Source: a virus. From it: a stretch of DNA of 55,830 nucleotides. Position numbers and translations under genes: made by a program. Of this stretch, positions 1 to 55,830 are shown one piece after another. The DNA is taken from the IMG/VR virus record IMGVR_UViG_3300049811_000327, positions 1 through 55,830 of that record, one strand, 5' to 3'. The notes beneath the pieces were generated by a model that saw nothing but the letters and a program-made list of their open reading frames with translations, made no database searches and was not told where the DNA came from. Position 1 is the stretch's first letter, and each line of letters starts with the position of its first letter.

Positions 1-172
1 GACCAACTCCGGCATCGACGAAAAGTTAGTGACAACCACTGGGGTCCCACACGCTTGGGCCTCAATGATTGGAATCCCGAAGCCTTCTCCCTTACTTGGG
101 CACAAGAGCATGTCCGCTGCGTTGTAGAACATCGAGAGGTACTTGGGAGTGTACTCGCCGATCCACAGCTTG
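1..172. repeat. Direct terminal repeat, left copy
   Basis: Bases 1-172 are repeated at 55659-55830 with 171 of 172 identities. Because an ORF reads through the join without interruption, this looks like assembly overlap of a circular or circularly permuted genome rather than a cohesive or long physical terminal repeat. Confidence 0.95.
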
Positions 173-945
173 TAGCGATTGGGAAAGCGGACGTTGTCTT
201 GCAGGCCCATCGACTTGACCAGGCCGGCCAGATCCCCTCCACCCATCACCTTCGTGTAGTCAGTGTGGATGTACAGAATCGCTGGCTTCGGCAAATGGGG
301 AAGAGCAGACTTGAAAGCTTGAAGGGCCTCGACGAGACCCTTACGACTCGGCCACCCCTTGTTGGCAGAGACCATCACGCCGAGCCAGGCCGCGTCCTCG
401 CAAACGTTCTTCCTGAAGGCGGCGACGTCGTCTTCGGAACGCACCCGATAGTCCGTGACCTCGACGCCGTGAGGGATGTAGTACGATCCGATCCCAGCCC
501 TGCGAAGGGCGTCTTGGCCAAACTTTGCATAGGTGATCGGGAAGTCCGCTGCCAAGACGGGATCAATCACGATCTGCGGCACGGGGTCATGATCCACGGG
601 AAGCCAGGGGGCCCAAAGACACTTGTCGAGCTCCTTGATCGACTCCTGTCTGATCACCCAGATGTCGATCAGGGTGATGAGCACGTCAGCCTTGAAGTGA
701 TCGCAGTGGGCGCCGAACATGTCGTTCCCGTAGGGGTCGACACCACGCGGATAGATGGGGATCCCATCCATGACCATCCCGCCACCCTCAAGACCGAACC
801 ACGCGAAACACGCCACGTCCTCGACAGTCGGCAAGCGCTTCAAGCGCGGCAAGAGTGACTTGCCCTGCACACCGTACCCGCTAGTACACCAGGGGGCATT
901 GCTTGCGTACATGATGCGAAGAGCGTTTTTCTGAGTGCTATCCAT
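1..945 (-). CDS. Glycosyltransferase family 4-like protein, N-terminal 315 codons (gene crosses the contig join)
   Basis: Reading leftward from an ATG at 943-945 the frame stays open to base 1 and continues in the same frame at 55658, ending at 55395, so the whole protein is about 402 residues. Near residues 285-303 it has the GT4 signature GEGFGIPIIEAQACG followed by TPVV, the nucleotide-sugar-binding segment of GT-B retaining transferases; upstream is a typical GT-B middle region (YIPHGVEV, then NKGWPSRKGLVEALQAF). It should transfer a sugar from a nucleotide donor to an acceptor that cannot be inferred. It lies between tail-completion and tail-tube genes, so a virion protein or host surface glycan are candidate acceptors. 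A GGAAG sits just before the start codon and repeat element A lies upstream. Confidence 0.88.
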   Translation of the reverse strand, partial: MDSTQKNALRIMYASNAPWCTSGYGVQGKSLLPRLKRLPTVEDVACFAWFGLEGGGMVMDGIPIYPRGVDPYGNDMFGAHCDHFKADVLITLIDIWVIRQESIKELDKCLWAPWLPVDHDPVPQIVIDPVLAADFPITYAKFGQDALRRAGIGSYYIPHGVEVTDYRVRSEDDVAAFRKNVCEDAAWLGVMVSANKGWPSRKGLVEALQAFKSALPHLPKPAILYIHTDYTKVMGGGDLAGLVKSMGLQDNVRFPNRYKLWIGEYTPKYLSMFYNAADMLLCPSKGEGFGIPIIEAQACGTPVVVTNFSSMPELV

Positions 946-980
946 CTTCCGATAAGCCTTTCTGCTGTGACACTTAGGTC

Positions 981-1080
981 TAGCCCAGGGTCTCCTGGAA
1001 TGACCCAGTCACTCGCGAACCATCAAGATGAGTATCCCATCATCTGAACCAAGAATGAAGCTCTGGGAGGCTCCTGGCCT
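981..1080. repeat. Palindromic intergenic element A
   Basis: This 137-base gap between two leftward genes holds one of the recurring elements. It has a GTGACCCAGTCAC-like dyad (first base A here) at about 1001-1013 and the 18-base core GATGAGTATCCCATCATC at 1027-1044. Partly complementary arms flank the core (CCAGG at 985-989 with CCTGG at 1073-1077; TCTCC with GGAGG). The core lies about 80 bases upstream of the glycosyltransferase start. Confidence 0.6.
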
Positions 1081-1083
1081 CTG

Positions 1084-1503
1084 CTAACTTGTAGGCGCGA
1101 CATCAATCCTGAACAGCGCCCCATAGTGTTGAAACGTACGTCCTTCATCGATCTCTACATACTCAACACCTGAGTCCTTTCTGATGCGCACCGTACGCCA
1201 TCCAGTCATCGTCAAGGGCTTGTCTTCAAGAAGTGCGCTCACTGCAGCAATGATGTTGGCAGCGCGAGAAGCACTCAGTCCTTCATCCACAACCTTGATC
1301 TGATAGAGCGATGACTCTTGCTCGATACCAGAGAAGGTGTGACTCGCCACGTCTGACTGTTGATTGAAGAGGATGTATGGCAGACTAGCCTCATTGGGGG
1401 CGAGCATCCTGTACACACCCGTACATCCGAGAGTGCCCAGAGTGGCCGTACCCAAATGAGCCACCAACCTGCTGTAAAGCGCTGCATCCACTTGCTGCAT
1501 CAA
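1084..1503 (-). CDS. Tail completion / tail terminator protein (DUF3168-like)
   Basis: 139 residues (two adjacent Met starts). It has the DUF3168 pattern: an N-terminal helix, a strand around LPYILFNQQSDVASHT, a central LYQIKVVDEGLSASRAANI helix region, and a C-terminal strand ending in RTFQHYGALFRIDV. Proteins of this family cap the tail tube and join it to the head. The gene overlaps the gp10-like gene by 4 bases and follows the connector genes, the usual HK97-like order. The next gene in this order would be the tail tube, but the glycosyltransferase gene is inserted between them. Confidence 0.75.
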   Translation of the reverse strand: MMQQVDAALYSRLVAHLGTATLGTLGCTGVYRMLAPNEASLPYILFNQQSDVASHTFSGIEQESSLYQIKVVDEGLSASRAANIIAAVSALLEDKPLTMTGWRTVRIRKDSGVEYVEIDEGRTFQHYGALFRIDVAPTS

Positions 1504-1838
1504 AGGCTCCTAAGCATCTCTTTCATTGCGGTAACAAAGGCTGGGAACTCAGTCTCACCAGCTGGAATCATGTATGGTCGAGCTGACGCGCGACGAGTCC
1601 CAAACTCTACGTAGGCCGCGTAGTCGGTATGCGGTGCGACAATAGCCAACAGTCCGCCAGATTCGATTCCCGTCGAAATGGAGTTTTTCAACGTGCCAGT
1701 GTCGACTGGGACCAACGTTTTCGCCCTTGCCTCAACCCTAAAGGCTGTCGTTCTCACAACAGCAGACGCTTGGCCAGGCATCTTCGCCGCAATCTCTGGG
1801 AACCGATCAAACTCGATGACGAATGTGGTTTTTAGCAT
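1500..1838 (-). CDS. HK97 gp10-like head-tail/tail component
   Basis: 112 residues from the ATG at 1838, which overlaps the preceding stop as TGATG; an in-frame start at 1865 would run further into the upstream gene and is less likely. The signature PVDTGTLKNSI, then VAPHTDYAAYVEFGTRRA and ARPYMIPA, is that of the HK97-gp10 family, small proteins acting at the head-tail joint or tail completion step. The position between a head-closure protein and the DUF3168-like protein agrees. Confidence 0.82.
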   Translation of the reverse strand: MLKTTFVIEFDRFPEIAAKMPGQASAVVRTTAFRVEARAKTLVPVDTGTLKNSISTGIESGGLLAIVAPHTDYAAYVEFGTRRASARPYMIPAGETEFPAFVTAMKEMLRSL

Positions 1839-2185
1839 CAGACCCTCGTTGCCACAGCTCGACAAGCGGTTGAGAAGGTGTGATCAAGAACGCCAACAAC
1901 GTCATAGCGCGCCGAAGCCAAGGTCAAACGATCTTCACTCTGGACGGAGGTTCCAAATGGCATGGTAAACGTCGTGAGGGCCTCGTCGGAGACTCGCCCG
2001 GCCAGGGCTCGCTCCTTGGCCGACGTCGCTGCCCATCGACACAAAACGGTGCCAACATTGATGAAACTCCGTGTTGAGCCACCCATACCGTCTGAAACAA
2101 GGGTGCCACGGGTGATGACAACCTGGGCTGTCATTGTTGCATCCTGTTGGGCTCGCAGATCAGTGAGTTCCTGTTGGGTTAGCAT
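1838..2185 (-). CDS. Probable head closure / head-tail joining protein
   Basis: 115 residues. The layout matches small head-closure proteins: a leading helix, then a beta-rich body (TRGTLVSDGMGGSTRSFINVGTVLCRW, then RLTLASARYDVVGVLDHTF). The repeated pattern of asking whether a value is stored and checked against a reference oxidised strand is absent, so no enzyme is suggested. Its place directly before the gp10-like gene, with stop-start coupling, is the main support. No catalytic motif is visible. Family assignment is by order and fold impression rather than by a diagnostic motif. Confidence 0.6.
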   Translation of the reverse strand: MLTQQELTDLRAQQDATMTAQVVITRGTLVSDGMGGSTRSFINVGTVLCRWAATSAKERALAGRVSDEALTTFTMPFGTSVQSEDRLTLASARYDVVGVLDHTFSTACRAVATRV

Positions 2186-2195
2186 GATTCAGCAC

Positions 2196-2777
2196 CTAGC
2201 GAGAGACATCGACACGAGTGAACGGAACGTAAACGATACCCCTCGCAGCAGAGTACATACCATGCATTTCCTTGCAATGGCGGAACCAATCTGATCGACT
2301 GAATGAGGCCCCATCGGCAGTGAATGAGTACAAAGACGCCTTAGCCCCAGCGAGCTGTCTCCATCCAGCGGCGGCAGCAGCATTGAGGTCAAAGGTTGAC
2401 GCATCGATGAGGCGAACGGAACCGCCCTGGTTATCGGTGAAGACAAAACGACCATTGAGAAAGTCAGCTGAGTAAGCTGACCCGCTGATGGTGTTGCCGC
2501 CAGAATCGAACATTCTGAAGGTCACTGGGTAAGCAGTCCCAGCCGTTCCCTCGATGTTGCGAAGAGGGGTCTCAAAGACCTTGTAGACGACCGTTCCGCT
2601 CTCGTTTTGGCCTCGTGCCGTCAACGGATGGGCATAGAAGTCGAGCCGATGGGCGTCCAAAATGCTGAGGGCCTCACTGTCGTCCCACACGGCACCTGTT
2701 GGGTCAGCGACCATATCTCTCCACGTCGTAATGATCGTTGCCATTCCAGCACGGGATGGATCAAGTGTTCCTGTCAT
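2196..2777 (-). CDS. Probable head-tail connector protein
   Basis: 193 residues. The N-terminal half looks like a connector (helical start, then WDDSEALSILDAHRLDFYAHPL); the C-terminal half is beta-rich with DFLNGRFVFTDNQGGSVRLIDASTFDLNAAAAAGWRQLAGAKASLYSFTADGA split across strands and helices. It lies between a 66-residue protein and the head-closure gene, where HK97-like phages encode the connector that docks on the portal. A start at GTG/ATG further in (Met12) is possible. No enzyme motif is seen. Confidence 0.5.
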   Translation of the reverse strand: MTGTLDPSRAGMATIITTWRDMVADPTGAVWDDSEALSILDAHRLDFYAHPLTARGQNESGTVVYKVFETPLRNIEGTAGTAYPVTFRMFDSGGNTISGSAYSADFLNGRFVFTDNQGGSVRLIDASTFDLNAAAAAGWRQLAGAKASLYSFTADGASFSRSDWFRHCKEMHGMYSAARGIVYVPFTRVDVSR

Positions 2778-2961
2778 CAGGCCATCGACTCCTAATATCG
2801 AGCGGAGTAACGAGATCCCATTCGCTAGGATTCGTTAGGTCAACAGTTCGTACGGCTGTAACACGTGAGCCGTAGTTCGCGGTGACAACGTATGATTGTG
2901 AAGAACCTTTGCCTCGCACAATGTCGCCTGGCTGCAGTTGGCGCATTTCGTCGTAGGTCAT
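2761..2961 (-). CDS. Small beta-rich hypothetical protein
   Basis: 66 residues, overlapping the methyltransferase stop by ATGA. It begins with MTYDEMRQLQPGDIV, a pattern of small SH3-like or KOW-like beta barrels (LQPGDIVRGKGSSQSYVV). Its position among head-tail genes suggests a structural or assembly role, but no family is recognised. Confidence 0.6.
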   Translation of the reverse strand: MTYDEMRQLQPGDIVRGKGSSQSYVVTANYGSRVTAVRTVDLTNPSEWDLVTPLDIRSRWPDDRNT

Positions 2962-3407
2962 CCCTTCACCTTCCGCAGCACAGCGTGAATGTTATAGGCG
3001 AGATCGATACCAAGTTGCTCAATACGCCACTTTCGTGTGGTGTAGAAGCCGTACTTTTGACCCCAGGCTGTCCGTGGGTCAAGATAGTGGAACGATTCTG
3101 GGTGATAGCAGCGAACGTGAGTTGGATCAATCGCTGCGTTTTCACTGTTCCACATTGGTGTTCTGATAGCTATCGTTCCGCCATCCTCAAGGACCCGCCA
3201 GGCCTCGTCAAAGAATGCGACGAAGCCAAGATGGAGATGCTCCAACAGGTCCTGAGCAACGATCTCGCTGAATGACCCATCATACCATGGCCAAGGCGTC
3301 TCTTCAAGGTTCCACACTTCATCGACGAATGCCGAATGGGCAGTAACGTCATGGTTGATGGCGCCTTCGATTGGAGCATTGCCGCAGCCGAGGTTAAGAG
3401 TGGTCAT
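2958..3407 (-). CDS. Class I SAM-dependent methyltransferase
   Basis: 149 residues from the ATG at 3407, which has AGGTGA upstream (a GTG at 3419 is in frame but overlaps that site). Motif I is LNLGCGNAP at residues 4-12, with an acidic motif II (INHDVTAHS) and a motif IV region IVAQDLLEHL; RVLEDGGTIAIRTP is motif VI-like. The pattern matches Methyltransf_11, acting on a small molecule, sugar or protein rather than a base: no DNA-methylase NPPY/DPPY or PC motif is seen. It sits inside the head-tail operon after the capsid genes. With three glycosyltransferases in the same operon, sugar O-methylation is a possible role (inference). Confidence 0.75.
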   Translation of the reverse strand: MTTLNLGCGNAPIEGAINHDVTAHSAFVDEVWNLEETPWPWYDGSFSEIVAQDLLEHLHLGFVAFFDEAWRVLEDGGTIAIRTPMWNSENAAIDPTHVRCYHPESFHYLDPRTAWGQKYGFYTTRKWRIEQLGIDLAYNIHAVLRKVKG

Positions 3408-3425
3408 GAATGAAATCACCTAGTG

Positions 3426-3457
3426 GAGAGAGGGTCAAGTAGGCTCAACCCTCTCTC
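3426..3457 (-). terminator. Strong stem-loop between probable decoration and methyltransferase genes
   Basis: A perfect 10-base inverted repeat (GAGAGAGGGT at 3426-3435, ACCCTCTCTC at 3448-3457) lies just after the decoration-protein stop. There is no U-run, so it may limit read-through or protect the 3' end of the abundant capsid messages rather than be a full terminator. Confidence 0.5.
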
Positions 3458-3463
3458 TCGAGG

Positions 3464-3856
3464 CTAGACGGAGCCGTAGCGGACGCCGACGGAGATGTTC
3501 AGCCACGCGGTGTTGACGGTGCCGGTCTCATCGTACTTCAGGCGAAGAGCCTCTCCTGCGGCCAAGGCGGGGTTGGAGACCAGCGAGCCGGTGCGCGGAA
3601 CGTCAGCGACCCAGCCGGTGTCAGCGGTGCCCGACCCGATGGTGCCCAAGGCAGTGGTGGCAGTGCCGGAAGTGCCGCCGTTCATCAGCTCGAGGGCCAG
3701 ACCTGTGCCGGCGCCAGCAGTGATCGTCGCACCAGGGGTGGCGTACCAGTTCACGACCTCGCATGCCTGGGGGGCGACCCAGATGGTATAGTTGTCATCA
3801 CCCAAGTCGCCAACGAGGTTGGCGTTGATAGGGAAAACGATCTGACTTTGGAACAT
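3464..3856 (-). CDS. Probable capsid decoration protein
   Basis: 130 residues, beta-rich, rich in Gly, Thr and Ala, with no signal peptide and no enzyme motif. It begins MFQSQIVFPINANLVGD and has strands such as NYTIWVAPQACEVVNWYATPG. It lies directly after the major capsid gene with its own GGAGG site and a putative promoter and palindrome cluster upstream, which fits an abundant head decoration or stabilising protein. The assignment rests on position and composition. A minor tail or fibre domain is the alternative. Confidence 0.5.
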   Translation of the reverse strand: MFQSQIVFPINANLVGDLGDDNYTIWVAPQACEVVNWYATPGATITAGAGTGLALELMNGGTSGTATTALGTIGSGTADTGWVADVPRTGSLVSNPALAAGEALRLKYDETGTVNTAWLNISVGVRYGSV

Positions 3857-4038
3857 GTCGATCCTCCGAAGGATTGAGTGTCAGTGACCCCGGGGGTCTC
3901 ACCCAGGGTTGAATGATAGAGCCTTCATCCTCGCTTGTTCAAGGCCTCTGGGGCCCTCAGGTAAGGCGAGGAAGGCGCCCATGGGTCTCTACCTGGGTCC
4001 ACTTGGAACCCTTGGGTTCAACCCATGGGTGCTTAGCT
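3857..4038 (-). promoter_or_regulatory. Gap after major capsid gene: palindromes and candidate leftward promoter
   Basis: The 182-base gap holds GC-rich palindromes: GACCCCGGGGGTC (3886-3898), CCCATGGG (3978-3985), GAACCCTTGGGTTC (4006-4019) and ACCCATGGGT (4021-4030, the same palindrome as the array at 28.4 kb). A leftward sigma70-like promoter may also be present: TTGAAC (complement of 3937-3942), 18 bases, TATCAT (complement of 3913-3918), which would raise decoration-protein expression. The promoter call is tentative. Confidence 0.4.
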
Positions 4039-4893
4039 CTAGGTGGGCTCGGTCGCGTCGGCGGTGTACTTGACGCCGAAAGCAGGGCGATCGCCGAGAC
4101 CAACAGCGTAGCCAGCCGTCGCGTTGAGCTCCCAGCCACGCAGGCTCGCGTCGCGCTCAGGCTCCAGGCGGTAGGGCCGGCGGGTGTCCAGGGCCAGGGC
4201 ACGAGGGTGGAAGACGCCGCTGACAGCATCCGAGTTGGCGTCCACGGCGATGTTGGCAGAGATGAACACGTTGACGCTCAGGAAGCGATCCACCCAGTAG
4301 TCATTCAGAGCCTTGTTGGTGGCCTCGCCAAGGTTCGGGTAGGTGGCAGCGGGCTTGCCTAGCTCCACCCAGATGTCGTGCCAGTGGTACGGGTGCAGAA
4401 CAGCGTTGATCTGGCCGGTCGGCGCCTTGGCGTTGCGCAGGACAGCGATGGCAGCGCCCAGAGTCGTGATAGAGGCGCTGTTGTTAGCACCCGGGCCCTT
4501 GTCAGTGGTGAAAGACGCCATCGTGGTCGCCAGATCGGTGTCGATCTTGCTGGCGATCGCGTCACCCAGCTCAGTGGCAGCACTCATCATGGCGCCGTCG
4601 GGGTCAGTCTCCACATTCTGATCGGTCAGGATGATCTGGGCGATAACCTCGGCGGGAGTCAGGGTGCCAAGAGCAGAGCGAGTGAAAGTGGTCGGGTTGC
4701 TGAAGTCGACGCCGTCGGCGATGGTCACAGGAGTGACCTGCGGCCGAGTCGAGAAGGTACGGGTCATCCAGCCTTGGGCGCTGTAGGGCGACACCAGCGA
4801 CGGCATCAGAGAGGTCTCGCGAACGACCATGACTGATGTCTCGTAGATTGAAGCCACGAGCGCCGAGATGTCGGCGAAGCGAGTGATTGCCAT
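4039..4893 (-). CDS. Major capsid protein
   Basis: 284 residues from the ATG at 4893, preceded by TTTGGAG; an in-frame TTG at 4908 lies inside that site. The protein is soluble and alternates helices and strands (QGWMTRTFSTRPQVTPVTI, then TPAEVIAQIILTDQNVETDPDG, then HPYHWHDIWVELG). It lacks a long N-terminal delta domain, and a separate scaffold gene is encoded just upstream, the usual pairing in phages with small HK97-fold capsid proteins. Order (portal, morphogenesis, scaffold, this gene, decoration, connectors) supports the call more than any single motif. Confidence 0.82.
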   Translation of the reverse strand: MAITRFADISALVASIYETSVMVVRETSLMPSLVSPYSAQGWMTRTFSTRPQVTPVTIADGVDFSNPTTFTRSALGTLTPAEVIAQIILTDQNVETDPDGAMMSAATELGDAIASKIDTDLATTMASFTTDKGPGANNSASITTLGAAIAVLRNAKAPTGQINAVLHPYHWHDIWVELGKPAATYPNLGEATNKALNDYWVDRFLSVNVFISANIAVDANSDAVSGVFHPRALALDTRRPYRLEPERDASLRGWELNATAGYAVGLGDRPAFGVKYTADATEPT

Positions 4894-4929
4894 GATAGGT
4901 TTCTCCAAAGGGTTAGGTGGTGAGTGAAC

Positions 4930-5688
4930 CTAGGAAGGCGCGCCGCCTCTCCAGACTACACCGCCACCTTCGAAAAGTTGTGTCTCAGGACGGCCGAAAA
5001 TGCGCTGCTTCAGCTCATCCTCCGGGGTCTTGCCAGTCTTTGCTGACGGGCTGGTTGCCTTGAACGGGTAGGTTGTGCTGGAAGAAGTCTGTTGAGGCTG
5101 AGTGGCCGCTTTCTTCAAGTGTGGCTTCTGCTCAAGCAACTTGACCAGGGCCTCCTCAACACCAATGACCTTTCCTTCCCCATCAACCTCGGCCGCGTCA
5201 ACGCCGATGAAGACGACTGCATCAGACGGATCAACGAACTCGAGACGCGCCGCGATCTCAGTGATCTGCTTGGTCACTGCGGCTGCCTTGAGACTGGCCT
5301 CAAGCTGATTGCGTGCAGCCTGTTCTCTGGCCAGTTGCTCTCTCAGGCGTTCCACCTCGCTCAGCTCCTGAAGACGTGCCTCTTCTTCTTGCGCCTTGCG
5401 ATCAGCATCAGCCTTCTCAAGGTCACGCAGCTTAACGCGCCAAGCGGCAGCCTCTTTGCGAAGATCGGCGACCAACTTCATCGCCGCAGCCAGTTGGCCA
5501 GCCGTATCGTTGGCAGCAGCGTCGTCACTGACGGGCGCCTCGTCGATCGCGTTGGAAGCAGGCGTTTCGTCAAGTTTGCCGGCAACCTGGCCGTCAAGAG
5601 TCTCCCCTTCTAGGGGGCCTGCTACTCTACCTTGGCCCACACCTGGTGCGGCATTGGGCAGAGTTGTCTGTGACTTAGGCTTCATCAT
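4930..5688 (-). CDS. Capsid scaffolding protein
   Basis: 252 residues from the ATG at 5688, with AAAGGACAGGA upstream. The acidic, low-complexity N-terminus is followed by a long predicted coiled coil at about residues 75-140 (repeated Ala, Glu, Gln, Arg, with SEVERLREQLAREQAARNQL) and a basic, Lys-rich C-terminus (KQRIFGRPETQLFEGGGV), the arrangement of DUF4355-type phage scaffolds, whose C-terminus contacts the coat protein. It lies immediately before the major capsid gene. No protease gene is seen, so release without cleavage is likely (inference). Confidence 0.8.
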   Translation of the reverse strand: MMKPKSQTTLPNAAPGVGQGRVAGPLEGETLDGQVAGKLDETPASNAIDEAPVSDDAAANDTAGQLAAAMKLVADLRKEAAAWRVKLRDLEKADADRKAQEEEARLQELSEVERLREQLAREQAARNQLEASLKAAAVTKQITEIAARLEFVDPSDAVVFIGVDAAEVDGEGKVIGVEEALVKLLEQKPHLKKAATQPQQTSSSTTYPFKATSPSAKTGKTPEDELKQRIFGRPETQLFEGGGVVWRGGAPS

Positions 5689-5707
5689 TCCTGTCCTTTT
5701 ACGTGAA

Positions 5708-6739
5708 TTAGCGGGGGTGGAGCAACTCGTCAAGAGATGGCACTACCCTCATATGTCCATAGGTTGCATTTGGGACCCGCTTACTGAGTTGGTCGAACGA
5801 GATGTCGCCTCTTTCCCAAGCGAGCCACGTTCTACGACCCATCATTCGGATCTGAGTAGACTTCGGAAGATCTCTAAACCACGATTCGCCTGATCTCAGA
5901 GCAATCTCAGATTGCTTGACTCCAGGGAAGCCGATTTTGCCCCATCCGTGAACGATGGGAAGCATAGCGCAGCGACCGTTGTGATGGTCCTCAAGGGTCT
6001 CATTGAGGTCGTGAAGCGTGCCGTGCATCGCTAGGCAACTAACACAGGTACGGTCATCCAACTGAGCGTGCCAACGCCACTGTTTCACGATATCGCTGTT
6101 AGCTGCGTATGTCGCCCTGCTAGCCTCTCTGTAAGCGTAGAGCTGGGCCGTCCGTGCTGTCCGCATTGCCCAAACGAGGCCAAGGCCAAGTCGCCTTGCC
6201 ATCTCTGCGCCGATGGTGTTGGGGTTGATGCCAAGAGCAATGGCTCGCAAGAGATAGTCTGAGACGTTACTCGCAACTGAGGGGCCCAGCTGCTCTATGA
6301 GGCTCATTCGGAGCGGGCTTGACTCATCCAAGAAGGCCAACATTGTCTTGATTGCTTCAACCGGGAGGTCGTTCCAGGGAAAGGAGATTCCCCCCACTGC
6401 TGCTGACGTTAGGGCCTTCGCAGCTGCAGAACCGAGACGAATCCGCTCAAGGGTAGAGCTACTTATCTCAACATCAACGTACGAGCCGAAGCGACCAATC
6501 TCATCCACCATCTGACGCTGAAGAGTGATCCAGCGCTCTAGCTTTTTGACCTTCCAAGGAGTTGGCTCACTCATCGTAGCCAACTCTGCCGTCAGTGCGT
6601 TGATCTGCACTTCCAAACGATCTATGAGCGGCCGATAGGCTCGAACGAGCTTGAGCATTTCAGCCCGTTCAGCCGTGGCCAGGCGCTTTCGATACTGCGC
6701 TGCGACCTCAAAGATGGTTGGAGTGGTTGGATCGGGCAT
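5708..6739 (-). CDS. Phage head morphogenesis protein (Mu gpF / SPP1 gp7-like)
   Basis: 343 residues. The C-terminal half holds the minor-head-protein signature: WRWHAQLDDRTC, then CLAMHGT, a conserved acidic segment, and DHHNGRCAMLP, giving three spaced Cys and His groups around residues 225-260. The N-terminal 200 residues are helical. In SPP1 and Mu this family binds the portal and is packaged in small numbers, affecting DNA ejection. Position between portal-side genes and scaffold agrees. It follows the wall-hydrolase gene by 6 bases. Confidence 0.85.
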   Translation of the reverse strand: MPDPTTPTIFEVAAQYRKRLATAERAEMLKLVRAYRPLIDRLEVQINALTAELATMSEPTPWKVKKLERWITLQRQMVDEIGRFGSYVDVEISSSTLERIRLGSAAAKALTSAAVGGISFPWNDLPVEAIKTMLAFLDESSPLRMSLIEQLGPSVASNVSDYLLRAIALGINPNTIGAEMARRLGLGLVWAMRTARTAQLYAYREASRATYAANSDIVKQWRWHAQLDDRTCVSCLAMHGTLHDLNETLEDHHNGRCAMLPIVHGWGKIGFPGVKQSEIALRSGESWFRDLPKSTQIRMMGRRTWLAWERGDISFDQLSKRVPNATYGHMRVVPSLDELLHPR

Positions 6740-6745
6740 GGTCGG

Positions 6746-7159
6746 TTAACTGTCTTTGCGACTCTCAACCCATGTGCCGTTGCACTGCCAGAAGTTGGTC
6801 CTAACAGTTGGCCAAGTGAACTTCTCAAGGTCACCAGGACCAATGAAGTAGGTAGCTCCAAAGACACGATCTGTAACTGATTGGGCCACCAGAACTGCTA
6901 CGATATCTTGGGAAGTGGGGGTGTCTGAGGCGAACCATCCGCCTGCGATCCCTGCCTTCCGACGGTTTACGGCTACTTGAGCAGCCGCTATCTTAGCCTC
7001 AAACGGGCAGCCTCTTGTTTCTCCTGCCACGATCTGCATCAACGCCAACTGTTCTTCATTTGGCATACCAGATTGTGGAAGATAGAAGGATGCCGGACCA
7101 GCTACAAAGGCCAAAATGAGTGTGATTTGAACGAGTTTCGAAATGATTCTCAACTTCAT
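6746..7159 (-). CDS. Secreted SleB-like cell wall hydrolase
   Basis: 137 residues. An N-terminal signal peptide or membrane anchor (basic MKLRIISK, then QITLILAFVAGPASFY) is followed by the Hydrolase_2/SleB pattern: LMQIVAGETRG with the candidate catalytic Glu at residue 47, then EAKIAAAQVAVNRRKAG. Such enzymes cut peptidoglycan glycan strands as lytic transglycosylases. The C-terminus ends in a short Trp- and Cys-containing segment. It has its own leftward promoter at 7276-7304, so it may be expressed apart from the head genes. It may be the phage's lysin or a virion-associated hydrolase; no other endolysin was recognised. Confidence 0.78.
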   Translation of the reverse strand: MKLRIISKLVQITLILAFVAGPASFYLPQSGMPNEEQLALMQIVAGETRGCPFEAKIAAAQVAVNRRKAGIAGGWFASDTPTSQDIVAVLVAQSVTDRVFGATYFIGPGDLEKFTWPTVRTNFWQCNGTWVESRKDS

Positions 7160-7275
7160 CTAGAATAGCCTTTTTAAGGTTGCTTTCAGTACATTGACCC
7201 GATAGAGCTATCTATCCTGACGCTGTTGCTTTTCGCAATGGGCCAATTCGCTAAAGATCACTCTCATCTAACCAG

Positions 7276-7304
7276 ATTGTATCACCATTGATGAAGAATG
7301 TACA
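7276..7304 (-). promoter_or_regulatory. Leftward promoter (TGTACA - 17 - TACAAT)
   Basis: On the minus strand a -35 TGTACA (complement of 7299-7304), a 17-base spacer ending in TGGTGA and a -10 TACAAT (complement of 7276-7281). The same spaced block recurs at 13595-13623 upstream of the late operon, with similar spacer sequence. It drives the wall hydrolase and probably the head genes beyond. Confidence 0.65.
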
Positions 7305-7330
7305 CTGCCAGAACCATTGATTTAGGCCAA

Positions 7331-7420
7331 GGGACATTCCTCGGCAAGAGATGAGTATCCTATCATCTTGATCTGGTGAATGCAACTGGATCACTTCAGG
7401 AAGCTCTGGTCTAGGTTACG
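7331..7420. repeat. Palindromic intergenic element B
   Basis: Core GATGAGTATCCTATCATC at 7350-7367 with weak complementary flanks (ATTCCT on the left, AGGAAG on the right). Its minus-strand flank shares CCAGAGCTTC with element A. It lies after the two-gene sugar-transferase cassette, while element C lies before it. The rest of this 267-base gap holds the leftward promoter at 7276-7304. Confidence 0.55.
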
Positions 7421-7426
7421 AGTGAC

Positions 7427-8134
7427 CTACTCGCCGAAGTTTCGTGCATCAATCATAAGTGGCTGTGCTCGTTGCCAGCTCTTGTTTCCCCAAGCGCTCT
7501 CTTGTTCGCCAATGTGGCGAGTCAGGTCGAGGGCGGCGAGCTTATACCCATTGGCCAAGAGGGCCTGGCAAACCGCGAGGTCCTCACCCCCAGTCTTGTC
7601 CTCCAAGGGGCCAAAGAGTGACCTCCACGATGAGGCTCGAAACGACCATGAGGAGCCCGGCACCGTTGCCCTGAACAAGGTCGGCTGACCCCCTACCCGG
7701 GCTGTGCCAACGACATGGTTCCATGGGTAGGATGGCTCCCAATTGAGGCTTGCAATGGCGATCGATGGGTCAGCAGCGGCCCAAAACGCAGCCAGGTCTG
7801 CTGCCCAACCAGGTCGATAGAGGTAGTCATCTGCTGTGAAGACCACGATGTCAGGTGGCTCGTCCGCATGGTCTTGCTTGAAGCAGTTGATGGCCAAGTC
7901 GATGGCTGAAGTCTGGGCTGCGCCAACGGTCCCAACCCTGTCGAGGATGAACCCATGGGGTCGATTCAGGACCCATAGGCGCTGCTCTGGGAGGGTAGAC
8001 CCGCCGTCCAACACAATGGTCGTGGCCCCATCTGGGAGCGATGGAAGGAGTGAGTAGTAGGTCTCTTTACAGAGGTGGAAACGGTTGAACGTCAGAAGGG
8101 CGACGGCCAACCTTGGGTGTCTGGCTTGAGCCAT
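7427..8134 (-). CDS. Glycosyltransferase family 2-like protein (GT-A fold)
   Basis: 235 residues from the ATG at 8134, which has AAGGAGG upstream; an in-frame ATG at 8203 lies deep in the preceding gene. The N-terminus (RLAVALLTFNRFHLCKETYYSLL) is the nucleotide-binding start of GT2 enzymes, VLDGGST is the next acidic loop, and FTADDYLYRPGW (Asp102-Asp103) is the DxD-like metal site. GGEDLAVCQALLANGYKLA matches the later acceptor/catalytic region. It overlaps the upstream GT2 by 43 bases, so the two are translated together. The acceptor is unknown. Confidence 0.8.
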   Translation of the reverse strand: MAQARHPRLAVALLTFNRFHLCKETYYSLLPSLPDGATTIVLDGGSTLPEQRLWVLNRPHGFILDRVGTVGAAQTSAIDLAINCFKQDHADEPPDIVVFTADDYLYRPGWAADLAAFWAAADPSIAIASLNWEPSYPWNHVVGTARVGGQPTLFRATVPGSSWSFRASSWRSLFGPLEDKTGGEDLAVCQALLANGYKLAALDLTRHIGEQESAWGNKSWQRAQPLMIDARNFGE

Positions 8135-8790
8135 AGCTTGAAGGCCTCCTTGGCCACTGAAGGAGAGAATGAAGAGCGACCGCCGTGATAGACGATTGGG
8201 CAATCGGTGATCGAAAGCTCGAGGTGGTGGGCGACCAAGAGAACCTCAATCTGCCAGTCGTGCATCTTGGCCGAGTACGGCACCTTAGCCAACTTCCAGG
8301 CTGCGGGGGCACGAAAGGCGCGCAACCCGCTGGTCCAGTCGGTATGGCGCTGGCCGCGAAAGCGCAAGTTGCAAGCGGCAGTCGCGGCCTGGCTTATGGT
8401 CTTGCGCTTTGGGTCGCCGAAGTACTTGCCACCCAAGCAGAAACGGCTCCCAACAACGACATCACTGAGAGCAGTCTGGGCAGCAACGGACAGTGCGTCG
8501 ACGATCATGTGGGACCAGCCTGCATCCATCTGAACGATCGTCTTCGCACCCATGTCAAGAGCGGCGCTCCACCCAATTGTCAGGTTGCGACCAAGACCGG
8601 GACGTGACTTGAGGGCGATCACCTCAGCCCCCGCATCCCTCGCCTTCCGCACGGTGTCATCTGACGAAGCTGCGTCCACGACGACAACTTGAAGACCAGA
8701 CTTGCGCAGGCCGGTAACCAAGTAGGCGATGCTCGTGTGCTCATTCAGGGTCGAAACGACCGCTACTGTTGAACTAGGAAATTGATTCAT
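8092..8790 (-). CDS. Glycosyltransferase family 2, dolichyl-phosphate-mannose-synthase-like
   Basis: 232 residues from the ATG at 8790; a GTG at 8835 would give 247 but lies in the left arm of element C. The N-terminus (VAVVSTLNEHTSIAYLVTGL), VVVDAASSDDTV (Asp39), ARDAGAEVI and QMDAGWSHM (Asp89) match the DPM1-like branch of GT2, which usually moves a sugar from a nucleotide to a lipid carrier or protein. No C-terminal membrane segment is seen, so it should be soluble. With the overlapping downstream transferase it forms a cassette bracketed by elements B and C. Confidence 0.85.
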   Translation of the reverse strand: MNQFPSSTVAVVSTLNEHTSIAYLVTGLRKSGLQVVVVDAASSDDTVRKARDAGAEVIALKSRPGLGRNLTIGWSAALDMGAKTIVQMDAGWSHMIVDALSVAAQTALSDVVVGSRFCLGGKYFGDPKRKTISQAATAACNLRFRGQRHTDWTSGLRAFRAPAAWKLAKVPYSAKMHDWQIEVLLVAHHLELSITDCPIVYHGGRSSFSPSVAKEAFKLWLKPDTQGWPSPF

Positions 8791-8826
8791 CGGAGTGTCT
8801 TTCTGCCTCAAAGAGGCACTTGTGTT

Positions 8827-8925
8827 CTGTGACACCAGGAGTGACCCAGTAACAAGGTCTTAGGTTGATTAGTATCCTATCACCTTTGGGTGCAGCGTGT
8901 GCCCAGGTCACCCTGAGTGTCACAG
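8827..8925. repeat. Palindromic intergenic element C
   Basis: The clearest copy. Arms at 8827-8849 and 8903-8925 are a 23-base imperfect inverted repeat (17 of 23 match), with a perfect outer stem CTGTGACAC / GTGTCACAG. The loop holds the core GATTAGTATCCTATCACC (8867-8884). The right arm overlaps the stop codon of the preceding gene. Confidence 0.75.
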
Positions 8926-9213
8926 AGCATTGACTGGGCCCATCTGTAGAGAAAGATGCCCTTGCTCGTCTTCCGCAAGGACGAAGTCATCGACTGGGCG
9001 AGGGGCCACGCTGCGAGCGGGCTCGAGCCAGTAACGGTAGTTCGGCAAGTGAGAGACGTACGTATCGATGTAAGCCTGTGCTGCGACTCGATCAAGGGGG
9101 ACCGGCATGGTGTAGGTGGTCGGGTTCCCTTCGAACGAAAAGCAGATGATGACCTGATCGGTGGACGATTCTACGGCTTGGGCCTTGCGGCGGCCCGCCA
9201 AGTTAGACTTCAT
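8920..9213 (-). CDS. Hypothetical protein between portal and sugar-transferase genes
   Basis: 97 residues, starting at TGATG overlap with the preceding gene. It has an alternating beta/alpha pattern (QVIICFSFEGNPTTYTMPVPLDRVAAQAYIDTYVSHL) and an acidic C-terminal tail. No family is recognised. The gene order suggests a head or packaging accessory role. Confidence 0.65.
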   Translation of the reverse strand: MKSNLAGRRKAQAVESSTDQVIICFSFEGNPTTYTMPVPLDRVAAQAYIDTYVSHLPNYRYWLEPARSVAPRPVDDFVLAEDEQGHLSLQMGPVNAL

Positions 9214-9458
9214 CAGCCGAATGCTCCAAACGAGGTGGGCTTGGGCGATTCTGGCGGCGTCGGAATGAGATGGGCAAGGGACGGCAGGACATCAACGAAA
9301 ACGGTGGTGCCGACCTTCTTCCAGATCTGCAAAAGAATCCAATCTGCCTCAGTCTCGGCCGTGACCTGGAGCGCGATGTCAATTGGAAGAGATGGTGTGT
9401 CAACTGACAGGTCAAGAATGATACGTGCTTGCACTTTCGGTATCCTTTCTGAACCCAT
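9213..9458 (-). CDS. Hypothetical protein starting within a CCCATGGG palindrome
   Basis: 81 residues. The start codon ATG (9456-9458) is the centre of an ACCCATGGGT palindrome at 9453-9462, and a second identical palindrome lies at 9476-9485. The first residues MGSE are shared with the gene upstream (9805), because both start regions carry the same ATGGGTTCAGAA run. The protein is a beta-rich, slightly acidic domain (ARIILDLSVDTPSLPIDIAL) with a Pro-rich C-terminus. No family is recognised. Confidence 0.6.
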   Translation of the reverse strand: MGSERIPKVQARIILDLSVDTPSLPIDIALQVTAETEADWILLQIWKKVGTTVFVDVLPSLAHLIPTPPESPKPTSFGAFG

Positions 9459-9484
9459 GGGTTAGGGTTCAAGGGACCCATGGG

Positions 9485-9805
9485 TCAGGGTCGGGTTCGG
9501 CGATGGCCACCCTTGGCCACAAGGACCAGTTGTCTCGAAGCTTGAGAGGCCGCGGCCTCTGGAGCGATGGGCGTCCCAGCCCTCGCCTGTACCTCTGCCC
9601 ACCAACTGGCAAAGGCCCCTGGGTGTAGGATCCTGCGCTCAGGGGTCCCAGGCAGACGAGGAGATGGGTCTGGAGCACCCATTCGCCACAAGTCACCGAT
9701 GGTGTCCAGAGCCCATGGGAAGCCAACGATGTAGGGCGTCAAGACCTCAATCAGATCGGCCTCGGTGACGATGTGTGGCTTGGAGAAGACCTGTTCTGAA
9801 CCCAT
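9485..9805 (-). CDS. Hypothetical protein downstream of portal
   Basis: 106 residues, overlapping the portal stop by one base. Trp-rich, mixed charge (LDTIGDLWRMGAPDPSPRL, then FASWWAEVQARAG), with a basic C-terminus. No recognised domain. Position suggests a head accessory protein. Confidence 0.6.
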   Translation of the reverse strand: MGSEQVFSKPHIVTEADLIEVLTPYIVGFPWALDTIGDLWRMGAPDPSPRLPGTPERRILHPGAFASWWAEVQARAGTPIAPEAAASQASRQLVLVAKGGHRRTRP

Positions 9806-11148
9806 CAGATTGCTCCCTGTTCGAAACGCATCAAGGCAGCAGACAGCCCGCTTGCGTCAGCCTGCTCCTCAGCCATGCGAACCTGCTCCACCTCCCAGTC
9901 TCGACCTCTCAAGCCAGCAGCGGTCTGACGAGAGAGGATGCCGAGGCCCATCTCCTTCTCAATGCCAGAGACCTCTTCCTCATCGTTCAGCGGCAAGGAG
10001 TCAGCCCATTCGATGTCCACGGTGACTGCATACCCAAGCATCTCCATACCAAGGGCGAAGACAGCCGTGATACCGTTCCTGTAGAGGTTGCGCTTGGTGT
10101 CCAACTTGTCAAGGGCATCCTTGAAGATCGTCCGCAGGAAGAAGTTGGACAGGTACTGGGGGCCGCTGGTAGTGAAGGCCAAGAGGTCTACACCACGACC
10201 TTCCGCAAAGAAGAGCTTCTGCAGCTGACCAAAGAAGTTGAGAGTGGCCGCAAGGTCCGACGTCATCTCCAAGTTGTACACCTTGGCGTCAGGGTTGGGG
10301 ATCGCCCAAAACCCGTTGACGGCCGTGGGTTGAACCTGAGAGGCCTCGACCCCGACACCGATCGTCTTGGGGTGTGCATGGACGTCAATGATGCGGAGCA
10401 CGTCAGAGGCCAAGAAGTTGACGTGAAGGTTGAGGTCTGCGTCGAGCAGATCAGGCTCGCCGTAGTAGGTATTGAGTGACGGAAGGTTCTTCCAGTCGAT
10501 GATGGGCGAGTAAGACGCAGTCCACTCGAGAAGGCTATCCTCAACCCAGTGAGGCTTGTTGGTCGGTTTGTGAAGATCACGAACGAACCACGCTTGGGCC
10601 GTCTCATCGAAGAAGATGTCTTGACGGTAGATGGTGCGCCCAGCCTCCCAAGCGATCATGTAGGCCACGGGCTTACTAACATCGTCAGCTCGCCAGAAGG
10701 CCGTCACCATCGATGTATCGAGCAGCACCCAACGCGGCACGCCGCCCTCCTTCTCAGGAGGCAGGACCTTGCAGAAACAGTGGCCGGAGATCGCACCCAT
10801 CAGGGCAACGCTGTGAAGGAAGATAGGCAGGTTGTTGGCTGTAGTGGTAGCCGTCCACGCCGCCAGAACCTCATCCGAAGGCTCGTCGCTGGGCCCATCA
10901 TAGAGCTCGATCGTCGGCTGGACACCCATGAAGAGCGACACGGCCTGGTTGATGATACGGCGAACGAGGTTGATCACAACGTTGTCATCACGCACTGATG
11001 GGTCCGACACCAACGGTTTGGGAAACTTGTTGGAGTAGTAATCGTTCATCGCTCGAATCGTAGCGCGACGCTCTGCTCGCTCAGGCCCTGCCAGGTCGTA
11101 GAGAATCTTCGGGTTTTCGCTAAGAGAGTAACTGTTGAGGGGCGGCAT
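9805..11148 (-). CDS. Portal protein (SPP1 gp6-like)
   Basis: 447 residues from the ATG at 11148, with GGAGG eight bases upstream; in-frame codons further up only shadow the terminase. The N-terminus YDLAGPERAERRATIRAMND, then YYSNKFPKPLV, the NLVRRIINQAVSLFMG segment and the central domain ending HPKTIGVGVEAS match the Phage_prot_Gp6 type portal. A long C-terminal helical stretch forms the crown and ends in acidic ADASGLSAALMRFEQ. Portals are dodecamers at one capsid vertex that bind terminase. The gene overlaps the large terminase by 29 bases. Confidence 0.88.
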   Translation of the reverse strand: MPPLNSYSLSENPKILYDLAGPERAERRATIRAMNDYYSNKFPKPLVSDPSVRDDNVVINLVRRIINQAVSLFMGVQPTIELYDGPSDEPSDEVLAAWTATTTANNLPIFLHSVALMGAISGHCFCKVLPPEKEGGVPRWVLLDTSMVTAFWRADDVSKPVAYMIAWEAGRTIYRQDIFFDETAQAWFVRDLHKPTNKPHWVEDSLLEWTASYSPIIDWKNLPSLNTYYGEPDLLDADLNLHVNFLASDVLRIIDVHAHPKTIGVGVEASQVQPTAVNGFWAIPNPDAKVYNLEMTSDLAATLNFFGQLQKLFFAEGRGVDLLAFTTSGPQYLSNFFLRTIFKDALDKLDTKRNLYRNGITAVFALGMEMLGYAVTVDIEWADSLPLNDEEEVSGIEKEMGLGILSRQTAAGLRGRDWEVEQVRMAEEQADASGLSAALMRFEQGAI

Positions 11149-12577
11149 TTGAGCCTCCGTAGAATGGGTTTGTTGTCTGTTGGATGGAGCGAGACGGCTC
11201 CTTGGCAACGATGAACGAAGAGATGGCCCAGACAAGGGCGTCCATACGGTTGGGTGACGGATCGCCTGGCGTCCAGAGACACATTTCGTCTTCCAACTGA
11301 TAGAACGAACCGACGTGATGGACCAGGCCCTTCTTGTAGAGGACCGAGACGGGCTGGGCTCTGGCCTGCTTCCCACGGCTAGCCCAGACAAGCTTGACTG
11401 GCACCTTTGGGTCGATCTGGGCGATCACTTGTGCGACCATCTCACCGCCATTGTTGGACTCGGCGACGATGTAGTCGGCCTCAAACGAGTAAAAGGCCTC
11501 GACCGCAGCCTGGCCCCAATCGGTCGGAGACCCCTGTATCGAGTCGTCGCGAAGGACGTAGATCTGACCTTCTGCACCAACACGACCAACGGCTACGACA
11601 CCTGCCTCATCACCTGCGGATGTCGCCGAGGGGTCAACCCCAATGACTACCTGAGAACAGGCCCTGAAGTCGAATGGGGTCGTGATCCGTCCCTCTTCTA
11701 GGGTCTGGCGAGACCAAAGGGCGCCTGGTACCTCAGTGACGTCCTCGGCCAAGATCTCCATCCTATAGGCCATCGGAGTCATGTCAGCAGCGATCTCGGA
11801 CAGGGCCGCAGTGTTGAGATACGGGTTGGAGTGTGACGAGAATGCGAAGACCGCCCACTTGCCAGTCGTGTCAGCCTGCGCCTTGGCGTAGAGGCGAGCT
11901 GCGTAACGAGGGTCGCCACCCGTGCTCTTCTTGGCCGAGGCCAGTGAGGGTGGGGTGTAGATAAAGACGGCTGTGCCACCAGTGTCCAACATCATGGGAG
12001 CGCCGACGCGGTCCCAAGTGTCTGGGTGCATCAACTGGAACTCGTCCAAGATGAGGACGTCGGCGAAGTCACCTCGCATCGTGTCGGCGTTCCAGGCCGT
12101 CTTCGCCTTGATCCGACCCAGGCCACCCTTGCCCCTGAGGGTGTGACTCGACAGGTTGGCCTTGACCACCTTTTGCTCGATCAGGGCCAGAAGGGCCTCG
12201 ACGACGGCGTCCCAGAAGGCACCAAGTTGGTCTGCAGTCGGGGTCGCGTAGAGGACCCGTCGGCCACTCATCATCGCCATGACGGCCATGATCGCGGCCC
12301 CTACAGTCTTGCCACCACGGCGACCAGCCCTGATCACCTTACGGGTAGCCCGTGACTCGATGAAGCGCAACTGTTCGGGGTGAGGGTTGGGCAGAAGCAC
12401 CTCGATCACGTTCTCTCGTCTCACCCTGTCCAGGGCACGGGGCGGTCCAACCCCACGGCCCTCTTTCTCGTGCCAACGTTGGATGACGTGGGCTGGGCGT
12501 GGGTCGCTTTGCCGCTCCACCGTTGACTCAAGAAGGGCAGCCTTGGCAGCCTTGACAGCAGGCGATGGCTTGATCAC
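11120..12577 (-). CDS. terL: Terminase large subunit
   Basis: 485 residues from the GTG at 12577, which overlaps the preceding stop as GTGA; the in-frame ATG at 12637 overlaps the upstream gene by 60 bases more. The ATPase domain has Walker A AGRRGGKT (84-91), Walker B VLILDEF (174-180) and a coupling Thr/Ser region (IYTPPS). The nuclease domain has GVDPSATSAGDEAG with Asp315, VAESNNGG with Glu373 and NRMDALVW with Asp446, the RNase H-fold metal triad. It cuts concatemers and pumps DNA into the prohead. Confidence 0.95.
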   Translation of the reverse strand: MIKPSPAVKAAKAALLESTVERQSDPRPAHVIQRWHEKEGRGVGPPRALDRVRRENVIEVLLPNPHPEQLRFIESRATRKVIRAGRRGGKTVGAAIMAVMAMMSGRRVLYATPTADQLGAFWDAVVEALLALIEQKVVKANLSSHTLRGKGGLGRIKAKTAWNADTMRGDFADVLILDEFQLMHPDTWDRVGAPMMLDTGGTAVFIYTPPSLASAKKSTGGDPRYAARLYAKAQADTTGKWAVFAFSSHSNPYLNTAALSEIAADMTPMAYRMEILAEDVTEVPGALWSRQTLEEGRITTPFDFRACSQVVIGVDPSATSAGDEAGVVAVGRVGAEGQIYVLRDDSIQGSPTDWGQAAVEAFYSFEADYIVAESNNGGEMVAQVIAQIDPKVPVKLVWASRGKQARAQPVSVLYKKGLVHHVGSFYQLEDEMCLWTPGDPSPNRMDALVWAISSFIVAKEPSRSIQQTTNPFYGGSNAAPQQLLS

Positions 12578-13194
12578 TCGGGCACCTCTTCCAGTGGGGC
12601 TGCGACCTGTAGGTAGTTGAGACCGTTGGAGCCCCAAACATCACGATATGGGGCCTCGGCAGGCTGCTCGAAGTAGACAGGTGGTCCGTCTTCGAACACC
12701 TCTTCTTCGTCCTCGACCCTCTCCCTGACGCCTAGCATCATCGTCCGTTCGACCGTTCCCTCGCCCTTGCCGCCCTTGAAGACTACCTCGACGCGAACGT
12801 TGCCCTTACCCTCATCGTCTTCGATCTCTGTTGGTGGCGGTGCTCCAAAGGCGGTGTCGAGGAAGCGAGCCTGGACCCTTGGGTCTCGGCTGTTGGCCCA
12901 GTCTCGAAGGATCTTCTCTGCCACGGACAGGTAGTGGTCATCGAGCCAAAGGGGCTCGGCCGTCGCTGGGTCCCTTGCCGGCTCTCTTGCGATCGAGTTG
13001 GCCAGGGCACGAAGGGCCTTGAAGGAGTTGCCGGGCTTGAGGACTGGTCCTGGGATCTTTGCTACCTCGGGCATCGTATCACCCCTTGACTTAGCCAGCC
13101 CCTTGGCTTCTCCAATGGGGACGATCAGAGAGCGAGGGTCAACCTTCGACCCCTTGGCCTTGTCTTGCGGCTCGACACTCGGGCCAGCAGTCAT
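12574..13194 (-). CDS. Probable terminase small subunit
   Basis: 206 residues in stop-start overlap with both neighbours. A basic, Pro-rich N-terminus is followed by a compact helical section at about residues 60-115 (NSFKALRALANSIARE, then HYLSVAEKILRDWANSRDPRVQARFLDTAFG), resembling the helix-turn-helix/oligomerisation region of small terminases; the C-terminal third is acidic. The sequence is not close to a named family, and the call depends on its position next to the large subunit. The conserved 'DPRVQARFLDTAFGAPP' type segment is common in this gene slot. Confidence 0.6.
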   Translation of the reverse strand: MTAGPSVEPQDKAKGSKVDPRSLIVPIGEAKGLAKSRGDTMPEVAKIPGPVLKPGNSFKALRALANSIAREPARDPATAEPLWLDDHYLSVAEKILRDWANSRDPRVQARFLDTAFGAPPPTEIEDDEGKGNVRVEVVFKGGKGEGTVERTMMLGVRERVEDEEEVFEDGPPVYFEQPAEAPYRDVWGSNGLNYLQVAAPLEEVPE

Positions 13195-13496
13195 TCAACG
13201 CCTCTCAGGAACGGCAGGTCGACAGGGATTGTCAGCAGGCCGAGGCGCTCAATCTGTTTGGCAACCACGGTAGCGCCCTGAGGGTCTGGCCCGGATTGAA
13301 TCCGGTCGAGCTCAACCGAGGCACCGATCATTACATCGATGGCTCGGTTACGACGACGAACCAGGCCGGCTACCACAGTGTTCAGATTTGCTGGGCCAAG
13401 GATACGGCGACGCTCTTCAGCATTACGTCGCTGCCAGGTAGCCTTAGCGGCGGTAGACTTGGCAGAGGTTGAGGGTTGGGAGGTTGATTGATCCAT
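13191..13496 (-). CDS. First late-operon gene, small helical hypothetical protein
   Basis: 101 residues, overlapping the next gene by 4 bases. It is Ser/Thr/Ala-rich at the N-terminus, then strongly basic and helical (AKATWQRRNAEERRRILG), then VVAGLVRRRNRAIDVMIGASVELDRI. It is the first gene after the late promoter at 13595-13623. A DNA-binding or packaging accessory role is plausible from the basic helices, but no family is recognised. Confidence 0.6.
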   Translation of the reverse strand: MDQSTSQPSTSAKSTAAKATWQRRNAEERRRILGPANLNTVVAGLVRRRNRAIDVMIGASVELDRIQSGPDPQGATVVAKQIERLGLLTIPVDLPFLRGVE

Positions 13497-13594
13497 TTGA
13501 CGGTCATCTTTCTTTCTAGTTGGAAGTTAGAGAGAGAAGGGGCCTTCAACCACCATGGAGGAGATTCAACGAGAAGGCCTCTTCCCTTAGGACA

Positions 13595-13623
13595 ATTGTA
13601 TCACATGAGATGAAAGAAGTACA
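13595..13623 (-). promoter_or_regulatory. Late leftward promoter (TGTACT - 17 - TACAAT)
   Basis: Minus strand -35 TGTACT (complement of 13618-13623), 17 bases, TGTGA then -10 TACAAT (complement of 13595-13600). The whole block resembles that at 7276-7304. Transcription would begin near 13588, about 90 bases upstream of the first late gene. Confidence 0.65.
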
Positions 13624-13900
13624 TTCTTTTTGCATTCTTTTTCACATTTACATTCAAACTCATACATGATCCATAAATGATTCAGGAGTGTTCTTTTCTT
13701 GAAGATGATAGATCATACATTTCTAATAGAGAAAGAGCTCTGAGTCACTCTGAGAGCTTCAGATGAGGAAGGGAGATCATCTTCTATCTTACTTCTCTTT
13801 CCTATTCCTATTCTTAGTTAGATTAGATGAGCTAGGCCCAAAGTATGCTCGCCATGAATGAAAGTTGACCAATGAGAGGGTCATTTGATTAAGACTGAAC

Positions 13901-13965
13901 GAACTTGGAAAATTTAACATTTCAGCTATGTACATTTTCCCAAAAGTATGATATGATCAACTTGT
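13901..13965 (+). promoter_or_regulatory. Early promoter 1
   Basis: Shares the early-promoter block: GAACTTGGAAAATTTAACAT box, -35 TGTACA (13929-13934), 17 bases, TGA then -10 TATGAT (13952-13957). The box-to--10 offset is 51 bases. Drives the MoxR-like gene. Confidence 0.85.
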
Positions 13966-14010
13966 CGATCGGATTCACAACTCTCTCCCAAACGAAAGGT
14001 ACTCACTCCA

Positions 14011-15186
14011 ATGGCAACCTCGGTTCTCTCCACTCATGCAATTCGGCTCATCTTTTGTGAGACTCAGATCTATTTGATCTCTGGTGGTCACTGCTGGTCT
14101 CATCCCAATCACGACAAAACTCTCGCAAACACTGCACAGACTGCCATGTGCTCCTTGCGTACTACGTCTGATGGAGACATTTCGATCGCTTTCATTACTG
14201 GGACACGATCTCCGATCAGCGTTTCGGCCCTCAAGCCATCTTCCATTGAAATCGCAAAGGCACAGGCCCCTTGGGCATTCACAAGCCATGCAGACCTCAC
14301 GGAGGCACCTGCTACTCCCACCCCTACTCAGGCTGCAACAGCGGTGAGTGTTGAAATCGATGGTGATGAGGAAGTTCCGACGGCACCTTTACCCACCAAG
14401 GTGAAGTTAGCCAAGGACGCCTTCTACATCAACTCGGTCAACCTCAAGCTGCTGAAGGTCGCTGCCGGGATGGCGAGAGATGAGGGCAGTGCCAACGTCC
14501 TCTTGGTTGGCCCCTCTGGCTACGGAAAGACTTCGTTGGCAGCAGCGTTTGCTCGCATGGCTGGCATGGAGTATGTTCGGTTCAACTGCGCTGTCGTAAG
14601 GGACCCCGAAGAGTTCTTCGGCATTAGAGGAGCTGCCAACGGCACGACCACCTTCACTCACACGGAGTTCACCAGGGCGGTCATGGCAGGAAACACGGTC
14701 GTTTGCCTCGACGAGGTCAATCGCTTGGAGCCGTGGTTGTTGAACGCCCTCTTCCCCATGTTGGATGATGATCGCTCCACCACGATCCACGGCCACACCA
14801 TCACGGTCGCACCCAACACCATCTTCGTCATGACGATGAACCAGGGGTATCGCTACACTGGCACCTTCGTCATCGATGCGGCGTTCTCCAATCGAGCTCA
14901 CATGATTCTCAAGGTGGGACCGATGGATGCGAACGAGGAGACGACTGTCATCGTTCATCGGGCGAAGATCAGTAGGGATGTGGCGGCCATCATCGTCAAG
15001 GCAGCCAACTCACTGCGCAAGCAGGACCTCGATTGTGACGTCTCGACCCGCATGACTCTCAACGTTGCACGCTTCACACGCTACGGGCTGTCGGTGATGG
15101 AGGCCTTTGAGGCAGCCATCGGGAACAACGCAAGTGAAGTGGACCACAAGCGTCTGATCGACGCCGTGAAGATGGCTGTTGGATGA
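14011..15186 (+). CDS. MoxR/CobS-like AAA+ ATPase
   Basis: 391 residues; AAAGG lies 12 bases before the start. After about 130 residues of low similarity comes an AAA+ core: Walker A GPSGYGKTS (167-175), a strand after it, Walker B VVCLDEVNR (230-238) and sensor 1 VMTMNQ, with the lid at about residues 305-390. The ATPase fits the MoxR/CobS group, which remodel a partner protein together with a VWA-domain protein. That partner is the next gene. In phages the pair is often annotated CobS/CobT, but no cobalt-chelatase role is implied. The N-terminal extension (including CETQIYLISGGHC) has no recognised domain. Confidence 0.85.
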   Translation: MATSVLSTHAIRLIFCETQIYLISGGHCWSHPNHDKTLANTAQTAMCSLRTTSDGDISIAFITGTRSPISVSALKPSSIEIAKAQAPWAFTSHADLTEAPATPTPTQAATAVSVEIDGDEEVPTAPLPTKVKLAKDAFYINSVNLKLLKVAAGMARDEGSANVLLVGPSGYGKTSLAAAFARMAGMEYVRFNCAVVRDPEEFFGIRGAANGTTTFTHTEFTRAVMAGNTVVCLDEVNRLEPWLLNALFPMLDDDRSTTIHGHTITVAPNTIFVMTMNQGYRYTGTFVIDAAFSNRAHMILKVGPMDANEETTVIVHRAKISRDVAAIIVKAANSLRKQDLDCDVSTRMTLNVARFTRYGLSVMEAFEAAIGNNASEVDHKRLIDAVKMAVG

Positions 15187-15190
15187 CGGT

Positions 15191-15272
15191 GTGAAGGGGC
15201 CAAGGCGGTGGGGGGCCGAGAGAGTTCGGTCGACACTAGCAGGGGGGAGGCCCTCACCGCCTTGGTCCTTTC
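15191..15272 (+). terminator. Long GC-rich stem-loop after the MoxR-like gene
   Basis: CCAAGGCGGTG (15200-15210) pairs perfectly with CACCGCCTTGG (15255-15265), and the stem extends on both sides. No U-run follows, so partial termination or RNA processing is more likely than a full terminator. Early promoter 2 begins just after it. Confidence 0.5.
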
Positions 15273-15279
15273 ACTCAAC

Positions 15280-15344
15280 GAACTTTGGAAATTTAACCTT
15301 TCTGATATGTACATTTCGACAAAAGCGTGATATGATAGTCTCGT
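15280..15344 (+). promoter_or_regulatory. Early promoter 2
   Basis: Diverged copy of the block: GAACTTTGGAAATTTAACC box, -35 TGTACA, 17 bases, -10 TATGAT (15331-15336), followed by a CTCGTAAGC leader. Drives the VWA gene and probably the operon to 28.4 kb. Confidence 0.8.
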
Positions 15345-15378
15345 AAGCCAAACTCACTCGAACGAAAGGACCTGAACG

Positions 15379-17286
15379 ATGACTTCCCCTCTCTCTCCCA
15401 TCATCTTCGCAACAGGAACAACGACAACCTTCAAGTGTCCGTTGGTCGATCCTTCGCGGCTGGATGTTGGGTTTGTCGCCAAGTGGTACGAGACATTGGG
15501 TGACATCAGCTTTGTTGAGGCAGTTGCAGGTTCAACATCACTGATTCGCGGCATCTGCAACAAAGAGGCAACGATCGAGTTCTTCCGCCCTGAAAGAGAC
15601 AGTGGCGCAGCTGGAGCGGCGGACTTCACATCGACCCCTCCTCGCATCTTCATCTCCAAGATTTTCGTCTCTTCTTCCTTGGAACTTTGGCCCATTGAGA
15701 CGCGAAAGCTTGCTAGCATCGGTGCATGCAATGGTACGATCACACATGAAGCGCTACACATTCTGCACACGTTTCCTCACATGACGGCGGTTCGCACACT
15801 AAGACAGAACGAGATGTCGGCCTTCCAAATCATCGAAGACCTCTTCATCGAAACTGAGTGCAAAGTCAACTTCCCAGCACTCTTACCGTTCATCTCTCTC
15901 AAAAACGCCTTCCTCTTCTCAGCCGCAATTGAGAGTATGTGGGAAACAAAGCGATTTGGGATGACGACGGCCTCAGCTGTTGAGTTGATCGCAAAAGTGA
16001 TCCCGATGATCAAGTACTTCCGCAGCAGTGGCTTCGTCGAGTTTGTCCTCCACGTCGTCGGAGAGTCAGTTGAGAATCGGGCAATAGCTGAGAAAGTGCA
16101 AGACATCGCGAATCGGGCGATGGTTGCGGGTCTTCCCATCAACGTACGTATTGCTCTCGCTATCGAGCTGGCAGGTCTCCTTTACGCATTCACAGGCGGG
16201 ACAGGGATTGCACAGGAGAACGTCTACACGTTGAGTAAAACTATCTCATCTACCTGCAAGCTGGACAAAGCCTTTATGAAGAAGGCCATTGGCGGCAGCG
16301 GTGAAGAGGATGATGAAAAGGATGAAGGTGACGACGAGGACAGCGACGACGAGGACAGCGACGACGAGGACGCAAGACGAACGGAGCTGAGCGAGATTGA
16401 TGCGGCTCGTAAAGCTCTCAAGGAGCTCTCGATGGAGTTGAGAATGGCATCCTTTGGATCGGCGAGCGGTATTCTCAACAACATTCCAGTCTTTGTCATT
16501 AAGACACCGATGGCTCATAAGGAGCTCGAGGCGAGTGTTGAAACGACGAACCTTTCGAAGCATCTTCGTCAAATTCAAACCCCTCGCACAACCGTTGGTG
16601 AACCGCGAACCAGTGGTCGCATTGCAAACACTCGCCTGTGGAGAATCGCCACTGATGGCAAGATCTTTGCTGAGCGAATGCACATCGATCGATCTGCAAG
16701 ATCTTACGAGTTTGCGATCGCGGTCGACGCAAGCAGTTCAATGGGACCGACATTCTTCAAGCAGGTCTTAACGACAGCAGCCGGCATCAAGATGGACATA
16801 AACGAAGGAGGTTTTCCCGCTCAGCTGCTAGCCTTCTCTGCAGACACGCACTTGACGGAAGACGAAATCAACTGCGCAATCTACCTCATTGGAGATCGAG
16901 GGCGCATGCAGATGACGGAAATGAGGCGTTACCTTTACGAAGCGATTCAGATCAACCTCGCAGAGAATCGTGACAATCTCATGATCACTTGGGCATCGAA
17001 GAATTGCTTCACTGATCGTCACGACACTGTCAAGGTCCTCTTGGTCTTGAGTGATGGGAGTCCTTCGGCAAAGATGTTCAGACGAGAAACGGCTGAAAAG
17101 GCAACGCTGAAGGCGATTGAAGACGCACGCAGTCAAGGAATCATCGTCATCGGCGTTAGCATCAAGAATGGTGTGGTTAAGAGCAACGACGAGATGTATG
17201 GCTCTAAATTCCACGTTGACGCATCTACCCCTGGAACGATTGGCGAACAGATCGCCAAGACAATCAACAGTATCTTCGAGAGCTAG
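15379..17286 (+). CDS. VWA-domain protein with HExxH motif, MoxR partner
   Basis: 635 residues; AACGAAAGG precedes the start. Residues 123-127 form HEALH, an HExxH zinc-metallopeptidase-type motif, within a region like the DUF2201 N-terminal domain found with MoxR ATPases. Residues about 312-335 are an acidic run made by a short tandem DNA repeat (GACAGCGACGACGAG units). The C-terminal VWA domain has the metal-ion-dependent adhesion site DASSS (Asp450, Ser452, Ser454) and a later LVLSDGSPS Asp. It follows the AAA+ gene, which it likely works with, the ATPase remodelling a target bound by the VWA/peptidase-like protein. Function in the phage is unknown. Confidence 0.85.
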   Translation: MTSPLSPIIFATGTTTTFKCPLVDPSRLDVGFVAKWYETLGDISFVEAVAGSTSLIRGICNKEATIEFFRPERDSGAAGAADFTSTPPRIFISKIFVSSSLELWPIETRKLASIGACNGTITHEALHILHTFPHMTAVRTLRQNEMSAFQIIEDLFIETECKVNFPALLPFISLKNAFLFSAAIESMWETKRFGMTTASAVELIAKVIPMIKYFRSSGFVEFVLHVVGESVENRAIAEKVQDIANRAMVAGLPINVRIALAIELAGLLYAFTGGTGIAQENVYTLSKTISSTCKLDKAFMKKAIGGSGEEDDEKDEGDDEDSDDEDSDDEDARRTELSEIDAARKALKELSMELRMASFGSASGILNNIPVFVIKTPMAHKELEASVETTNLSKHLRQIQTPRTTVGEPRTSGRIANTRLWRIATDGKIFAERMHIDRSARSYEFAIAVDASSSMGPTFFKQVLTTAAGIKMDINEGGFPAQLLAFSADTHLTEDEINCAIYLIGDRGRMQMTEMRRYLYEAIQINLAENRDNLMITWASKNCFTDRHDTVKVLLVLSDGSPSAKMFRRETAEKATLKAIEDARSQGIIVIGVSIKNGVVKSNDEMYGSKFHVDASTPGTIGEQIAKTINSIFES

Positions 17287-17297
17287 GAGGCTCACAA

Positions 17298-17978
17298 ATG
17301 GCAACATCGATTTTCACCAAAGGCAGTGTTCCTAAAGGCGGCGGCGGCCGTTTCGTCAAGATTGACGCAGACTCTACCGTCGAACTGGTTCCACTCATGG
17401 GCGTGGATGGAATGATCGGCTTCCACCAGCACGCCTTCTGGATGGAGGACGGCTCCTCACCGATCTTTCCCTGCATCCGAGAAGACTGCCCCGGCTGCCA
17501 GCTCGGCGACGAGCCGTCGTGGAAGGCCACGATGATGGTCATCCAGGTCGAAGGCAAGGAGCGCGAGCAGCGCATCTGGACCTTTGGCGCATCAATCGCT
17601 CGTCAGCTCACCGAGTTGGAGAGCACGATCGGGTCGACGATCGCCGGCCAGCTCCTGCGGGTCCGTCGCGCAGGCACAGGTCTGAAAACGCGCTACACCG
17701 TCGTGGCCACCGGGCGCCGTGCCAAGATCGATGGCATCACCTTCGACGAGGCTGATCTGATCAAGGAGCTCGGCCCCACCGTGCGCAACGAGATCATCGC
17801 CAAGTTGGTCGAGGCTGGCGTACCGGGAGCGGTTTCTCTCAAGGCGTCCAAGGTCAAGTCGACCAGCGCCGCGAAGGAAAGCACCAAGACCGAAGCGCAC
17901 ACGAGCGGGTCCACCTCCGCGGACGACATGCTGGACGACGAGTGGACGGCTGTCGAGGAAGACATCGACGCGCTGTAG
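17298..17978 (+). CDS. Single-stranded DNA-binding protein-like (gp32-type)
   Basis: 226 residues with GGAGG nine bases before the start. The middle has HQHAFW and then C59, C64, C67 (IREDCPGC), a zinc-ribbon-like cluster placed as in T4 gp32-like SSBs; the fold around RIWTFGASIARQLTELES resembles an OB-type segment. The C-terminus ends in an acidic tail (DDEWTAVEEDIDAL) as SSBs use to recruit replication proteins. Next to polymerase, helicase and primase, an SSB role is likely. The family match is moderate rather than diagnostic. Confidence 0.68.
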   Translation: MATSIFTKGSVPKGGGGRFVKIDADSTVELVPLMGVDGMIGFHQHAFWMEDGSSPIFPCIREDCPGCQLGDEPSWKATMMVIQVEGKEREQRIWTFGASIARQLTELESTIGSTIAGQLLRVRRAGTGLKTRYTVVATGRRAKIDGITFDEADLIKELGPTVRNEIIAKLVEAGVPGAVSLKASKVKSTSAAKESTKTEAHTSGSTSADDMLDDEWTAVEEDIDAL

Positions 17979-18002
17979 GCCCAAGAGGCCGAAACTAAGC
18001 GA

Positions 18003-18050
18003 AGAGGCGAGGCTCCTTACTAGCCCAGAAGCTCCAGGGGCCTCGCCGCT
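18003..18050 (+). terminator. Stem-loop after the SSB-like gene
   Basis: GGCGAGGC (18006-18013) pairs with GCCTCGCC (18040-18047), extended by AAG/CTT. No U-run. It may modulate the SSB-to-kinase ratio. Confidence 0.45.
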
Positions 18051-18072
18051 TACTCCCACAAGCGAGGATGAC

Positions 18073-18945
18073 ATGATATACATCATCGATGGCAGGAAAG
18101 GCTCTGGGAAGACCACGACAGTCAGAGCCTTGGCCAAACATTTCGAGTCGCAAGGCTTGGCCGTTCTTGAAGTCAAGCCGAGCCCACCCTCACCCGCTGA
18201 GAGCCTGGCGCAGAGCTGGATGCGTGTGTTGCGCAGCACCGAAGGCGTCGACGTGGCGATCATCGATCGTGGTCTTGGCACCGAGTGGATTTACGGCCGC
18301 CAACGTCACTTCGATCCCGAGTACTTCTACGAGATTCAGAAGCTGGACATCGAGGCGAAGCAGAACTTCTCCATCATCGAGGTGACCCTCGTCTGCGAAG
18401 ACCCCTTCAGTCGCGGGCGTGAGCCGTGGGAAGGGATGGACCTGGACACGACCGCCGAGTGGTTGACTTGGGGCTCTGTTCACTCATCGATCATCATCAA
18501 CACCGACCAGGACCCCACCGAGAAGGTCATCGAAAAGATCACTGCGATCGAGATACCCGACGACCTTTCGGGAGCCCCCAATCTCTATGACGTTATCCCC
18601 CTTGGTTATGAGGACATCTCCCTCTTCGAGCTCTTCATGCGACAGCGCAAGCTGATGACGCTCCTGGACCTGCAACCTGGCCACACAGGCATTATGTCAG
18701 CCACTCTTGGCCTGGCCTCAGAGGCAGGTGAAGTCGCCGACCTGGTGAATGACTTCAAGGCGCCATGGGCAGGGAAGTTGGCGGACAACCGTGAACACAT
18801 GCTCGAAGAGTTGGTGGACGTGATCTTCTACGTTGTTGAGCTCTTCATCATGATGGGTGGCACCAGTACAGATCTCTCAGACACCTACATGGCCAAGTGG
18901 TCGCGCAACATCAGGCGTGCCATGGAGCGACGTGATGACGCATAG
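18073..18945 (+). CDS. Nucleotide kinase - MazG-type pyrophosphohydrolase fusion
   Basis: 290 residues with two domains. Residues 1-150 are a P-loop kinase: IIDGRKGSGKTT (Walker A 7-15), then a thymidylate-kinase-like DRGLGTEWIYGRQRHF. Residues 190-285 carry the MazG all-alpha NTP-pyrophosphatase metal motifs ASEAGEVAD (Glu217, Glu220) and EELVDVIFY (Glu246, Asp249). The kinase would phosphorylate dNMP and the MazG domain would split dNTP to dNMP. In T4 the separate gp1 and gp56 do these jobs for hydroxymethyl-dCMP and dCTP. With the dCMP-hydroxymethylase-like gene in the same operon, I infer the fusion makes hydroxymethyl-dCTP while removing dCTP. Confidence 0.8.
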   Translation: MIYIIDGRKGSGKTTTVRALAKHFESQGLAVLEVKPSPPSPAESLAQSWMRVLRSTEGVDVAIIDRGLGTEWIYGRQRHFDPEYFYEIQKLDIEAKQNFSIIEVTLVCEDPFSRGREPWEGMDLDTTAEWLTWGSVHSSIIINTDQDPTEKVIEKITAIEIPDDLSGAPNLYDVIPLGYEDISLFELFMRQRKLMTLLDLQPGHTGIMSATLGLASEAGEVADLVNDFKAPWAGKLADNREHMLEELVDVIFYVVELFIMMGGTSTDLSDTYMAKWSRNIRRAMERRDDA

Positions 18946-19567
18946 CCTCATGGGTCCATGCTTCAGATGCACGATGTGTGGCACCCCTGCCCAACTGCCT
19001 CCGCAGCTTGTCATCGAGCCCAACCCAATCGCTCCAGTTTTGGTCGTCGGACCGTCGCTCTTCGCAAAGGCACCTTCGTCAACGGACATGGACTCATATG
19101 CCTGGTGGCATGAGTACGCTTGGTGGCATGAGAAGCTGAATCGTCCCACCGAAGGTCTGAACGACTTGATCAGCTTTTGGGCTCAGATGGATTTTTTCGC
19201 GTCTCAAACACGCAAGGACATGATGAACTACTTTGGGCCCAACTTCATGTCCCCAACTGATAGGATCTTCGCCTACACCTTCACGAGCCGTTGTCGAGCC
19301 ATACCTGAGAGTGACCAGGCGAAGATGACAGAGGCGTGCTCCATCTACACTCGCTCACTGCTCAATGACGGAAGAAAGGCCGTCATCACTGTTGGCCAAG
19401 CCGCCAAAGATCAAGTCTCTGCTATCATCGGAGGCGCCATCAGTTCCACTCCAACTTCCATCGGCGGCTTTAACACCATCGCCCTCCCTGCCTTCAACCC
19501 CGAGAAGAAGAAGCAGCACGCTCTCGTGATGGCAGGAGTCGAAGACTTTATTAAGAGGACGCTATGA
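18935..19567 (+). CDS. Family 4-like uracil-DNA glycosylase superfamily protein, divergent
   Basis: 210 residues from the ATG at 18935, which overlaps the kinase stop by 11 bases (Met at 18950 also possible). Four Cys are placed as the 4Fe-4S ligands of family 4 glycosylases: CFRC near the N-terminus, then SRC and TEAC 15 apart (SRCRAIPESDQAKMTEACSIY). The strand AVITVGQAAKDQV matches the end of the family. The usual motif 1 (GEAPG type) is replaced by VLVVGPSLFAKAP, so uracil excision is uncertain. A short internal repeat encodes YAWWHE twice. It may act on a modified base or be a structural derivative (inference). Confidence 0.62.
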   Translation: MTHSLMGPCFRCTMCGTPAQLPPQLVIEPNPIAPVLVVGPSLFAKAPSSTDMDSYAWWHEYAWWHEKLNRPTEGLNDLISFWAQMDFFASQTRKDMMNYFGPNFMSPTDRIFAYTFTSRCRAIPESDQAKMTEACSIYTRSLLNDGRKAVITVGQAAKDQVSAIIGGAISSTPTSIGGFNTIALPAFNPEKKKQHALVMAGVEDFIKRTL

Positions 19568-20805
19568 AGTATCTCATTCTTGGTGGCGGTATCACCGGAT
19601 GGACAGCCGCCAAAAACATCTTGGTGTCGGACCCCGCAGCGCTTGTCACGATGATCACTGCTGATTCTGGCCTGCTTGAGCCATTTGGCAACGGGTATGA
19701 ACAAGGCGGACACGTTTACTCACCTGGATCGCAGATGGTGATGGCCAAACTTGGCGTCACTTTTGACGGCCCGATGCTCCAACGACGAGCTTTCTACCAC
19801 GATGGCCAAAGAAGGTGGGAATACCCAGTCCAGTACTCCATGCTGGATCGTCCTGTTAAGCCTGTCACCTACGTCGGCCAGTCACTCGAGGCCTACGGCA
19901 CCGAAGCTTTTGGTGAGCACTTCTACAACAGTTGGTTCCGACCATTCAACGAACGGGTATGGGGAATCGATCCTTGCCTGATGGACTCCGACTGGCTTCT
20001 CAATCGTGCCCCAACAACGACTGTCGGAAACGCTTCGTGGGGACCAAACTCGACCTTCAGGTGGGCTCTGGGGTCATCCATCATGAAACAGATGTATGTC
20101 CAATCATCTCGACTGTCCGTGATCACCCAGGTCTTCTCTGGCCTCCGGAGGGCACATAAGGGCCTAACGGTGACGTGTCAACAGGGCTTCCAGCAGTCGG
20201 GCTTCGAAGCCGTCATCTCCACGATCCCGATCAATACGCTTCTGAATGCCATGGAGATTGACGAGTTCCCAACTCTTCCGTACAACAAAGTGACCACCTA
20301 CGGCGTCACGACGAGTGTTCCGTACGACCAACAGTGGACATGGTGTTATGGGCCCATCGGGCAGAGCGTTCATCGCGTCACCAATCTCGCCCTTTACGAG
20401 GGCAAGGAACAGGAGTACGGGAAGTTCCTCTTCGAAGTGCCTACACCCACACGTCACTTCGCAACCACCCCTTACCCGTCGCAGGGCGGATCGCGTCTTT
20501 CACCAGACGTGTATCGCATGTTGGAGATGCTCGATGTTTCCGCAACTGACATCGTTCACTCGACCTCGATGACGCACCTAGGCTACCCCGCCCCAGTCCT
20601 TGGCCTTGCTGAAACGCGTAGAGAGATTAAGTTGCGGGTGTTGCCACTCAACATCTTCCTTGCTGGCCGATGGGGAAGTCATGCCTACCTCAATGTCGAT
20701 GGCGCGATGATGGATGGGTTCCGTGCCTCTCAAGCAGCCATTCACAGAGGCAAGGATACAGCCGCCAACGACAACTACCTTGCTACCGAGATTACACCAC
20801 TATGA
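19564..20805 (+). CDS. FAD-dependent UDP-galactopyranose-mutase-like enzyme
   Basis: 413 residues, overlapping the previous stop by ATGA. The N-terminal FAD/NAD-binding Rossmann fold (LILGGGITGWTAAKNIL, Gly7-x-Gly9-x-x-Gly12) and a C-terminal segment (about residues 363-385, NIFLAGRWGSHAYLNVDGAM) match the flavin-binding ends of UDP-galactopyranose mutases and protoporphyrinogen-oxidase-like enzymes. A mutase would turn UDP-pyranose into UDP-furanose. The next gene is a glycosyltransferase and the one after a hydroxymethylase, so supply of a furanose donor for DNA glycosylation is an attractive inference. An amine oxidase-type reaction is the alternative. Confidence 0.72.
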   Translation: MKYLILGGGITGWTAAKNILVSDPAALVTMITADSGLLEPFGNGYEQGGHVYSPGSQMVMAKLGVTFDGPMLQRRAFYHDGQRRWEYPVQYSMLDRPVKPVTYVGQSLEAYGTEAFGEHFYNSWFRPFNERVWGIDPCLMDSDWLLNRAPTTTVGNASWGPNSTFRWALGSSIMKQMYVQSSRLSVITQVFSGLRRAHKGLTVTCQQGFQQSGFEAVISTIPINTLLNAMEIDEFPTLPYNKVTTYGVTTSVPYDQQWTWCYGPIGQSVHRVTNLALYEGKEQEYGKFLFEVPTPTRHFATTPYPSQGGSRLSPDVYRMLEMLDVSATDIVHSTSMTHLGYPAPVLGLAETRREIKLRVLPLNIFLAGRWGSHAYLNVDGAMMDGFRASQAAIHRGKDTAANDNYLATEITPL

Positions 20806-21860
20806 AAACCAAGACCGTTCGTGTTCTTCCCAAGATCGGCCCGTCGCATCGGCTTAACGTCGCTTGGAACACCTGGGAGCCTGGTCTCAATGGGAACGGT
20901 TCCACTTCCGGCGGCGGAGCAATCTGGACTCGCTACTTGTGGAAGCATCTTGACAAGCACCACAACATCGGCGTCATCAACGTCTCTGGGCGCTCCAACC
21001 TTATCGGGACCGCCTTCGATGCGGCGGTCTTCTGTTGGCGATGGAACTTCCCTCGTGGCATCGGCTACGACGAGAGGGCCGACGCCTACGACAAGCAGAT
21101 GCGTCTCCTGGATGAATGCTACGAGGCCAAGATTCCGATCATCGTCCACGACCAGGACCACAAGATCGGAGCAGATATCGCCTACCTCAAGTCGATCGGG
21201 GCCCACATTTACGAGCCGAGCCTGGCGCCGCGGGAAGGGGTCAGGTCACTCTTCTTCCCCTACCCCTTTGGTCGCCCAATCACCCCCAAAATGAGCGACT
21301 ACAGGACACGACTCCACTCGATGGCCTACATCGGGAACAACTATGAGAGGTACGCACAGTTCGTCAGATACTTCGGCGGAACTAGGTGGAAGACGCCTCC
21401 CACATCCTTCTACTCTGGCGACTTTGTTCAGTGGGGGCCGAGCGTTTGGGGAAACTGGCTGGAGTCGTCTCCTCTCCGCGAGATACCTGAAAAAGTCTTG
21501 CGCGACAACCCTAATGTTCACTTTCTTGGACGCCTCGACCAATCGATGGTTCAAGAAATGATGGTGGCTTCATTCGCCACGATTCACTTCGCCAAGCCGT
21601 CCTACAACGACGTTGGGTTCGTTACGATCAGGTGGGCCGAGGCTGTCGCCGCTGGCTGCATCGGAGCCATCCCAAGTGAGTTCAATACCCTCGGACAAAT
21701 GAAGGAGCTTGTCGTTTCTCCCGACAGTATCGAGGCTTGGACCGATCGTGTTGTTCGCGACTATGAGTTCAGAATGCAGCTGATGGACATACAAGCTGAC
21801 TTTGTTCTCGGGACAATGACTGTGGCTCCCTGGGCAAGCATTCTTCGAGGTGCGAAATGA
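20802..21860 (+). CDS. GT-B fold glycosyltransferase
   Basis: 352 residues from the ATG at 20802, in ATGA overlap with the flavoenzyme. The C-terminal half has a GT-B pattern: NVHFLGRLDQSMVQEMMVASFATIHF, then RWAEAVAAGCIGAIPSEF and a terminal helix WTDRVVRDYEFRMQL. It lacks the canonical E-x7-E signature of strict GT4 enzymes. Lying between a sugar-nucleotide enzyme and a dCMP-hydroxymethylase-like gene, it is the best candidate for transferring sugar to hydroxymethylated bases in phage DNA (inference). It is unlike the three late-operon transferases. Confidence 0.75.
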   Translation: MKTKTVRVLPKIGPSHRLNVAWNTWEPGLNGNGSTSGGGAIWTRYLWKHLDKHHNIGVINVSGRSNLIGTAFDAAVFCWRWNFPRGIGYDERADAYDKQMRLLDECYEAKIPIIVHDQDHKIGADIAYLKSIGAHIYEPSLAPREGVRSLFFPYPFGRPITPKMSDYRTRLHSMAYIGNNYERYAQFVRYFGGTRWKTPPTSFYSGDFVQWGPSVWGNWLESSPLREIPEKVLRDNPNVHFLGRLDQSMVQEMMVASFATIHFAKPSYNDVGFVTIRWAEAVAAGCIGAIPSEFNTLGQMKELVVSPDSIEAWTDRVVRDYEFRMQLMDIQADFVLGTMTVAPWASILRGAK

Positions 21861-22795
21861 ACATCACAATCAACGGGATGAGTGACTTCCGCGAGATCCT
21901 GAGTTTCGTGAAAGCTGGTGTCGAGGTCAGCCCGCGCGGCATCACGACAGTCGATCAGTCACCTCTCTTCATCACAATTCTGAACCCTCGCAATCGCTTG
22001 GTCCCGATCATCGCTCGTAAGGCCAACTACGCTTTCGCCTTCACTGAGTGGCTCATGATCATGACCGGCGATGACTCAGTCGAGCGCTTGGCCGCCTACT
22101 CCAAGGAGATCAGGAAGTTTTCTTCTGATGGGGTAACGATCACCGGAGCGTACGGACCCCGTGTCTTTCCTCAACTCAGCCATGTCGAGGAAAAGCTCCG
22201 CAGCGATCGCAACACGCGACAGGCTGTGATCTCAATCCTCAAGGCTGGCGACACTCTCAACGCTGATCCGCCTTGCACCATTTCTGTCCAGCTTCGCATC
22301 AACGGCGGCAAACTGGACGTGATCACCACGATGCGCTCCAACGACATCATGTGGGGATTCACCTACGATGTCTTCTACTGGACGATGCTTCAAGAGTGGT
22401 TCGCTCGCCGCCTGGGCTTGGCAGTCGGGACCTACTATCACAATGTTGGGTCGATGCATCTCTACACCAAGCGTGACGGAGCAATGGTGGCAGCCATCGA
22501 AAGTGAACCATACGAAGCAACCTGCCCAATGCGGCAAATGGATCAATTTGCTGCCGATGGGCTACTCCAAAAGTTGAGCACCATTGAGACCAACCTTCGC
22601 ACTCTTGGGCCCATCGCCGCTTGGGACGACATCAACGCACTGCCGCCATACTGGCGTGACTGGGGGCTGGTTCTCTTCCTTTGGCATGCTCGTAAGAAGC
22701 GTGAGTTGGTCCCTTGGTGCAGCGACGTCGCGCGCCGACTCTTCTTCGACGCAACCCTTCGTGACAACTATCTCCTCAACTGGATTCCCAAATGA
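21857..22795 (+). CDS. dCMP hydroxymethylase-like (thymidylate synthase superfamily)
   Basis: 312 residues, ATGA overlap with the transferase. Thymidylate-synthase catalytic features are present: Glu64 in the helix TEWLMIMTG, YGPR at 99-102, the nucleophile Cys140 in PPCTISVQLRI, Arg160-Ser in RSND, and HLY (His201, Tyr203). The position that is Asn177 in E. coli ThyA (the residue choosing dUMP) aligns to Asp171 in GFTYDVFYW. T4 dCMP hydroxymethylase has Asp there too, and the Asn-to-Asp change in thymidylate synthase shifts preference to dCMP. I therefore predict 5-hydroxymethyl-dCMP formation using methylene-tetrahydrofolate. A dUMP enzyme cannot be fully excluded. Confidence 0.82.
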   Translation: MNITINGMSDFREILSFVKAGVEVSPRGITTVDQSPLFITILNPRNRLVPIIARKANYAFAFTEWLMIMTGDDSVERLAAYSKEIRKFSSDGVTITGAYGPRVFPQLSHVEEKLRSDRNTRQAVISILKAGDTLNADPPCTISVQLRINGGKLDVITTMRSNDIMWGFTYDVFYWTMLQEWFARRLGLAVGTYYHNVGSMHLYTKRDGAMVAAIESEPYEATCPMRQMDQFAADGLLQKLSTIETNLRTLGPIAAWDDINALPPYWRDWGLVLFLWHARKKRELVPWCSDVARRLFFDATLRDNYLLNWIPK

Positions 22796-25623
22796 GCACC
22801 TTCGTTCACCTTCACGTTCACTCTGACGCCAGTGACGGCATCGGCACCCCAGAACGGATCGTGGAACGCGCTAAGGCCCTTGGTCAGCCAGCCGTTGCGT
22901 TGACTGACCATGGGACCTTGGCTAACATGGTCGCGTTCCACTCCGCTGCCAAGCGGCATGGCATCAAGCCCCTTCTTGGCCAAGAGATCTATCTCCTCGA
23001 CTACGAGGGGACCACTCCCAAGTCGCGTCACATGACCGTTTTGGCTCAGAACCTCGAAGGGTTGCACAACCTCTATGCGCTCACCACGCTAGCGAGTCGA
23101 TCGCCCTTTAAGCTTCCGACCGTCACCCTTAACGACCTCTTTTCTCACAACGCGGGCCTCATCGTTCTTTCAGGGTGTACAGCCTCACCAATCTATCACC
23201 GCGAGGGGAGTGCCCTTCAGTCCTATGTTGGGTCATTCGTCGATGTCTTCAAGGAGCGCTTCATCCTTGAGGTTACACTAGTCCCTCCTTTCGACACCAT
23301 GACTCGCATCCAAGGTCTCCACAAGAGGTTCGGATCGCTGGTGGTTCCAACATGTGATGCGCACTATATCTTGGCTGATGAGAAGGCCACACAGGCTGTA
23401 GCGAACATGGCCCGCAGGGGATTCTCTTACGAGAACGCCGAGCTGTGGATGAAGCCGGAGACGATGATTCACAAGCTCATTGAGCGAATGGGAGAACCTG
23501 GCGAGGGCCTCATTCACAACACTAGCGTTGTAGCCGGAATGATCGACGAGTTTTCCATCTCCTCACCAACTGTTGGGCTTGTTTACCCGAATGCGGCCTT
23601 CGAACTGACCACAATCGTTAAGAACAAGTTGCGAGAGGGCATTGGCTTGTTCTCTCCCGACGAGATGCGAGTCAGAATCGCAAGGGCGAAGAGTGAGCTC
23701 GAGGTCATCATCTCAAAGGGGTACGCCGACTACTTCATGATCGTTTATGACATTGTGAACTGGGCCAAACGCAACGGAATCTCAGTCGGGCCAGGTCGTG
23801 GTTCGGCCGCCGGGTCATTCGTTCTCTTTCTCCTTGGGGTCACACACCTTGATCCACTTGCTTGGGGATTGAGCTTCGAGCGGTTCCTTAACCCTAAGCG
23901 CCCAGACATGCCGGATGTTGATATCGACTTTGGGATGGTTGGTCGCCAAGAGGTTCTGGAGTACATCAGTGAGCGATGGGGAGGAGTCCAGATTGCTACC
24001 TACAGTCGTTACTCCCATAAGATGCTGGTCCACGATTTGGCCAAACAGCTTGGCATTTCCCGTGAGGATGAAATACGAGCTGCCGACGATCCCGGGTCAC
24101 CAGAGTTTCTGGAAGCGATGGCTACTTCGGCTTTCGCTGCATCGTACACCACCTTGATGGGCACCATTCGTCATCGAGGGAAACATGCAAGTGGGATAGT
24201 CATCTCCGATTCACCAATGCCATTGGAGCGAATGGGAGAGAGCCTTGGGGTTCCATGGACCGAAGGTGACTCGAAGGAGCTGTCTGCAATGGGGTTGGTC
24301 AAGTTTGACATCCTCGGCCTCACTGCTCTCACAGCAATCAAGCGCATGGAGGACTTCTCTGGGAGAACGGCCCCAGCCGACTTCGTAGCCGATCCGCGCG
24401 TTCTCAAACTCTTCCAGGATGGTGACCTGTTGGGAATCTTCCAGTTCACTGGGAGTCCTGGCATCGTTGACCTGACCAAGAAGATTCATCCAACGACTCC
24501 GGAAGACCTGATCGCAATCAACGCGCTCTGGCGACCTGGCGCACTCGATGTTGGGTCCACCCGCCTGTATGCGTCGTGGAAGGCGAGCCCGCGTAAGCTT
24601 CATCCACAGATCGACCCCCTGTTGGCCAACACGTACGGGGCCATTGTCTACCAGGAACAGGTGATGGCTGTCTTTGCAGAGGTTTCTGGTGGTGACGTTG
24701 CAGATGCGGACCTGGCTCGCCGCGTCATCGTCAAGTCGAAGGTTGGCGATCCAGATTGGGAGAAGAAAGTCCTCATAATTCATGAGACCTTCATGACCAA
24801 TGGAGCCGCTCGCGGGTTCGATCATGCCCTTTTGGACAAGCTTTGGCACGAGTTGATTGCTCACGCCAGGTATTCGTTCAACAGAGCACATGCTGCATCC
24901 TACGCCTTCATCGCCTATCAAATGGCGTTCTTCAAGGTGTACGAACCGCTCGCGTTTTATGCAGCAATGTTGGAGTTCGACAACGACAACACGGCAGCCT
25001 ATCTCTACGAGGCGTTGGGTAAGGGGATCACAATCTCACCGCCACACATCAACCTTTCGACAGACAGTTACTCACTCGACAAGACGGCATCCAAAATCAC
25101 CATGCCATTGTCGGCCATCGACGGCCTGGGGCCTTCTGGAGTGACCCGGATCATTCAAACCCGCGAAGATAATGGCCCATTCACATCATTCACGGATTTC
25201 ATCACCAGGGTCCCTGCACGATCGTGTAACGCCAAGGCAAGAAAGAACCTGATGCTGGCCGGAGCGTTCTCTGGGGTTGATGGTGACCCATCGACCATCG
25301 GCTTCGACCTAGGCAGCGAGCTCGCCCCTGGTTCACGAGAGGCTCAAAAAGCTGCCATGAAGTTCGTTGCCCCACTCCCTCGGCTCGTTCGAAAAGTGAG
25401 GGCAATTCGTGAGTTTATTCAGGCCTCTGGTGACAAGTTCAAGGTCGCTGGGGTGGTCGTCGACATTCGCAAGAAGAAGCGCGAAGACGGTGAAATTTGG
25501 TTCGTAGACCTTTACCCGGACGGCTTCTTTTGGGTCAAGACGAAGCCAAGATTGATCAAGGGAGACGTCATCGTAGCCACTCTCAGGGGCAGACGCGCCG
25601 TAAAGATCGAGGCCATTGAATGA
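22792..25623 (+). CDS. dnaE: DNA polymerase III alpha subunit (C-family replicative polymerase)
   Basis: 943 residues, shorter than bacterial DnaE (about 1160). The N-terminal PHP domain has FVHLHVHS (His6, His8, His10) and TDHGTLANM. The polymerase core has GPGRGSAAGSF and PDVDIDFGM (catalytic Asp375, Asp377), HRGKHASGIVIS, YQEQVMAVF and FNRAHAASYAFIAYQ. A C-terminal helix-hairpin-helix (IDGLGPSG) is followed by a short tail; the OB and tau-binding ends of bacterial DnaE look reduced. It is the phage's own replicative polymerase, overlapping its neighbours by ATGA and followed by helicase and primase. Confidence 0.95.
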   Translation: MSTFVHLHVHSDASDGIGTPERIVERAKALGQPAVALTDHGTLANMVAFHSAAKRHGIKPLLGQEIYLLDYEGTTPKSRHMTVLAQNLEGLHNLYALTTLASRSPFKLPTVTLNDLFSHNAGLIVLSGCTASPIYHREGSALQSYVGSFVDVFKERFILEVTLVPPFDTMTRIQGLHKRFGSLVVPTCDAHYILADEKATQAVANMARRGFSYENAELWMKPETMIHKLIERMGEPGEGLIHNTSVVAGMIDEFSISSPTVGLVYPNAAFELTTIVKNKLREGIGLFSPDEMRVRIARAKSELEVIISKGYADYFMIVYDIVNWAKRNGISVGPGRGSAAGSFVLFLLGVTHLDPLAWGLSFERFLNPKRPDMPDVDIDFGMVGRQEVLEYISERWGGVQIATYSRYSHKMLVHDLAKQLGISREDEIRAADDPGSPEFLEAMATSAFAASYTTLMGTIRHRGKHASGIVISDSPMPLERMGESLGVPWTEGDSKELSAMGLVKFDILGLTALTAIKRMEDFSGRTAPADFVADPRVLKLFQDGDLLGIFQFTGSPGIVDLTKKIHPTTPEDLIAINALWRPGALDVGSTRLYASWKASPRKLHPQIDPLLANTYGAIVYQEQVMAVFAEVSGGDVADADLARRVIVKSKVGDPDWEKKVLIIHETFMTNGAARGFDHALLDKLWHELIAHARYSFNRAHAASYAFIAYQMAFFKVYEPLAFYAAMLEFDNDNTAAYLYEALGKGITISPPHINLSTDSYSLDKTASKITMPLSAIDGLGPSGVTRIIQTREDNGPFTSFTDFITRVPARSCNAKARKNLMLAGAFSGVDGDPSTIGFDLGSELAPGSREAQKAAMKFVAPLPRLVRKVRAIREFIQASGDKFKVAGVVVDIRKKKREDGEIWFVDLYPDGFFWVKTKPRLIKGDVIVATLRGRRAVKIEAIE

Positions 25624-26762
25624 ACGCCCTCATCACTCGTTGCTTAACGACTACTGACATCGCCCCCATCAGCCAGTTCCCTACCATCTTGCTCTCTGAC
25701 CAAGAGAATGCGATGGTGAAGTGGATTCTGACGTTTCAAATGCGCTATGGCGGGCCGCCCTCGATAGAGCGCTTCATGGCCGAATTCATTGAGTTCGTGC
25801 CTATCAAGAGTCGTGCTCCATTGCCTGACTTGGTTGAGGAGTGCATGACTCGAAAGAAGCAGCTGGCCTCGACAATGGCAGCCTCCGAGCTACTTGCTGG
25901 TGAGGCTGACCCAGCAACCGTCGCTCAGCTCCTCTTGGCCAAACTCAACTGTCAGATGTCGGACGTTATCCGCTTTTCCACGTTTGACCGAGCCTCCTAT
26001 TTTACCAGTGGGGAACCGTTTTGGTTCATGAGCAATCGCATCAACGATGTCGTCGGTGGCATCTTGCGGGGCGAACTTGCCTACATCGTTGGTCGTCTTG
26101 GAACTGGTAAAACGCTGCTAACCCAATGGATGATCTATCAGTGGTGGAAGGCTGGGAAGCGTGTTCTTCTCACATCAGCAGAGATGACACCAAATCAGCT
26201 CATGTTGCGTCTTGACGGCTTCATCGCAGGCATCAACCCAGCTGACGTTCGACGCCGCAAGATCACTGGTCCCGAGCCATTTGCAATGGTGTCGCATCTC
26301 GCTTCGATTGCTGGTGGGGATATTATCATCCCAACCAGGACACCTCGAACTCCGAGTGAGATTGGATCGCTCATCATCTCCCACAAGCCTGACATCGTTG
26401 CCGTAGACGGTGTTTATCTCCTCGATTCTGATGAGAGATTGGCCTCGAGTTGGGAGCGAATGGCCTCCATCAGTCGAGGGTTGAAGGGCCTTACACTAGC
26501 CCACAACGTTCCACTCGTAGGTACCAGTCAAGCGAACAGGAGTGCTCGTGACAAGGTCACGGGATATGACATCGCCTACTCGGACGCTTTTGGCCAGGAC
26601 GCTGATCTCATCGCAGCTCTGACGACGACCGGGCGACGGACCAGACTCGAAGTGATCAAGAACAGGAGCGCTGCTGGAGTCGTCACTGACGTAACCGTTG
26701 ACTTCGAAACCATGCGAATCGTGGAAGAAGACGAGGAGGTAATTGACCTTGAAGCACTATGA
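25620..26762 (+). CDS. DnaB-type replicative helicase
   Basis: 380 residues. The C-terminal RecA-like ATPase domain has Walker A GRLGTGKT (158-165), then SAEMTPNQLMLRLDG, and Walker B DIVAVDGVYLL near residue 260. Arg-rich segments follow. The N-terminus (about 120 residues) is helical, like the DnaB N-domain that binds primase. It unwinds the fork 5'-3' in a hexamer. It overlaps the polymerase gene (ATGA) and the primase gene by 20 bases. Confidence 0.9.
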   Translation: MNALITRCLTTTDIAPISQFPTILLSDQENAMVKWILTFQMRYGGPPSIERFMAEFIEFVPIKSRAPLPDLVEECMTRKKQLASTMAASELLAGEADPATVAQLLLAKLNCQMSDVIRFSTFDRASYFTSGEPFWFMSNRINDVVGGILRGELAYIVGRLGTGKTLLTQWMIYQWWKAGKRVLLTSAEMTPNQLMLRLDGFIAGINPADVRRRKITGPEPFAMVSHLASIAGGDIIIPTRTPRTPSEIGSLIISHKPDIVAVDGVYLLDSDERLASSWERMASISRGLKGLTLAHNVPLVGTSQANRSARDKVTGYDIAYSDAFGQDADLIAALTTTGRRTRLEVIKNRSAAGVVTDVTVDFETMRIVEEDEEVIDLEAL

Positions 26763-27564
26763 TCCGAACGACTTTGGGTTCACCGTTGGGCGCAGAATGG
26801 GTGACGAGGCCATGGTCATCTGCCCATTCCATGATGACACCAAACCGAGCGCGGTTTTCAACGTTTCTACAGGCCTCTTCTTCTGCTACGCCTGTCGCAC
26901 TGGCCTGAATGTCAATCAGCTGGCCAAGCGATTGAAGGTGAGTGGGATCGCCAAGCGGGAAGTTACCCACACGGGGAGGCTCGATGCTGACGAGGACCTC
27001 TGGGAGAGACGCTGGAATGCTGCTGCTCAGGTCGATGATAGTTCGTACATCCTCAGCAGGGGGGTGTCCCTGAACCTCTCCAGGCAGTTGATGATCCGTG
27101 AAGATCGAGAGGGGATCCTCTTCCCGCAGTCACCTGACGGGGTTCAGATTGTAGGTATTCAAGTGAGGTCGACGACCGGTCGCGGGCCTCGCTACAAGTT
27201 TCACGGCAAGCGCCTTCCTCTTTGGCCATTCTGGCTTTGGGCAGAGGTCGAAGCGCCGATCCTGACTGAAGGTAACTTTGGTACGTTGAGGCTTCGCAAT
27301 CAAGGCCTGCCAGCTTTCGCAACTCAAAGTGCCAACGTGCCAAAGAAGAGCCTGTCGGCTATCGCAGCCAAGGAGAGTGGGACGATCTTCTTCGACGCTG
27401 ACGAGGCTGGCCAACGAGCGGCTGTTAACTTGGCCGTTCAGACTGGGCTAAGGGTCTGTTGGCCTGGTGGAGCGACCGACGAGATGACTCCAGATGCCAT
27501 TGCATTTGCGCTGATGCGCTCGATGAGTGTACCACAGCTTCTCAAGGTGGTGTACGAATTATGA
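26743..27564 (+). CDS. DnaG-type primase
   Basis: 273 residues from a TTG start at 26743, supported by GAGGAGGT six bases upstream. The zinc finger CPFH...C...C (Cys27, His30, Cys48, Cys51; FFCYACRTG) is CHC2-type. A TOPRIM domain has TEGNFGTL with Glu176 and FFDADEAG with Asp218 and Asp220. There is no long helicase-binding C-terminus, so the two proteins probably contact each other by other means. It synthesises RNA primers for the polymerase. Confidence 0.88.
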   Translation: MTLKHYDPNDFGFTVGRRMGDEAMVICPFHDDTKPSAVFNVSTGLFFCYACRTGLNVNQLAKRLKVSGIAKREVTHTGRLDADEDLWERRWNAAAQVDDSSYILSRGVSLNLSRQLMIREDREGILFPQSPDGVQIVGIQVRSTTGRGPRYKFHGKRLPLWPFWLWAEVEAPILTEGNFGTLRLRNQGLPAFATQSANVPKKSLSAIAAKESGTIFFDADEAGQRAAVNLAVQTGLRVCWPGGATDEMTPDAIAFALMRSMSVPQLLKVVYEL

Positions 27565-28007
27565 CGACTCCAACGAAACCCAAGCCGTCCACAAAGGCAA
27601 AGCCCAAGCCAAAGGTTGACTACGAGGGGGAGTTTGCAGCGAAGTTGAACGAACTTGGAATCGAAGGATTCGTTCGCCAATTTCACTTTCACCCGTTCAA
27701 TGCCTTCACTTTCGATTTCGCCTGGCCAGCTCTGAAGGTAGCTGTTGAGGTCAATGGCGGGCAGTGGGCTCGCTTTGGTGGTAGACACAACAACGACAAC
27801 TCAAGAGAACGCCTCAATGAAGCACTGGCACTCGGATGGAAGGTACTTTTGATCACCCCAGAGATGATGCATGACCCCCTCTATTGGGACGTTTTTCTTA
27901 CCCATCTAGAGGTTCTTCTTCTCTCGTACGATAACGATTCGGGCTACCCAGGAACTCACCTGGTTAAACCTAGGGCTCGCACCAAGCGGCAGAAAGTGAC
28001 GAAATAG
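27561..28007 (+). CDS. PD-(D/E)XK endonuclease (DUF559-like)
   Basis: 148 residues from the ATG in ATGA overlap with the primase. After a Lys/Pro-rich tail, FTFDFAWPALKVAVEVNGGQW has the DUF559-type metal residues (Asp52, Glu63) and GRHN, then LGWKVLLITPEMM. This is a single-domain VSR/DUF559-like nuclease, as small phage endonucleases often are. It may process replication or recombination intermediates, or nick DNA during modification. It ends the replication operon with only a small unknown gene after it. Confidence 0.75.
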   Translation: MTTPTKPKPSTKAKPKPKVDYEGEFAAKLNELGIEGFVRQFHFHPFNAFTFDFAWPALKVAVEVNGGQWARFGGRHNNDNSRERLNEALALGWKVLLITPEMMHDPLYWDVFLTHLEVLLLSYDNDSGYPGTHLVKPRARTKRQKVTK

Positions 28008-28009
28008 TT

Positions 28010-28429
28010 ATGAAATCTTCATCAACTTCCGTTGATTTGAAGGCAGCCTTTCATCCTAGAAGACATGAGACTCCCGTAATGTGGGGAGGGGAGCCGTTAC
28101 CATATTGGGCTGGGCCGTTGGCGGATGTTTTTAATGCCACTGCGAAGATGGCGATCCACTTACGAGAATGCGGCGCGCAGATCGTTATGGCTAATATCAC
28201 ACCCTCAGAATCTCGTTCAAGCAACTTTGACATTCAACTCGTATTCGAGCTAAGAGGGACAACAACGACCATAGAGGGAACTTTCAGTCCGACATCAATC
28301 ATGGTCGATTATGAGATTGAGCCCTATCATCCGCGCATTGGTGACCCGATTCCGGCGCCCAAGCCTGAATCGTTTCCCGCGCCGCAAGACGACACTCTCT
28401 CGGGGGGGGTTCTTTTAGCGTCACCCTAA
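28010..28429 (+). CDS. Hypothetical protein at the end of the replication operon
   Basis: 139 residues starting 2 bases after the nuclease stop. The beta-rich middle (IVMANITPSESRSSNFDIQLVFELRG) and Pro-rich C-terminus give no recognised family. The gene ends 6 bases before the palindrome array. Confidence 0.6.
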   Translation: MKSSSTSVDLKAAFHPRRHETPVMWGGEPLPYWAGPLADVFNATAKMAIHLRECGAQIVMANITPSESRSSNFDIQLVFELRGTTTTIEGTFSPTSIMVDYEIEPYHPRIGDPIPAPKPESFPAPQDDTLSGGVLLASP

Positions 28430-28612
28430 CCTGAACCCATGGGTCCCCTGAACCTGAACCCTAACCCTAGGGTCACTTGAACCTGAACCCTAGGGTCACT
28501 CGAACCCATGGGTTACCTGAACCCTAGGGTCACTTGAACCCATGGGTTACCTGAACCCTAACCTGAACCCATGGGTTACCTGAGCCTGAACCCATGGGTC
28601 ACTTGAACATAA
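28430..28612. repeat. Palindrome array (ACCCATGGGT x5, ACCCTAGGGT x3)
   Basis: Eight 10-base palindromes start at 28435, 28464, 28487, 28504, 28521, 28538, 28567 and 28590. Three are ACCCTAGGGT (28464, 28487, 28521), the rest ACCCATGGGT. Spacings are 29, 23, 17, 17, 17, 29, 23, always 17 plus multiples of 6, through inserted CCTGAA-type units. Linkers are CACTTGAACC or TTACCTGAACC. This looks like an iteron array or clustered operator between the replication genes and early promoter 3. No ORF crosses it. Confidence 0.85.
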
Positions 28613-28732
28613 ATTTCGATTCATCGACGAACTTGGAAAATTTAACATTCCGGCTATGTACATTTCGCAAAAAGCGTGATATGATGTTTTTGTAAGCAAG
28701 ATTCAAACCGATTCACGAAGGAGCATCCATCA
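28613..28732 (+). promoter_or_regulatory. Early promoter 3 and leader
   Basis: The block runs 28629-28693 with -10 TATGAT at 28680-28685, -35 TGTACA and the TGTAAGCAAGATTC leader, followed by an ACGAAGGAG ribosome site for the 81-residue gene. Confidence 0.85.
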
Positions 28733-28978
28733 ATGACCACCAAGCAAATCGCAGCACTCGAAAAGACGGCATGCGTTTTCGACGTAGAAACCCAAGAAAT
28801 TCTATTTCGCTTTAATCCTAAGCACATTGATTATGGCATGGCGGTTCTGTTCGTAGCTACACTGGAAGGGAACGACCCTCTCGACTATGATGTGTTGAAC
28901 AAAGGCCGCTTGGTTACTTGGGTTCTTCCGACTACACAAAACCTTGTTGATGTCGTCATCGCTCGCACTCGTAACTAA
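28733..28978 (+). CDS. Small hypothetical early protein
   Basis: 81 residues, ACGAAGGAG site. It is a small alpha/beta protein (FDVETQEILFRFNPKHIDYG, then LVTWVLPTTQNLVDVVIARTRN). First gene after promoter 3. No family recognised. Confidence 0.7.
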   Translation: MTTKQIAALEKTACVFDVETQEILFRFNPKHIDYGMAVLFVATLEGNDPLDYDVLNKGRLVTWVLPTTQNLVDVVIARTRN

Positions 28979-29018
28979 CGACAATTTCACTAACCCACTC
29001 ACGAAGGAGCACACTCTC

Positions 29019-29408
29019 ATGGTTACCCACCCCAACTGCCCCATTCAGATTCACAAGTCGTTCGATCACTCAGCCTGGTGCCTCACGAAGAGCGTCGGTA
29101 CTTCACCCGACAGCATTCTCTACCGGCTGGACGTCTCCCACAGCTATGAGGGCGGCAACGGCGACACCTTTACCTTCAGCTCCCACACACACGGGTATGA
29201 TTACGAGCTGGTCACTCACGAGGAGTGGACTGAGCGCTACGATGCCATCTTGGAGAACGAAGATGATGCCACCTCCAACGGTGCCATTGCACGCTTGGCC
29301 ATCATGAACCTCCTCATCATCACCGAGGCCGAGAAAGCTATTCGCCAGGAGCTGATCGACACGTGGAATCTGCTGAACACGATCGTGGCTTTCCAGGTGA
29401 CGTACTAA
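29019..29408 (+). CDS. Hypothetical early protein
   Basis: 129 residues from the ATG at 29019 with CGAAGGAG upstream. N-terminal strands contain HPNCPIQIHKSFDHSAWCL; the C-terminal half is helical and acidic (AIARLAIMNLLIITEAEKAIRQEL). No family recognised. Confidence 0.65.
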   Translation: MVTHPNCPIQIHKSFDHSAWCLTKSVGTSPDSILYRLDVSHSYEGGNGDTFTFSSHTHGYDYELVTHEEWTERYDAILENEDDATSNGAIARLAIMNLLIITEAEKAIRQELIDTWNLLNTIVAFQVTY

Positions 29409-29418
29409 CTGACCCAAC

Positions 29419-29453
29419 GACGGGGTCTTCGCAAGAGGGCCTCGTCACTTTTT
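29419..29453 (+). terminator. Terminator candidate after the 129-residue early gene
   Basis: GACGGGG...CCTCGTC-type imperfect stem with a GCAAGAG loop, followed by CACTTTTTAC. The T-run makes it more terminator-like than the other hairpins in the region. Confidence 0.5.
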
Positions 29454-29468
29454 ACAAGGAGAATCCAA

Positions 29469-29678
29469 ATGTTGGTTAAATTGACCGCACAAGCGGCACA
29501 AGCTTTCGGCGAAAACGGCAGAACGGGTTGGCTCTATACTGACGCGATGCTCCTCACGGGATGTCCTCGTTGCCACGCTGAAAAGAATCACGTGTGTGTC
29601 ACATCGGGTGAAAGGCAAGCTTGGCCGCCGCATGCAGAACGACTACGGGCCTTCAAAGACATCAACACCACCAAGTAA
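29469..29678 (+). CDS. Phage zinc-finger protein (CxxC-CxH type)
   Basis: 69 residues. CPRCHAEKNHVC followed by TSGERQAWPPHAERL matches the small phage zinc-finger domain with two CxxC groups and a His. It may bind DNA or RNA. It follows promoter 3 genes in the early region. Confidence 0.75.
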   Translation: MLVKLTAQAAQAFGENGRTGWLYTDAMLLTGCPRCHAEKNHVCVTSGERQAWPPHAERLRAFKDINTTK

Positions 29679-29689
29679 GGAGAACTTCA

Positions 29690-29959
29690 ATGCCGATCAT
29701 CATCACTTCTCATGATTCTCGTCGTCCAGCCACTGTCGAATTTCCGACGGTTGCTGAAGTCATCGAGTTCCTGAGCTTCCTGCCACAGGACGCCGCCGTT
29801 GGGTTTGCTGGCCACTTCGGCGACATGCATCCACTGGATCTGCGTTCTGTCTACGTTCGGACGGCCGATCGCGTTGCGCACATGTGGACGGGTTCCGAAA
29901 CCGATCCCTTTTCAGTCGTCGAGATTGGCGTTCCCGACATTGGGCCTGAGCCTGACTGA
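29690..29959 (+). CDS. Hypothetical early protein
   Basis: 89 residues from the ATG at 29690 with AAGGAGA upstream. Two alpha/beta units (FPTVAEVIEFLSFLPQDAAVGF, then LDLRSVYVRTADRVAHMW) and an acidic end. No family recognised. Confidence 0.65.
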   Translation: MPIIITSHDSRRPATVEFPTVAEVIEFLSFLPQDAAVGFAGHFGDMHPLDLRSVYVRTADRVAHMWTGSETDPFSVVEIGVPDIGPEPD

Positions 29960-29970
29960 TAGCAATTGCG

Positions 29971-30077
29971 GCAGTCAAATGAGGTTACCTCCCGGAAACA
30001 CCAGGGGTGACGCAGTCACTCACGACCATTTCTGATGATAGGATATTCATCAACTTGGCAAAAGGTCTCCGGGAGGC
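29971..30077. repeat. Palindromic intergenic element D
   Basis: Arms CCTCCCGGA (29988-29996) and TCCGGGAGG (30068-30076) are a perfect 9-base inverted repeat. Inside lie GTGACGCAGTCAC, a perfect dyad at about 30007-30019, and the core GATGATAGGATATTCATC (30034-30051). The AGGTAACCT module is present reversed at 29971-29990. Confidence 0.7.
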
Positions 30078-30161
30078 CCTCAAGACTTCTGAGCACAATG
30101 CTTATACGCAGGCATGAGTGAACGTCTCTGAAGCAAAATGGCTCAAACCACGTCTCCCGAC

Positions 30162-30266
30162 GAACTTGGAAAATTTAACATTCCGGCTATGTACATTTCA
30201 CAAAAAGCGTGATATGATAGATTTGTAAGTGAGAATCAAACTCAACCCAAACGAAGGAACATTCAA
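30162..30266 (+). promoter_or_regulatory. Early promoter 4
   Basis: Block 30162-30226 with -10 TATGAT at 30213-30218, -35 TGTACA, and leader TTGTAAGTGAGAATC, then ACGAAGGAAC before the next start. Confidence 0.85.
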
Positions 30267-30443
30267 ATGCAGACCTACATCATCACCACCAAATCCGGAT
30301 CATTCGCCTTCGAGGCCCACAGCAGTGACCACACCAAAGAGATTCGCGACTACATGACCAAGCAGGGATACAAGAGCACCGACTACAGCATCGAGATTGC
30401 TCCCTCATATCAGGACGACGAGACCTACAGCATCTGGGGATAA
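30267..30443 (+). CDS. Small early hypothetical protein
   Basis: 58 residues, start ATG at 30267, stop at 30441-30443. Contains FAFEAHSSDHTKEIRDYMTK and ends DDETYSIWG. Acidic, strand-helix. It is the first gene after promoter 4 with a good GAAGGAAC site. No family recognised. Confidence 0.65.
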   Translation: MQTYIITTKSGSFAFEAHSSDHTKEIRDYMTKQGYKSTDYSIEIAPSYQDDETYSIWG

Positions 30444-30478
30444 CCCCAACCAACCAATACTACGAAGGAACACACCTC

Positions 30479-30670
30479 ATGAACAAGCACACTCCGATTA
30501 CTCGCATCAATTCAAGCGGCCCAGCACGTGCTCTTCTCCTCGCAGATGGCTGGTACGTTGTCGGTCGAGGAGTCATCTTCGCAGTTGACTCCGTCGAAGA
30601 GGCAGTCTCTGAGGCCGCCGAGATTGAGGCTCAATTTGGTGATTCGGAGCAGAAGGATGTGAACTCATGA
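30479..30670 (+). CDS. Small early hypothetical protein
   Basis: 63 residues, ACGAAGGAA site. An alpha/beta protein with RALLLADGWYVVGRGVIFAV and a Glu/Ala-rich helix. It overlaps the next gene by ATGA. No family recognised. Confidence 0.65.
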   Translation: MNKHTPITRINSSGPARALLLADGWYVVGRGVIFAVDSVEEAVSEAAEIEAQFGDSEQKDVNS

Positions 30671-30825
30671 GCATCAACGTGACCACCCCAGCCGGCAACG
30701 AGATCAGCGTGTTTTTCGACACCGAGGCAGAGGCCTTCATGGTCTTCCACGCCAACTCAGAGATCTCGTTCGGGTTTACGATCGAAGAGTGCGCCGAGGC
30801 CTTCGACAGAGACGCAGAGTCGTAA
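30667..30825 (+). CDS. Very small early protein
   Basis: 52 residues, ATGA overlap with the previous gene. Contains AGNEISVFFDTEAEAFMVFH and acidic residues at the C-terminus. Coupled to the previous gene; no family recognised. Confidence 0.6.
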   Translation: MSINVTTPAGNEISVFFDTEAEAFMVFHANSEISFGFTIEECAEAFDRDAES

Positions 30826-30842
30826 GGCTTTGATCAACCCAC

Positions 30843-30912
30843 CTCTCCTGGCGGTGACGCCAGTGCAGGCGCGCCGGCTGTCGGTAATCGAGCCGGAGTG
30901 ACCACAGGAGAG
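30843..30912 (+). other. Candidate three-way-junction RNA element
   Basis: CTCTCCTG (30843-30850) pairs with CAGGAGAG (30905-30912). Inside are a GGCG-GTGA-CGCC hairpin and CCGGCT (30874-30879) with AGCCGG (30891-30896). Together these make a closed three-way junction in the leader of the next gene. Could be a regulatory RNA or ribozyme; no known riboswitch core was recognised. Confidence 0.4.
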
Positions 30913-30942
30913 ATGGGATTCTTCACGCCAAAGAGGCAGTCA

Positions 30943-31140
30943 ATGACCAACCTTTTGCCGATCTTCTTGGTCTTCGTGCTCGTGCTGGTGGCCCTCCCGC
31001 CTAACGCCCAAGCTGCTTCAGATGATGCGCCGATAGACGCTTGGGGGAAGTGCGTGTGGAAGACGAGGCCGCGGCTACGCTGCGAGTGTGGCCCTGAGAA
31101 TCCATACAGCCCTTGGGCAAAGTGCTTGGCGCGAAAATGA
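30943..31140 (+). CDS. Secreted Cys-containing early protein
   Basis: 65 residues from the ATG at 30943. A signal peptide (MTNLLPIFLVFVLVLVALPPNAQA) precedes a short mature part with four Cys (CVW, CEC, WAKC). The Cys pairs suggest a disulfide-bonded periplasmic or secreted peptide. It overlaps the next gene by ATGA. No family recognised. Confidence 0.6.
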   Translation: MTNLLPIFLVFVLVLVALPPNAQAASDDAPIDAWGKCVWKTRPRLRCECGPENPYSPWAKCLARK

Positions 31141-31304
31141 ACCACACTCTACGGCAGTTTGAGTACGCGTGGCCATCCTACTGGAGATGCCCCTCCTGTG
31201 GAGCAGCTAACCCAATTGAAAGTCGTTCTTGCTTACACTGCGGAGAACCTCAACGAAAGGCAACCAATGCGAAAGAAGACGATGACCGCGGGTCCAGCTC
31301 CTAA
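31137..31304 (+). CDS. Zinc-ribbon protein
   Basis: 55 residues, ATGA overlap with the previous gene. CPSCGAANPIESRSCLHCG is a four-Cys zinc ribbon. The C-terminus is charged and Ser-rich. It may bind nucleic acid or a host protein. The next gene starts inside it. Confidence 0.65.
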   Translation: MNHTLRQFEYAWPSYWRCPSCGAANPIESRSCLHCGEPQRKATNAKEDDDRGSSS

Positions 31305-32076
31305 AGAGCCACCGCGTTTCGATCCAGCGACTTGGGTTACTCAAGCGAGAAATCTTGCTCATGGAGATGCAGACTCGGTAACGATCATTGTTGCGCTCTT
31401 CTTGATCAACGGTTCGCTTCTCTCGATGCTTGCCGCGCACCTGGTCTTCAAGGTTCCACTCGACGACATCTTCACACCGACACTGCTCTTTATCGCTGTC
31501 TCGATCGGCATCATCCTAACGTCAGTTTGGACCACCGTCTACGCGGTCACGTTGTATAACCTCAATAAGAAAGTTCAGCTCGCTACTTGGCAGCTAGAGC
31601 TCGATCTTGGCATTGACCTTAACGACGACGGTCAACTTGGACAGCCAAAGTCTTCAAGCGTTCCTCCTGCAGCGGGTCACCCGATGACGATCGGCGGCAC
31701 GAATCCGAAGACAGTCATCCTTCCAGACATTGTGCAGGTCCAGAAAGCTCCAAAGCTCCAGGGCTTCCCCGTTTCAGCAAATGATGTGGTATTCATCCTC
31801 TCGCATGTCAAAGCCCAGGGCCTATCTGTGAGGTCCTGGGAACGAACGGTCCTACCTTCCAAGACTGTAGTAGATCGAGACCTGTGGGTGGCGATCATCA
31901 AGGGCATGGAAGAGTGGAAGATGATCACTATTAAGACCGACAAGGCTGGCAAGCGTTGGCCGATGCTGAACCCCGAAGCAAAGGTTGAAGACATGATCGC
32001 CTCTGTCAGGAAGACCGCTGGAATCAAAGACGAAGGCGACGAAGAAGAGGACCTAGGACCCTCTCAAAGTGAATAA
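31267..32076 (+). CDS. Early membrane protein with C-terminal winged-helix-like domain
   Basis: 269 residues from the ATG at 31267 (CGAAAGG upstream), overlapping the zinc-ribbon gene by 38 bases. Two membrane segments lie near residues 40-65 (IIVALFLINGSLLSMLAAHLVF) and 75-105. The remaining roughly 160 residues are soluble, with a wHTH-like stretch (FPVSANDVVFILSHVKAQGLSV, then MEEWKMITIKTDKAGKRW). A membrane-tethered regulator is one reading (inference). Acidic C-terminus. No known family. Confidence 0.65.
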   Translation: MRKKTMTAGPAPKEPPRFDPATWVTQARNLAHGDADSVTIIVALFLINGSLLSMLAAHLVFKVPLDDIFTPTLLFIAVSIGIILTSVWTTVYAVTLYNLNKKVQLATWQLELDLGIDLNDDGQLGQPKSSSVPPAAGHPMTIGGTNPKTVILPDIVQVQKAPKLQGFPVSANDVVFILSHVKAQGLSVRSWERTVLPSKTVVDRDLWVAIIKGMEEWKMITIKTDKAGKRWPMLNPEAKVEDMIASVRKTAGIKDEGDEEEDLGPSQSE

Positions 32077-32440
32077 CAGAACTCGAAACTCGGCACGAGC
32101 AATCGTCTTCGCCAGCAACCACAACACGAAAATCAGGTTGGTCAAGGTTGAACTTGAAGCCGAAAGACTTGCTGCCAAGGTAGCTGAACTAGAGGCCAAA
32201 GTTGATACTCTTCTCACTCACTCCAGTCGCGGGCACTCGATTGCACAGCGTTGGATTGAGGTTGCACCAGACCTTGGCGCTCTCTGGATGACCGCTATGA
32301 CAGCACGTGCCAATGGTGACGACATCGGCTTCACAGCAGCTGCGTCAGCTGCATTCACACTCATTGGTGATGCATTCTCGCATTCGTCCGATATCAGTCA
32401 ACATCACCCAAACGGCCAAGGGGCCGCGAAAGGCAAATGA
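32069..32440 (+). CDS. Coiled-coil early protein
   Basis: 123 residues starting at GTG 32069, overlapping the previous stop. A clear coiled coil at about residues 24-50 (VKVELEAERLAAKVAELEAKVDTLL), then a helical, Ala-rich section and a basic tail. Likely oligomeric; function unknown. Confidence 0.6.
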   Translation: MNNRTRNSARAIVFASNHNTKIRLVKVELEAERLAAKVAELEAKVDTLLTHSSRGHSIAQRWIEVAPDLGALWMTAMTARANGDDIGFTAAASAAFTLIGDAFSHSSDISQHHPNGQGAAKGK

Positions 32441-32604
32441 TGATCATGCAACTAATTGACATGATGCTTGCGAGCTGGGAACGCGAGGCTCGTAAGCAAC
32501 TTCAAAAGAACCAACCGGTCGAGAAAATCGACGCGACGGCTTTACTTTTCCGTGAGATAATTGACCAACTTTCGCAAGCCTTTCGCCATTCGCCATTCAT
32601 CTAG
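32437..32604 (+). CDS. Small helical early protein
   Basis: 55 residues, start ATG at 32437 overlapping the previous stop by ATGA (a second ATG follows). Sequence is helical and polar (DMMLASWEREARKQLQK). No family recognised. Confidence 0.55.
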   Translation: MMIMQLIDMMLASWEREARKQLQKNQPVEKIDATALLFREIIDQLSQAFRHSPFI

Positions 32605-32621
32605 AGAAAGAGAGAACAACT

Positions 32622-32987
32622 ATGAAAGCGTTTCTGTTACTTGTCGGCGGAGTAGCCGCCATCGTCTTCGTCCTGATGCTTCTGCTGATCTCGAGTGATG
32701 CGATTGATACCGCAACGAGTGAAGCGGTCGAGGACGTTATCAGTCAGCTTGGTGATGAGACATCCGCATCGGCCAAACAGCTCTCGGTCAACATCTGCAC
32801 CGGTCTGTGCATCGGCTCTGGCAATAGCAAGCAAGACAGCGCGGCAACAACCACCACAATGAAGCAGGAGAAAGAGGTGGAGGTGGAACCGCCGAGCACG
32901 AGCTCAATGTTACTCTTTGGCCTCCTCTTCACAGTCGTCGTTGGGCTAGCGGTGGTCTTCGCGACGTTCATCTTTGGTAGTGAATAA
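32622..32987 (+). CDS. Small membrane protein, two segments
   Basis: 121 residues. Membrane segments at the N-terminus (LLLVGGVAAIVFVLMLLLI) and C-terminus (MLLFGLLFTVVVGLAVVFATF) flank an acidic loop with CTGLC. Both ends embedded with the loop outside suggests a small inner-membrane protein; superinfection exclusion is possible (inference). Confidence 0.6.
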   Translation: MKAFLLLVGGVAAIVFVLMLLLISSDAIDTATSEAVEDVISQLGDETSASAKQLSVNICTGLCIGSGNSKQDSAATTTTMKQEKEVEVEPPSTSSMLLFGLLFTVVVGLAVVFATFIFGSE

Positions 32988-33100
32988 ACCTACCCATCAT
33001 CAGTCACCAAGTGTGCTCCCAAGTGTTGTGGCTGTGTGTGTTGTGCACGCTTACGCGGGAAAAACACCGTAAGACACATCGGTAAGTGAAAGGAAATCAC

Positions 33101-33481
33101 GTGAAGCATCTAATTCGCAACCTTCTCCTAGCCTTTTGCCTAATTGTTGGCTTTGTGACTCTTGCGATTGTCATATCAGAAAAGGCAGGAGAAACGGGTG
33201 CGGCAATCGTAGTTGGGGTCATATTCTTGCTAGTACTTTCGATCCCAACGTCCTTGGCGATAGCTCTCATCAACAGGTCTTTGTCGAACAGAAAATACAC
33301 CAGACAGGTGAACAACGACAATCGCCAGATCATAATCTTCGTTCAGAGAGAAAGCGGAGAGTTTGCAAAAGTTGAAGGCGAAGAGGCCAAAAGATTGCTC
33401 TCTGGGCTATCTCCTCAACACACTTCAGTCATCGTTTCCAAGTCTGGAAACACGCCCACCCATATTCAAGAAAGGCTCTAA
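33101..33481 (+). CDS. Small membrane protein, two segments
   Basis: 126 residues from GTG 33101 with AAAGGA upstream. Two hydrophobic stretches (LLLAFCLIVGFVTLAIVI and AAIVVGVIFLLVLSIPTSLAIAL) are followed by a charged cytoplasmic tail. Neighbour of another membrane protein. Function unknown. Confidence 0.6.
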   Translation: MKHLIRNLLLAFCLIVGFVTLAIVISEKAGETGAAIVVGVIFLLVLSIPTSLAIALINRSLSNRKYTRQVNNDNRQIIIFVQRESGEFAKVEGEEAKRLLSGLSPQHTSVIVSKSGNTPTHIQERL

Positions 33482-33482
33482 C

Positions 33483-34019
33483 ATGGATACCATTACCGAC
33501 AGTCACATTTTCGAGAGCAATTATGGAGTCGCCTTCCATTGCGCTCCATTCAACGGTTCCGTTCACGGAATCGCCTCCTCCCCCTACGCGGCGCTCAAGC
33601 TATTCTTCGACGACGGTACTGACCCCGACCGTTGGGTCAGGTACATCACTGCTGATGAAGCACGTGCCATCCAGACCATGTTTTCCCTCTTTCTGCAGCT
33701 CCATGAGGTGTCGCCGCTTCGGCTCAGTCTCGCTCAGATACGGGAAGAGTCGGCCCCTCCAGCGCGTCCGAAGGTGAAGTTCTCTGAGCCAGTCGGCCGT
33801 CACGGAAGCTCACTGGGCCGCGAGCGCGCCAACGGCCGTATTCTGCGAGTCATCGCAGAGTCAGACATCCCCCTCTCTGTGCATGAGATCTCGCGAAGAA
33901 CGGGCCTGCCTCAGTCAACCGTTGGCGCCGCAGTGCTCTACCTCTATCGCACCGAACGCATTCAACGCGACGCCGACCACGATAGCCAGGGCGCCCCATA
34001 CCTCTATACGCTTGCGTAA
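33483..34019 (+). CDS. Winged-helix regulator-like protein
   Basis: 178 residues from the ATG at 33483 with GAAAGG upstream. The N-terminal 100 residues are alpha/beta (FESNYGVAFHCAPFNG). The C-terminal 60 form a wHTH (NGRILRVIAESDIPLSVHEISRRTGLPQSTVGAAVLYLYRT) like MarR/IclR regulators. A DNA-binding regulator of the phage or host is likely; it may act at the early promoter box (inference). Confidence 0.65.
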   Translation: MDTITDSHIFESNYGVAFHCAPFNGSVHGIASSPYAALKLFFDDGTDPDRWVRYITADEARAIQTMFSLFLQLHEVSPLRLSLAQIREESAPPARPKVKFSEPVGRHGSSLGRERANGRILRVIAESDIPLSVHEISRRTGLPQSTVGAAVLYLYRTERIQRDADHDSQGAPYLYTLA

Positions 34020-34034
34020 GGAGAGGTCGTCAGC

Positions 34035-34099
34035 GAACTCCGAAAATTTAACATTCCGGCTATGTACATTTGCGAGAAAGCGTGATATGATCAATCTGT
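34035..34099 (+). promoter_or_regulatory. Early promoter 5
   Basis: Block with -10 TATGAT at 34086-34091, 51 bases after the GAACTC box; leader CTGTAAGTGACGATT. Confidence 0.85.
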
Positions 34100-34146
34100 A
34101 AGTGACGATTGCATCCAACTTCTCGCAGAACGAAAGGAACACTCCA

Positions 34147-35061
34147 ATGACTACCACTTCTTCGGTTCGCCGCTTCGACATCCACACCTTCACCGACTTC
34201 CGTACCTTCGGCCTCTCGGCTAACGCAACCGCTGCTGATATGCGATGGGTGGACATCAAGACGGAAGACATCGTCGACTTCAAGGTCGTCTCCCTGGAAC
34301 GCAAACACGCCTCGGCCACTCTGACCGTCCACAGTGCGGATCGCGAGCACCCCGAGGAGTATGCGTTCGCGAAAAGCGGCATGGACTACTTGGCCTACCG
34401 CTTGGGCATCCACTACAAGGACTTCGGGACTATCACCGATCTCAAGGCGTCTCTGGCGGCCCGCAAGATCACTCACATGGTCCTCTGCATCTTCCGCGGG
34501 ATGGTCCTCGGTACCCCCACCAAGTACGAGGGTATCATGGGGCACGATAAGGTCATCTCGAGGATCGAGCCTTTCTCCTCTCACTTCCAGTGGGGGAAGG
34601 TTACTCCCGATGAGATGATCGCGATCTTCTCGAAGGTGAGCCCGGACGTCTCTGCCCGCAAGCTGCGGTTTGGTGTGAGGGTTCGCAACGGCATGACTGG
34701 CACGGCAGCGCTTTCGGTCTCCTACGCCTTGATCGCAGATCGCCGAGTCTTCGAGTACTCTCGCCACTCTCGGTCACGGCACACCACCTTCGAGGCGGTC
34801 CTCGCGACCATCGACACCATCGAGGAGATGCTGGTCGCTGACGAGATGTACGACCTCTTGGCCAAGCTGGAAGCTTCCGCCTCTGAGTCGCCGCTCTCAC
34901 TGGTCACCATGGTCATCGAGCTCCCAGCCGACCTGGAGAAGGCCGAGAAGTGGTTCAGCGACGAGACCTCCCTCTCCTTGGCAGACATCATCGCGATCGC
35001 AATTGAGAAGGACTTCTCCAACGTCCTGATCAACAAACTGATCGAGACCTTCACTGCCTAA
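34147..35061 (+). CDS. Large early hypothetical protein
   Basis: 304 residues from the ATG at 34147 with AACGAAAGG upstream. A soluble alpha/beta protein (VRRFDIHTFTDFRTFG, then VVSLERKHASATLTVH); residues about 180-200 read LRFGVRVRNGMTGTAALSVSYAL, which vaguely resembles the DUF932 family but not enough to name. C-terminal helices are acidic. It is an early gene under promoter 5; function unknown. Confidence 0.55.
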   Translation: MTTTSSVRRFDIHTFTDFRTFGLSANATAADMRWVDIKTEDIVDFKVVSLERKHASATLTVHSADREHPEEYAFAKSGMDYLAYRLGIHYKDFGTITDLKASLAARKITHMVLCIFRGMVLGTPTKYEGIMGHDKVISRIEPFSSHFQWGKVTPDEMIAIFSKVSPDVSARKLRFGVRVRNGMTGTAALSVSYALIADRRVFEYSRHSRSRHTTFEAVLATIDTIEEMLVADEMYDLLAKLEASASESPLSLVTMVIELPADLEKAEKWFSDETSLSLADIIAIAIEKDFSNVLINKLIETFTA

Positions 35062-35079
35062 CGAGTTTGCCAGCAAGGG

Positions 35080-35109
35080 GAGGATGAGTGCAAGTGACGG
35101 CTCATCCTC
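35080..35109 (+). terminator. Stem-loop after the 304-residue early gene
   Basis: GAGGATGAG (35080-35088) pairs with CTCATCCTC (35101-35109). No U-run, so processing or attenuation rather than full termination. Confidence 0.4.
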
Positions 35110-35138
35110 CTCTCCATGTTTTCCAAAGGAACTACGAA

Positions 35139-36023
35139 ATGACAACCATCGCAATCCCCAATGATGACATCTTCAGTCGCGGGCCCAAGGCAAGCGTAAA
35201 GACTGAGCGTGACCCGATCGTTGAAGCTATCTTCTCCGGCATGACGTCCACCAACACTCTCCGCCGCAAGCGCATGTACGGAGCGGCTGCGGGCAAGTGC
35301 GCTCGTCACTCATACCTGATGACCAAGTCTGATGGGATCGACACGTTCGGTCCATCCGGGATGATGTACACGGCGATCGGAACGGCGGTCCACAACGCCA
35401 TCTCGACAGCGCTCTTCAACGCCGGTCTCCTGATGTTCAAGGAGTATCGCCTCTCACCGCCGACGTGGCTCGCACTGAGTGGGTACGTCGACGACATCAT
35501 CGCTCTCGACGGCCAGCCTGCCATCCTCGAGATCAAGACGACCGGCAACGTTTCGAAAGCAACGATCGACTTCGAACATGCAATGCAGGCGACCACCTAT
35601 GCGCTCATCACCGGCATAGATCGTGCCTTCGTCCTCTATGTCGACCGCAACGTCGGCATGCCGCTCCCCAAGATGCGCTCCCTCCAGGTCGATACGAGTC
35701 CGGAGGCGCTTCGGGCAGTGGCCACTCAGTTGGCGAACGGGCAAGTTGGCATGAATCGCGATCGCCTGCCGAGTATCCCTCTGAACCTTCGCCCGAGCCT
35801 CTGCAGGTACTGCCCGTTTCACTCCAACTGTTGGGATGATGAACCATTCACATTCCCCGTTGGTGAAGCCCTGGGAGGCCCGGACGACCTTCACGACGTT
35901 GAGTGGATGGTCGCAGACCTGATTGACCCGAAGCAACGAGCGTGGCGCCTTGAGCGAACCATCGAGTTCATCGCCAAGTTCGGCGAGAAGCGTCCGATCC
36001 CCGAACTGATCGAATCAGTCTAG
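35139..36023 (+). CDS. Cas4-like PD-(D/E)XK exonuclease with Fe-S cluster
   Basis: 294 residues from the ATG at 35139 with CAAAGGA upstream. The Cas4/RecB pattern is complete: Cys54 (AAGKCARHSYL), His85, Asp118-Asp119 (SGYVDDI), Glu131 and Lys133 (LEIKTTG), a later QATTYAL and the terminal Cys triplet Cys222, Cys225, Cys231 (LCRYCPFHSNC). The four Cys should bind a 4Fe-4S cluster and the acidic residues metal for 5'-3' DNA resection. In phages such genes occur without CRISPR and likely aid recombination or replication. No Cas1/Cas2 is nearby. Confidence 0.8.
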   Translation: MTTIAIPNDDIFSRGPKASVKTERDPIVEAIFSGMTSTNTLRRKRMYGAAAGKCARHSYLMTKSDGIDTFGPSGMMYTAIGTAVHNAISTALFNAGLLMFKEYRLSPPTWLALSGYVDDIIALDGQPAILEIKTTGNVSKATIDFEHAMQATTYALITGIDRAFVLYVDRNVGMPLPKMRSLQVDTSPEALRAVATQLANGQVGMNRDRLPSIPLNLRPSLCRYCPFHSNCWDDEPFTFPVGEALGGPDDLHDVEWMVADLIDPKQRAWRLERTIEFIAKFGEKRPIPELIESV

Positions 36024-36030
36024 CGAAGAG

Positions 36031-36054
36031 AGGGGCTTCGAAAGAGGCCCCTTC
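36031..36054 (+). terminator. Stem-loop after the Cas4-like gene
   Basis: AGGGGC (36031-36036) pairs with GCCCCT (36047-36052), with a short loop. No T-run. Likely weak terminator or spacer. Confidence 0.4.
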
Positions 36055-36079
36055 ACCTCGTCGACAAAGGGCACTTCAG

Positions 36080-36535
36080 ATGTCGAGACCAACTGCTTCT
36101 TTTGCAACCAATCCAGGGAAGGCTCCAAACCTTCGCACCGCCACTACCCAACAGAACTCAGTTTGGCTTAAAGGTGCCTTGGTGAAGACAGCTTCTCATT
36201 GGGCTGAAGAGCCGAACGAGGAGGTTTTGGCAAAGTTGGTGAAGGTTGGCAGAACCATTGGTCGTGTCGATGGCCAACTTTGGTGTACTCACAACGGCAA
36301 GCTCATGCGCCAAGTGGAAGAGCCGTCTGTTGCATGTCCGAACACCGCTCTCTGGCCAGGCGTCCCACACGAAGAAGAGTATGCGTGTATCCCGTATGAG
36401 ACATGCCGCCTTTGCCTTCACTTCATGCCTCCTGAACCCGGGCTCCGCCTTTCCTGCTGCAGTTGGGTAAGAGAGGTTAGGGCTAAGGCTGAGGCCTCTC
36501 AGGGTGACCCAGTCACACGCAACGGCAAGGGATGA
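36080..36535 (+). CDS. Cys-rich early protein
   Basis: 151 residues; AAAGG upstream. Eight Cys are grouped in the second half (CTHNG, ACPN, ACIP, CRLC, CCSW), typical of metal binding. Its C-terminus runs into element E. No family recognised; one or two zinc sites may be present. Confidence 0.6.
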   Translation: MSRPTASFATNPGKAPNLRTATTQQNSVWLKGALVKTASHWAEEPNEEVLAKLVKVGRTIGRVDGQLWCTHNGKLMRQVEEPSVACPNTALWPGVPHEEEYACIPYETCRLCLHFMPPEPGLRLSCCSWVREVRAKAEASQGDPVTRNGKG

Positions 36536-36570
36536 TAGGATACTCATCTCTATCGATTGGAGGCCTCAGG
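36489..36570. repeat. Palindromic intergenic element E
   Basis: Arms CTGAGGCCTC (36489-36498) and GAGGCCTCAG (36560-36569) are perfectly complementary. Inside are GTGACCCAGTCAC (perfect dyad, about 36504-36516) and core GATGATAGGATACTCATC (36531-36548). On its plus strand it very closely matches the minus strand of element C through CAGGGTGACC...CACACGC. Confidence 0.75.
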
Positions 36571-36602
36571 GAGGCTTCTAAACTTCCAAGAAAGGATCGA
36601 TC

Positions 36603-36899
36603 ATGGACCTCAAAGCACTCGAAAGCATGCTCATCACCGAGTCCGAATGGGAGACCTGCATCCTCGATCTTCCGGACGCTGTCGTTAAGGCAGTTGGGAA
36701 GAGCGACGACGACATCGTCATCTATGCCTTTAGGCTCCTGGCCCCACACATGTGGGCGCTCGTCTTCACGGTTGAGGTGGTCGATGGCTCGCCAGGCACC
36801 ATTGTTGACTACATCGCAAACGCGATCATGATGGCGACGGCTGACTGGGTCGAACCACCCAAGAAGGTTCCGGCTGCCTCTCGTTCCAAGACTTCCTAG
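36603..36899 (+). CDS. Small acidic early protein
   Basis: 98 residues with AAAGGA 9 bases upstream, just after element E. A soluble alpha/beta protein (WETCILDLPDAVVKAVG, then WALVFTVEVVDGSPG) with a basic tail. No family recognised. Confidence 0.65.
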   Translation: MDLKALESMLITESEWETCILDLPDAVVKAVGKSDDDIVIYAFRLLAPHMWALVFTVEVVDGSPGTIVDYIANAIMMATADWVEPPKKVPAASRSKTS

Positions 36900-36900
36900 A

Positions 36901-37012
36901 GGCTCCCTGCTGAATCACCACTTTGAGATGTATGTTCCTACCATCCATGAGAGGGGGGAGTGTCTGAGAGGTTCTGGGAGACTGTGGAAGGTAACCTCGT
37001 TTGACTGCTAAC
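36901..37012. repeat. Degenerate palindromic element H and AGGTAACC module
   Basis: A diverged copy: CTCCC (36903-36907) with GGGAG (36976-36980) around core GATGTATGTTCCTACCATC (36927-36945), then GTGTCTGAGAGG. It is followed by AGGTAACCTCGTTTGACTGC at 36989-37008, which also occurs at 40235 and inverted at 29971. Promoter 6 begins just after. Confidence 0.5.
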
Positions 37013-37054
37013 CTGCACATACATGCGCGGAGTGAGACGGAACCACATCAAGGT

Positions 37055-37119
37055 GAACTCCGAAAATTTAACATTCCGGCTATGTACATTTACCGAAAAG
37101 CGTGATATGATCTTCTCGT
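37055..37119 (+). promoter_or_regulatory. Early promoter 6
   Basis: Block with -10 TATGAT at 37106-37111, -35 TGTACA, leader CTCGTAAGCAAGATTC; 51-base box offset. Confidence 0.85.
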
Positions 37120-37157
37120 AAGCAAGATTCACACCAACCACGAAAGGAACAACTCCA

Positions 37158-37376
37158 ATGAGCATCTTCGGCCACATCTTCACCGACACCATCGACTGCT
37201 ATCACTTCTACATCGAGGGCTGCTACGAAGGGTCCTGTCGGGCAAGTGGCTTCGACGGCGCACGGGCCATCGCTCAGGAGCGGTTCCCCGACATCGACAT
37301 CGAGGACATCCACATCTACACCCACTTCGAGCACTGCGAGATTCAGGATCGGTACTGTGATTCGATTCGCGACTGA
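37158..37376 (+). CDS. Small Cys-rich early protein
   Basis: 72 residues, AAAGGA upstream. Six Cys (CYHF, CYEG, SCRA, HCEI, CDSI), each spaced as possible metal ligands, with an acidic middle. First gene after promoter 6. No family recognised. Confidence 0.65.
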   Translation: MSIFGHIFTDTIDCYHFYIEGCYEGSCRASGFDGARAIAQERFPDIDIEDIHIYTHFEHCEIQDRYCDSIRD

Positions 37377-37383
37377 CCCAAAC

Positions 37384-37418
37384 GAGGCTGACCCCACTAA
37401 GGTCAGCTTCACTTTTAT
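37384..37418 (+). terminator. Terminator between the Cys-rich protein and dCMP deaminase
   Basis: GCTGACC (37387-37393) pairs with GGTCAGC (37401-37407), flanked by GAG/TTC extension and followed by ACTTTTATT, a T-rich tail. Confidence 0.6.
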
Positions 37419-37438
37419 TCCAACTTTGGAGGACCATC

Positions 37439-37870
37439 ATGGCCGAGCGCCCATCTTGGGACGACTACTTCATGGGCATTACCTTTGCGGTCAGCAGGCG
37501 CAGCACGTGCGATCGTGCAAGAGTGGGGGCAATCATCGTCAAGGACCAAAGCATCCTCACGACAGGTTACAACGGCTCACCGAGCGGGCTGCCACATTGT
37601 GATGATGTTGGTCACCTAATGGTGGACGGTCACTGCGTGCGTACACTACACGCGGAGCAGAACGCGATCATCCAAGCTGCGCAGCACGGCGTCAGTATAC
37701 GCGGTGCGACAATCTATGTCACTCACCAACCGTGCTTGACATGCGCCAGAATGATCATCAATGCGGGCCTCGTGCGTGTCGTATACGCCGGCGACTACAT
37801 CGACGCGTACTCTGTCGAGTTCCTCGCTCAAGCTGGCGTGGCACTGCAGAAGATGACAGTTCCACAATAA
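37439..37870 (+). CDS. Deoxycytidylate (dCMP) deaminase
   Basis: 143 residues with GGAGG nine bases upstream. The zinc site is HAEQN (His, Glu) and PCLTCA (two Cys), the ComEB/dCMP-deaminase pattern; an upstream DRARVGAIIVKDQSILTTGYNG segment gives the nucleotide loop. It converts dCMP to dUMP for thymidylate synthesis. In T4 this enzyme (cd) balances dCTP for hydroxymethylation, which fits the modification cluster here. No thymidylate synthase proper was found, so host ThyA may use the dUMP. Confidence 0.88.
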   Translation: MAERPSWDDYFMGITFAVSRRSTCDRARVGAIIVKDQSILTTGYNGSPSGLPHCDDVGHLMVDGHCVRTLHAEQNAIIQAAQHGVSIRGATIYVTHQPCLTCARMIINAGLVRVVYAGDYIDAYSVEFLAQAGVALQKMTVPQ

Positions 37871-37875
37871 TCGAC

Positions 37876-37940
37876 GAACTTGGAAAATTTAACATTCCGG
37901 CCATGTACATTTCCCTAAAGGTGTGATATGATCTTCTCGT
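37876..37940 (+). promoter_or_regulatory. Early promoter 7
   Basis: Block with -10 TATGAT at 37927-37932, box GAACTTGG; leader CTCGTAAGCAAGATTC. Confidence 0.85.
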
Positions 37941-37983
37941 AAGCAAGATTCACCAAACGCACTCACGAAAGGCACACACGATC

Positions 37984-38370
37984 ATGGCACCCCTGGACAT
38001 CATCTTCATCACCCACATCGCTCATCGTTGGGACTCCACCAATCCTGGTAACCTGGTCTTCGAAGTCACCCCCGATCTCTTCCGCTATCCCAAGCCCAAG
38101 AATTACATCGTTGACACCAACCACGGTCTCATGATCGACGCTGGCACGATGCAGCTAGCAGGTGTCGACACGCGGTGGGTGCCTGTCGCTGGACACATTG
38201 GTCGAGCCAACCTCTACGCAGTCAAGGGCGAAATCAAGGACGTCCTCGAGCAGATCGCCAACGACACTTACTACGGCACCATCGAGAACGCCCGCAGCCA
38301 GCGAGAACGCGACGTTCGCATCATTCGCCAATTCGTCGCCAAGCGAATCCTGAGCATGGCGACCTCGTAA
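37984..38370 (+). CDS. Early protein, paralogue of the gene at 40900
   Basis: 128 residues. Its C-terminal two thirds align with the protein at 40900-41298: the pattern TNxGx5Gx3LAGxxT, then PVAGxIGxxN, IAxDT, then NARxxxERxVRxxRxxxA recurs in both. N-terminus differs (MAPLDIIFITHIAHRW). The duplicated, separately promoted copies suggest related early functions. No family recognised. Confidence 0.65.
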   Translation: MAPLDIIFITHIAHRWDSTNPGNLVFEVTPDLFRYPKPKNYIVDTNHGLMIDAGTMQLAGVDTRWVPVAGHIGRANLYAVKGEIKDVLEQIANDTYYGTIENARSQRERDVRIIRQFVAKRILSMATS

Positions 38371-38400
38371 CGACCTACACATTTTCGAAAGAGACACATC

Positions 38401-38721
38401 ATGACCCCTAACACACCGATCATCAAGATCCTGGGCTTTCACCCACTCCACTTGGAGCTGCCTGCCTTGAACACGCCTGTCATGGCCGTCACCGTGCAGC
38501 TCCCGCCAAACCGCATCAAGCTGCTCGACCTCTCCAAAAGCGGACTGATGGATGGCCAGATCATCGCCGACCTGCCCACGATGAACATCTCGGTCACGCT
38601 GTCGGAACCGCTCACCATCTTTCAAATCGTCAGTACGATCACCACTTCACCAGAGTCCTGGGAAGGCATCTGGACCAAGGCGCAAGAGTACTTCGACGAG
38701 TGCCAGCCGATTCTCAAGTAA
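38401..38721 (+). CDS. Hypothetical early protein
   Basis: 106 residues, strong CGAAAGAG site. Beta-rich with LHLELPALNTPVMAVTVQLPP and an acidic helical C-terminus. Gene follows the paralogue by 31 bases. No family recognised. Confidence 0.6.
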   Translation: MTPNTPIIKILGFHPLHLELPALNTPVMAVTVQLPPNRIKLLDLSKSGLMDGQIIADLPTMNISVTLSEPLTIFQIVSTITTSPESWEGIWTKAQEYFDECQPILK

Positions 38722-38739
38722 CTGCCAAAGGAGGCAACC

Positions 38740-39135
38740 ATGCCAACCACTTCTTCTGCATCGAGTGATAGTGTGGACGTCATCACGTTCTCGATCCCTC
38801 GTGTTGTCATAGAGGCTGCATTCTCCAGTTCGGTCAATACAGTTCTCAGTGGGCTGTTCAGTTCGTCGCGGACTGGGATCAACCCTGCCGGCTATAAGGC
38901 GGTGGAGAAGGCGATCACTGATTACGTTGAAGAAATGGCACTTCCCGAATCTGCCATCACTCGCATCAACGCAGTCATTGAAGAGGTTCTGCCAAAAGCG
39001 GTCGAGGCAGCGGTCAAGAATCGTGCCGGGACACTCATGGCCGAGATCATCAGATCTGGGGCGCTTGACGAGAGGATCGCTCAGGCGGTGGAGGCACGTT
39101 TGGTAGAAGCGCGTGGAGGGGGTATGTGGACCTGA
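38740..39135 (+). CDS. Hypothetical helical early protein
   Basis: 131 residues, AAAGGAGG site. A Ser-rich N-terminus is followed by long helices (YKAVEKAITDYVEEMALPES, then EDVLPKAVEAAV-type) and an Arg/Gly end. May be oligomeric. No family recognised. Confidence 0.6.
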   Translation: MPTTSSASSDSVDVITFSIPRVVIEAAFSSSVNTVLSGLFSSSRTGINPAGYKAVEKAITDYVEEMALPESAITRINAVIEEVLPKAVEAAVKNRAGTLMAEIIRSGALDERIAQAVEARLVEARGGGMWT

Positions 39136-39207
39136 TCACGCGATGAAGCGTACGCCCGTACGGGGGGGAGAATGTGACCTTAACCATACCCAAAACGAAC
39201 TCTGGAC

Positions 39208-39272
39208 GAACTTGGAAAATTTAACATTCCGGCTATGTACATTTACCGAAATGTGTGATATGATCAATCTGT
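39208..39272 (+). promoter_or_regulatory. Early promoter 8
   Basis: Block with -10 TATGAT at 39259-39264; leader CTGTCAGTGAGATTC. 51-base box offset. The gap before it (39136-39207) shows no other feature. Confidence 0.85.
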
Positions 39273-39315
39273 CAGTGAGATTCAAATCCAACCCAATCAC
39301 GAAAGGCACACTCCA

Positions 39316-40038
39316 ATGAAACCCTTCACTAGCTCGCAGGTCACCGTCGGCTCCACCATCTTCGCTCAATCAACTTCAGCTCGCATCAGCGGCAACTGGG
39401 TCGCAATCTTCGACAAACTGACCATCGCATTCATCACTCCCACCGGTCGCATCAATGCAGATGGCCCCCGCGGAAGAGCCACCTTCGCTCCCAACGGTTA
39501 CAACAAGTGCGCCGAGCCCTTTGGTAAGACTCGCAACATCTACACCAGCGTCTATGTCGCCGAGAACAGCGCCGAAGTCGAGAAGGCCGAAAGCGATAGG
39601 TGCATTTGGGAAGCCGAGACGAAGGCCGCGAGAGAGGCAGCGGCTGCGGAGAAAGCGAAGCGGTTCGACGATCGGATGGCGAAGATGGCTGAGGAGAAGG
39701 CAGCCGCGATGGCAGCCAACCAGAATCCGATCGCCGCCAGCATCTTCGGCACCCCCTTCTGGACCGTGAAGATCACCACTTGCGAAGGCTACGAGCGAGA
39801 CGTCGTCTTCACGATGACTCCCTCGATGACTGTCGACTGGACGATCGAGTCGACTGAGCCCATCAAGAAGGCGACTGTCGAAGTCGAAGGTTGGATGGCA
39901 GCTCACCCCAATCGGCCTCGCAGCACCTACAACTTCTCACTGGCCACGGCGATCGTCACCGAGGGAAAGAGTCCTTCACAGGTCGTCTTCGAGACGGTCA
40001 CTGCCCTCATCGAGAGACTCTACACCACCTCGATCTGA
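39316..40038 (+). CDS. Early protein with Ala/Glu/Lys-rich helix
   Basis: 240 residues. A beta-rich N-terminus (GSTIFAQSTSARISGNWVAIF) is followed by a charged helix (AREAAAAEKAKRFDDRMAKMAEEKAAAM), probably coiled coil, then a C-terminal alpha/beta domain. No family recognised; a structural or regulatory role is possible. Terminator follows. Confidence 0.6.
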   Translation: MKPFTSSQVTVGSTIFAQSTSARISGNWVAIFDKLTIAFITPTGRINADGPRGRATFAPNGYNKCAEPFGKTRNIYTSVYVAENSAEVEKAESDRCIWEAETKAAREAAAAEKAKRFDDRMAKMAEEKAAAMAANQNPIAASIFGTPFWTVKITTCEGYERDVVFTMTPSMTVDWTIESTEPIKKATVEVEGWMAAHPNRPRSTYNFSLATAIVTEGKSPSQVVFETVTALIERLYTTSI

Positions 40039-40060
40039 TCGAACCTCTCCACCATCACAG

Positions 40061-40088
40061 ACCCCCTCCCTCGAGGGGGTTTTCTTTT
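40061..40088 (+). terminator. Rho-independent terminator after the 240-residue early gene
   Basis: ACCCCCTC (40061-40068) pairs perfectly with GAGGGGGT (40073-40080), followed by TTTTCTTTT. A classic intrinsic terminator closing transcription from promoter 8. Confidence 0.85.
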
Positions 40089-40130
40089 GCGTTTCCCGCG
40101 CGTGTGCGTGTGCGTAAGGGAAGCACTTGT

Positions 40131-40258
40131 CACCAGAGACTCCAGGAGTGACTCAGAGACCTTTTGTTACTTTGATGTAGGATCTATCATCCGTGGTAGT
40201 AGAAAGTGACGGCGAGGCTCTGAGTGACACAGAGAGGTAACCTTATTTAACTGCTAAC
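40131..40258. repeat. Palindromic intergenic element F with AGGTAACC module
   Basis: Arms ACTCAGAG (40151-40158) and CTCTGAGT (40218-40225) are perfectly complementary. Dyad GTGACTCAGAGAC is degenerate; core is GATGTAGGATCTATCATC (40174-40191). Directly after it AGGTAACCTTATTTAACTGC (40235-40254) repeats the module at 36989. Confidence 0.65.
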
Positions 40259-40301
40259 TTAGCCTATGCGGGGGAAGAGGCGACCTACAAGCCTTTCCAA
40301 C

Positions 40302-40366
40302 GAACTCCGAAAATTTAACATTCCGGCTATGTACATTTACCGAAAAGTGTGATATGATCAATCTGT
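40302..40366 (+). promoter_or_regulatory. Early promoter 9
   Basis: Block with -10 TATGAT at 40353-40358, box GAACTCCG; leader CTGTAAGTGAGATTC. Confidence 0.85.
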
Positions 40367-40409
40367 AAGTGAGATTCAAACCCACCCAATTTACGAAAGG
40401 AACCTACCG

Positions 40410-40715
40410 ATGAAATTCTCCACCAACGTCAGCAGCCGCATGATCAAGATCGAAATGAAGAGCACCGAAGCTTCTGCTTCAGTGGAAATCTGGTGCAACT
40501 TCGGCCAATACGGCTCCGCCTTCTGGGCTCCCGCAGAGATGCAGGTGTTCGCACGGGAGACCAAGAGCTACAGCGCAGTCGCAGAGCTGGTCGCCAAGGC
40601 AGCCGCAATCTGTGAGACCGTGAACACCATCGTCAGCCACGTTATGAGTCTGACCCCCGAGATGGTCGAGGAAGTAGAGCGTTTCCTGAACGCGGAGCTG
40701 GGGGCCATCCGCTAA
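40410..40715 (+). CDS. Hypothetical early protein
   Basis: 101 residues with ACGAAAGGAAC upstream. Alpha/beta (EIWCNFGQYGSAFWAP, then helix YSAVAELVAKAAAICETV). A terminator follows. No family recognised. Confidence 0.65.
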   Translation: MKFSTNVSSRMIKIEMKSTEASASVEIWCNFGQYGSAFWAPAEMQVFARETKSYSAVAELVAKAAAICETVNTIVSHVMSLTPEMVEEVERFLNAELGAIR

Positions 40716-40751
40716 CCACAAGCACTCAGCCGCCTATCAACGGCAACTACG

Positions 40752-40784
40752 CCCCCTGGTTTCATCGCCAGGGGGTTTTTCTTT
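40752..40784 (+). terminator. Rho-independent terminator
   Basis: CCCCCTGG (40752-40759) pairs with CCAGGGGG (40768-40775), then TTTTTCTTT. Closes transcription from promoter 9. Confidence 0.88.
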
Positions 40785-40792
40785 CCCCCAAC

Positions 40793-40857
40793 GAACTCGG
40801 AAAATTTAACATTCCGGCTATGTACATTTACCGAAATGTGTGATATGATCTACTTGT
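40793..40857 (+). promoter_or_regulatory. Early promoter 10
   Basis: Block with -10 TATGAT at 40844-40849, directly after the terminator. Leader TTGTAAGTCAGAAAC. 51-base box offset. Confidence 0.85.
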
Positions 40858-40899
40858 AAGTCAGAAACAAACCAACCACTCACGAAGGAGCACACTCAA

Positions 40900-41298
40900 A
40901 TGGCAACTCTCACCAACTTCTCCACCGTCTTCTCAATGAGCTTCTCCACCAAGGCAACCAACAAGGCAGGCGTCACCTTCACCACCACCAACACCGTGAT
41001 GACCGCCAACGGACCGATTCGGAACTTCATGGCAGTCACCAACATCGGGATCGTCGCCTCAAGCGGACTCCTCGAACTCGCCGGCCTCAGCACCTACAAC
41101 CTGCCGGTGGCGGGAAACATTGGCGGTTCCAACGTCTTCAGACTCCACCACGCAGAGACGTTCAATGCACTCACACGGATCGCCGAGGATACTGGCAACC
41201 TCAACATGTTGAACGCTCGCAACGACATGGAGCGCGAGGTTCGGCAGCGCCGCATGATTATCGCCCAACTCATCTTGGAACTGGCTACCAACAACTAA
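40900..41298 (+). CDS. Early protein, paralogue of the gene at 37984
   Basis: 132 residues with ACGAAGGAG. The shared pattern with the 37984 protein runs from TNxG through LAGLSTYNLPVAGNIGGSN to NARNDMEREVRQRRM. The N-terminus instead is Thr/Asn-rich (FTTTNTVMTANGPIRN). It is the last gene of the rightward block; a terminator follows. No family recognised. Confidence 0.65.
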   Translation: MATLTNFSTVFSMSFSTKATNKAGVTFTTTNTVMTANGPIRNFMAVTNIGIVASSGLLELAGLSTYNLPVAGNIGGSNVFRLHHAETFNALTRIAEDTGNLNMLNARNDMEREVRQRRMIIAQLILELATNN

Positions 41299-41322
41299 CC
41301 ACTGTCAGTCTTAGGCCTCTAG

Positions 41323-41348
41323 CCCCCTCAAGAGAGGGGGTTTTTCTT
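41323..41348 (+). terminator. Rho-independent terminator at the end of the early block
   Basis: CCCCCTC (41323-41329) pairs with GAGGGGG (41334-41340), followed by TTTTTCTTT. It separates the rightward genes from the leftward late block. Confidence 0.9.
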
Positions 41349-41432
41349 TGCTCCCGCACGGGTGTGTAGGGGCGTTACAATCTGAGGTAAAACTCGGTGA
41401 CACAAGATGGCCTCGACGCAGAAAAGTAAAAA

Positions 41433-41502
41433 CCTCCCAGTCACTCGCCCGTTTCGAAGATGTGTATCCTATCATCTCGTACGGTTCCAAGTGACTGAGA
41501 GG
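41433..41502. repeat. Palindromic intergenic element G
   Basis: Arms at 41433-41447 and 41488-41502 (CCTCCCAGTCACTCG and CAAGTGACTGAGAGG) match at 13 of 15 positions as an inverted repeat. Core GATGTGTATCCTATCATC at 41459-41476. It lies between convergent genes, where no adjacent gene would use it as a promoter. Confidence 0.72.
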
Positions 41503-41531
41503 CCCTGGTAGGCCCAGGTCTAGGTCTCTGC

Positions 41532-41921
41532 TTACTCGATCAGTTGCTCATAAAGTTCGCTGGTGTTCACCTTGCTCGTCTTTGCCTCAGGCGCATCGCC
41601 ATCTTCACACACGGCGTGCGTACCCAAACCGGGCTCGAACACGGTAGTGATGGGCATGGGGCAAACGTCCTTCCAAAGCCAAGTGTCTGTACCCTGAAGA
41701 ACGCAGAACACAAGGACTGGAGGGTAGCCTGGCAGCGGGACACTCTTGAGGTCGGCGCCAAGAGGGCAGAGCTGCTTCCAGATGACCCACGAGCTCTCCT
41801 GGGCCTCGGCACGTGGAGAGGTGATTGGCTCTTCATCCGTTTGGGCAGAGGCACCCAGGAACGGCATGAGCAGCGCCAAGAGGATGACGATCGTCAGCAT
41901 GAAGCGGATCTTGGTTCGCAT
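41532..41921 (-). CDS. Secreted Cys-containing protein
   Basis: 129 residues. A strong signal peptide (FMLTIVILLALLMPFLGASAQ) precedes a mature domain with four Cys (CPLG, FCVLQ, VCPM, VCEDG) likely forming disulfides, and a Trp-rich middle (WVIWKQLC, then TDTWLWKDVC). It is the last gene of the late operon. A role in lysis, adsorption blocking or as a small secreted effector is possible; no family recognised. Confidence 0.65.
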   Translation of the reverse strand: MRTKIRFMLTIVILLALLMPFLGASAQTDEEPITSPRAEAQESSWVIWKQLCPLGADLKSVPLPGYPPVLVFCVLQGTDTWLWKDVCPMPITTVFEPGLGTHAVCEDGDAPEAKTSKVNTSELYEQLIE

Positions 41922-41939
41922 GATAGGGGATCCTTTGCT

Positions 41940-42296
41940 CTAGATAGACTCAACCAGGAGGGCGTCGGGGAGTGCCTCCTGGACACTAACTTCGTTGTCG
42001 ATGATGGACAGGATGATGTTGACCGCGTAGGCAACGAACTCATCCCTCGTCATCATCATGGAGCCGCCAAAGTAGTCGTACACCCAGCTGGCGATGGGAG
42101 CAATCGTCTCTGGGGTCGCAACACGACCAACGAGACGGACAACCCAAGCGAGGAGAATGTCGATGGTCTCAGCATCCTCTCCATCTTCCGTTGGTCGCAT
42201 CAGCCTGATGAGGACGAACCCAAGCATGATGAGAATCGCGACCAGAAGGGTGACGATGAGCGCCGTATCGAGTGGTGAAATGGACAAATGTTGCAT
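41940..42296 (-). CDS. Single-span membrane protein, holin candidate
   Basis: 118 residues. One hydrophobic segment near the N-terminus (TALIVTLLVAILIMLGFVLI) is followed by a soluble acidic domain (PTEDGEDAETIDILLAWVV). A short N-terminus outside and larger cytoplasmic part fits several phage membrane-protein types; a holin role is inferred from location only. Confidence 0.5.
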   Translation of the reverse strand: MQHLSISPLDTALIVTLLVAILIMLGFVLIRLMRPTEDGEDAETIDILLAWVVRLVGRVATPETIAPIASWVYDYFGGSMMMTRDEFVAYAVNIILSIIDNEVSVQEALPDALLVESI

Positions 42297-42336
42297 GAAC
42301 AGGTGGCCCTCCTTGGGGCCAAAGGTACAGAGTCAT

Positions 42337-43152
42337 TCAGTTGGGGGTGCGACGGTAGACGTCCACCATTTCGCGAATCGAACTCGTCGAACGAGACATT
42401 GCCTTCTTGAGAGCCTCATCGGGAGTTGACCCTTCCGAGAGTGCTTGCCAAAATGCTTTCGTGAAGAGTGCTGCTCCAGAGTTGTCGATCGGAGCACGCA
42501 TCGCCACAACGAATGGAACAACAGCAAGGAGACGACCAACGCCAGTGGATTCACATCCGGCAATCACCAAAACTTTGACGCCGTCGAGGCGATCCGAGAG
42601 CCAAAGAGCGTCAACAACTCTGTCCGAAAACTTCACCCCAGTCGGATTGGCATGAACTGACAAGTGGAGGTTCTCGATAGGCGCACCAGCTGCTCTCCTG
42701 TCACCCAGAATCGTCTCTAAGGCTTTAGCCGTGACGTCATTTATAACCTCTAACCTTACGTTCGGCAAGCCTCTCAGGAGCATCAGGTCCTCCGTGAGCA
42801 TGTGATCATTTCCGATGGCCAAGACGAGACTGAAGTCATCTTGAGAAGTCTTGACTAACGTCTTGGGATTGGGTCGTTTAGATCGTTCCCTTTGGGTACG
42901 CTCAAGTTCAAGCTCCAACTGGTGAACACGCTCACGAAGCTCAACGATCTCCGCCTGTTTTTCGACAAGCATTGTCTGCAGCAAAGCTTGCTCTGTCTCA
43001 AGCTTCAAGACGCGCTTGGTCAGTGCAACCTCTTTACTTTCGACAATCGGAAGTCGCTGAGCTCGCCAGAGAGCAACGACGACTGAGATCAATGACGCAA
43101 TCAGTGTGATAACGAACAAGTAGGTGATTTGGTTAGATGTTAGCATCTCCAC
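42337..43152 (-). CDS. Membrane-anchored CHAT (caspase-like) protein
   Basis: 271 residues. An N-terminal membrane segment (ITYLFVITLIASLISVVVALW) is followed by a coiled coil at about residues 42-95, then a CHAT domain: LHLSVHANPTG with the candidate catalytic His167, VLVIAGCESTG with Cys200, then GRLLAVVPFVVAMRAPIDNSGA and the helical end FTKAFWQALSEGSTPDEALKKAM. CHAT domains are caspase-like proteases used in bacterial immunity and protein processing. In a phage late cassette with other membrane proteins, it may cut a host or phage target at the inner membrane. No similar arrangement was recognised. The start could be residue 1 or 3. Confidence 0.75.
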   Translation of the reverse strand: MEMLTSNQITYLFVITLIASLISVVVALWRAQRLPIVESKEVALTKRVLKLETEQALLQTMLVEKQAEIVELRERVHQLELELERTQRERSKRPNPKTLVKTSQDDFSLVLAIGNDHMLTEDLMLLRGLPNVRLEVINDVTAKALETILGDRRAAGAPIENLHLSVHANPTGVKFSDRVVDALWLSDRLDGVKVLVIAGCESTGVGRLLAVVPFVVAMRAPIDNSGAALFTKAFWQALSEGSTPDEALKKAMSRSTSSIREMVDVYRRTPN

Positions 43153-43507
43153 CCCACTGGATAGCGAAGATCTCTGCGAGCATCACGACGGCAAATGAAG
43201 CATTCACCAATAGTGACGTTGGACTCATTGTCGCTGCAGCAAGAACGACCCACATCGTCATTGACAATGCAGAGACGATTCGGCCGAAGAGAGAAGATCG
43301 CAAAGGCTCTTTCCTCGTCTTGAACAGCATCACACCGAGAATGATCATGATGATGCCATAGACGTGCGGTTCGAAGAAACGCAATGGAGAGACTGATTGC
43401 GCAAAGATTGGAAACACTCGCGGAAGGCCGACCGCAAGTGTGATCCAAGCCGCGAGCTTTCTGACCTGAGGGCCACTTGGTGGAGTGATCGCCGCTTTTA
43501 ATGTCAT
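43133..43507 (-). CDS. Polytopic membrane protein
   Basis: 124 residues, ATGA overlap with the neighbour. About four hydrophobic segments (LAAWITLAVGLPRVFPIF, YGIIMIILGVMLF, IVSALSMTMWVVLAAATM, NASFAVVMLAEIFAI). It precedes the CHAT gene, whose start lies inside its 3' end. Function unknown; lysis or exclusion are possible. Confidence 0.6.
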   Translation of the reverse strand: MTLKAAITPPSGPQVRKLAAWITLAVGLPRVFPIFAQSVSPLRFFEPHVYGIIMIILGVMLFKTRKEPLRSSLFGRIVSALSMTMWVVLAAATMSPTSLLVNASFAVVMLAEIFAIQWGGDANI

Positions 43508-43812
43508 CGTCGGAACATCCCAAAGAGAATGATTGAGCTTGTTAGGACATTACTCACTGCAACAAGTGCAAGCCCAACGGTATAGATGGTCCAGTGTGCG
43601 ACAGAAGAGTTGTCCCATTGCCAACCAAACCATATTGCAAAGACGATACCTGTGATCCCAAAGCCAATACACACGGGGATGTATTGCCGTGAGACGCGGT
43701 GTGTAGTAACCCACACCATCGATGCAGATGTCATGAAGAACGTGCACCCGATCACGATCACCCACAGCAACTTACGGATGAACTGCAGGTCTAAGAGCGT
43801 TGCCGGTGTCAT
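43504..43812 (-). CDS. Polytopic membrane protein
   Basis: 102 residues from the ATG at 43812 (ATGA overlap with the SH3-like gene). Three hydrophobic segments (LLWVIVIGCTFFMTSASMVW, VCIGFGITGIVFAIWFGW, TIYTVGLALVAVSNVLTSSI). A longer in-frame start at 43878 lies inside the upstream gene. Function unknown. Confidence 0.6.
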   Translation of the reverse strand: MTPATLLDLQFIRKLLWVIVIGCTFFMTSASMVWVTTHRVSRQYIPVCIGFGITGIVFAIWFGWQWDNSSVAHWTIYTVGLALVAVSNVLTSSIILFGMFRR

Positions 43813-44123
43813 TGTGGGCCGTCGATGACTTGGAGAAAACGCGCGCTGACCCAACCGCTGAAAGTCTTTCGTTCCCAAACAGTGGATGTTCGCGCGGCTT
43901 TCACACTACTCTTCAAGTGGTCATCGGAGTAAGCATACTTTGCGTCGTCTGGTGTCACCCAGCCATCCATCTCAATCTTAACCCAAGCACCAGTGGGGTC
44001 AGCAGTAACGCGAACGATGCTGTGCTTCATGATTGTGATGATGCGCTTGTAGGTCGTTCCCGGACCGTCACGCAAGATAAGGTTCGCAGTCGCTGTCGCT
44101 TGTGAATCGTGGACCAGTTTCAT
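43809..44123 (-). CDS. Bacterial SH3 (SH3b) domain protein
   Basis: 104 residues. ATATANLILRDGPGTTYKRI, then IVRVTADPTGAWVKIEMDGWV is the SH3b pattern: an N-x-R-x-GPG strand, the RT-loop-like middle and a Gly-Trp-Val end. SH3b domains bind peptidoglycan peptides or other ligands. There is no signal peptide and no catalytic domain. It may add binding to a wall enzyme, or act in lysis or tail tip. Located in the membrane-protein cassette after the tail-fibre gene. Confidence 0.7.
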   Translation of the reverse strand: MKLVHDSQATATANLILRDGPGTTYKRIITIMKHSIVRVTADPTGAWVKIEMDGWVTPDDAKYAYSDDHLKSSVKAARTSTVWERKTFSGWVSARFLQVIDGPQ

Positions 44124-44341
44124 TTCGATGCCTCGACGTTGGGAACAATCTGAATCATAGCAACGATCAGTCCATCAGCGATTTGAGGCGTCGCCTGTAG
44201 CTGACAGTTCTGCGCTTCCAACACAGCTTGGATTCCAGCTCGAACTGCCTCTATCCGACGCTGACGGTCAGCAATGATCAGCCTATTCAACTCGTCTGCC
44301 GTGAGAGGAGTGCTCGTCTGCTTTGCGTTTGATTGTGTCAT
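44120..44341 (-). CDS. Small helical late protein
   Basis: 73 residues, ATGA overlaps on both sides. Helix-rich with TADELNRLIIADRQRRIEAVRAGIQAVLEAQNCQ. Function unknown; could be a tail-fibre chaperone, given its position next to the fibre gene. Confidence 0.55.
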   Translation of the reverse strand: MTQSNAKQTSTPLTADELNRLIIADRQRRIEAVRAGIQAVLEAQNCQLQATPQIADGLIVAMIQIVPNVEASK

Positions 44342-44628
44342 TTTGGCACCGTATTCACAATGCGCATCAGGCGTGTTGCCGCCGTGCCGGAGGTGTATTC
44401 GCCTAACGCTGTATTGACCTCGGCCAGCGCATTTTTGGCCGCTGTCATTTCAGTAACCGTGACGTGTGCAAACTCCGACAACTCGGCGTAGTCGGCATCT
44501 GTCAACGACGCCATGCCTTCGGCGGCATACATTGCAACCGCTACCACCAACCGGTTCTTGATCCGCAGCATATCGAACGCCAGAGATTGCATCTCGCTGG
44601 CTAGGTTCTTCTGCACATTCTGCATCAT
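44338..44628 (-). CDS. Small helical late protein
   Basis: 96 residues with TAGGAGA upstream. Ala-rich helices (LAFDMLRIKNRLVVAVAMYAAEG, then TVTEMTAAKNALAEVNTALGEY). Adjacent to the hub/fibre gene, so a fibre assembly protein is possible. Not recognised. Confidence 0.55.
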   Translation of the reverse strand: MMQNVQKNLASEMQSLAFDMLRIKNRLVVAVAMYAAEGMASLTDADYAELSEFAHVTVTEMTAAKNALAEVNTALGEYTSGTAATRLMRIVNTVPK

Positions 44629-44637
44629 GTGTGTCTC

Positions 44638-47600
44638 CTAAGTCAAAAGTCCAACATCGCGCAGGGCTTTTACCACCTGCTTGAGCGTGTATCCGTCGAA
44701 AGTCGAGGCGTCGTTTATCGCCGTGCCGCTGTTGGCCGTAAACGCGGCTGCGGCGCTGCTGGTCGTCGGCCTAGCGATAGCCGCTACGCCGTAGAAGCCC
44801 AGCGCAGCCGCGCCGCTGACAGCGCCAGCCCGTACTACTTCATAAAACGTTCCTGCGTGGCTGCCGTACAATGACAACCTGCCCGTCCGGCTTGCGTGCG
44901 TGGCCGTAGTCCAGGCGGCTTCCAACAGCGCCGCATCCTGAGACGCAGTGCTATCGCTCTCCAACTGGAACAGCACGCCGCTGGCGAAGCCTGCCGCCGC
45001 CGTGCCAGTTGTGTTGTGCTCCACGGTCAGCAGGTTGGCCCGGTCGTTGGTGCATGCGTCCGTTACCTGAACGTGCAGCCGCGTCCCTGGCGTTTGTGTG
45101 CCAATCCCCACTGCATCGGCACTGGCGTCTACGAACAGGACATAGCCAGACGTATCGCCTTCAACACGGAAATCATAGTTGGCTTGCCCGTCGTTAATGA
45201 CCGTTTCAGTCGGGCCAACAAATAGCGCGTTGACCAGGCTCCCGCTTGCCACGGGCTGCACGGTGATGCCCGATGACCGGCTGGCGTGCGTCGCATCGTT
45301 CCACACCACATCCAAAGCTGCCGCTGTCTGGTTCTCATCCGTGCTGCTATGTAACTCAAAAAGCACACGACTACCAAAACCAGCTAATCTAGTACTTGAA
45401 CTGTTATGGCTAATTTTTACTTGCGTAGTAACAGAGCTTGCTGCAGCGTCTGTCATTAATGACTGGAAGACGCCATTGACACGAAGTAGCTGACTAGCTA
45501 CTGTTGCGTTAAACTCGCCGTAGATTAAAGACTTTTTGCGCGCTCCGGCCTCATTGTCTCGCTTATCATTGTCTATGAATAGCTTTGCCGCCGCCGTCTC
45601 GTAGTACCCGGCCTGATAGCCGAGATACACCGCATTGTTTGCATAGGCCGTGCGCCCGGCCTCGTAGCCGATCATCGTGCTACTCGCCATGCTACCGGCT
45701 GCTGTGTTGCTGCCGTAACCAGCCAAATAGCCGATCAGCGTGTTGCCAGCGCCAGACGCTCGACCGCCAGTTGCATAGCCGATAGCCACTGTACCTGACA
45801 CTGCTGCCATCGAGCCGCCCGCCGAACCCCCGATAAACACCCCGTTGCTGCCTGTCGTGCTGTATCCCGCAAGCGCCCCAAGCGCCACATTGCCACTTCC
45901 GGTTTGCAGAGCGTTCAGTGCGCTGCGCCCAATGATAACATTGTCTGTACCAGTTGTTAGCGCCGCCGCACCGGAGTTGGCAATAACCGTGTTGTTGTAC
46001 CCGGTAGTTAGAACCGCGGCCGCCTGCGCACCAATGGCGATGTTACCACCGCTGTTACCGTCTGAGTTACGGCCATCGTACACGCCTAGTGCATTGTACC
46101 CAATGGCGATGTTGTTGGTAGAGAACTTTGCAGCCTGTAACGCAGCATAACCGATGGCCACGTTCTGCACACCGGTTTCATTATTTGCTAACGACAGTCC
46201 GCCAATGGCAACGTTATAGCTCGCACCAGCCACCGCCAGCCGAGACAACGCACTTACGCCGATGGCAACATTGCGTGTCGATGTTACGTTGCTCCGTAGC
46301 GCATCATCACCGATAGCGACGTTGCCAGCAGACGCAACAGACAGGTAACGAAGTGCGTTTTTCCCAAATGCTAAATTGGTCGATAGCGGCCTGACTTCAA
46401 TTTGCGTGACGGCTGAACCATCCTGCAAAGCCAGCGTGCTGGTTACTGGCGTCACAAGCTTGACCGACACGTTATCGATTGATCCGTCAAAATCCGATGA
46501 TGGCGTGAAGACCAGACCGCCCGATGCGCCAGCCGTGATTACGGGTGCAAACGTGTCAGACGAGTTGTAGTTCACACCCGCCGCCGTGCCGTTCAGCGAT
46601 ACGGCCACGGTTCCCGCCGTCCTGGTCTTGATTTGGAACGCAACTGAGTATATTGCGCCGTTGGTCAGAGTAATTGCTTGCGAAAGCGTGGCTGTAGAAC
46701 CTGCCGTGTGCTTGGCGGCCAGTGCTGTACCGTCATGTGCCCAATTTGCGCCGTATGTCCAGCCACTACTGGTTGCGAAGGCTCCATTTGTAACAAGATT
46801 GCTGCCTAGCGCTGTTACGAAACTGTTACCCCTAAAGATGGCTTGTTCATTCGTTGTGTCCAACGTAAAGAGTGCTGTTCCAGCCGCATTCAGCATTCTC
46901 AGTGCAGTAGTGCTATCGCTAGCTGTTTTCCACGTCGGTCCAATGATTCCGTTGGTAAAAGTTTGAGCTTGGCTAACAGCACCTTCATCGGCACCAGACG
47001 TCGACAAATACCCACTACTGAAAGTTCGGGCCATTGCCTCCGTACGGTCAGGAGCGTAATTCTTTGCTATGACCCCATCGTTCCGCCACTGACGCCCATA
47101 AACGTTCCCAAACGTTTCCCCACCGCTTCCAACCTCAAGGTCCCAGTATGTTTGGCAGTTTTCGCCGCTTGGCACAAAGCGCGCCGTTACAGAGTTGATT
47201 GTCACTGCGTGACTTGACCAACCAAGCGCGGCAGCTGTAACCTCAACGGAGCAGCCAGGCTCCCAAATTGAATCGGTTGGGTCTACACCAGCGTGTCGAG
47301 TTGTCAGTGTTGCTCGTGTTGTTTCGGCCAGTGATGCAAGGTAAGCAAGGCCGAGTGCCTCTGCTTGGCTGACATCACTGACTGAATTGTCCCTCAGTAC
47401 CGGTGCCCAAATCTCACCTATCGCTGCAACACTCACAGCATCCTGGATGATCTCGTCAATGCGGATGCTATATCGATAGATGATTTCCAAGTTCTTTCCA
47501 AGTGGCGGTGGAGTATCGAAATAGAACCTGCGAGTGTCATAGTGGACGAGGCAATCAAACAATGATGGGTCGTCAACATACATGATCCCAACGGATTGGG

Positions 47601-48435
47601 GCATGCCTCCAACTGAAACGCTCACGATTTCATCTGGAGAATACGGTGTTTGAAAGACGGTCGTGGAGTTATTTCCAGCCCAAGTTTCTGTCTGAAGTGT
47701 ACTTAGAGTCGATCCGCCAATAACGCGAACCGAGTTACGCAGACCCGTCGCATCGACATCAATCGAGGGCTTTATCGACATGGGAAGAGCTTGATCGTCG
47801 ATAGCCCAATCACCTTCGACATCTGTCAAGTAATAGGCGTACGGAGTCGTTCCAAGACTCTCGAGGCCGTACCAAACTTCACCAACTGCGTCAACTTTGA
47901 ATTGACGTCCAGATCGCTCTGCGAGCTTACTCAATGCACCGCGCAGAGACTCTCCCTCAAAACCAATATAGTCGACTTGCACTTGCCCCGTAGAGACAAT
48001 CTTCGAAGCGTTATACATGGCCGGGGCATACGTTTGAAGAAGGTCGCTTACGATATCCCCGTCAGAAATGATAGCCTCGAGGTCACCGCCACCATAGACG
48101 CGATCAATCGGTTGGTTCGTTAGAAGTTTAACTGCTGAAGACTGGCAATCGACAATAACGAAGCGATTGGAGCCAGCAGATTCACTCAATGGTTCGAATT
48201 GGGTACGAGAAACGAAACCTGACCAGATAGTCTTTGTCTCAGGGGCGGGGTCAATCACCTGAATCGTAACACTCGACCAAGGTGAAATTGCAGGCAATGT
48301 TCCGAGATCGATGAACGTTAGAGACGCTCGACCGATCTCCCCACCCATCGGTAGTTGAGCCGTCTGTTCACGATTGGCAAGGTGAGCCGTTAGGTCAACT
48401 CCACCAATGATTACCTTTACCGTTCGCCACTCCAT
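44638..48435 (-). CDS. Baseplate-hub / YadA-head-like fibre fusion
   Basis: 1265 residues with GAGGTGA upstream. Residues 1-450 resemble a tail-hub protein (WRTVKVIIGGVDLTAHL, then IQVIDPAPETKTIWSGFVSRT, then RQFKVDAVGEVWYGLESLG). From about residue 690 to 1000 the sequence runs NVAIG-x-x-AL and related 14-15-residue repeats (NVAIGGLSLANNE, NVAIGYAALQAAK, NIAIGYNALG), the left-handed parallel beta-roll seen in YadA/trimeric autotransporter heads. The C-terminus is a short beta domain. It is likely a trimeric receptor-binding fibre attached to the hub. Codon and base use change between the two parts, suggesting the repeat domain was acquired. Confidence 0.75.
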   Translation of the reverse strand: MEWRTVKVIIGGVDLTAHLANREQTAQLPMGGEIGRASLTFIDLGTLPAISPWSSVTIQVIDPAPETKTIWSGFVSRTQFEPLSESAGSNRFVIVDCQSSAVKLLTNQPIDRVYGGGDLEAIISDGDIVSDLLQTYAPAMYNASKIVSTGQVQVDYIGFEGESLRGALSKLAERSGRQFKVDAVGEVWYGLESLGTTPYAYYLTDVEGDWAIDDQALPMSIKPSIDVDATGLRNSVRVIGGSTLSTLQTETWAGNNSTTVFQTPYSPDEIVSVSVGGMPQSVGIMYVDDPSLFDCLVHYDTRRFYFDTPPPLGKNLEIIYRYSIRIDEIIQDAVSVAAIGEIWAPVLRDNSVSDVSQAEALGLAYLASLAETTRATLTTRHAGVDPTDSIWEPGCSVEVTAAALGWSSHAVTINSVTARFVPSGENCQTYWDLEVGSGGETFGNVYGRQWRNDGVIAKNYAPDRTEAMARTFSSGYLSTSGADEGAVSQAQTFTNGIIGPTWKTASDSTTALRMLNAAGTALFTLDTTNEQAIFRGNSFVTALGSNLVTNGAFATSSGWTYGANWAHDGTALAAKHTAGSTATLSQAITLTNGAIYSVAFQIKTRTAGTVAVSLNGTAAGVNYNSSDTFAPVITAGASGGLVFTPSSDFDGSIDNVSVKLVTPVTSTLALQDGSAVTQIEVRPLSTNLAFGKNALRYLSVASAGNVAIGDDALRSNVTSTRNVAIGVSALSRLAVAGASYNVAIGGLSLANNETGVQNVAIGYAALQAAKFSTNNIAIGYNALGVYDGRNSDGNSGGNIAIGAQAAAVLTTGYNNTVIANSGAAALTTGTDNVIIGRSALNALQTGSGNVALGALAGYSTTGSNGVFIGGSAGGSMAAVSGTVAIGYATGGRASGAGNTLIGYLAGYGSNTAAGSMASSTMIGYEAGRTAYANNAVYLGYQAGYYETAAAKLFIDNDKRDNEAGARKKSLIYGEFNATVASQLLRVNGVFQSLMTDAAASSVTTQVKISHNSSSTRLAGFGSRVLFELHSSTDENQTAAALDVVWNDATHASRSSGITVQPVASGSLVNALFVGPTETVINDGQANYDFRVEGDTSGYVLFVDASADAVGIGTQTPGTRLHVQVTDACTNDRANLLTVEHNTTGTAAAGFASGVLFQLESDSTASQDAALLEAAWTTATHASRTGRLSLYGSHAGTFYEVVRAGAVSGAAALGFYGVAAIARPTTSSAAAAFTANSGTAINDASTFDGYTLKQVVKALRDVGLLT

Positions 48436-48450
48436 CGTTCACCTCGTCGC

Positions 48451-51400
48451 TCAGTTCGCCAAGACATACATGCCTTGACGACGCAGCTCCTGCACCATTG
48501 ACTTTGTGATCCGACTCTCTTCCGCAGGGGTCATCCCAGCTTGCCAAGCACCCTCAAACTGGACAGTGAGATATGCTCTCCGGGGTGTCGTTTCGAAGAG
48601 GATGTTAGACCCATTAACTTCCATGTCCAAAGCGTCCTGGACCATTCCTGGCAGCCCGTAGAGGTCCTCCAGGCCCTTCTTCAGACCCAAGACGAAGTAC
48701 TCCCCAATCCTTTCGGCGACACGACTCGGGGAATGAATCCCCCATGCGGCCATGAGCACATCTCTCATTTGGTTTGCCAAGCTAAGCATCGCATCGGTAA
48801 TTGCATTAATGCTGTTAACATTCTGCATTCCACGCAACATTCCACTCATAAACATGCCGGCGATGTAATCGCCTCGATCCCACATGAGACTTCCAAGATT
48901 GAGGAAGACACCGAGAATTTGGTTCTGCATGTTAACGCCGAAACTTACAACGGCTTGCTCGACGAACTGCAGTATGCTCGCAATCTGATTGCCCAAGTTA
49001 ATCATCATTGAGCCAACTTGCGTCAGAACAACTCCGAACGTCCCAATTACTCCGATAAAGAGGGCCGAAATGGCGTTCAAAAACGCAAGCAGCTCATCTG
49101 CCGTTGGGAGATTTGCTTGATCGAGGTCCATCAGTAGTTCGAGAGCCGATCTTAGGGTGTTCACAATCGCCTGCATCTGAGCTGCGAATGCATCGGTTAA
49201 CAGCGTAGCCTGAGGGCTCAGAACATTGAGAACCCACGTCTCCCAACTCTGAAGCATACGAATCAGATTTGTGTTGAACCGTTGCAAACCAAGATCAAAT
49301 TGACTTCCTGTAACGGTGTAGTTGGCGATCCCTTGCATTACAGAAAGAGCGGCGCCAATCGCGGAAAAGACAGATTGAGCAGTTGCCCCGAAGGCGGTCA
49401 GAAATGCTAGACTCGTAGTCGTGAAGTTGGTTGTGGCCCAGTCACGAAGTCGAATCATCACCTGCTCAACATCTTCCATGAAGCGATTGATATTATTTGT
49501 CGTCGGTCCAACATAGTAAGTTAGATCTTGAAGTACTCCTACAGCGTTACCCAGCCCTTGAAAAACCACTCCTGTAACGCGACCAACTTCCTCAACAACC
49601 TCGACGGCAACCCCCATAAAATTGGCTCGTGCCCAAGTTGCGAAAGAGTTGAAAAGGGCCTGGTAATCGGTCGTGAAGGCTGTGATGGCAGCGGCTCCAG
49701 GTGAGACATAGTCGACCAAACCGGCAAGAACACCAATGGCAGACTCCATCGCTTGCATTGCGCTAGAGAACGCCGCCATCATCTCCTCGGGGACATCCAT
49801 GATGAGCCATGGACCAGATCGACTCTGCATTACCCAAGTTGCAAAATTCGTGAGCAGAAGTCCCATGTCGGCGATGAAGACGTTAATTGCAGCTTCACCA
49901 GGAGATACATACTCAACGAGCGCATCAAGCACACCGATGGAAATTTCGAGGGACGATAGGGCCTCTTGGAAGGTAGTCATCAGCTCTGCTGGGATACTCT
50001 TAAAGATTGATATTGCAGGACTGGTTGATATCCAGTTTGCGAAATCAGTCATCAACATCCCAAGATCATTCGTAAACCTCTCAATCGCAAAAGCTGCTGG
50101 TGAGACGTATTCTACAAGGCCTCCCAGGACACCCAGGGCCTCACCCATGGCACCTGTCAAGCCAATGATGAGTGCAGCTACATCGTCTTCGATGTCGACC
50201 ACCAGGGGCCCGATCACGAAGGCGATCCAACGGCCCATCCTCTCAAAGAGGAACTGGAAATCCCACATGAAGCGATTCATATCGTCAATAGCAGGACCAA
50301 CGTAACCAACCAGTGAGCCAAGAAAGGCAACTCCATCCTTGAGTCCGGCCACTATCCTTCCTGCCGCCTCAGCGAACTTGATTGCGTCATCGAAGGCCTT
50401 CCACTGCATTTGGGAGGCCATCGTCTGAAGACGTGCCACGAAGCGTCTGATCGCAAGGAAAAAGGCGTCGGTGTTGTCTATCTCGGGGGCCACATAATTC
50501 ATTGCGGTAGTCGCCCCCTCAAGAGCATCCTTCATTTGAGAACCAACTCGGCCAGCTACCTCCGCGAATTTGATTGCATCGTCGAAAACCTTCCATTGCA
50601 TCTGAGAGGCCATCGTTTGGAGGCGCGCGACGAAACGGCGAATTGCCAAGATGAAGGCATCCGTGTTGTCAGTTTTCGGCGGACTAAAGCTCATAGCCGC
50701 CGCCAGGGCCTCGAGGGCCGACTTCATCTGAGAACCAATTCGACCAGCGGCCTCTGCGAACTTGATCGCATCGTCAAAGGTCTTCCACTGCATTTGGGAA
50801 GCCATCGTCTGAAGGCGTGCAACGAAACTACGGAGTGTCGAGATAAAGGCATCCGTATTATCGGTCTTCGGAACATTGAAGCTTATGGCTGCTGCCAAGG
50901 CCTCGAGAGCGGCCTTCATCTGTGAACCAATTTGACCAGCCGCTTCAGCGAACTTGATGGCGTCATCAAAGACTTTCAGTTCCATCTGAGAGGCCATCGT
51001 TTGAAGGCTAGCAACGAAATAACGAATTGCCTCAACAAAGGCGTCCGTGTTATCAGTCTGCGGAGCATTGAAGCTTATGGCCACTGCCAAGGCTTCAAGG
51101 GCGGCCTTCATCTGTGAACCAATTCGACCAGCTGCTTCGGCGAACTTGATGGCGTCATCAAAGACTTTCAGTTCCATCTGAGAGGCCATCGTCTGAAGAC
51201 TAGCAACAAAATAACGAATTGCCTCAACAAAGGCATCCGTGTTATCAGTCTTCGGTGGGGTGAAATTCATTGCCGCGGTCAGACCATCCGCAACTCCATC
51301 AAGAATAGGGAGAATGCCGCCAGCAGCTTGAGAGAAGATAATTGCGGCTGGCAATCCAGAGAGATTAATCTCTGCCGCTGCAGCCACGATCCCATTAACC

Positions 51401-54321
51401 AACTTCGGAACAAACTGCTTGAGTTGTGCCACAAACTTCTCGATGTTAGCGTCAAGAACATCCAGCTCAGAGATCTTGGAGAAGGCATCAATGATCTGGT
51501 CAAGGTTGCTGAAGATTTGGGCCAGCGGGTCAAGAACAGCTTTAGCGCTCCAAATAGGGCTATTCTCGACGGCGAAGTACTCTGCCAATCGTTGCAGCTG
51601 AATAACTACCAGCTTGATATCGGCAATAAGCTTGGTGAGCTTAGATGGAAGGTCCTGAACGCCACCATAGAGAGCGAGAGTTTGCATTGCATCCATCACT
51701 CGGGTCATCGCATCGGCAATGATTCCGAGTGTCTGAACTGCTTTGCGGACAGGCCCGGTAAAGGCTTTGTTGATCGCCTCTGTGATTTCGCTGGTCATAT
51801 CGAGGACGCCCAGGATGAAGCCTTCAATCGTATTCTGGCCAATTTCCCTGAACACCCGAGATGGTGAATGCATGCCGAGCAAGTTTTTGGCTGCCTCAAT
51901 CGCACTCTGAACAACTCCACTGGCAGCATCAATCAAGGCTCCAGCCATTGACTTGACTCCGTTGATCAAACCTTGAATGATCTGGGCGCCAAGAGCTGCC
52001 AAATCTATCCCACTGAGAAATGCCTTGACAGCCTCAAACTTCTCGACAAACCACTCATAGATTGTTACAAGCGTAACACCAATAGCCGTTGTAAGGGCCG
52101 TTGTTGCTGCATTAACGATCTCCTTGATGTTCTCCCAAAGGCGCTCCACGGTGTCTTTGATAATCTCCCATGCACCTTCCCAGTCACCCTTGAGAATAGC
52201 CATCGCAGTGTTGACGATCCCCTCAATCAAAGTCAATGCACCATCGATGATGTTTTTGATGATCGTCCAAGCGGACGACAAGATGGTTTGGATCTCAGCG
52301 CCGTGATCATTAATGAATTGAGCTATTCCCTGAAAGACTGGAACGATCGTCGCGTTAAGAATTTCCATGACAGTAGCGATGATCGCCGAGATCCTGACCC
52401 ATGCATCCCCAAGAGTTGCCTTGATGTCTTCCCCATGCGCATCAAGAAACGTCTTCACAACACCCAGGACACCCTGGATGATATCCCCAATCGCAGTCAA
52501 TGCACCATTCACAAGAGTTGTTAGCGAGTCCCAGGCAGCTTGCAGGTTACCCTGGATAGCGCCCACGTTCTCTTGCACTGAAGCAATCAGGATCCCAAAG
52601 ATCTGTGTCACAATTTCTGCAACCAGGGGCAAAACCGTTGAAGCGATTTCGGTAATTTGTGTAAAAGTTGATGCCAACAGAGCAACGAAATTACTGAACG
52701 ACTCACCCAAAATTGTGGTCAAACCGCTCATGTTCAAGAGTCCATCGGCAATAGGGCTAAACACTCCAGTTAGGCTTGTCCCATACGCAATGAACTCTGT
52801 AACAGCATCAACTACGTCCAACAGCGCCATTCCAAAGTCTTTCAACGGGCCGACGGGGAGGTTCTCGTCAAGGACGTCCCACCCTTCATATCCAGCGATT
52901 ACGTCACTAATGGCTTGGATGAAGATGCCAATCGTGTCAATAGCTGGCTGCAGGGCATCTCGAATCCCGCCGAAGTTGGTGGCGAAAGCAACTCCGAGCG
53001 CAACAACTCCAGCAATAATTAGCCCAATCGGTGAGAGTAGCACCCCCAATCCTGTGGCCAAGGCTCCAACCATCAACAAGACTGGTCCGGCCGCCACTGC
53101 CAAAGCAGCGAAAATGATGCCCATATTGACGATCTGGGGATCAAGTGTCATTACTCCACTAAGCAGGTCACTGAGCTTCCTAGCCATCGGTGTCAGGACG
53201 TTCTCGAGAAATGGAGTTAGCGCTTTGATCTGGATACTCTCTACGACGCCGCCCAACGTTTCAAGTGCAGCCTTCCACCCCTTCGTTCGTGCAGCTGCGG
53301 TCTCTTGCACTCCAGCAGCGCCTTCGATACTGGCCCCCATAGCGGCCCACCCCTCTTCTCCCTCAGCTAGCAGGGTATTCATCGCATTCAGGCCATAGGT
53401 GCCAGCCAACGTCTGAACGATCTGGTTGCGCTGCTCCATCGTCATGCCGGCCATTGCGTCTTCAAGCTCGCTCATGATCGTTGGTAGCGCCTTCATCGTT
53501 CCAGTCGCATCATACATCGACAGGCCGAGGGCTTGCCACGTTCCCACCACATCCGAGGTATCACGCTGCATGTTCAACAACATCGACTTGAGCTGTGTCC
53601 CAGCCTCTGCCCCTTCGATTCCGCGCCCAGCCATTAGCGACAGGGCCTGGGTCACAGTGTCGAGCCCGATCCCCATTGAGTTCGCGACCGGGCCCACGTT
53701 TCTCAAGCTTTCAGCCAGCCCACCAACGCTAGCAACTCCTGCATCTGCTGTTCGAACCAATATGTCTGCAATCGATCCTGCCTCACCAGCAGATAGCCCA
53801 AAGGTGTTCATCGCAACTGAAACTACGTCAGTTGCTTGTGCTAGGTTCAGTTCGCTCGACGCCGCCAGGTCGATTGCAGATCGCAGTGCTCCACTCAACG
53901 AAGCTGTCCCCTCGAGATAACCTTGCATGTCCCCGAAGATCTGGTTTGTTGTCATACCGGCCTTATACATGGCCGTCATTGCATCACCAGCTTCGCTTGC
54001 TGTAATTCCCACCAATTGTGTGTCTGCGCCGACGGCCAACGCTGCAGCACTCAAGTCATCAAAGCTTGTTTGAGAGCTCTTGGCCGCCACAGACAGGATG
54101 TTCATGGCCTGCTCAAATTCCCCAGCAGTATTCATCGCTTGAACACCCATGATCGCTATTGGGGCAGTCGCCATTGACATCATCCCCCCCGCTTTCATCA
54201 CGGTACTGCCCATGTTTTGCAGCGACGACGACAAGCTACCCAATTGCCTTTGAGCATCTTGAACATCCGCACCAACCTTTACCATCAACTGTGCCGCTGT
54301 GTTCGTGCCACTGCCAAACAT
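48451..54321 (-). CDS. Tape measure protein
   Basis: 1956 residues with AGGTGA upstream. The N-terminus (ADVQDAQRQLGSLSSSLQNMG, then GEFEQAMNILSVAAKSSQTSFDDL) matches the TP901/TMP core, and a hydrophobic stretch near residues 400-450 (AALAVAAGPVLLMVGALATGLGVLL) is the membrane-insertion segment. Residues about 1000-1420 carry at least five 64-residue repeats (NTDAFVEAIRYFVASLQTMA) with diverged copies after them. The rule of about 1.5 angstroms per residue gives a tail near 290 nm. It sets tail length and opens the inner membrane. C-terminal residues about 1800-1950 are a conserved head. Confidence 0.92.
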   Translation of the reverse strand: MFGSGTNTAAQLMVKVGADVQDAQRQLGSLSSSLQNMGSTVMKAGGMMSMATAPIAIMGVQAMNTAGEFEQAMNILSVAAKSSQTSFDDLSAAALAVGADTQLVGITASEAGDAMTAMYKAGMTTNQIFGDMQGYLEGTASLSGALRSAIDLAASSELNLAQATDVVSVAMNTFGLSAGEAGSIADILVRTADAGVASVGGLAESLRNVGPVANSMGIGLDTVTQALSLMAGRGIEGAEAGTQLKSMLLNMQRDTSDVVGTWQALGLSMYDATGTMKALPTIMSELEDAMAGMTMEQRNQIVQTLAGTYGLNAMNTLLAEGEEGWAAMGASIEGAAGVQETAAARTKGWKAALETLGGVVESIQIKALTPFLENVLTPMARKLSDLLSGVMTLDPQIVNMGIIFAALAVAAGPVLLMVGALATGLGVLLSPIGLIIAGVVALGVAFATNFGGIRDALQPAIDTIGIFIQAISDVIAGYEGWDVLDENLPVGPLKDFGMALLDVVDAVTEFIAYGTSLTGVFSPIADGLLNMSGLTTILGESFSNFVALLASTFTQITEIASTVLPLVAEIVTQIFGILIASVQENVGAIQGNLQAAWDSLTTLVNGALTAIGDIIQGVLGVVKTFLDAHGEDIKATLGDAWVRISAIIATVMEILNATIVPVFQGIAQFINDHGAEIQTILSSAWTIIKNIIDGALTLIEGIVNTAMAILKGDWEGAWEIIKDTVERLWENIKEIVNAATTALTTAIGVTLVTIYEWFVEKFEAVKAFLSGIDLAALGAQIIQGLINGVKSMAGALIDAASGVVQSAIEAAKNLLGMHSPSRVFREIGQNTIEGFILGVLDMTSEITEAINKAFTGPVRKAVQTLGIIADAMTRVMDAMQTLALYGGVQDLPSKLTKLIADIKLVVIQLQRLAEYFAVENSPIWSAKAVLDPLAQIFSNLDQIIDAFSKISELDVLDANIEKFVAQLKQFVPKLVNGIVAAAAEINLSGLPAAIIFSQAAGGILPILDGVADGLTAAMNFTPPKTDNTDAFVEAIRYFVASLQTMASQMELKVFDDAIKFAEAAGRIGSQMKAALEALAVAISFNAPQTDNTDAFVEAIRYFVASLQTMASQMELKVFDDAIKFAEAAGQIGSQMKAALEALAAAISFNVPKTDNTDAFISTLRSFVARLQTMASQMQWKTFDDAIKFAEAAGRIGSQMKSALEALAAAMSFSPPKTDNTDAFILAIRRFVARLQTMASQMQWKVFDDAIKFAEVAGRVGSQMKDALEGATTAMNYVAPEIDNTDAFFLAIRRFVARLQTMASQMQWKAFDDAIKFAEAAGRIVAGLKDGVAFLGSLVGYVGPAIDDMNRFMWDFQFLFERMGRWIAFVIGPLVVDIEDDVAALIIGLTGAMGEALGVLGGLVEYVSPAAFAIERFTNDLGMLMTDFANWISTSPAISIFKSIPAELMTTFQEALSSLEISIGVLDALVEYVSPGEAAINVFIADMGLLLTNFATWVMQSRSGPWLIMDVPEEMMAAFSSAMQAMESAIGVLAGLVDYVSPGAAAITAFTTDYQALFNSFATWARANFMGVAVEVVEEVGRVTGVVFQGLGNAVGVLQDLTYYVGPTTNNINRFMEDVEQVMIRLRDWATTNFTTTSLAFLTAFGATAQSVFSAIGAALSVMQGIANYTVTGSQFDLGLQRFNTNLIRMLQSWETWVLNVLSPQATLLTDAFAAQMQAIVNTLRSALELLMDLDQANLPTADELLAFLNAISALFIGVIGTFGVVLTQVGSMMINLGNQIASILQFVEQAVVSFGVNMQNQILGVFLNLGSLMWDRGDYIAGMFMSGMLRGMQNVNSINAITDAMLSLANQMRDVLMAAWGIHSPSRVAERIGEYFVLGLKKGLEDLYGLPGMVQDALDMEVNGSNILFETTPRRAYLTVQFEGAWQAGMTPAEESRITKSMVQELRRQGMYVLAN
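50290..51270 (-). repeat. Tandem 192-base repeats within the tape measure gene
   Basis: Copies begin near 51270, 51078, 50886, 50694 and 50502 on the minus strand, 192 bases apart (64 codons), each encoding an NTDAF segment and FDDAIKFAE. Later copies, in the direction of translation, are more diverged (for example NYVAPEIDNTDAFF, then YVGPAIDDMNRF). Copy number could change tail length. Confidence 0.85.
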
Positions 54322-54348
54322 AAGTCACCTCACTCCAACTGCAGTCGA

Positions 54349-54591
54349 TTACTGACGTTTCCGTCGAGCCATTACTGATCGATGATCGGCCCTGGCATGC
54401 TCCATCGCCTGCTCGCGTGTTAGTCGTTGGGTCTCCATACGCTTGTTCACAAACCCATCGACCTGTACCTTTGCCTTCCACAAAGCCAATTCACTAGCGC
54501 CCATTCTGGCGTCCATTTCGGCCAGCGTCATACCGCCAAGATCCTGACACAACTCCATCCGAAACAAGATGTCGTCGTGTCCGTCTAGGAT
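54349..54591 (-). CDS. Tail assembly chaperone extension, reached by -1 frameshift
   Basis: The -1 frame after AAA at 54593-54591 reads ILDGHDDILFRMELCQDLGG and on to a stop at 54349, adding about 80 residues. It is the T part of a lambda G/GT-like chaperone. TTG/ATG starts within it also exist, but the slippery site makes the fusion the better reading. Residues such as MTLAEMDARM and YADHRSVMARRK-like basic ends are helical. It helps tape measure folding. Confidence 0.75.
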   Translation of the reverse strand: MLDGHDDILFRMELCQDLGGMTLAEMDARMGASELALWKAKVQVDGFVNKRMETQRLTREQAMEHARADHRSVMARRKRQ

Positions 54592-54929
54592 TTTCCCCGC
54601 GCAGCATCCTGCGCCGCCTGGGTCAGGCCGTTCAGCTCCATGACTCGCTGAGCCGCCCGGATGATCACCGCGCCACTCGTTTCCAACAGCGCCGGGATGT
54701 CGTCCTCGTCAAACTGTGGCTCGATGCAGCCCATGATGAACAGCTTCACCATGATCGCAGGATCTTGTGCAGCCACCTCATCGGCGCCCTTGAACATGGC
54801 CATCATCTGTTGCGAACGAGCGATCGGCCACTCGCCCAGCAGGATCTCGCCGCCCCATTCAGGCACCGGGAAATCCTCCGTCCGTAGACCCGCGTTCAAC
54901 ACGGCTTCTTTGGTTAGTCTCGCCATCAT
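54585..54929 (-). CDS. Tail assembly chaperone (lambda G-like)
   Basis: 114 residues with AAAAGGAGC upstream. The helical protein ends RAAQRVMELNGLTQAAQDAARGKS, with the slippery heptamer G-GGA-AAA at its end. Zero-frame reading stops at TAG (54585-54587); a -1 slip gives a 193-residue G-T fusion. It lies between the tail tube and tape measure genes, its usual place. Confidence 0.82.
   Translation of the reverse strand: MMARLTKEAVLNAGLRTEDFPVPEWGGEILLGEWPIARSQQMMAMFKGADEVAAQDPAIMVKLFIMGCIEPQFDEDDIPALLETSGAVIIRAAQRVMELNGLTQAAQDAARGKS
54591..54597 (-). promoter_or_regulatory. -1 ribosomal frameshift slippery site GGGAAAA
   Basis: On the minus strand the heptamer GGGAAAA is in the zero frame as G GGA AAA and is followed by TCC TAG. 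The canonical X-XXY-YYZ form, with a stop one codon downstream and an open -1 frame, is the standard signal in tail chaperone genes. Confidence 0.85.
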
Positions 54930-55000
54930 TTGCTCCTTTTCTGACTATTGCAGAGGAACCGACCTCGCAGGCCGGCCCCTCTGCGCGCTTGGGTCAACTG

Positions 55001-55390
55001 CTAGGTACGGGTCAACGGGCCGTGTCCCTTGAACGACCAGGTGCCAGCACCCAGACCATCGAACGACTGGCTCGGCGAGTGGCCAACGACCACGATCGTA
55101 CCAGAGAAGTAGTCCGCCGTTCCCTGGTAGAAGTTCACCACTGCCTTGGAGCCGGCCGTCAAGGCGGTCCAGAGGGCGGTCTGCTGGGCGTCGGTATCAT
55201 CGTAGTTGCCCTCAACCTGGCCGGACCATTCCTTGATGCCAGACTCGGTCAGCTTCCAAGAGCTGCCAAAGTTGGAGGCATCCAGTTCGGTCGCGGCGAT
55301 GTCCAGGGACCAGGTCTTCAGGCCGCCGATGATTGTGCCAGCAGTGCCTCCGTAGACCACACTGCCTTGGGTTCCACTGATAACTGCCAT
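55001..55390 (-). CDS. Major tail tube protein
   Basis: 129 residues with GGAGGT upstream. A beta-sandwich protein (SLDIAATELDASNFGSSWKLTESGIKEWSG, then FYQGTADYFSGTIVVVGHS) with Gly- and Ser-rich loops and SFKGHGPLT end, the form of siphophage tail-tube subunits. Its place before the chaperone and tape measure genes agrees. It stacks in rings to form the tail tube. Confidence 0.85.
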   Translation of the reverse strand: MAVISGTQGSVVYGGTAGTIIGGLKTWSLDIAATELDASNFGSSWKLTESGIKEWSGQVEGNYDDTDAQQTALWTALTAGSKAVVNFYQGTADYFSGTIVVVGHSPSQSFDGLGAGTWSFKGHGPLTRT

Positions 55391-55394
55391 CTTC

Positions 55395-55830
55395 TTACCT
55401 CCGATCGTTTACTCTCTGCAAGAAGTCGTCCATCATGGGCCGCCAATACTGATCGACCAGGTTATCCCAGTCGAACTCTTGGTGGATCGCATAACTTGTG
55501 ACCAACCTCTTCTCTGCGAGCTGTGAAGGCGAGAGCGAGGCCCTCTCTTCAGTCAGCTCAAGGATTGCGGCAGCCACCCCTGGCACGTCGGGAACGGCCT
55601 GCCAACTGCTCTGGTAAGTCCAGTCGAGGCGCTGCGGATCAACCGCCACACCCCAGCGGACCAACTCCGGCATCGACGAAAAGTTAGTGACAACCACTGG
55701 GGTCCCACACGCTTGGGCCTCAATGATTGGGATCCCGAAGCCTTCTCCCTTACTTGGGCACAAGAGCATGTCCGCTGCGTTGTAGAACATCGAGAGGTAC
55801 TTGGGAGTGTACTCGCCGATCCACAGCTTG
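55395..55830 (-). CDS. Glycosyltransferase family 4-like protein, C-terminal part (continues at the other contig end)
   Basis: This is the 3' part of the gene whose first 315 codons lie at 1-945. Bases 55659-55830 duplicate 1-172; the unique part, 55395-55658, adds 87 residues and the stop. The C-terminal helix (EFDWDNLVDQYWRPMMDDFL) is the usual end of GT4 enzymes, where the last helix crosses back to the N-terminal domain. The single difference between the two copies (A at 73, G at 55731) is a synonymous Ile codon change. The stop is 5 bases before the tail-tube start on the map, but in transcription order this gene precedes tail-tube translation, and that gene's GGAGGT site overlaps the gap. 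Confidence 0.88.
   Translation of the reverse strand, partial: KLWIGEYTPKYLSMFYNAADMLLCPSKGEGFGIPIIEAQACGTPVVVTNFSSMPELVRWGVAVDPQRLDWTYQSSWQAVPDVPGVAAAILELTEERASLSPSQLAEKRLVTSYAIHQEFDWDNLVDQYWRPMMDDFLQRVNDRR
55659..55830. repeat. Direct terminal repeat, right copy
   Basis: Second copy of bases 1-172. The only mismatch is G55731 against A73, a third-position Ile codon change (ATC/ATT) in the glycosyltransferase. Confidence 0.95.

Follow-up and report, generated by a model that had tools for sequence, protein, structure and literature searches.

The window, by which we mean the whole 55,830-base virus record analysed here, carries three adjoining genes for a UDP-galactopyranose mutase (UGM)-like flavoenzyme, a glycosyltransferase (GT) related to T4 DNA beta-glucosyltransferase (beta-GT) and a thymidylate synthase (TS)-fold enzyme predicted to be a dCMP 5-hydroxymethylase (HMase), and we suggest that their products may decorate the viral DNA with galactofuranosyl-5-hydroxymethylcytosine. 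The TS-fold enzyme is very probably a folate-dependent dCMP hydroxymethylase, a well supported call from its residues and, as such, an ordinary case of an already known enzyme kind. Glycosylation of the 5-hydroxymethylcytosine (hmC) in DNA is probable, while the full chain, galactofuranosyl group on hmC included, has in our judgement a somewhat better than even chance of being correct. The argument is built on the triad of UGM, GT and HMase, on its coupling and on its repetition in other viruses, the UGM alone being insufficient.

Genome context and operon layout

The window has no direct terminal repeat of at least 15 bases, and its right end cuts through a glycosyltransferase frame; the record is therefore probably a fragment of a larger genome. 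Its terminase, portal, head and 1956-aa tape measure genes mark the virus, on sequence grounds, as a tailed phage or an archaeal virus. Its polymerase most resembles enzymes of gut phages and actinobacteriophages, whereas the nearest match to its terminase comes from Methanosarcina virus MetMV (Table 1).

The preliminary description of this DNA had placed the HMase in one operon with the replicative polymerase, helicase and primase, and that part stands: all three identities were recovered with PHROGs, and 4-nt ATGA overlaps join GT to HMase (at 21857), HMase to DnaE (at 22792) and DnaE to DnaB (at 25620). What it had missed are the sugar genes, UGM and GT, directly upstream of the HMase, where a chain of overlapping genes runs from a kinase-MazG fusion through a uracil-DNA-glycosylase (UDG)-like gene, UGM and GT to the HMase. 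The GT has an ATGA overlap at each end, and the UGM, joined to it in this way, is by the sequence of the junction translationally coupled to it.

Several further features accompany the cassette. The kinase-like and MazG-like domains, fused in the window, are separate genes in three related viruses (L003-L005), which suggests one pathway. The UDG-like family recurs in other cassettes, its L004 member matching Pfam UDG (9e-9) and the family profile matching PDB 4zbx (1.7e-5), and the placement of a base-excision-like UDG relative inside a modification cassette is puzzling. Upstream of the cassette lies a MoxR-like AAA ATPase and vWA (CobT-like) protein pair, and genes resembling this pair also precede the cassette in L003 and L005. 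A radical-SAM-like protein, recognised by eye from a CxxxCxxC-type motif, is found between DnaE and DnaB in L004, L005 and L098, not in the window.

Table 1. Coordinates of the features discussed, in the window and in other viral sequences.
Feature	Sequence	Position	Strand	Remarks
Glycosyltransferase, GT2	window	8092-8835		polyprenyl-phosphate sugar synthase-like
Large terminase	window	11120-12637		51% identical over 366 aa to MetMV terminase
MoxR-like/vWA pair	window	14011-17286		upstream of cassette
P-loop (deoxynucleotide) kinase-like domain fused to MazG/dUTPase_2-like pyrophosphatase	window	18073..18945	+
UDG-superfamily-like protein	window	18935..19567	+	conserved CxxCxxC
UGM-like flavoenzyme	window	19564..20805	+	413 aa
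GT related to T4 beta-GT	window	20802..21860	+	352 aa; from profile and fold of L005 homologue
TS-fold enzyme, predicted HMase	window	21857..22795	+	312 aa; ATG to TGA
Cys140 codon of HMase	window	22274..22276	+	catalytic
Asp171 codon of HMase	window	22367..22369	+	Asn177 column
DNA polymerase III alpha-type polymerase (DnaE)	window	22792..25623	+
DnaB-like replicative helicase	window	25620..26762	+
DNA primase	window	26743..27564	+
dCMP deaminase	window	37439..37870	+	far from operon; nucleotide supply
Glycosyltransferase	window	55395-55830		open at right end of record
UDG-like protein	L003	5630-6250
UDG-like protein	L004	5067-5687
UDG-like protein	L005	5589-6212
UDG-like protein	L109	4981-5589
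Radical-SAM-like protein	L004	13361-14464
Radical-SAM-like protein	L005	13191-14237
Radical-SAM-like protein	L098	5305-6408
HMase (Asp177), deaminase-like gene, possible GT, Pfam TAGT (TET-associated glycosyltransferase), GLF-type UGM	L114	5839-11147		one run
RB69-like 5-hydroxy-dCMP-synthase homologue, prokaryotic GLF-type UGM, possible glycosyltransferase	L125	5899-9497
TS-fold gene, T4 beta-GT homologue, GLF UGM	Lactobacillus phage ATCCB, MK504445.1	34336-37391 (L136 7031-10086)		genes 0045-0047, consecutive

Diagnostic residues of the TS-fold enzyme

The HMase reading frame was confirmed at its full length, with matches to PF00303 (3.6e-18) and phrog_5131 (2.5e-51), and its best PDB match is the CMP hydroxymethylase MilA (5.9e-31). 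Residues were mapped by aligning the protein in MAFFT to E. coli ThyA (a sequence matching the database record at 100%), T4 gp42, SPO1 gp29, MilA and others. Cys140, named earlier as catalytic, aligns with ThyA Cys146, and Asp171, proposed as the base-selecting residue, falls in the ThyA Asn177 column. Thr141 sits at ThyA position 147, and positions 177 and 147 are the two at which, according to MetaGPA, TS-fold proteins from modified contigs are best told apart from those of unmodified ones (PMC8670742). Asp137, three residues before the Cys, occupies the place of T4 Asp145, which the T4 structure paper describes as the water activator and a signature of hydroxymethylation, gp42 D145N being inactive (PMC6400193). 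Ser161 and Arg121 stand at the positions of MilA Ala176 and Lys133, on which the ribose preference of MilA depends (PMC5175136), and point to deoxyribose. Asp163, Gly167 and Tyr203 are retained at the positions (Asp169, Gly173, Tyr209) that are changed in RB69 ORF048c, a homologue reported to produce 5-hydroxy-dCMP (PMC13390438); the use of these changes as a marker of 5-hydroxy-dCMP synthases is our own. A C-terminal tail of the ThyA type is absent from the window enzyme in the alignment. One T4 feature, Ser94-x-Tyr96, is unmatched, the window having Gly97-Ala-Tyr99 and thus no Ser or Thr two residues before the conserved Tyr. This feature is not universal, because MilA, a proven hydroxymethylase, likewise has Ala just before the Tyr and no Ser at the T4 Ser94 position. 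The earlier prediction of a dCMP-type hydroxymethylase is thus supported by residues beyond Asp171.

Three other identities were considered for the window enzyme and rejected on its residues: TS or dUMP hydroxymethylase, CMP hydroxymethylase (at the two MilA positions) and 5-hydroxy-dCMP synthase of the RB69 type (at the three retained positions).

Asp at position 177 is shared with the HMases of all five cassette relatives (L002-L005 and L098), which also retain Thr147; where T4 has Asp145, however, they carry Asn, and since D145N inactivates the T4 enzyme, their chemistry is less sure than that of the window protein. The TS tree gives the window HMase no firmly supported neighbours and requires several changes of residue 177, so that this residue seems to switch repeatedly.

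The sugar genes and their recurrence

The window UGM matches T. cruzi UGM (TcUGM) at 5e-11 as a single sequence and at 2.4e-40 over its full length as a four-member profile, whose 25 top-scoring PDB matches are UGMs without exception; it has no Pfam GLF match. Its N-terminus carries GGGITG, in agreement with the FAD-binding GxGxxG motif. All nine residues that PMC4192007 treats as the active site of TcUGM (numbering in the PDB chain differs by three) are retained and invariant, H62, R176, N201, Y317, R327, Y395, R423, Y429 and N433 corresponding to window H50, R148, N162, Y262, R271, Y341, R369, Y375 and N377. We predict that the gene encodes a UGM, which would convert UDP-Galp to UDP-Galf.

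Against 177,635 PDB sequences, searched to E = 10, the GT profile hit only T4 beta-GT (2e-7), a similarity limited to the C-terminal half, for which alone hhalign of the GTs with T4 beta-GT also gave a confident alignment; Pfam T4-Gluco-transf matched neither the window GT nor its relatives. A model of the L005 homologue (pLDDT 88.6, pTM 0.87) had T4 beta-GT structures (1qkj, 1nzd and 1c3j) as its top three fold matches, at TM 0.60-0.65 and 4.4e-11 for the best (TM 0.65), with SenB (3.6e-9) and other GT-B proteins close behind, a modest margin. Modelled by itself, the window GT gave a poor structure (pLDDT 54), the fold search of which was set aside, and a GT scan of bacterial and archaeal genomes found no relatives. 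From the profile and the homologue model, the GT appears to be a remote relative of T4 beta-GT and looks able to act on the donor and acceptor proposed below.

The cassette relatives L002-L005 were found by a polymerase scan of viral contigs; single-protein scans of these contigs with the window HMase (P0001), P0004 and P0005 returned no relatives, and neither P0004 nor P0005 had a match in the phage collection. L003, L004 and L005 share the gene order MazG-like, UDG-like, UGM, kinase-like, GT, HMase, DnaE, so that UGM-GT-HMase-polymerase succession is present in all three related viruses with an intact region, and the UGM is kept in four of four such regions once the window is counted. The L002 and L098 contigs open inside the GT at their edge and continue GT-HMase-DnaE, and L004 and L098 have one additional gene before DnaE. 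At the loci recovered with the polymerase, members of the UGM and GT families were found only alongside these HMases. A wider HMase scan added two further GT-HMase neighbours, L106, whose contig begins too close to judge UGM presence, and L109, with no UGM found nearby, as well as two unrelated UGM clusters, L114 and L125.

Searching the phage collection with the UGM of L125 led to Lactobacillus phage ATCCB, whose TS-fold gene has Asp177, Asp143, Thr147 and Asp169 and whose beta-GT is a genuine homologue of the T4 enzyme (1.8e-47; Pfam 9e-22). UGM has probably been recruited more than once, since the TS tree places the TS-fold genes of ATCCB and of L125 in separate firmly supported groups and the UGMs of both, like that of L114, are of the prokaryotic GLF type, another class than the window UGM. 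We give an even chance to the broader reading that several unrelated phage lineages independently recruited two UGM classes for galactofuranosyl-cytosine DNA, a furanose-hexose decoration unreported before. GLF-type relatives of UGM are encoded at no fewer than 537 viral sites, and among the best 80 of these a TS-fold gene lies within the 8-kb flanks only on L125's own contig, for which reason UGM alone is not diagnostic. UGM-bearing phages of Aeromonas, Rhizobium, Sinorhizobium and Ochrobactrum have no annotated TS-fold gene beside the UGM and were left out as support, and in Agrobacterium phage Atu_ph04 genes for both a dCMP hydroxymethylase and a UGM are present, at widely separated places (PMC6630229).

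Proposed pathway, alternatives and known systems

From the sequence identities, residues, fold, operon structure and recurrence described above, we infer the following activities, together with the donor sugar, its acceptor and the biological role. The MazG-like domain would deplete dCTP and the kinase domain phosphorylate modified dCMP, which the TS-fold enzyme, with strong residue support, is predicted to make from dCMP and methylene-tetrahydrofolate as 5-hydroxymethyl-dCMP; the co-operonic DnaE-type polymerase would then incorporate the modified nucleotide. The UGM, in keeping with its active-site residues, may turn host UDP-galactopyranose into UDP-galactofuranose, and the beta-GT-like transferase, as its fold and operon position suggest, could place the furanosyl group on hmC in DNA. 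Virion DNA would thus contain 5-(galactofuranosyloxymethyl)cytosine and be shielded from host nucleases. The preliminary description had predicted hmC "or a derivative", an apt hedge, as the adjacent GT and UGM argue for a glycosylated final base, probably bearing a furanose. Counting against galactofuranosyl-hmC are the Asn at the Asp145 position in the relatives, the unmatched Ser94, L109, the frequency of UGM in viruses at sites with no TS-fold neighbour, the modest fold margin, the poor model of the window GT and the unsupported placement of the window HMase in the TS tree.

Some of these points favour other explanations. The hmC could carry an ordinary host sugar, such as glucose from UDP-glucose as in T4, with the UGM serving another purpose or a second decoration; T4 beta-GT, the closest known relative of the GT, does use UDP-glucose, and L109 has the GT and the HMase together, no UGM having been found in their vicinity. 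We nevertheless consider this unlikely, given the coupling of UGM to GT, its retention in all four intact cassettes and its position directly after a true T4 beta-GT in ATCCB. A little less likely is that UGM and GT act on a surface glycan of the host or on a protein of the virion, the HMase alone giving plain hmC DNA. UGM normally supplies cell-surface polysaccharides, and the scarcity of TS-fold neighbours at the best GLF-type sites fits such a role, yet it is a DNA glucosyltransferase that the GT most resembles, both genes sit within the replication operon, and in unrelated phages UGM has members of DNA-GT families (T4 beta-GT, TAGT) as companions.

The least likely of the alternatives is that the mutase makes a different furanose donor, such as UDP-arabinofuranose, the base then being arabinofuranosyl-hmC. 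Some UGMs accept UDP-arabinose. Arabinose is also known on phage cytosines (PMC6024577, PMC13390438); against this, a UDP-arabinose synthesis gene was not recognised among the window genes scanned, and UDP-galactose is a common host metabolite. Hardly more probable is a TS-fold enzyme yielding 5-methyl-dCMP or 5-hydroxy-dCMP, with any sugar placed on 5-hydroxycytosine as in RB69. In its favour, TS N177D mutants methylate dCMP, as cited in PMC8670742, and L125 pairs a UGM with a homologue of the RB69 enzyme, itself reported to make 5-hydroxy-dCMP (PMC13390438); the hydroxymethylation signature Asp137 (PMC6400193), the absent ThyA-like tail and the residues kept in the window but changed in RB69 all speak against it.

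If the galactofuranosyl-hmC reading is true, galactofuranose would join glucose, gentiobiose, arabinose and the Thanatos pentose as sugars of phage cytosines, and DNA of this kind would probably be protected from many nucleases and might also withstand sugar-specific type IV defences. In the open PMC literature, outside which most subscription papers and preprints lie, we found no link of galactofuranose or UGM to DNA modification, and the ATCCB descriptions in the open literature examined do not mention the TS-fold, beta-GT and UGM enzymes or the DNA chemistry. The combination of UGM, DNA glycosyltransferase and Asp177 TS-fold enzyme could serve as a genomic signature for finding such DNA, and the enzymes might be developed to label 5hmC with a sugar absent from mammalian synthesis. 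As ATCCB is a cultured phage (on Lactobacillus brevis ATCC 367), the idea is directly testable.

Among known systems, T4 with gp42 and beta-GT (glucosyl-hmC DNA) offers the same TS fold, Asp177, Asp three before the Cys and a beta-GT-like transferase, with both modification genes near the replicative DNA polymerase; the window differs in its DnaE-type polymerase (family B in T4), its added UGM, its only remotely similar GT and the MilA-like C-terminal domain of its HMase. MilA (PDB 5b6d) is the best solved relative, of similar length and likewise with a C-terminal extension and Asp at 177, but with Ala176/Lys133 for ribose in place of Ser161/Arg121 (PMC5175136). The UGM resembles the eukaryotic type of T. 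cruzi and Aspergillus in its full-length profile match and complete active site, whereas it is viral, shorter, located in a DNA-replication operon and outside Pfam GLF. The arabinosyl-cytosine pathway of RB69/Mosigvirus similarly sets a TS-fold enzyme together with phage-borne genes for a sugar and for its transferase close to the DNA polymerase, but its enzyme, which has lost Asp169, Gly173 and Tyr209, is reported to make 5-hydroxy-dCMP (PMC13390438), and its sugar genes, in the stretch examined, include no UGM. ATCCB is an unrelated phage with a prokaryotic GLF-class UGM and a GT closer to T4 beta-GT; like the window, it brings together an Asp177 TS-fold enzyme, a beta-GT-type transferase and a UGM.
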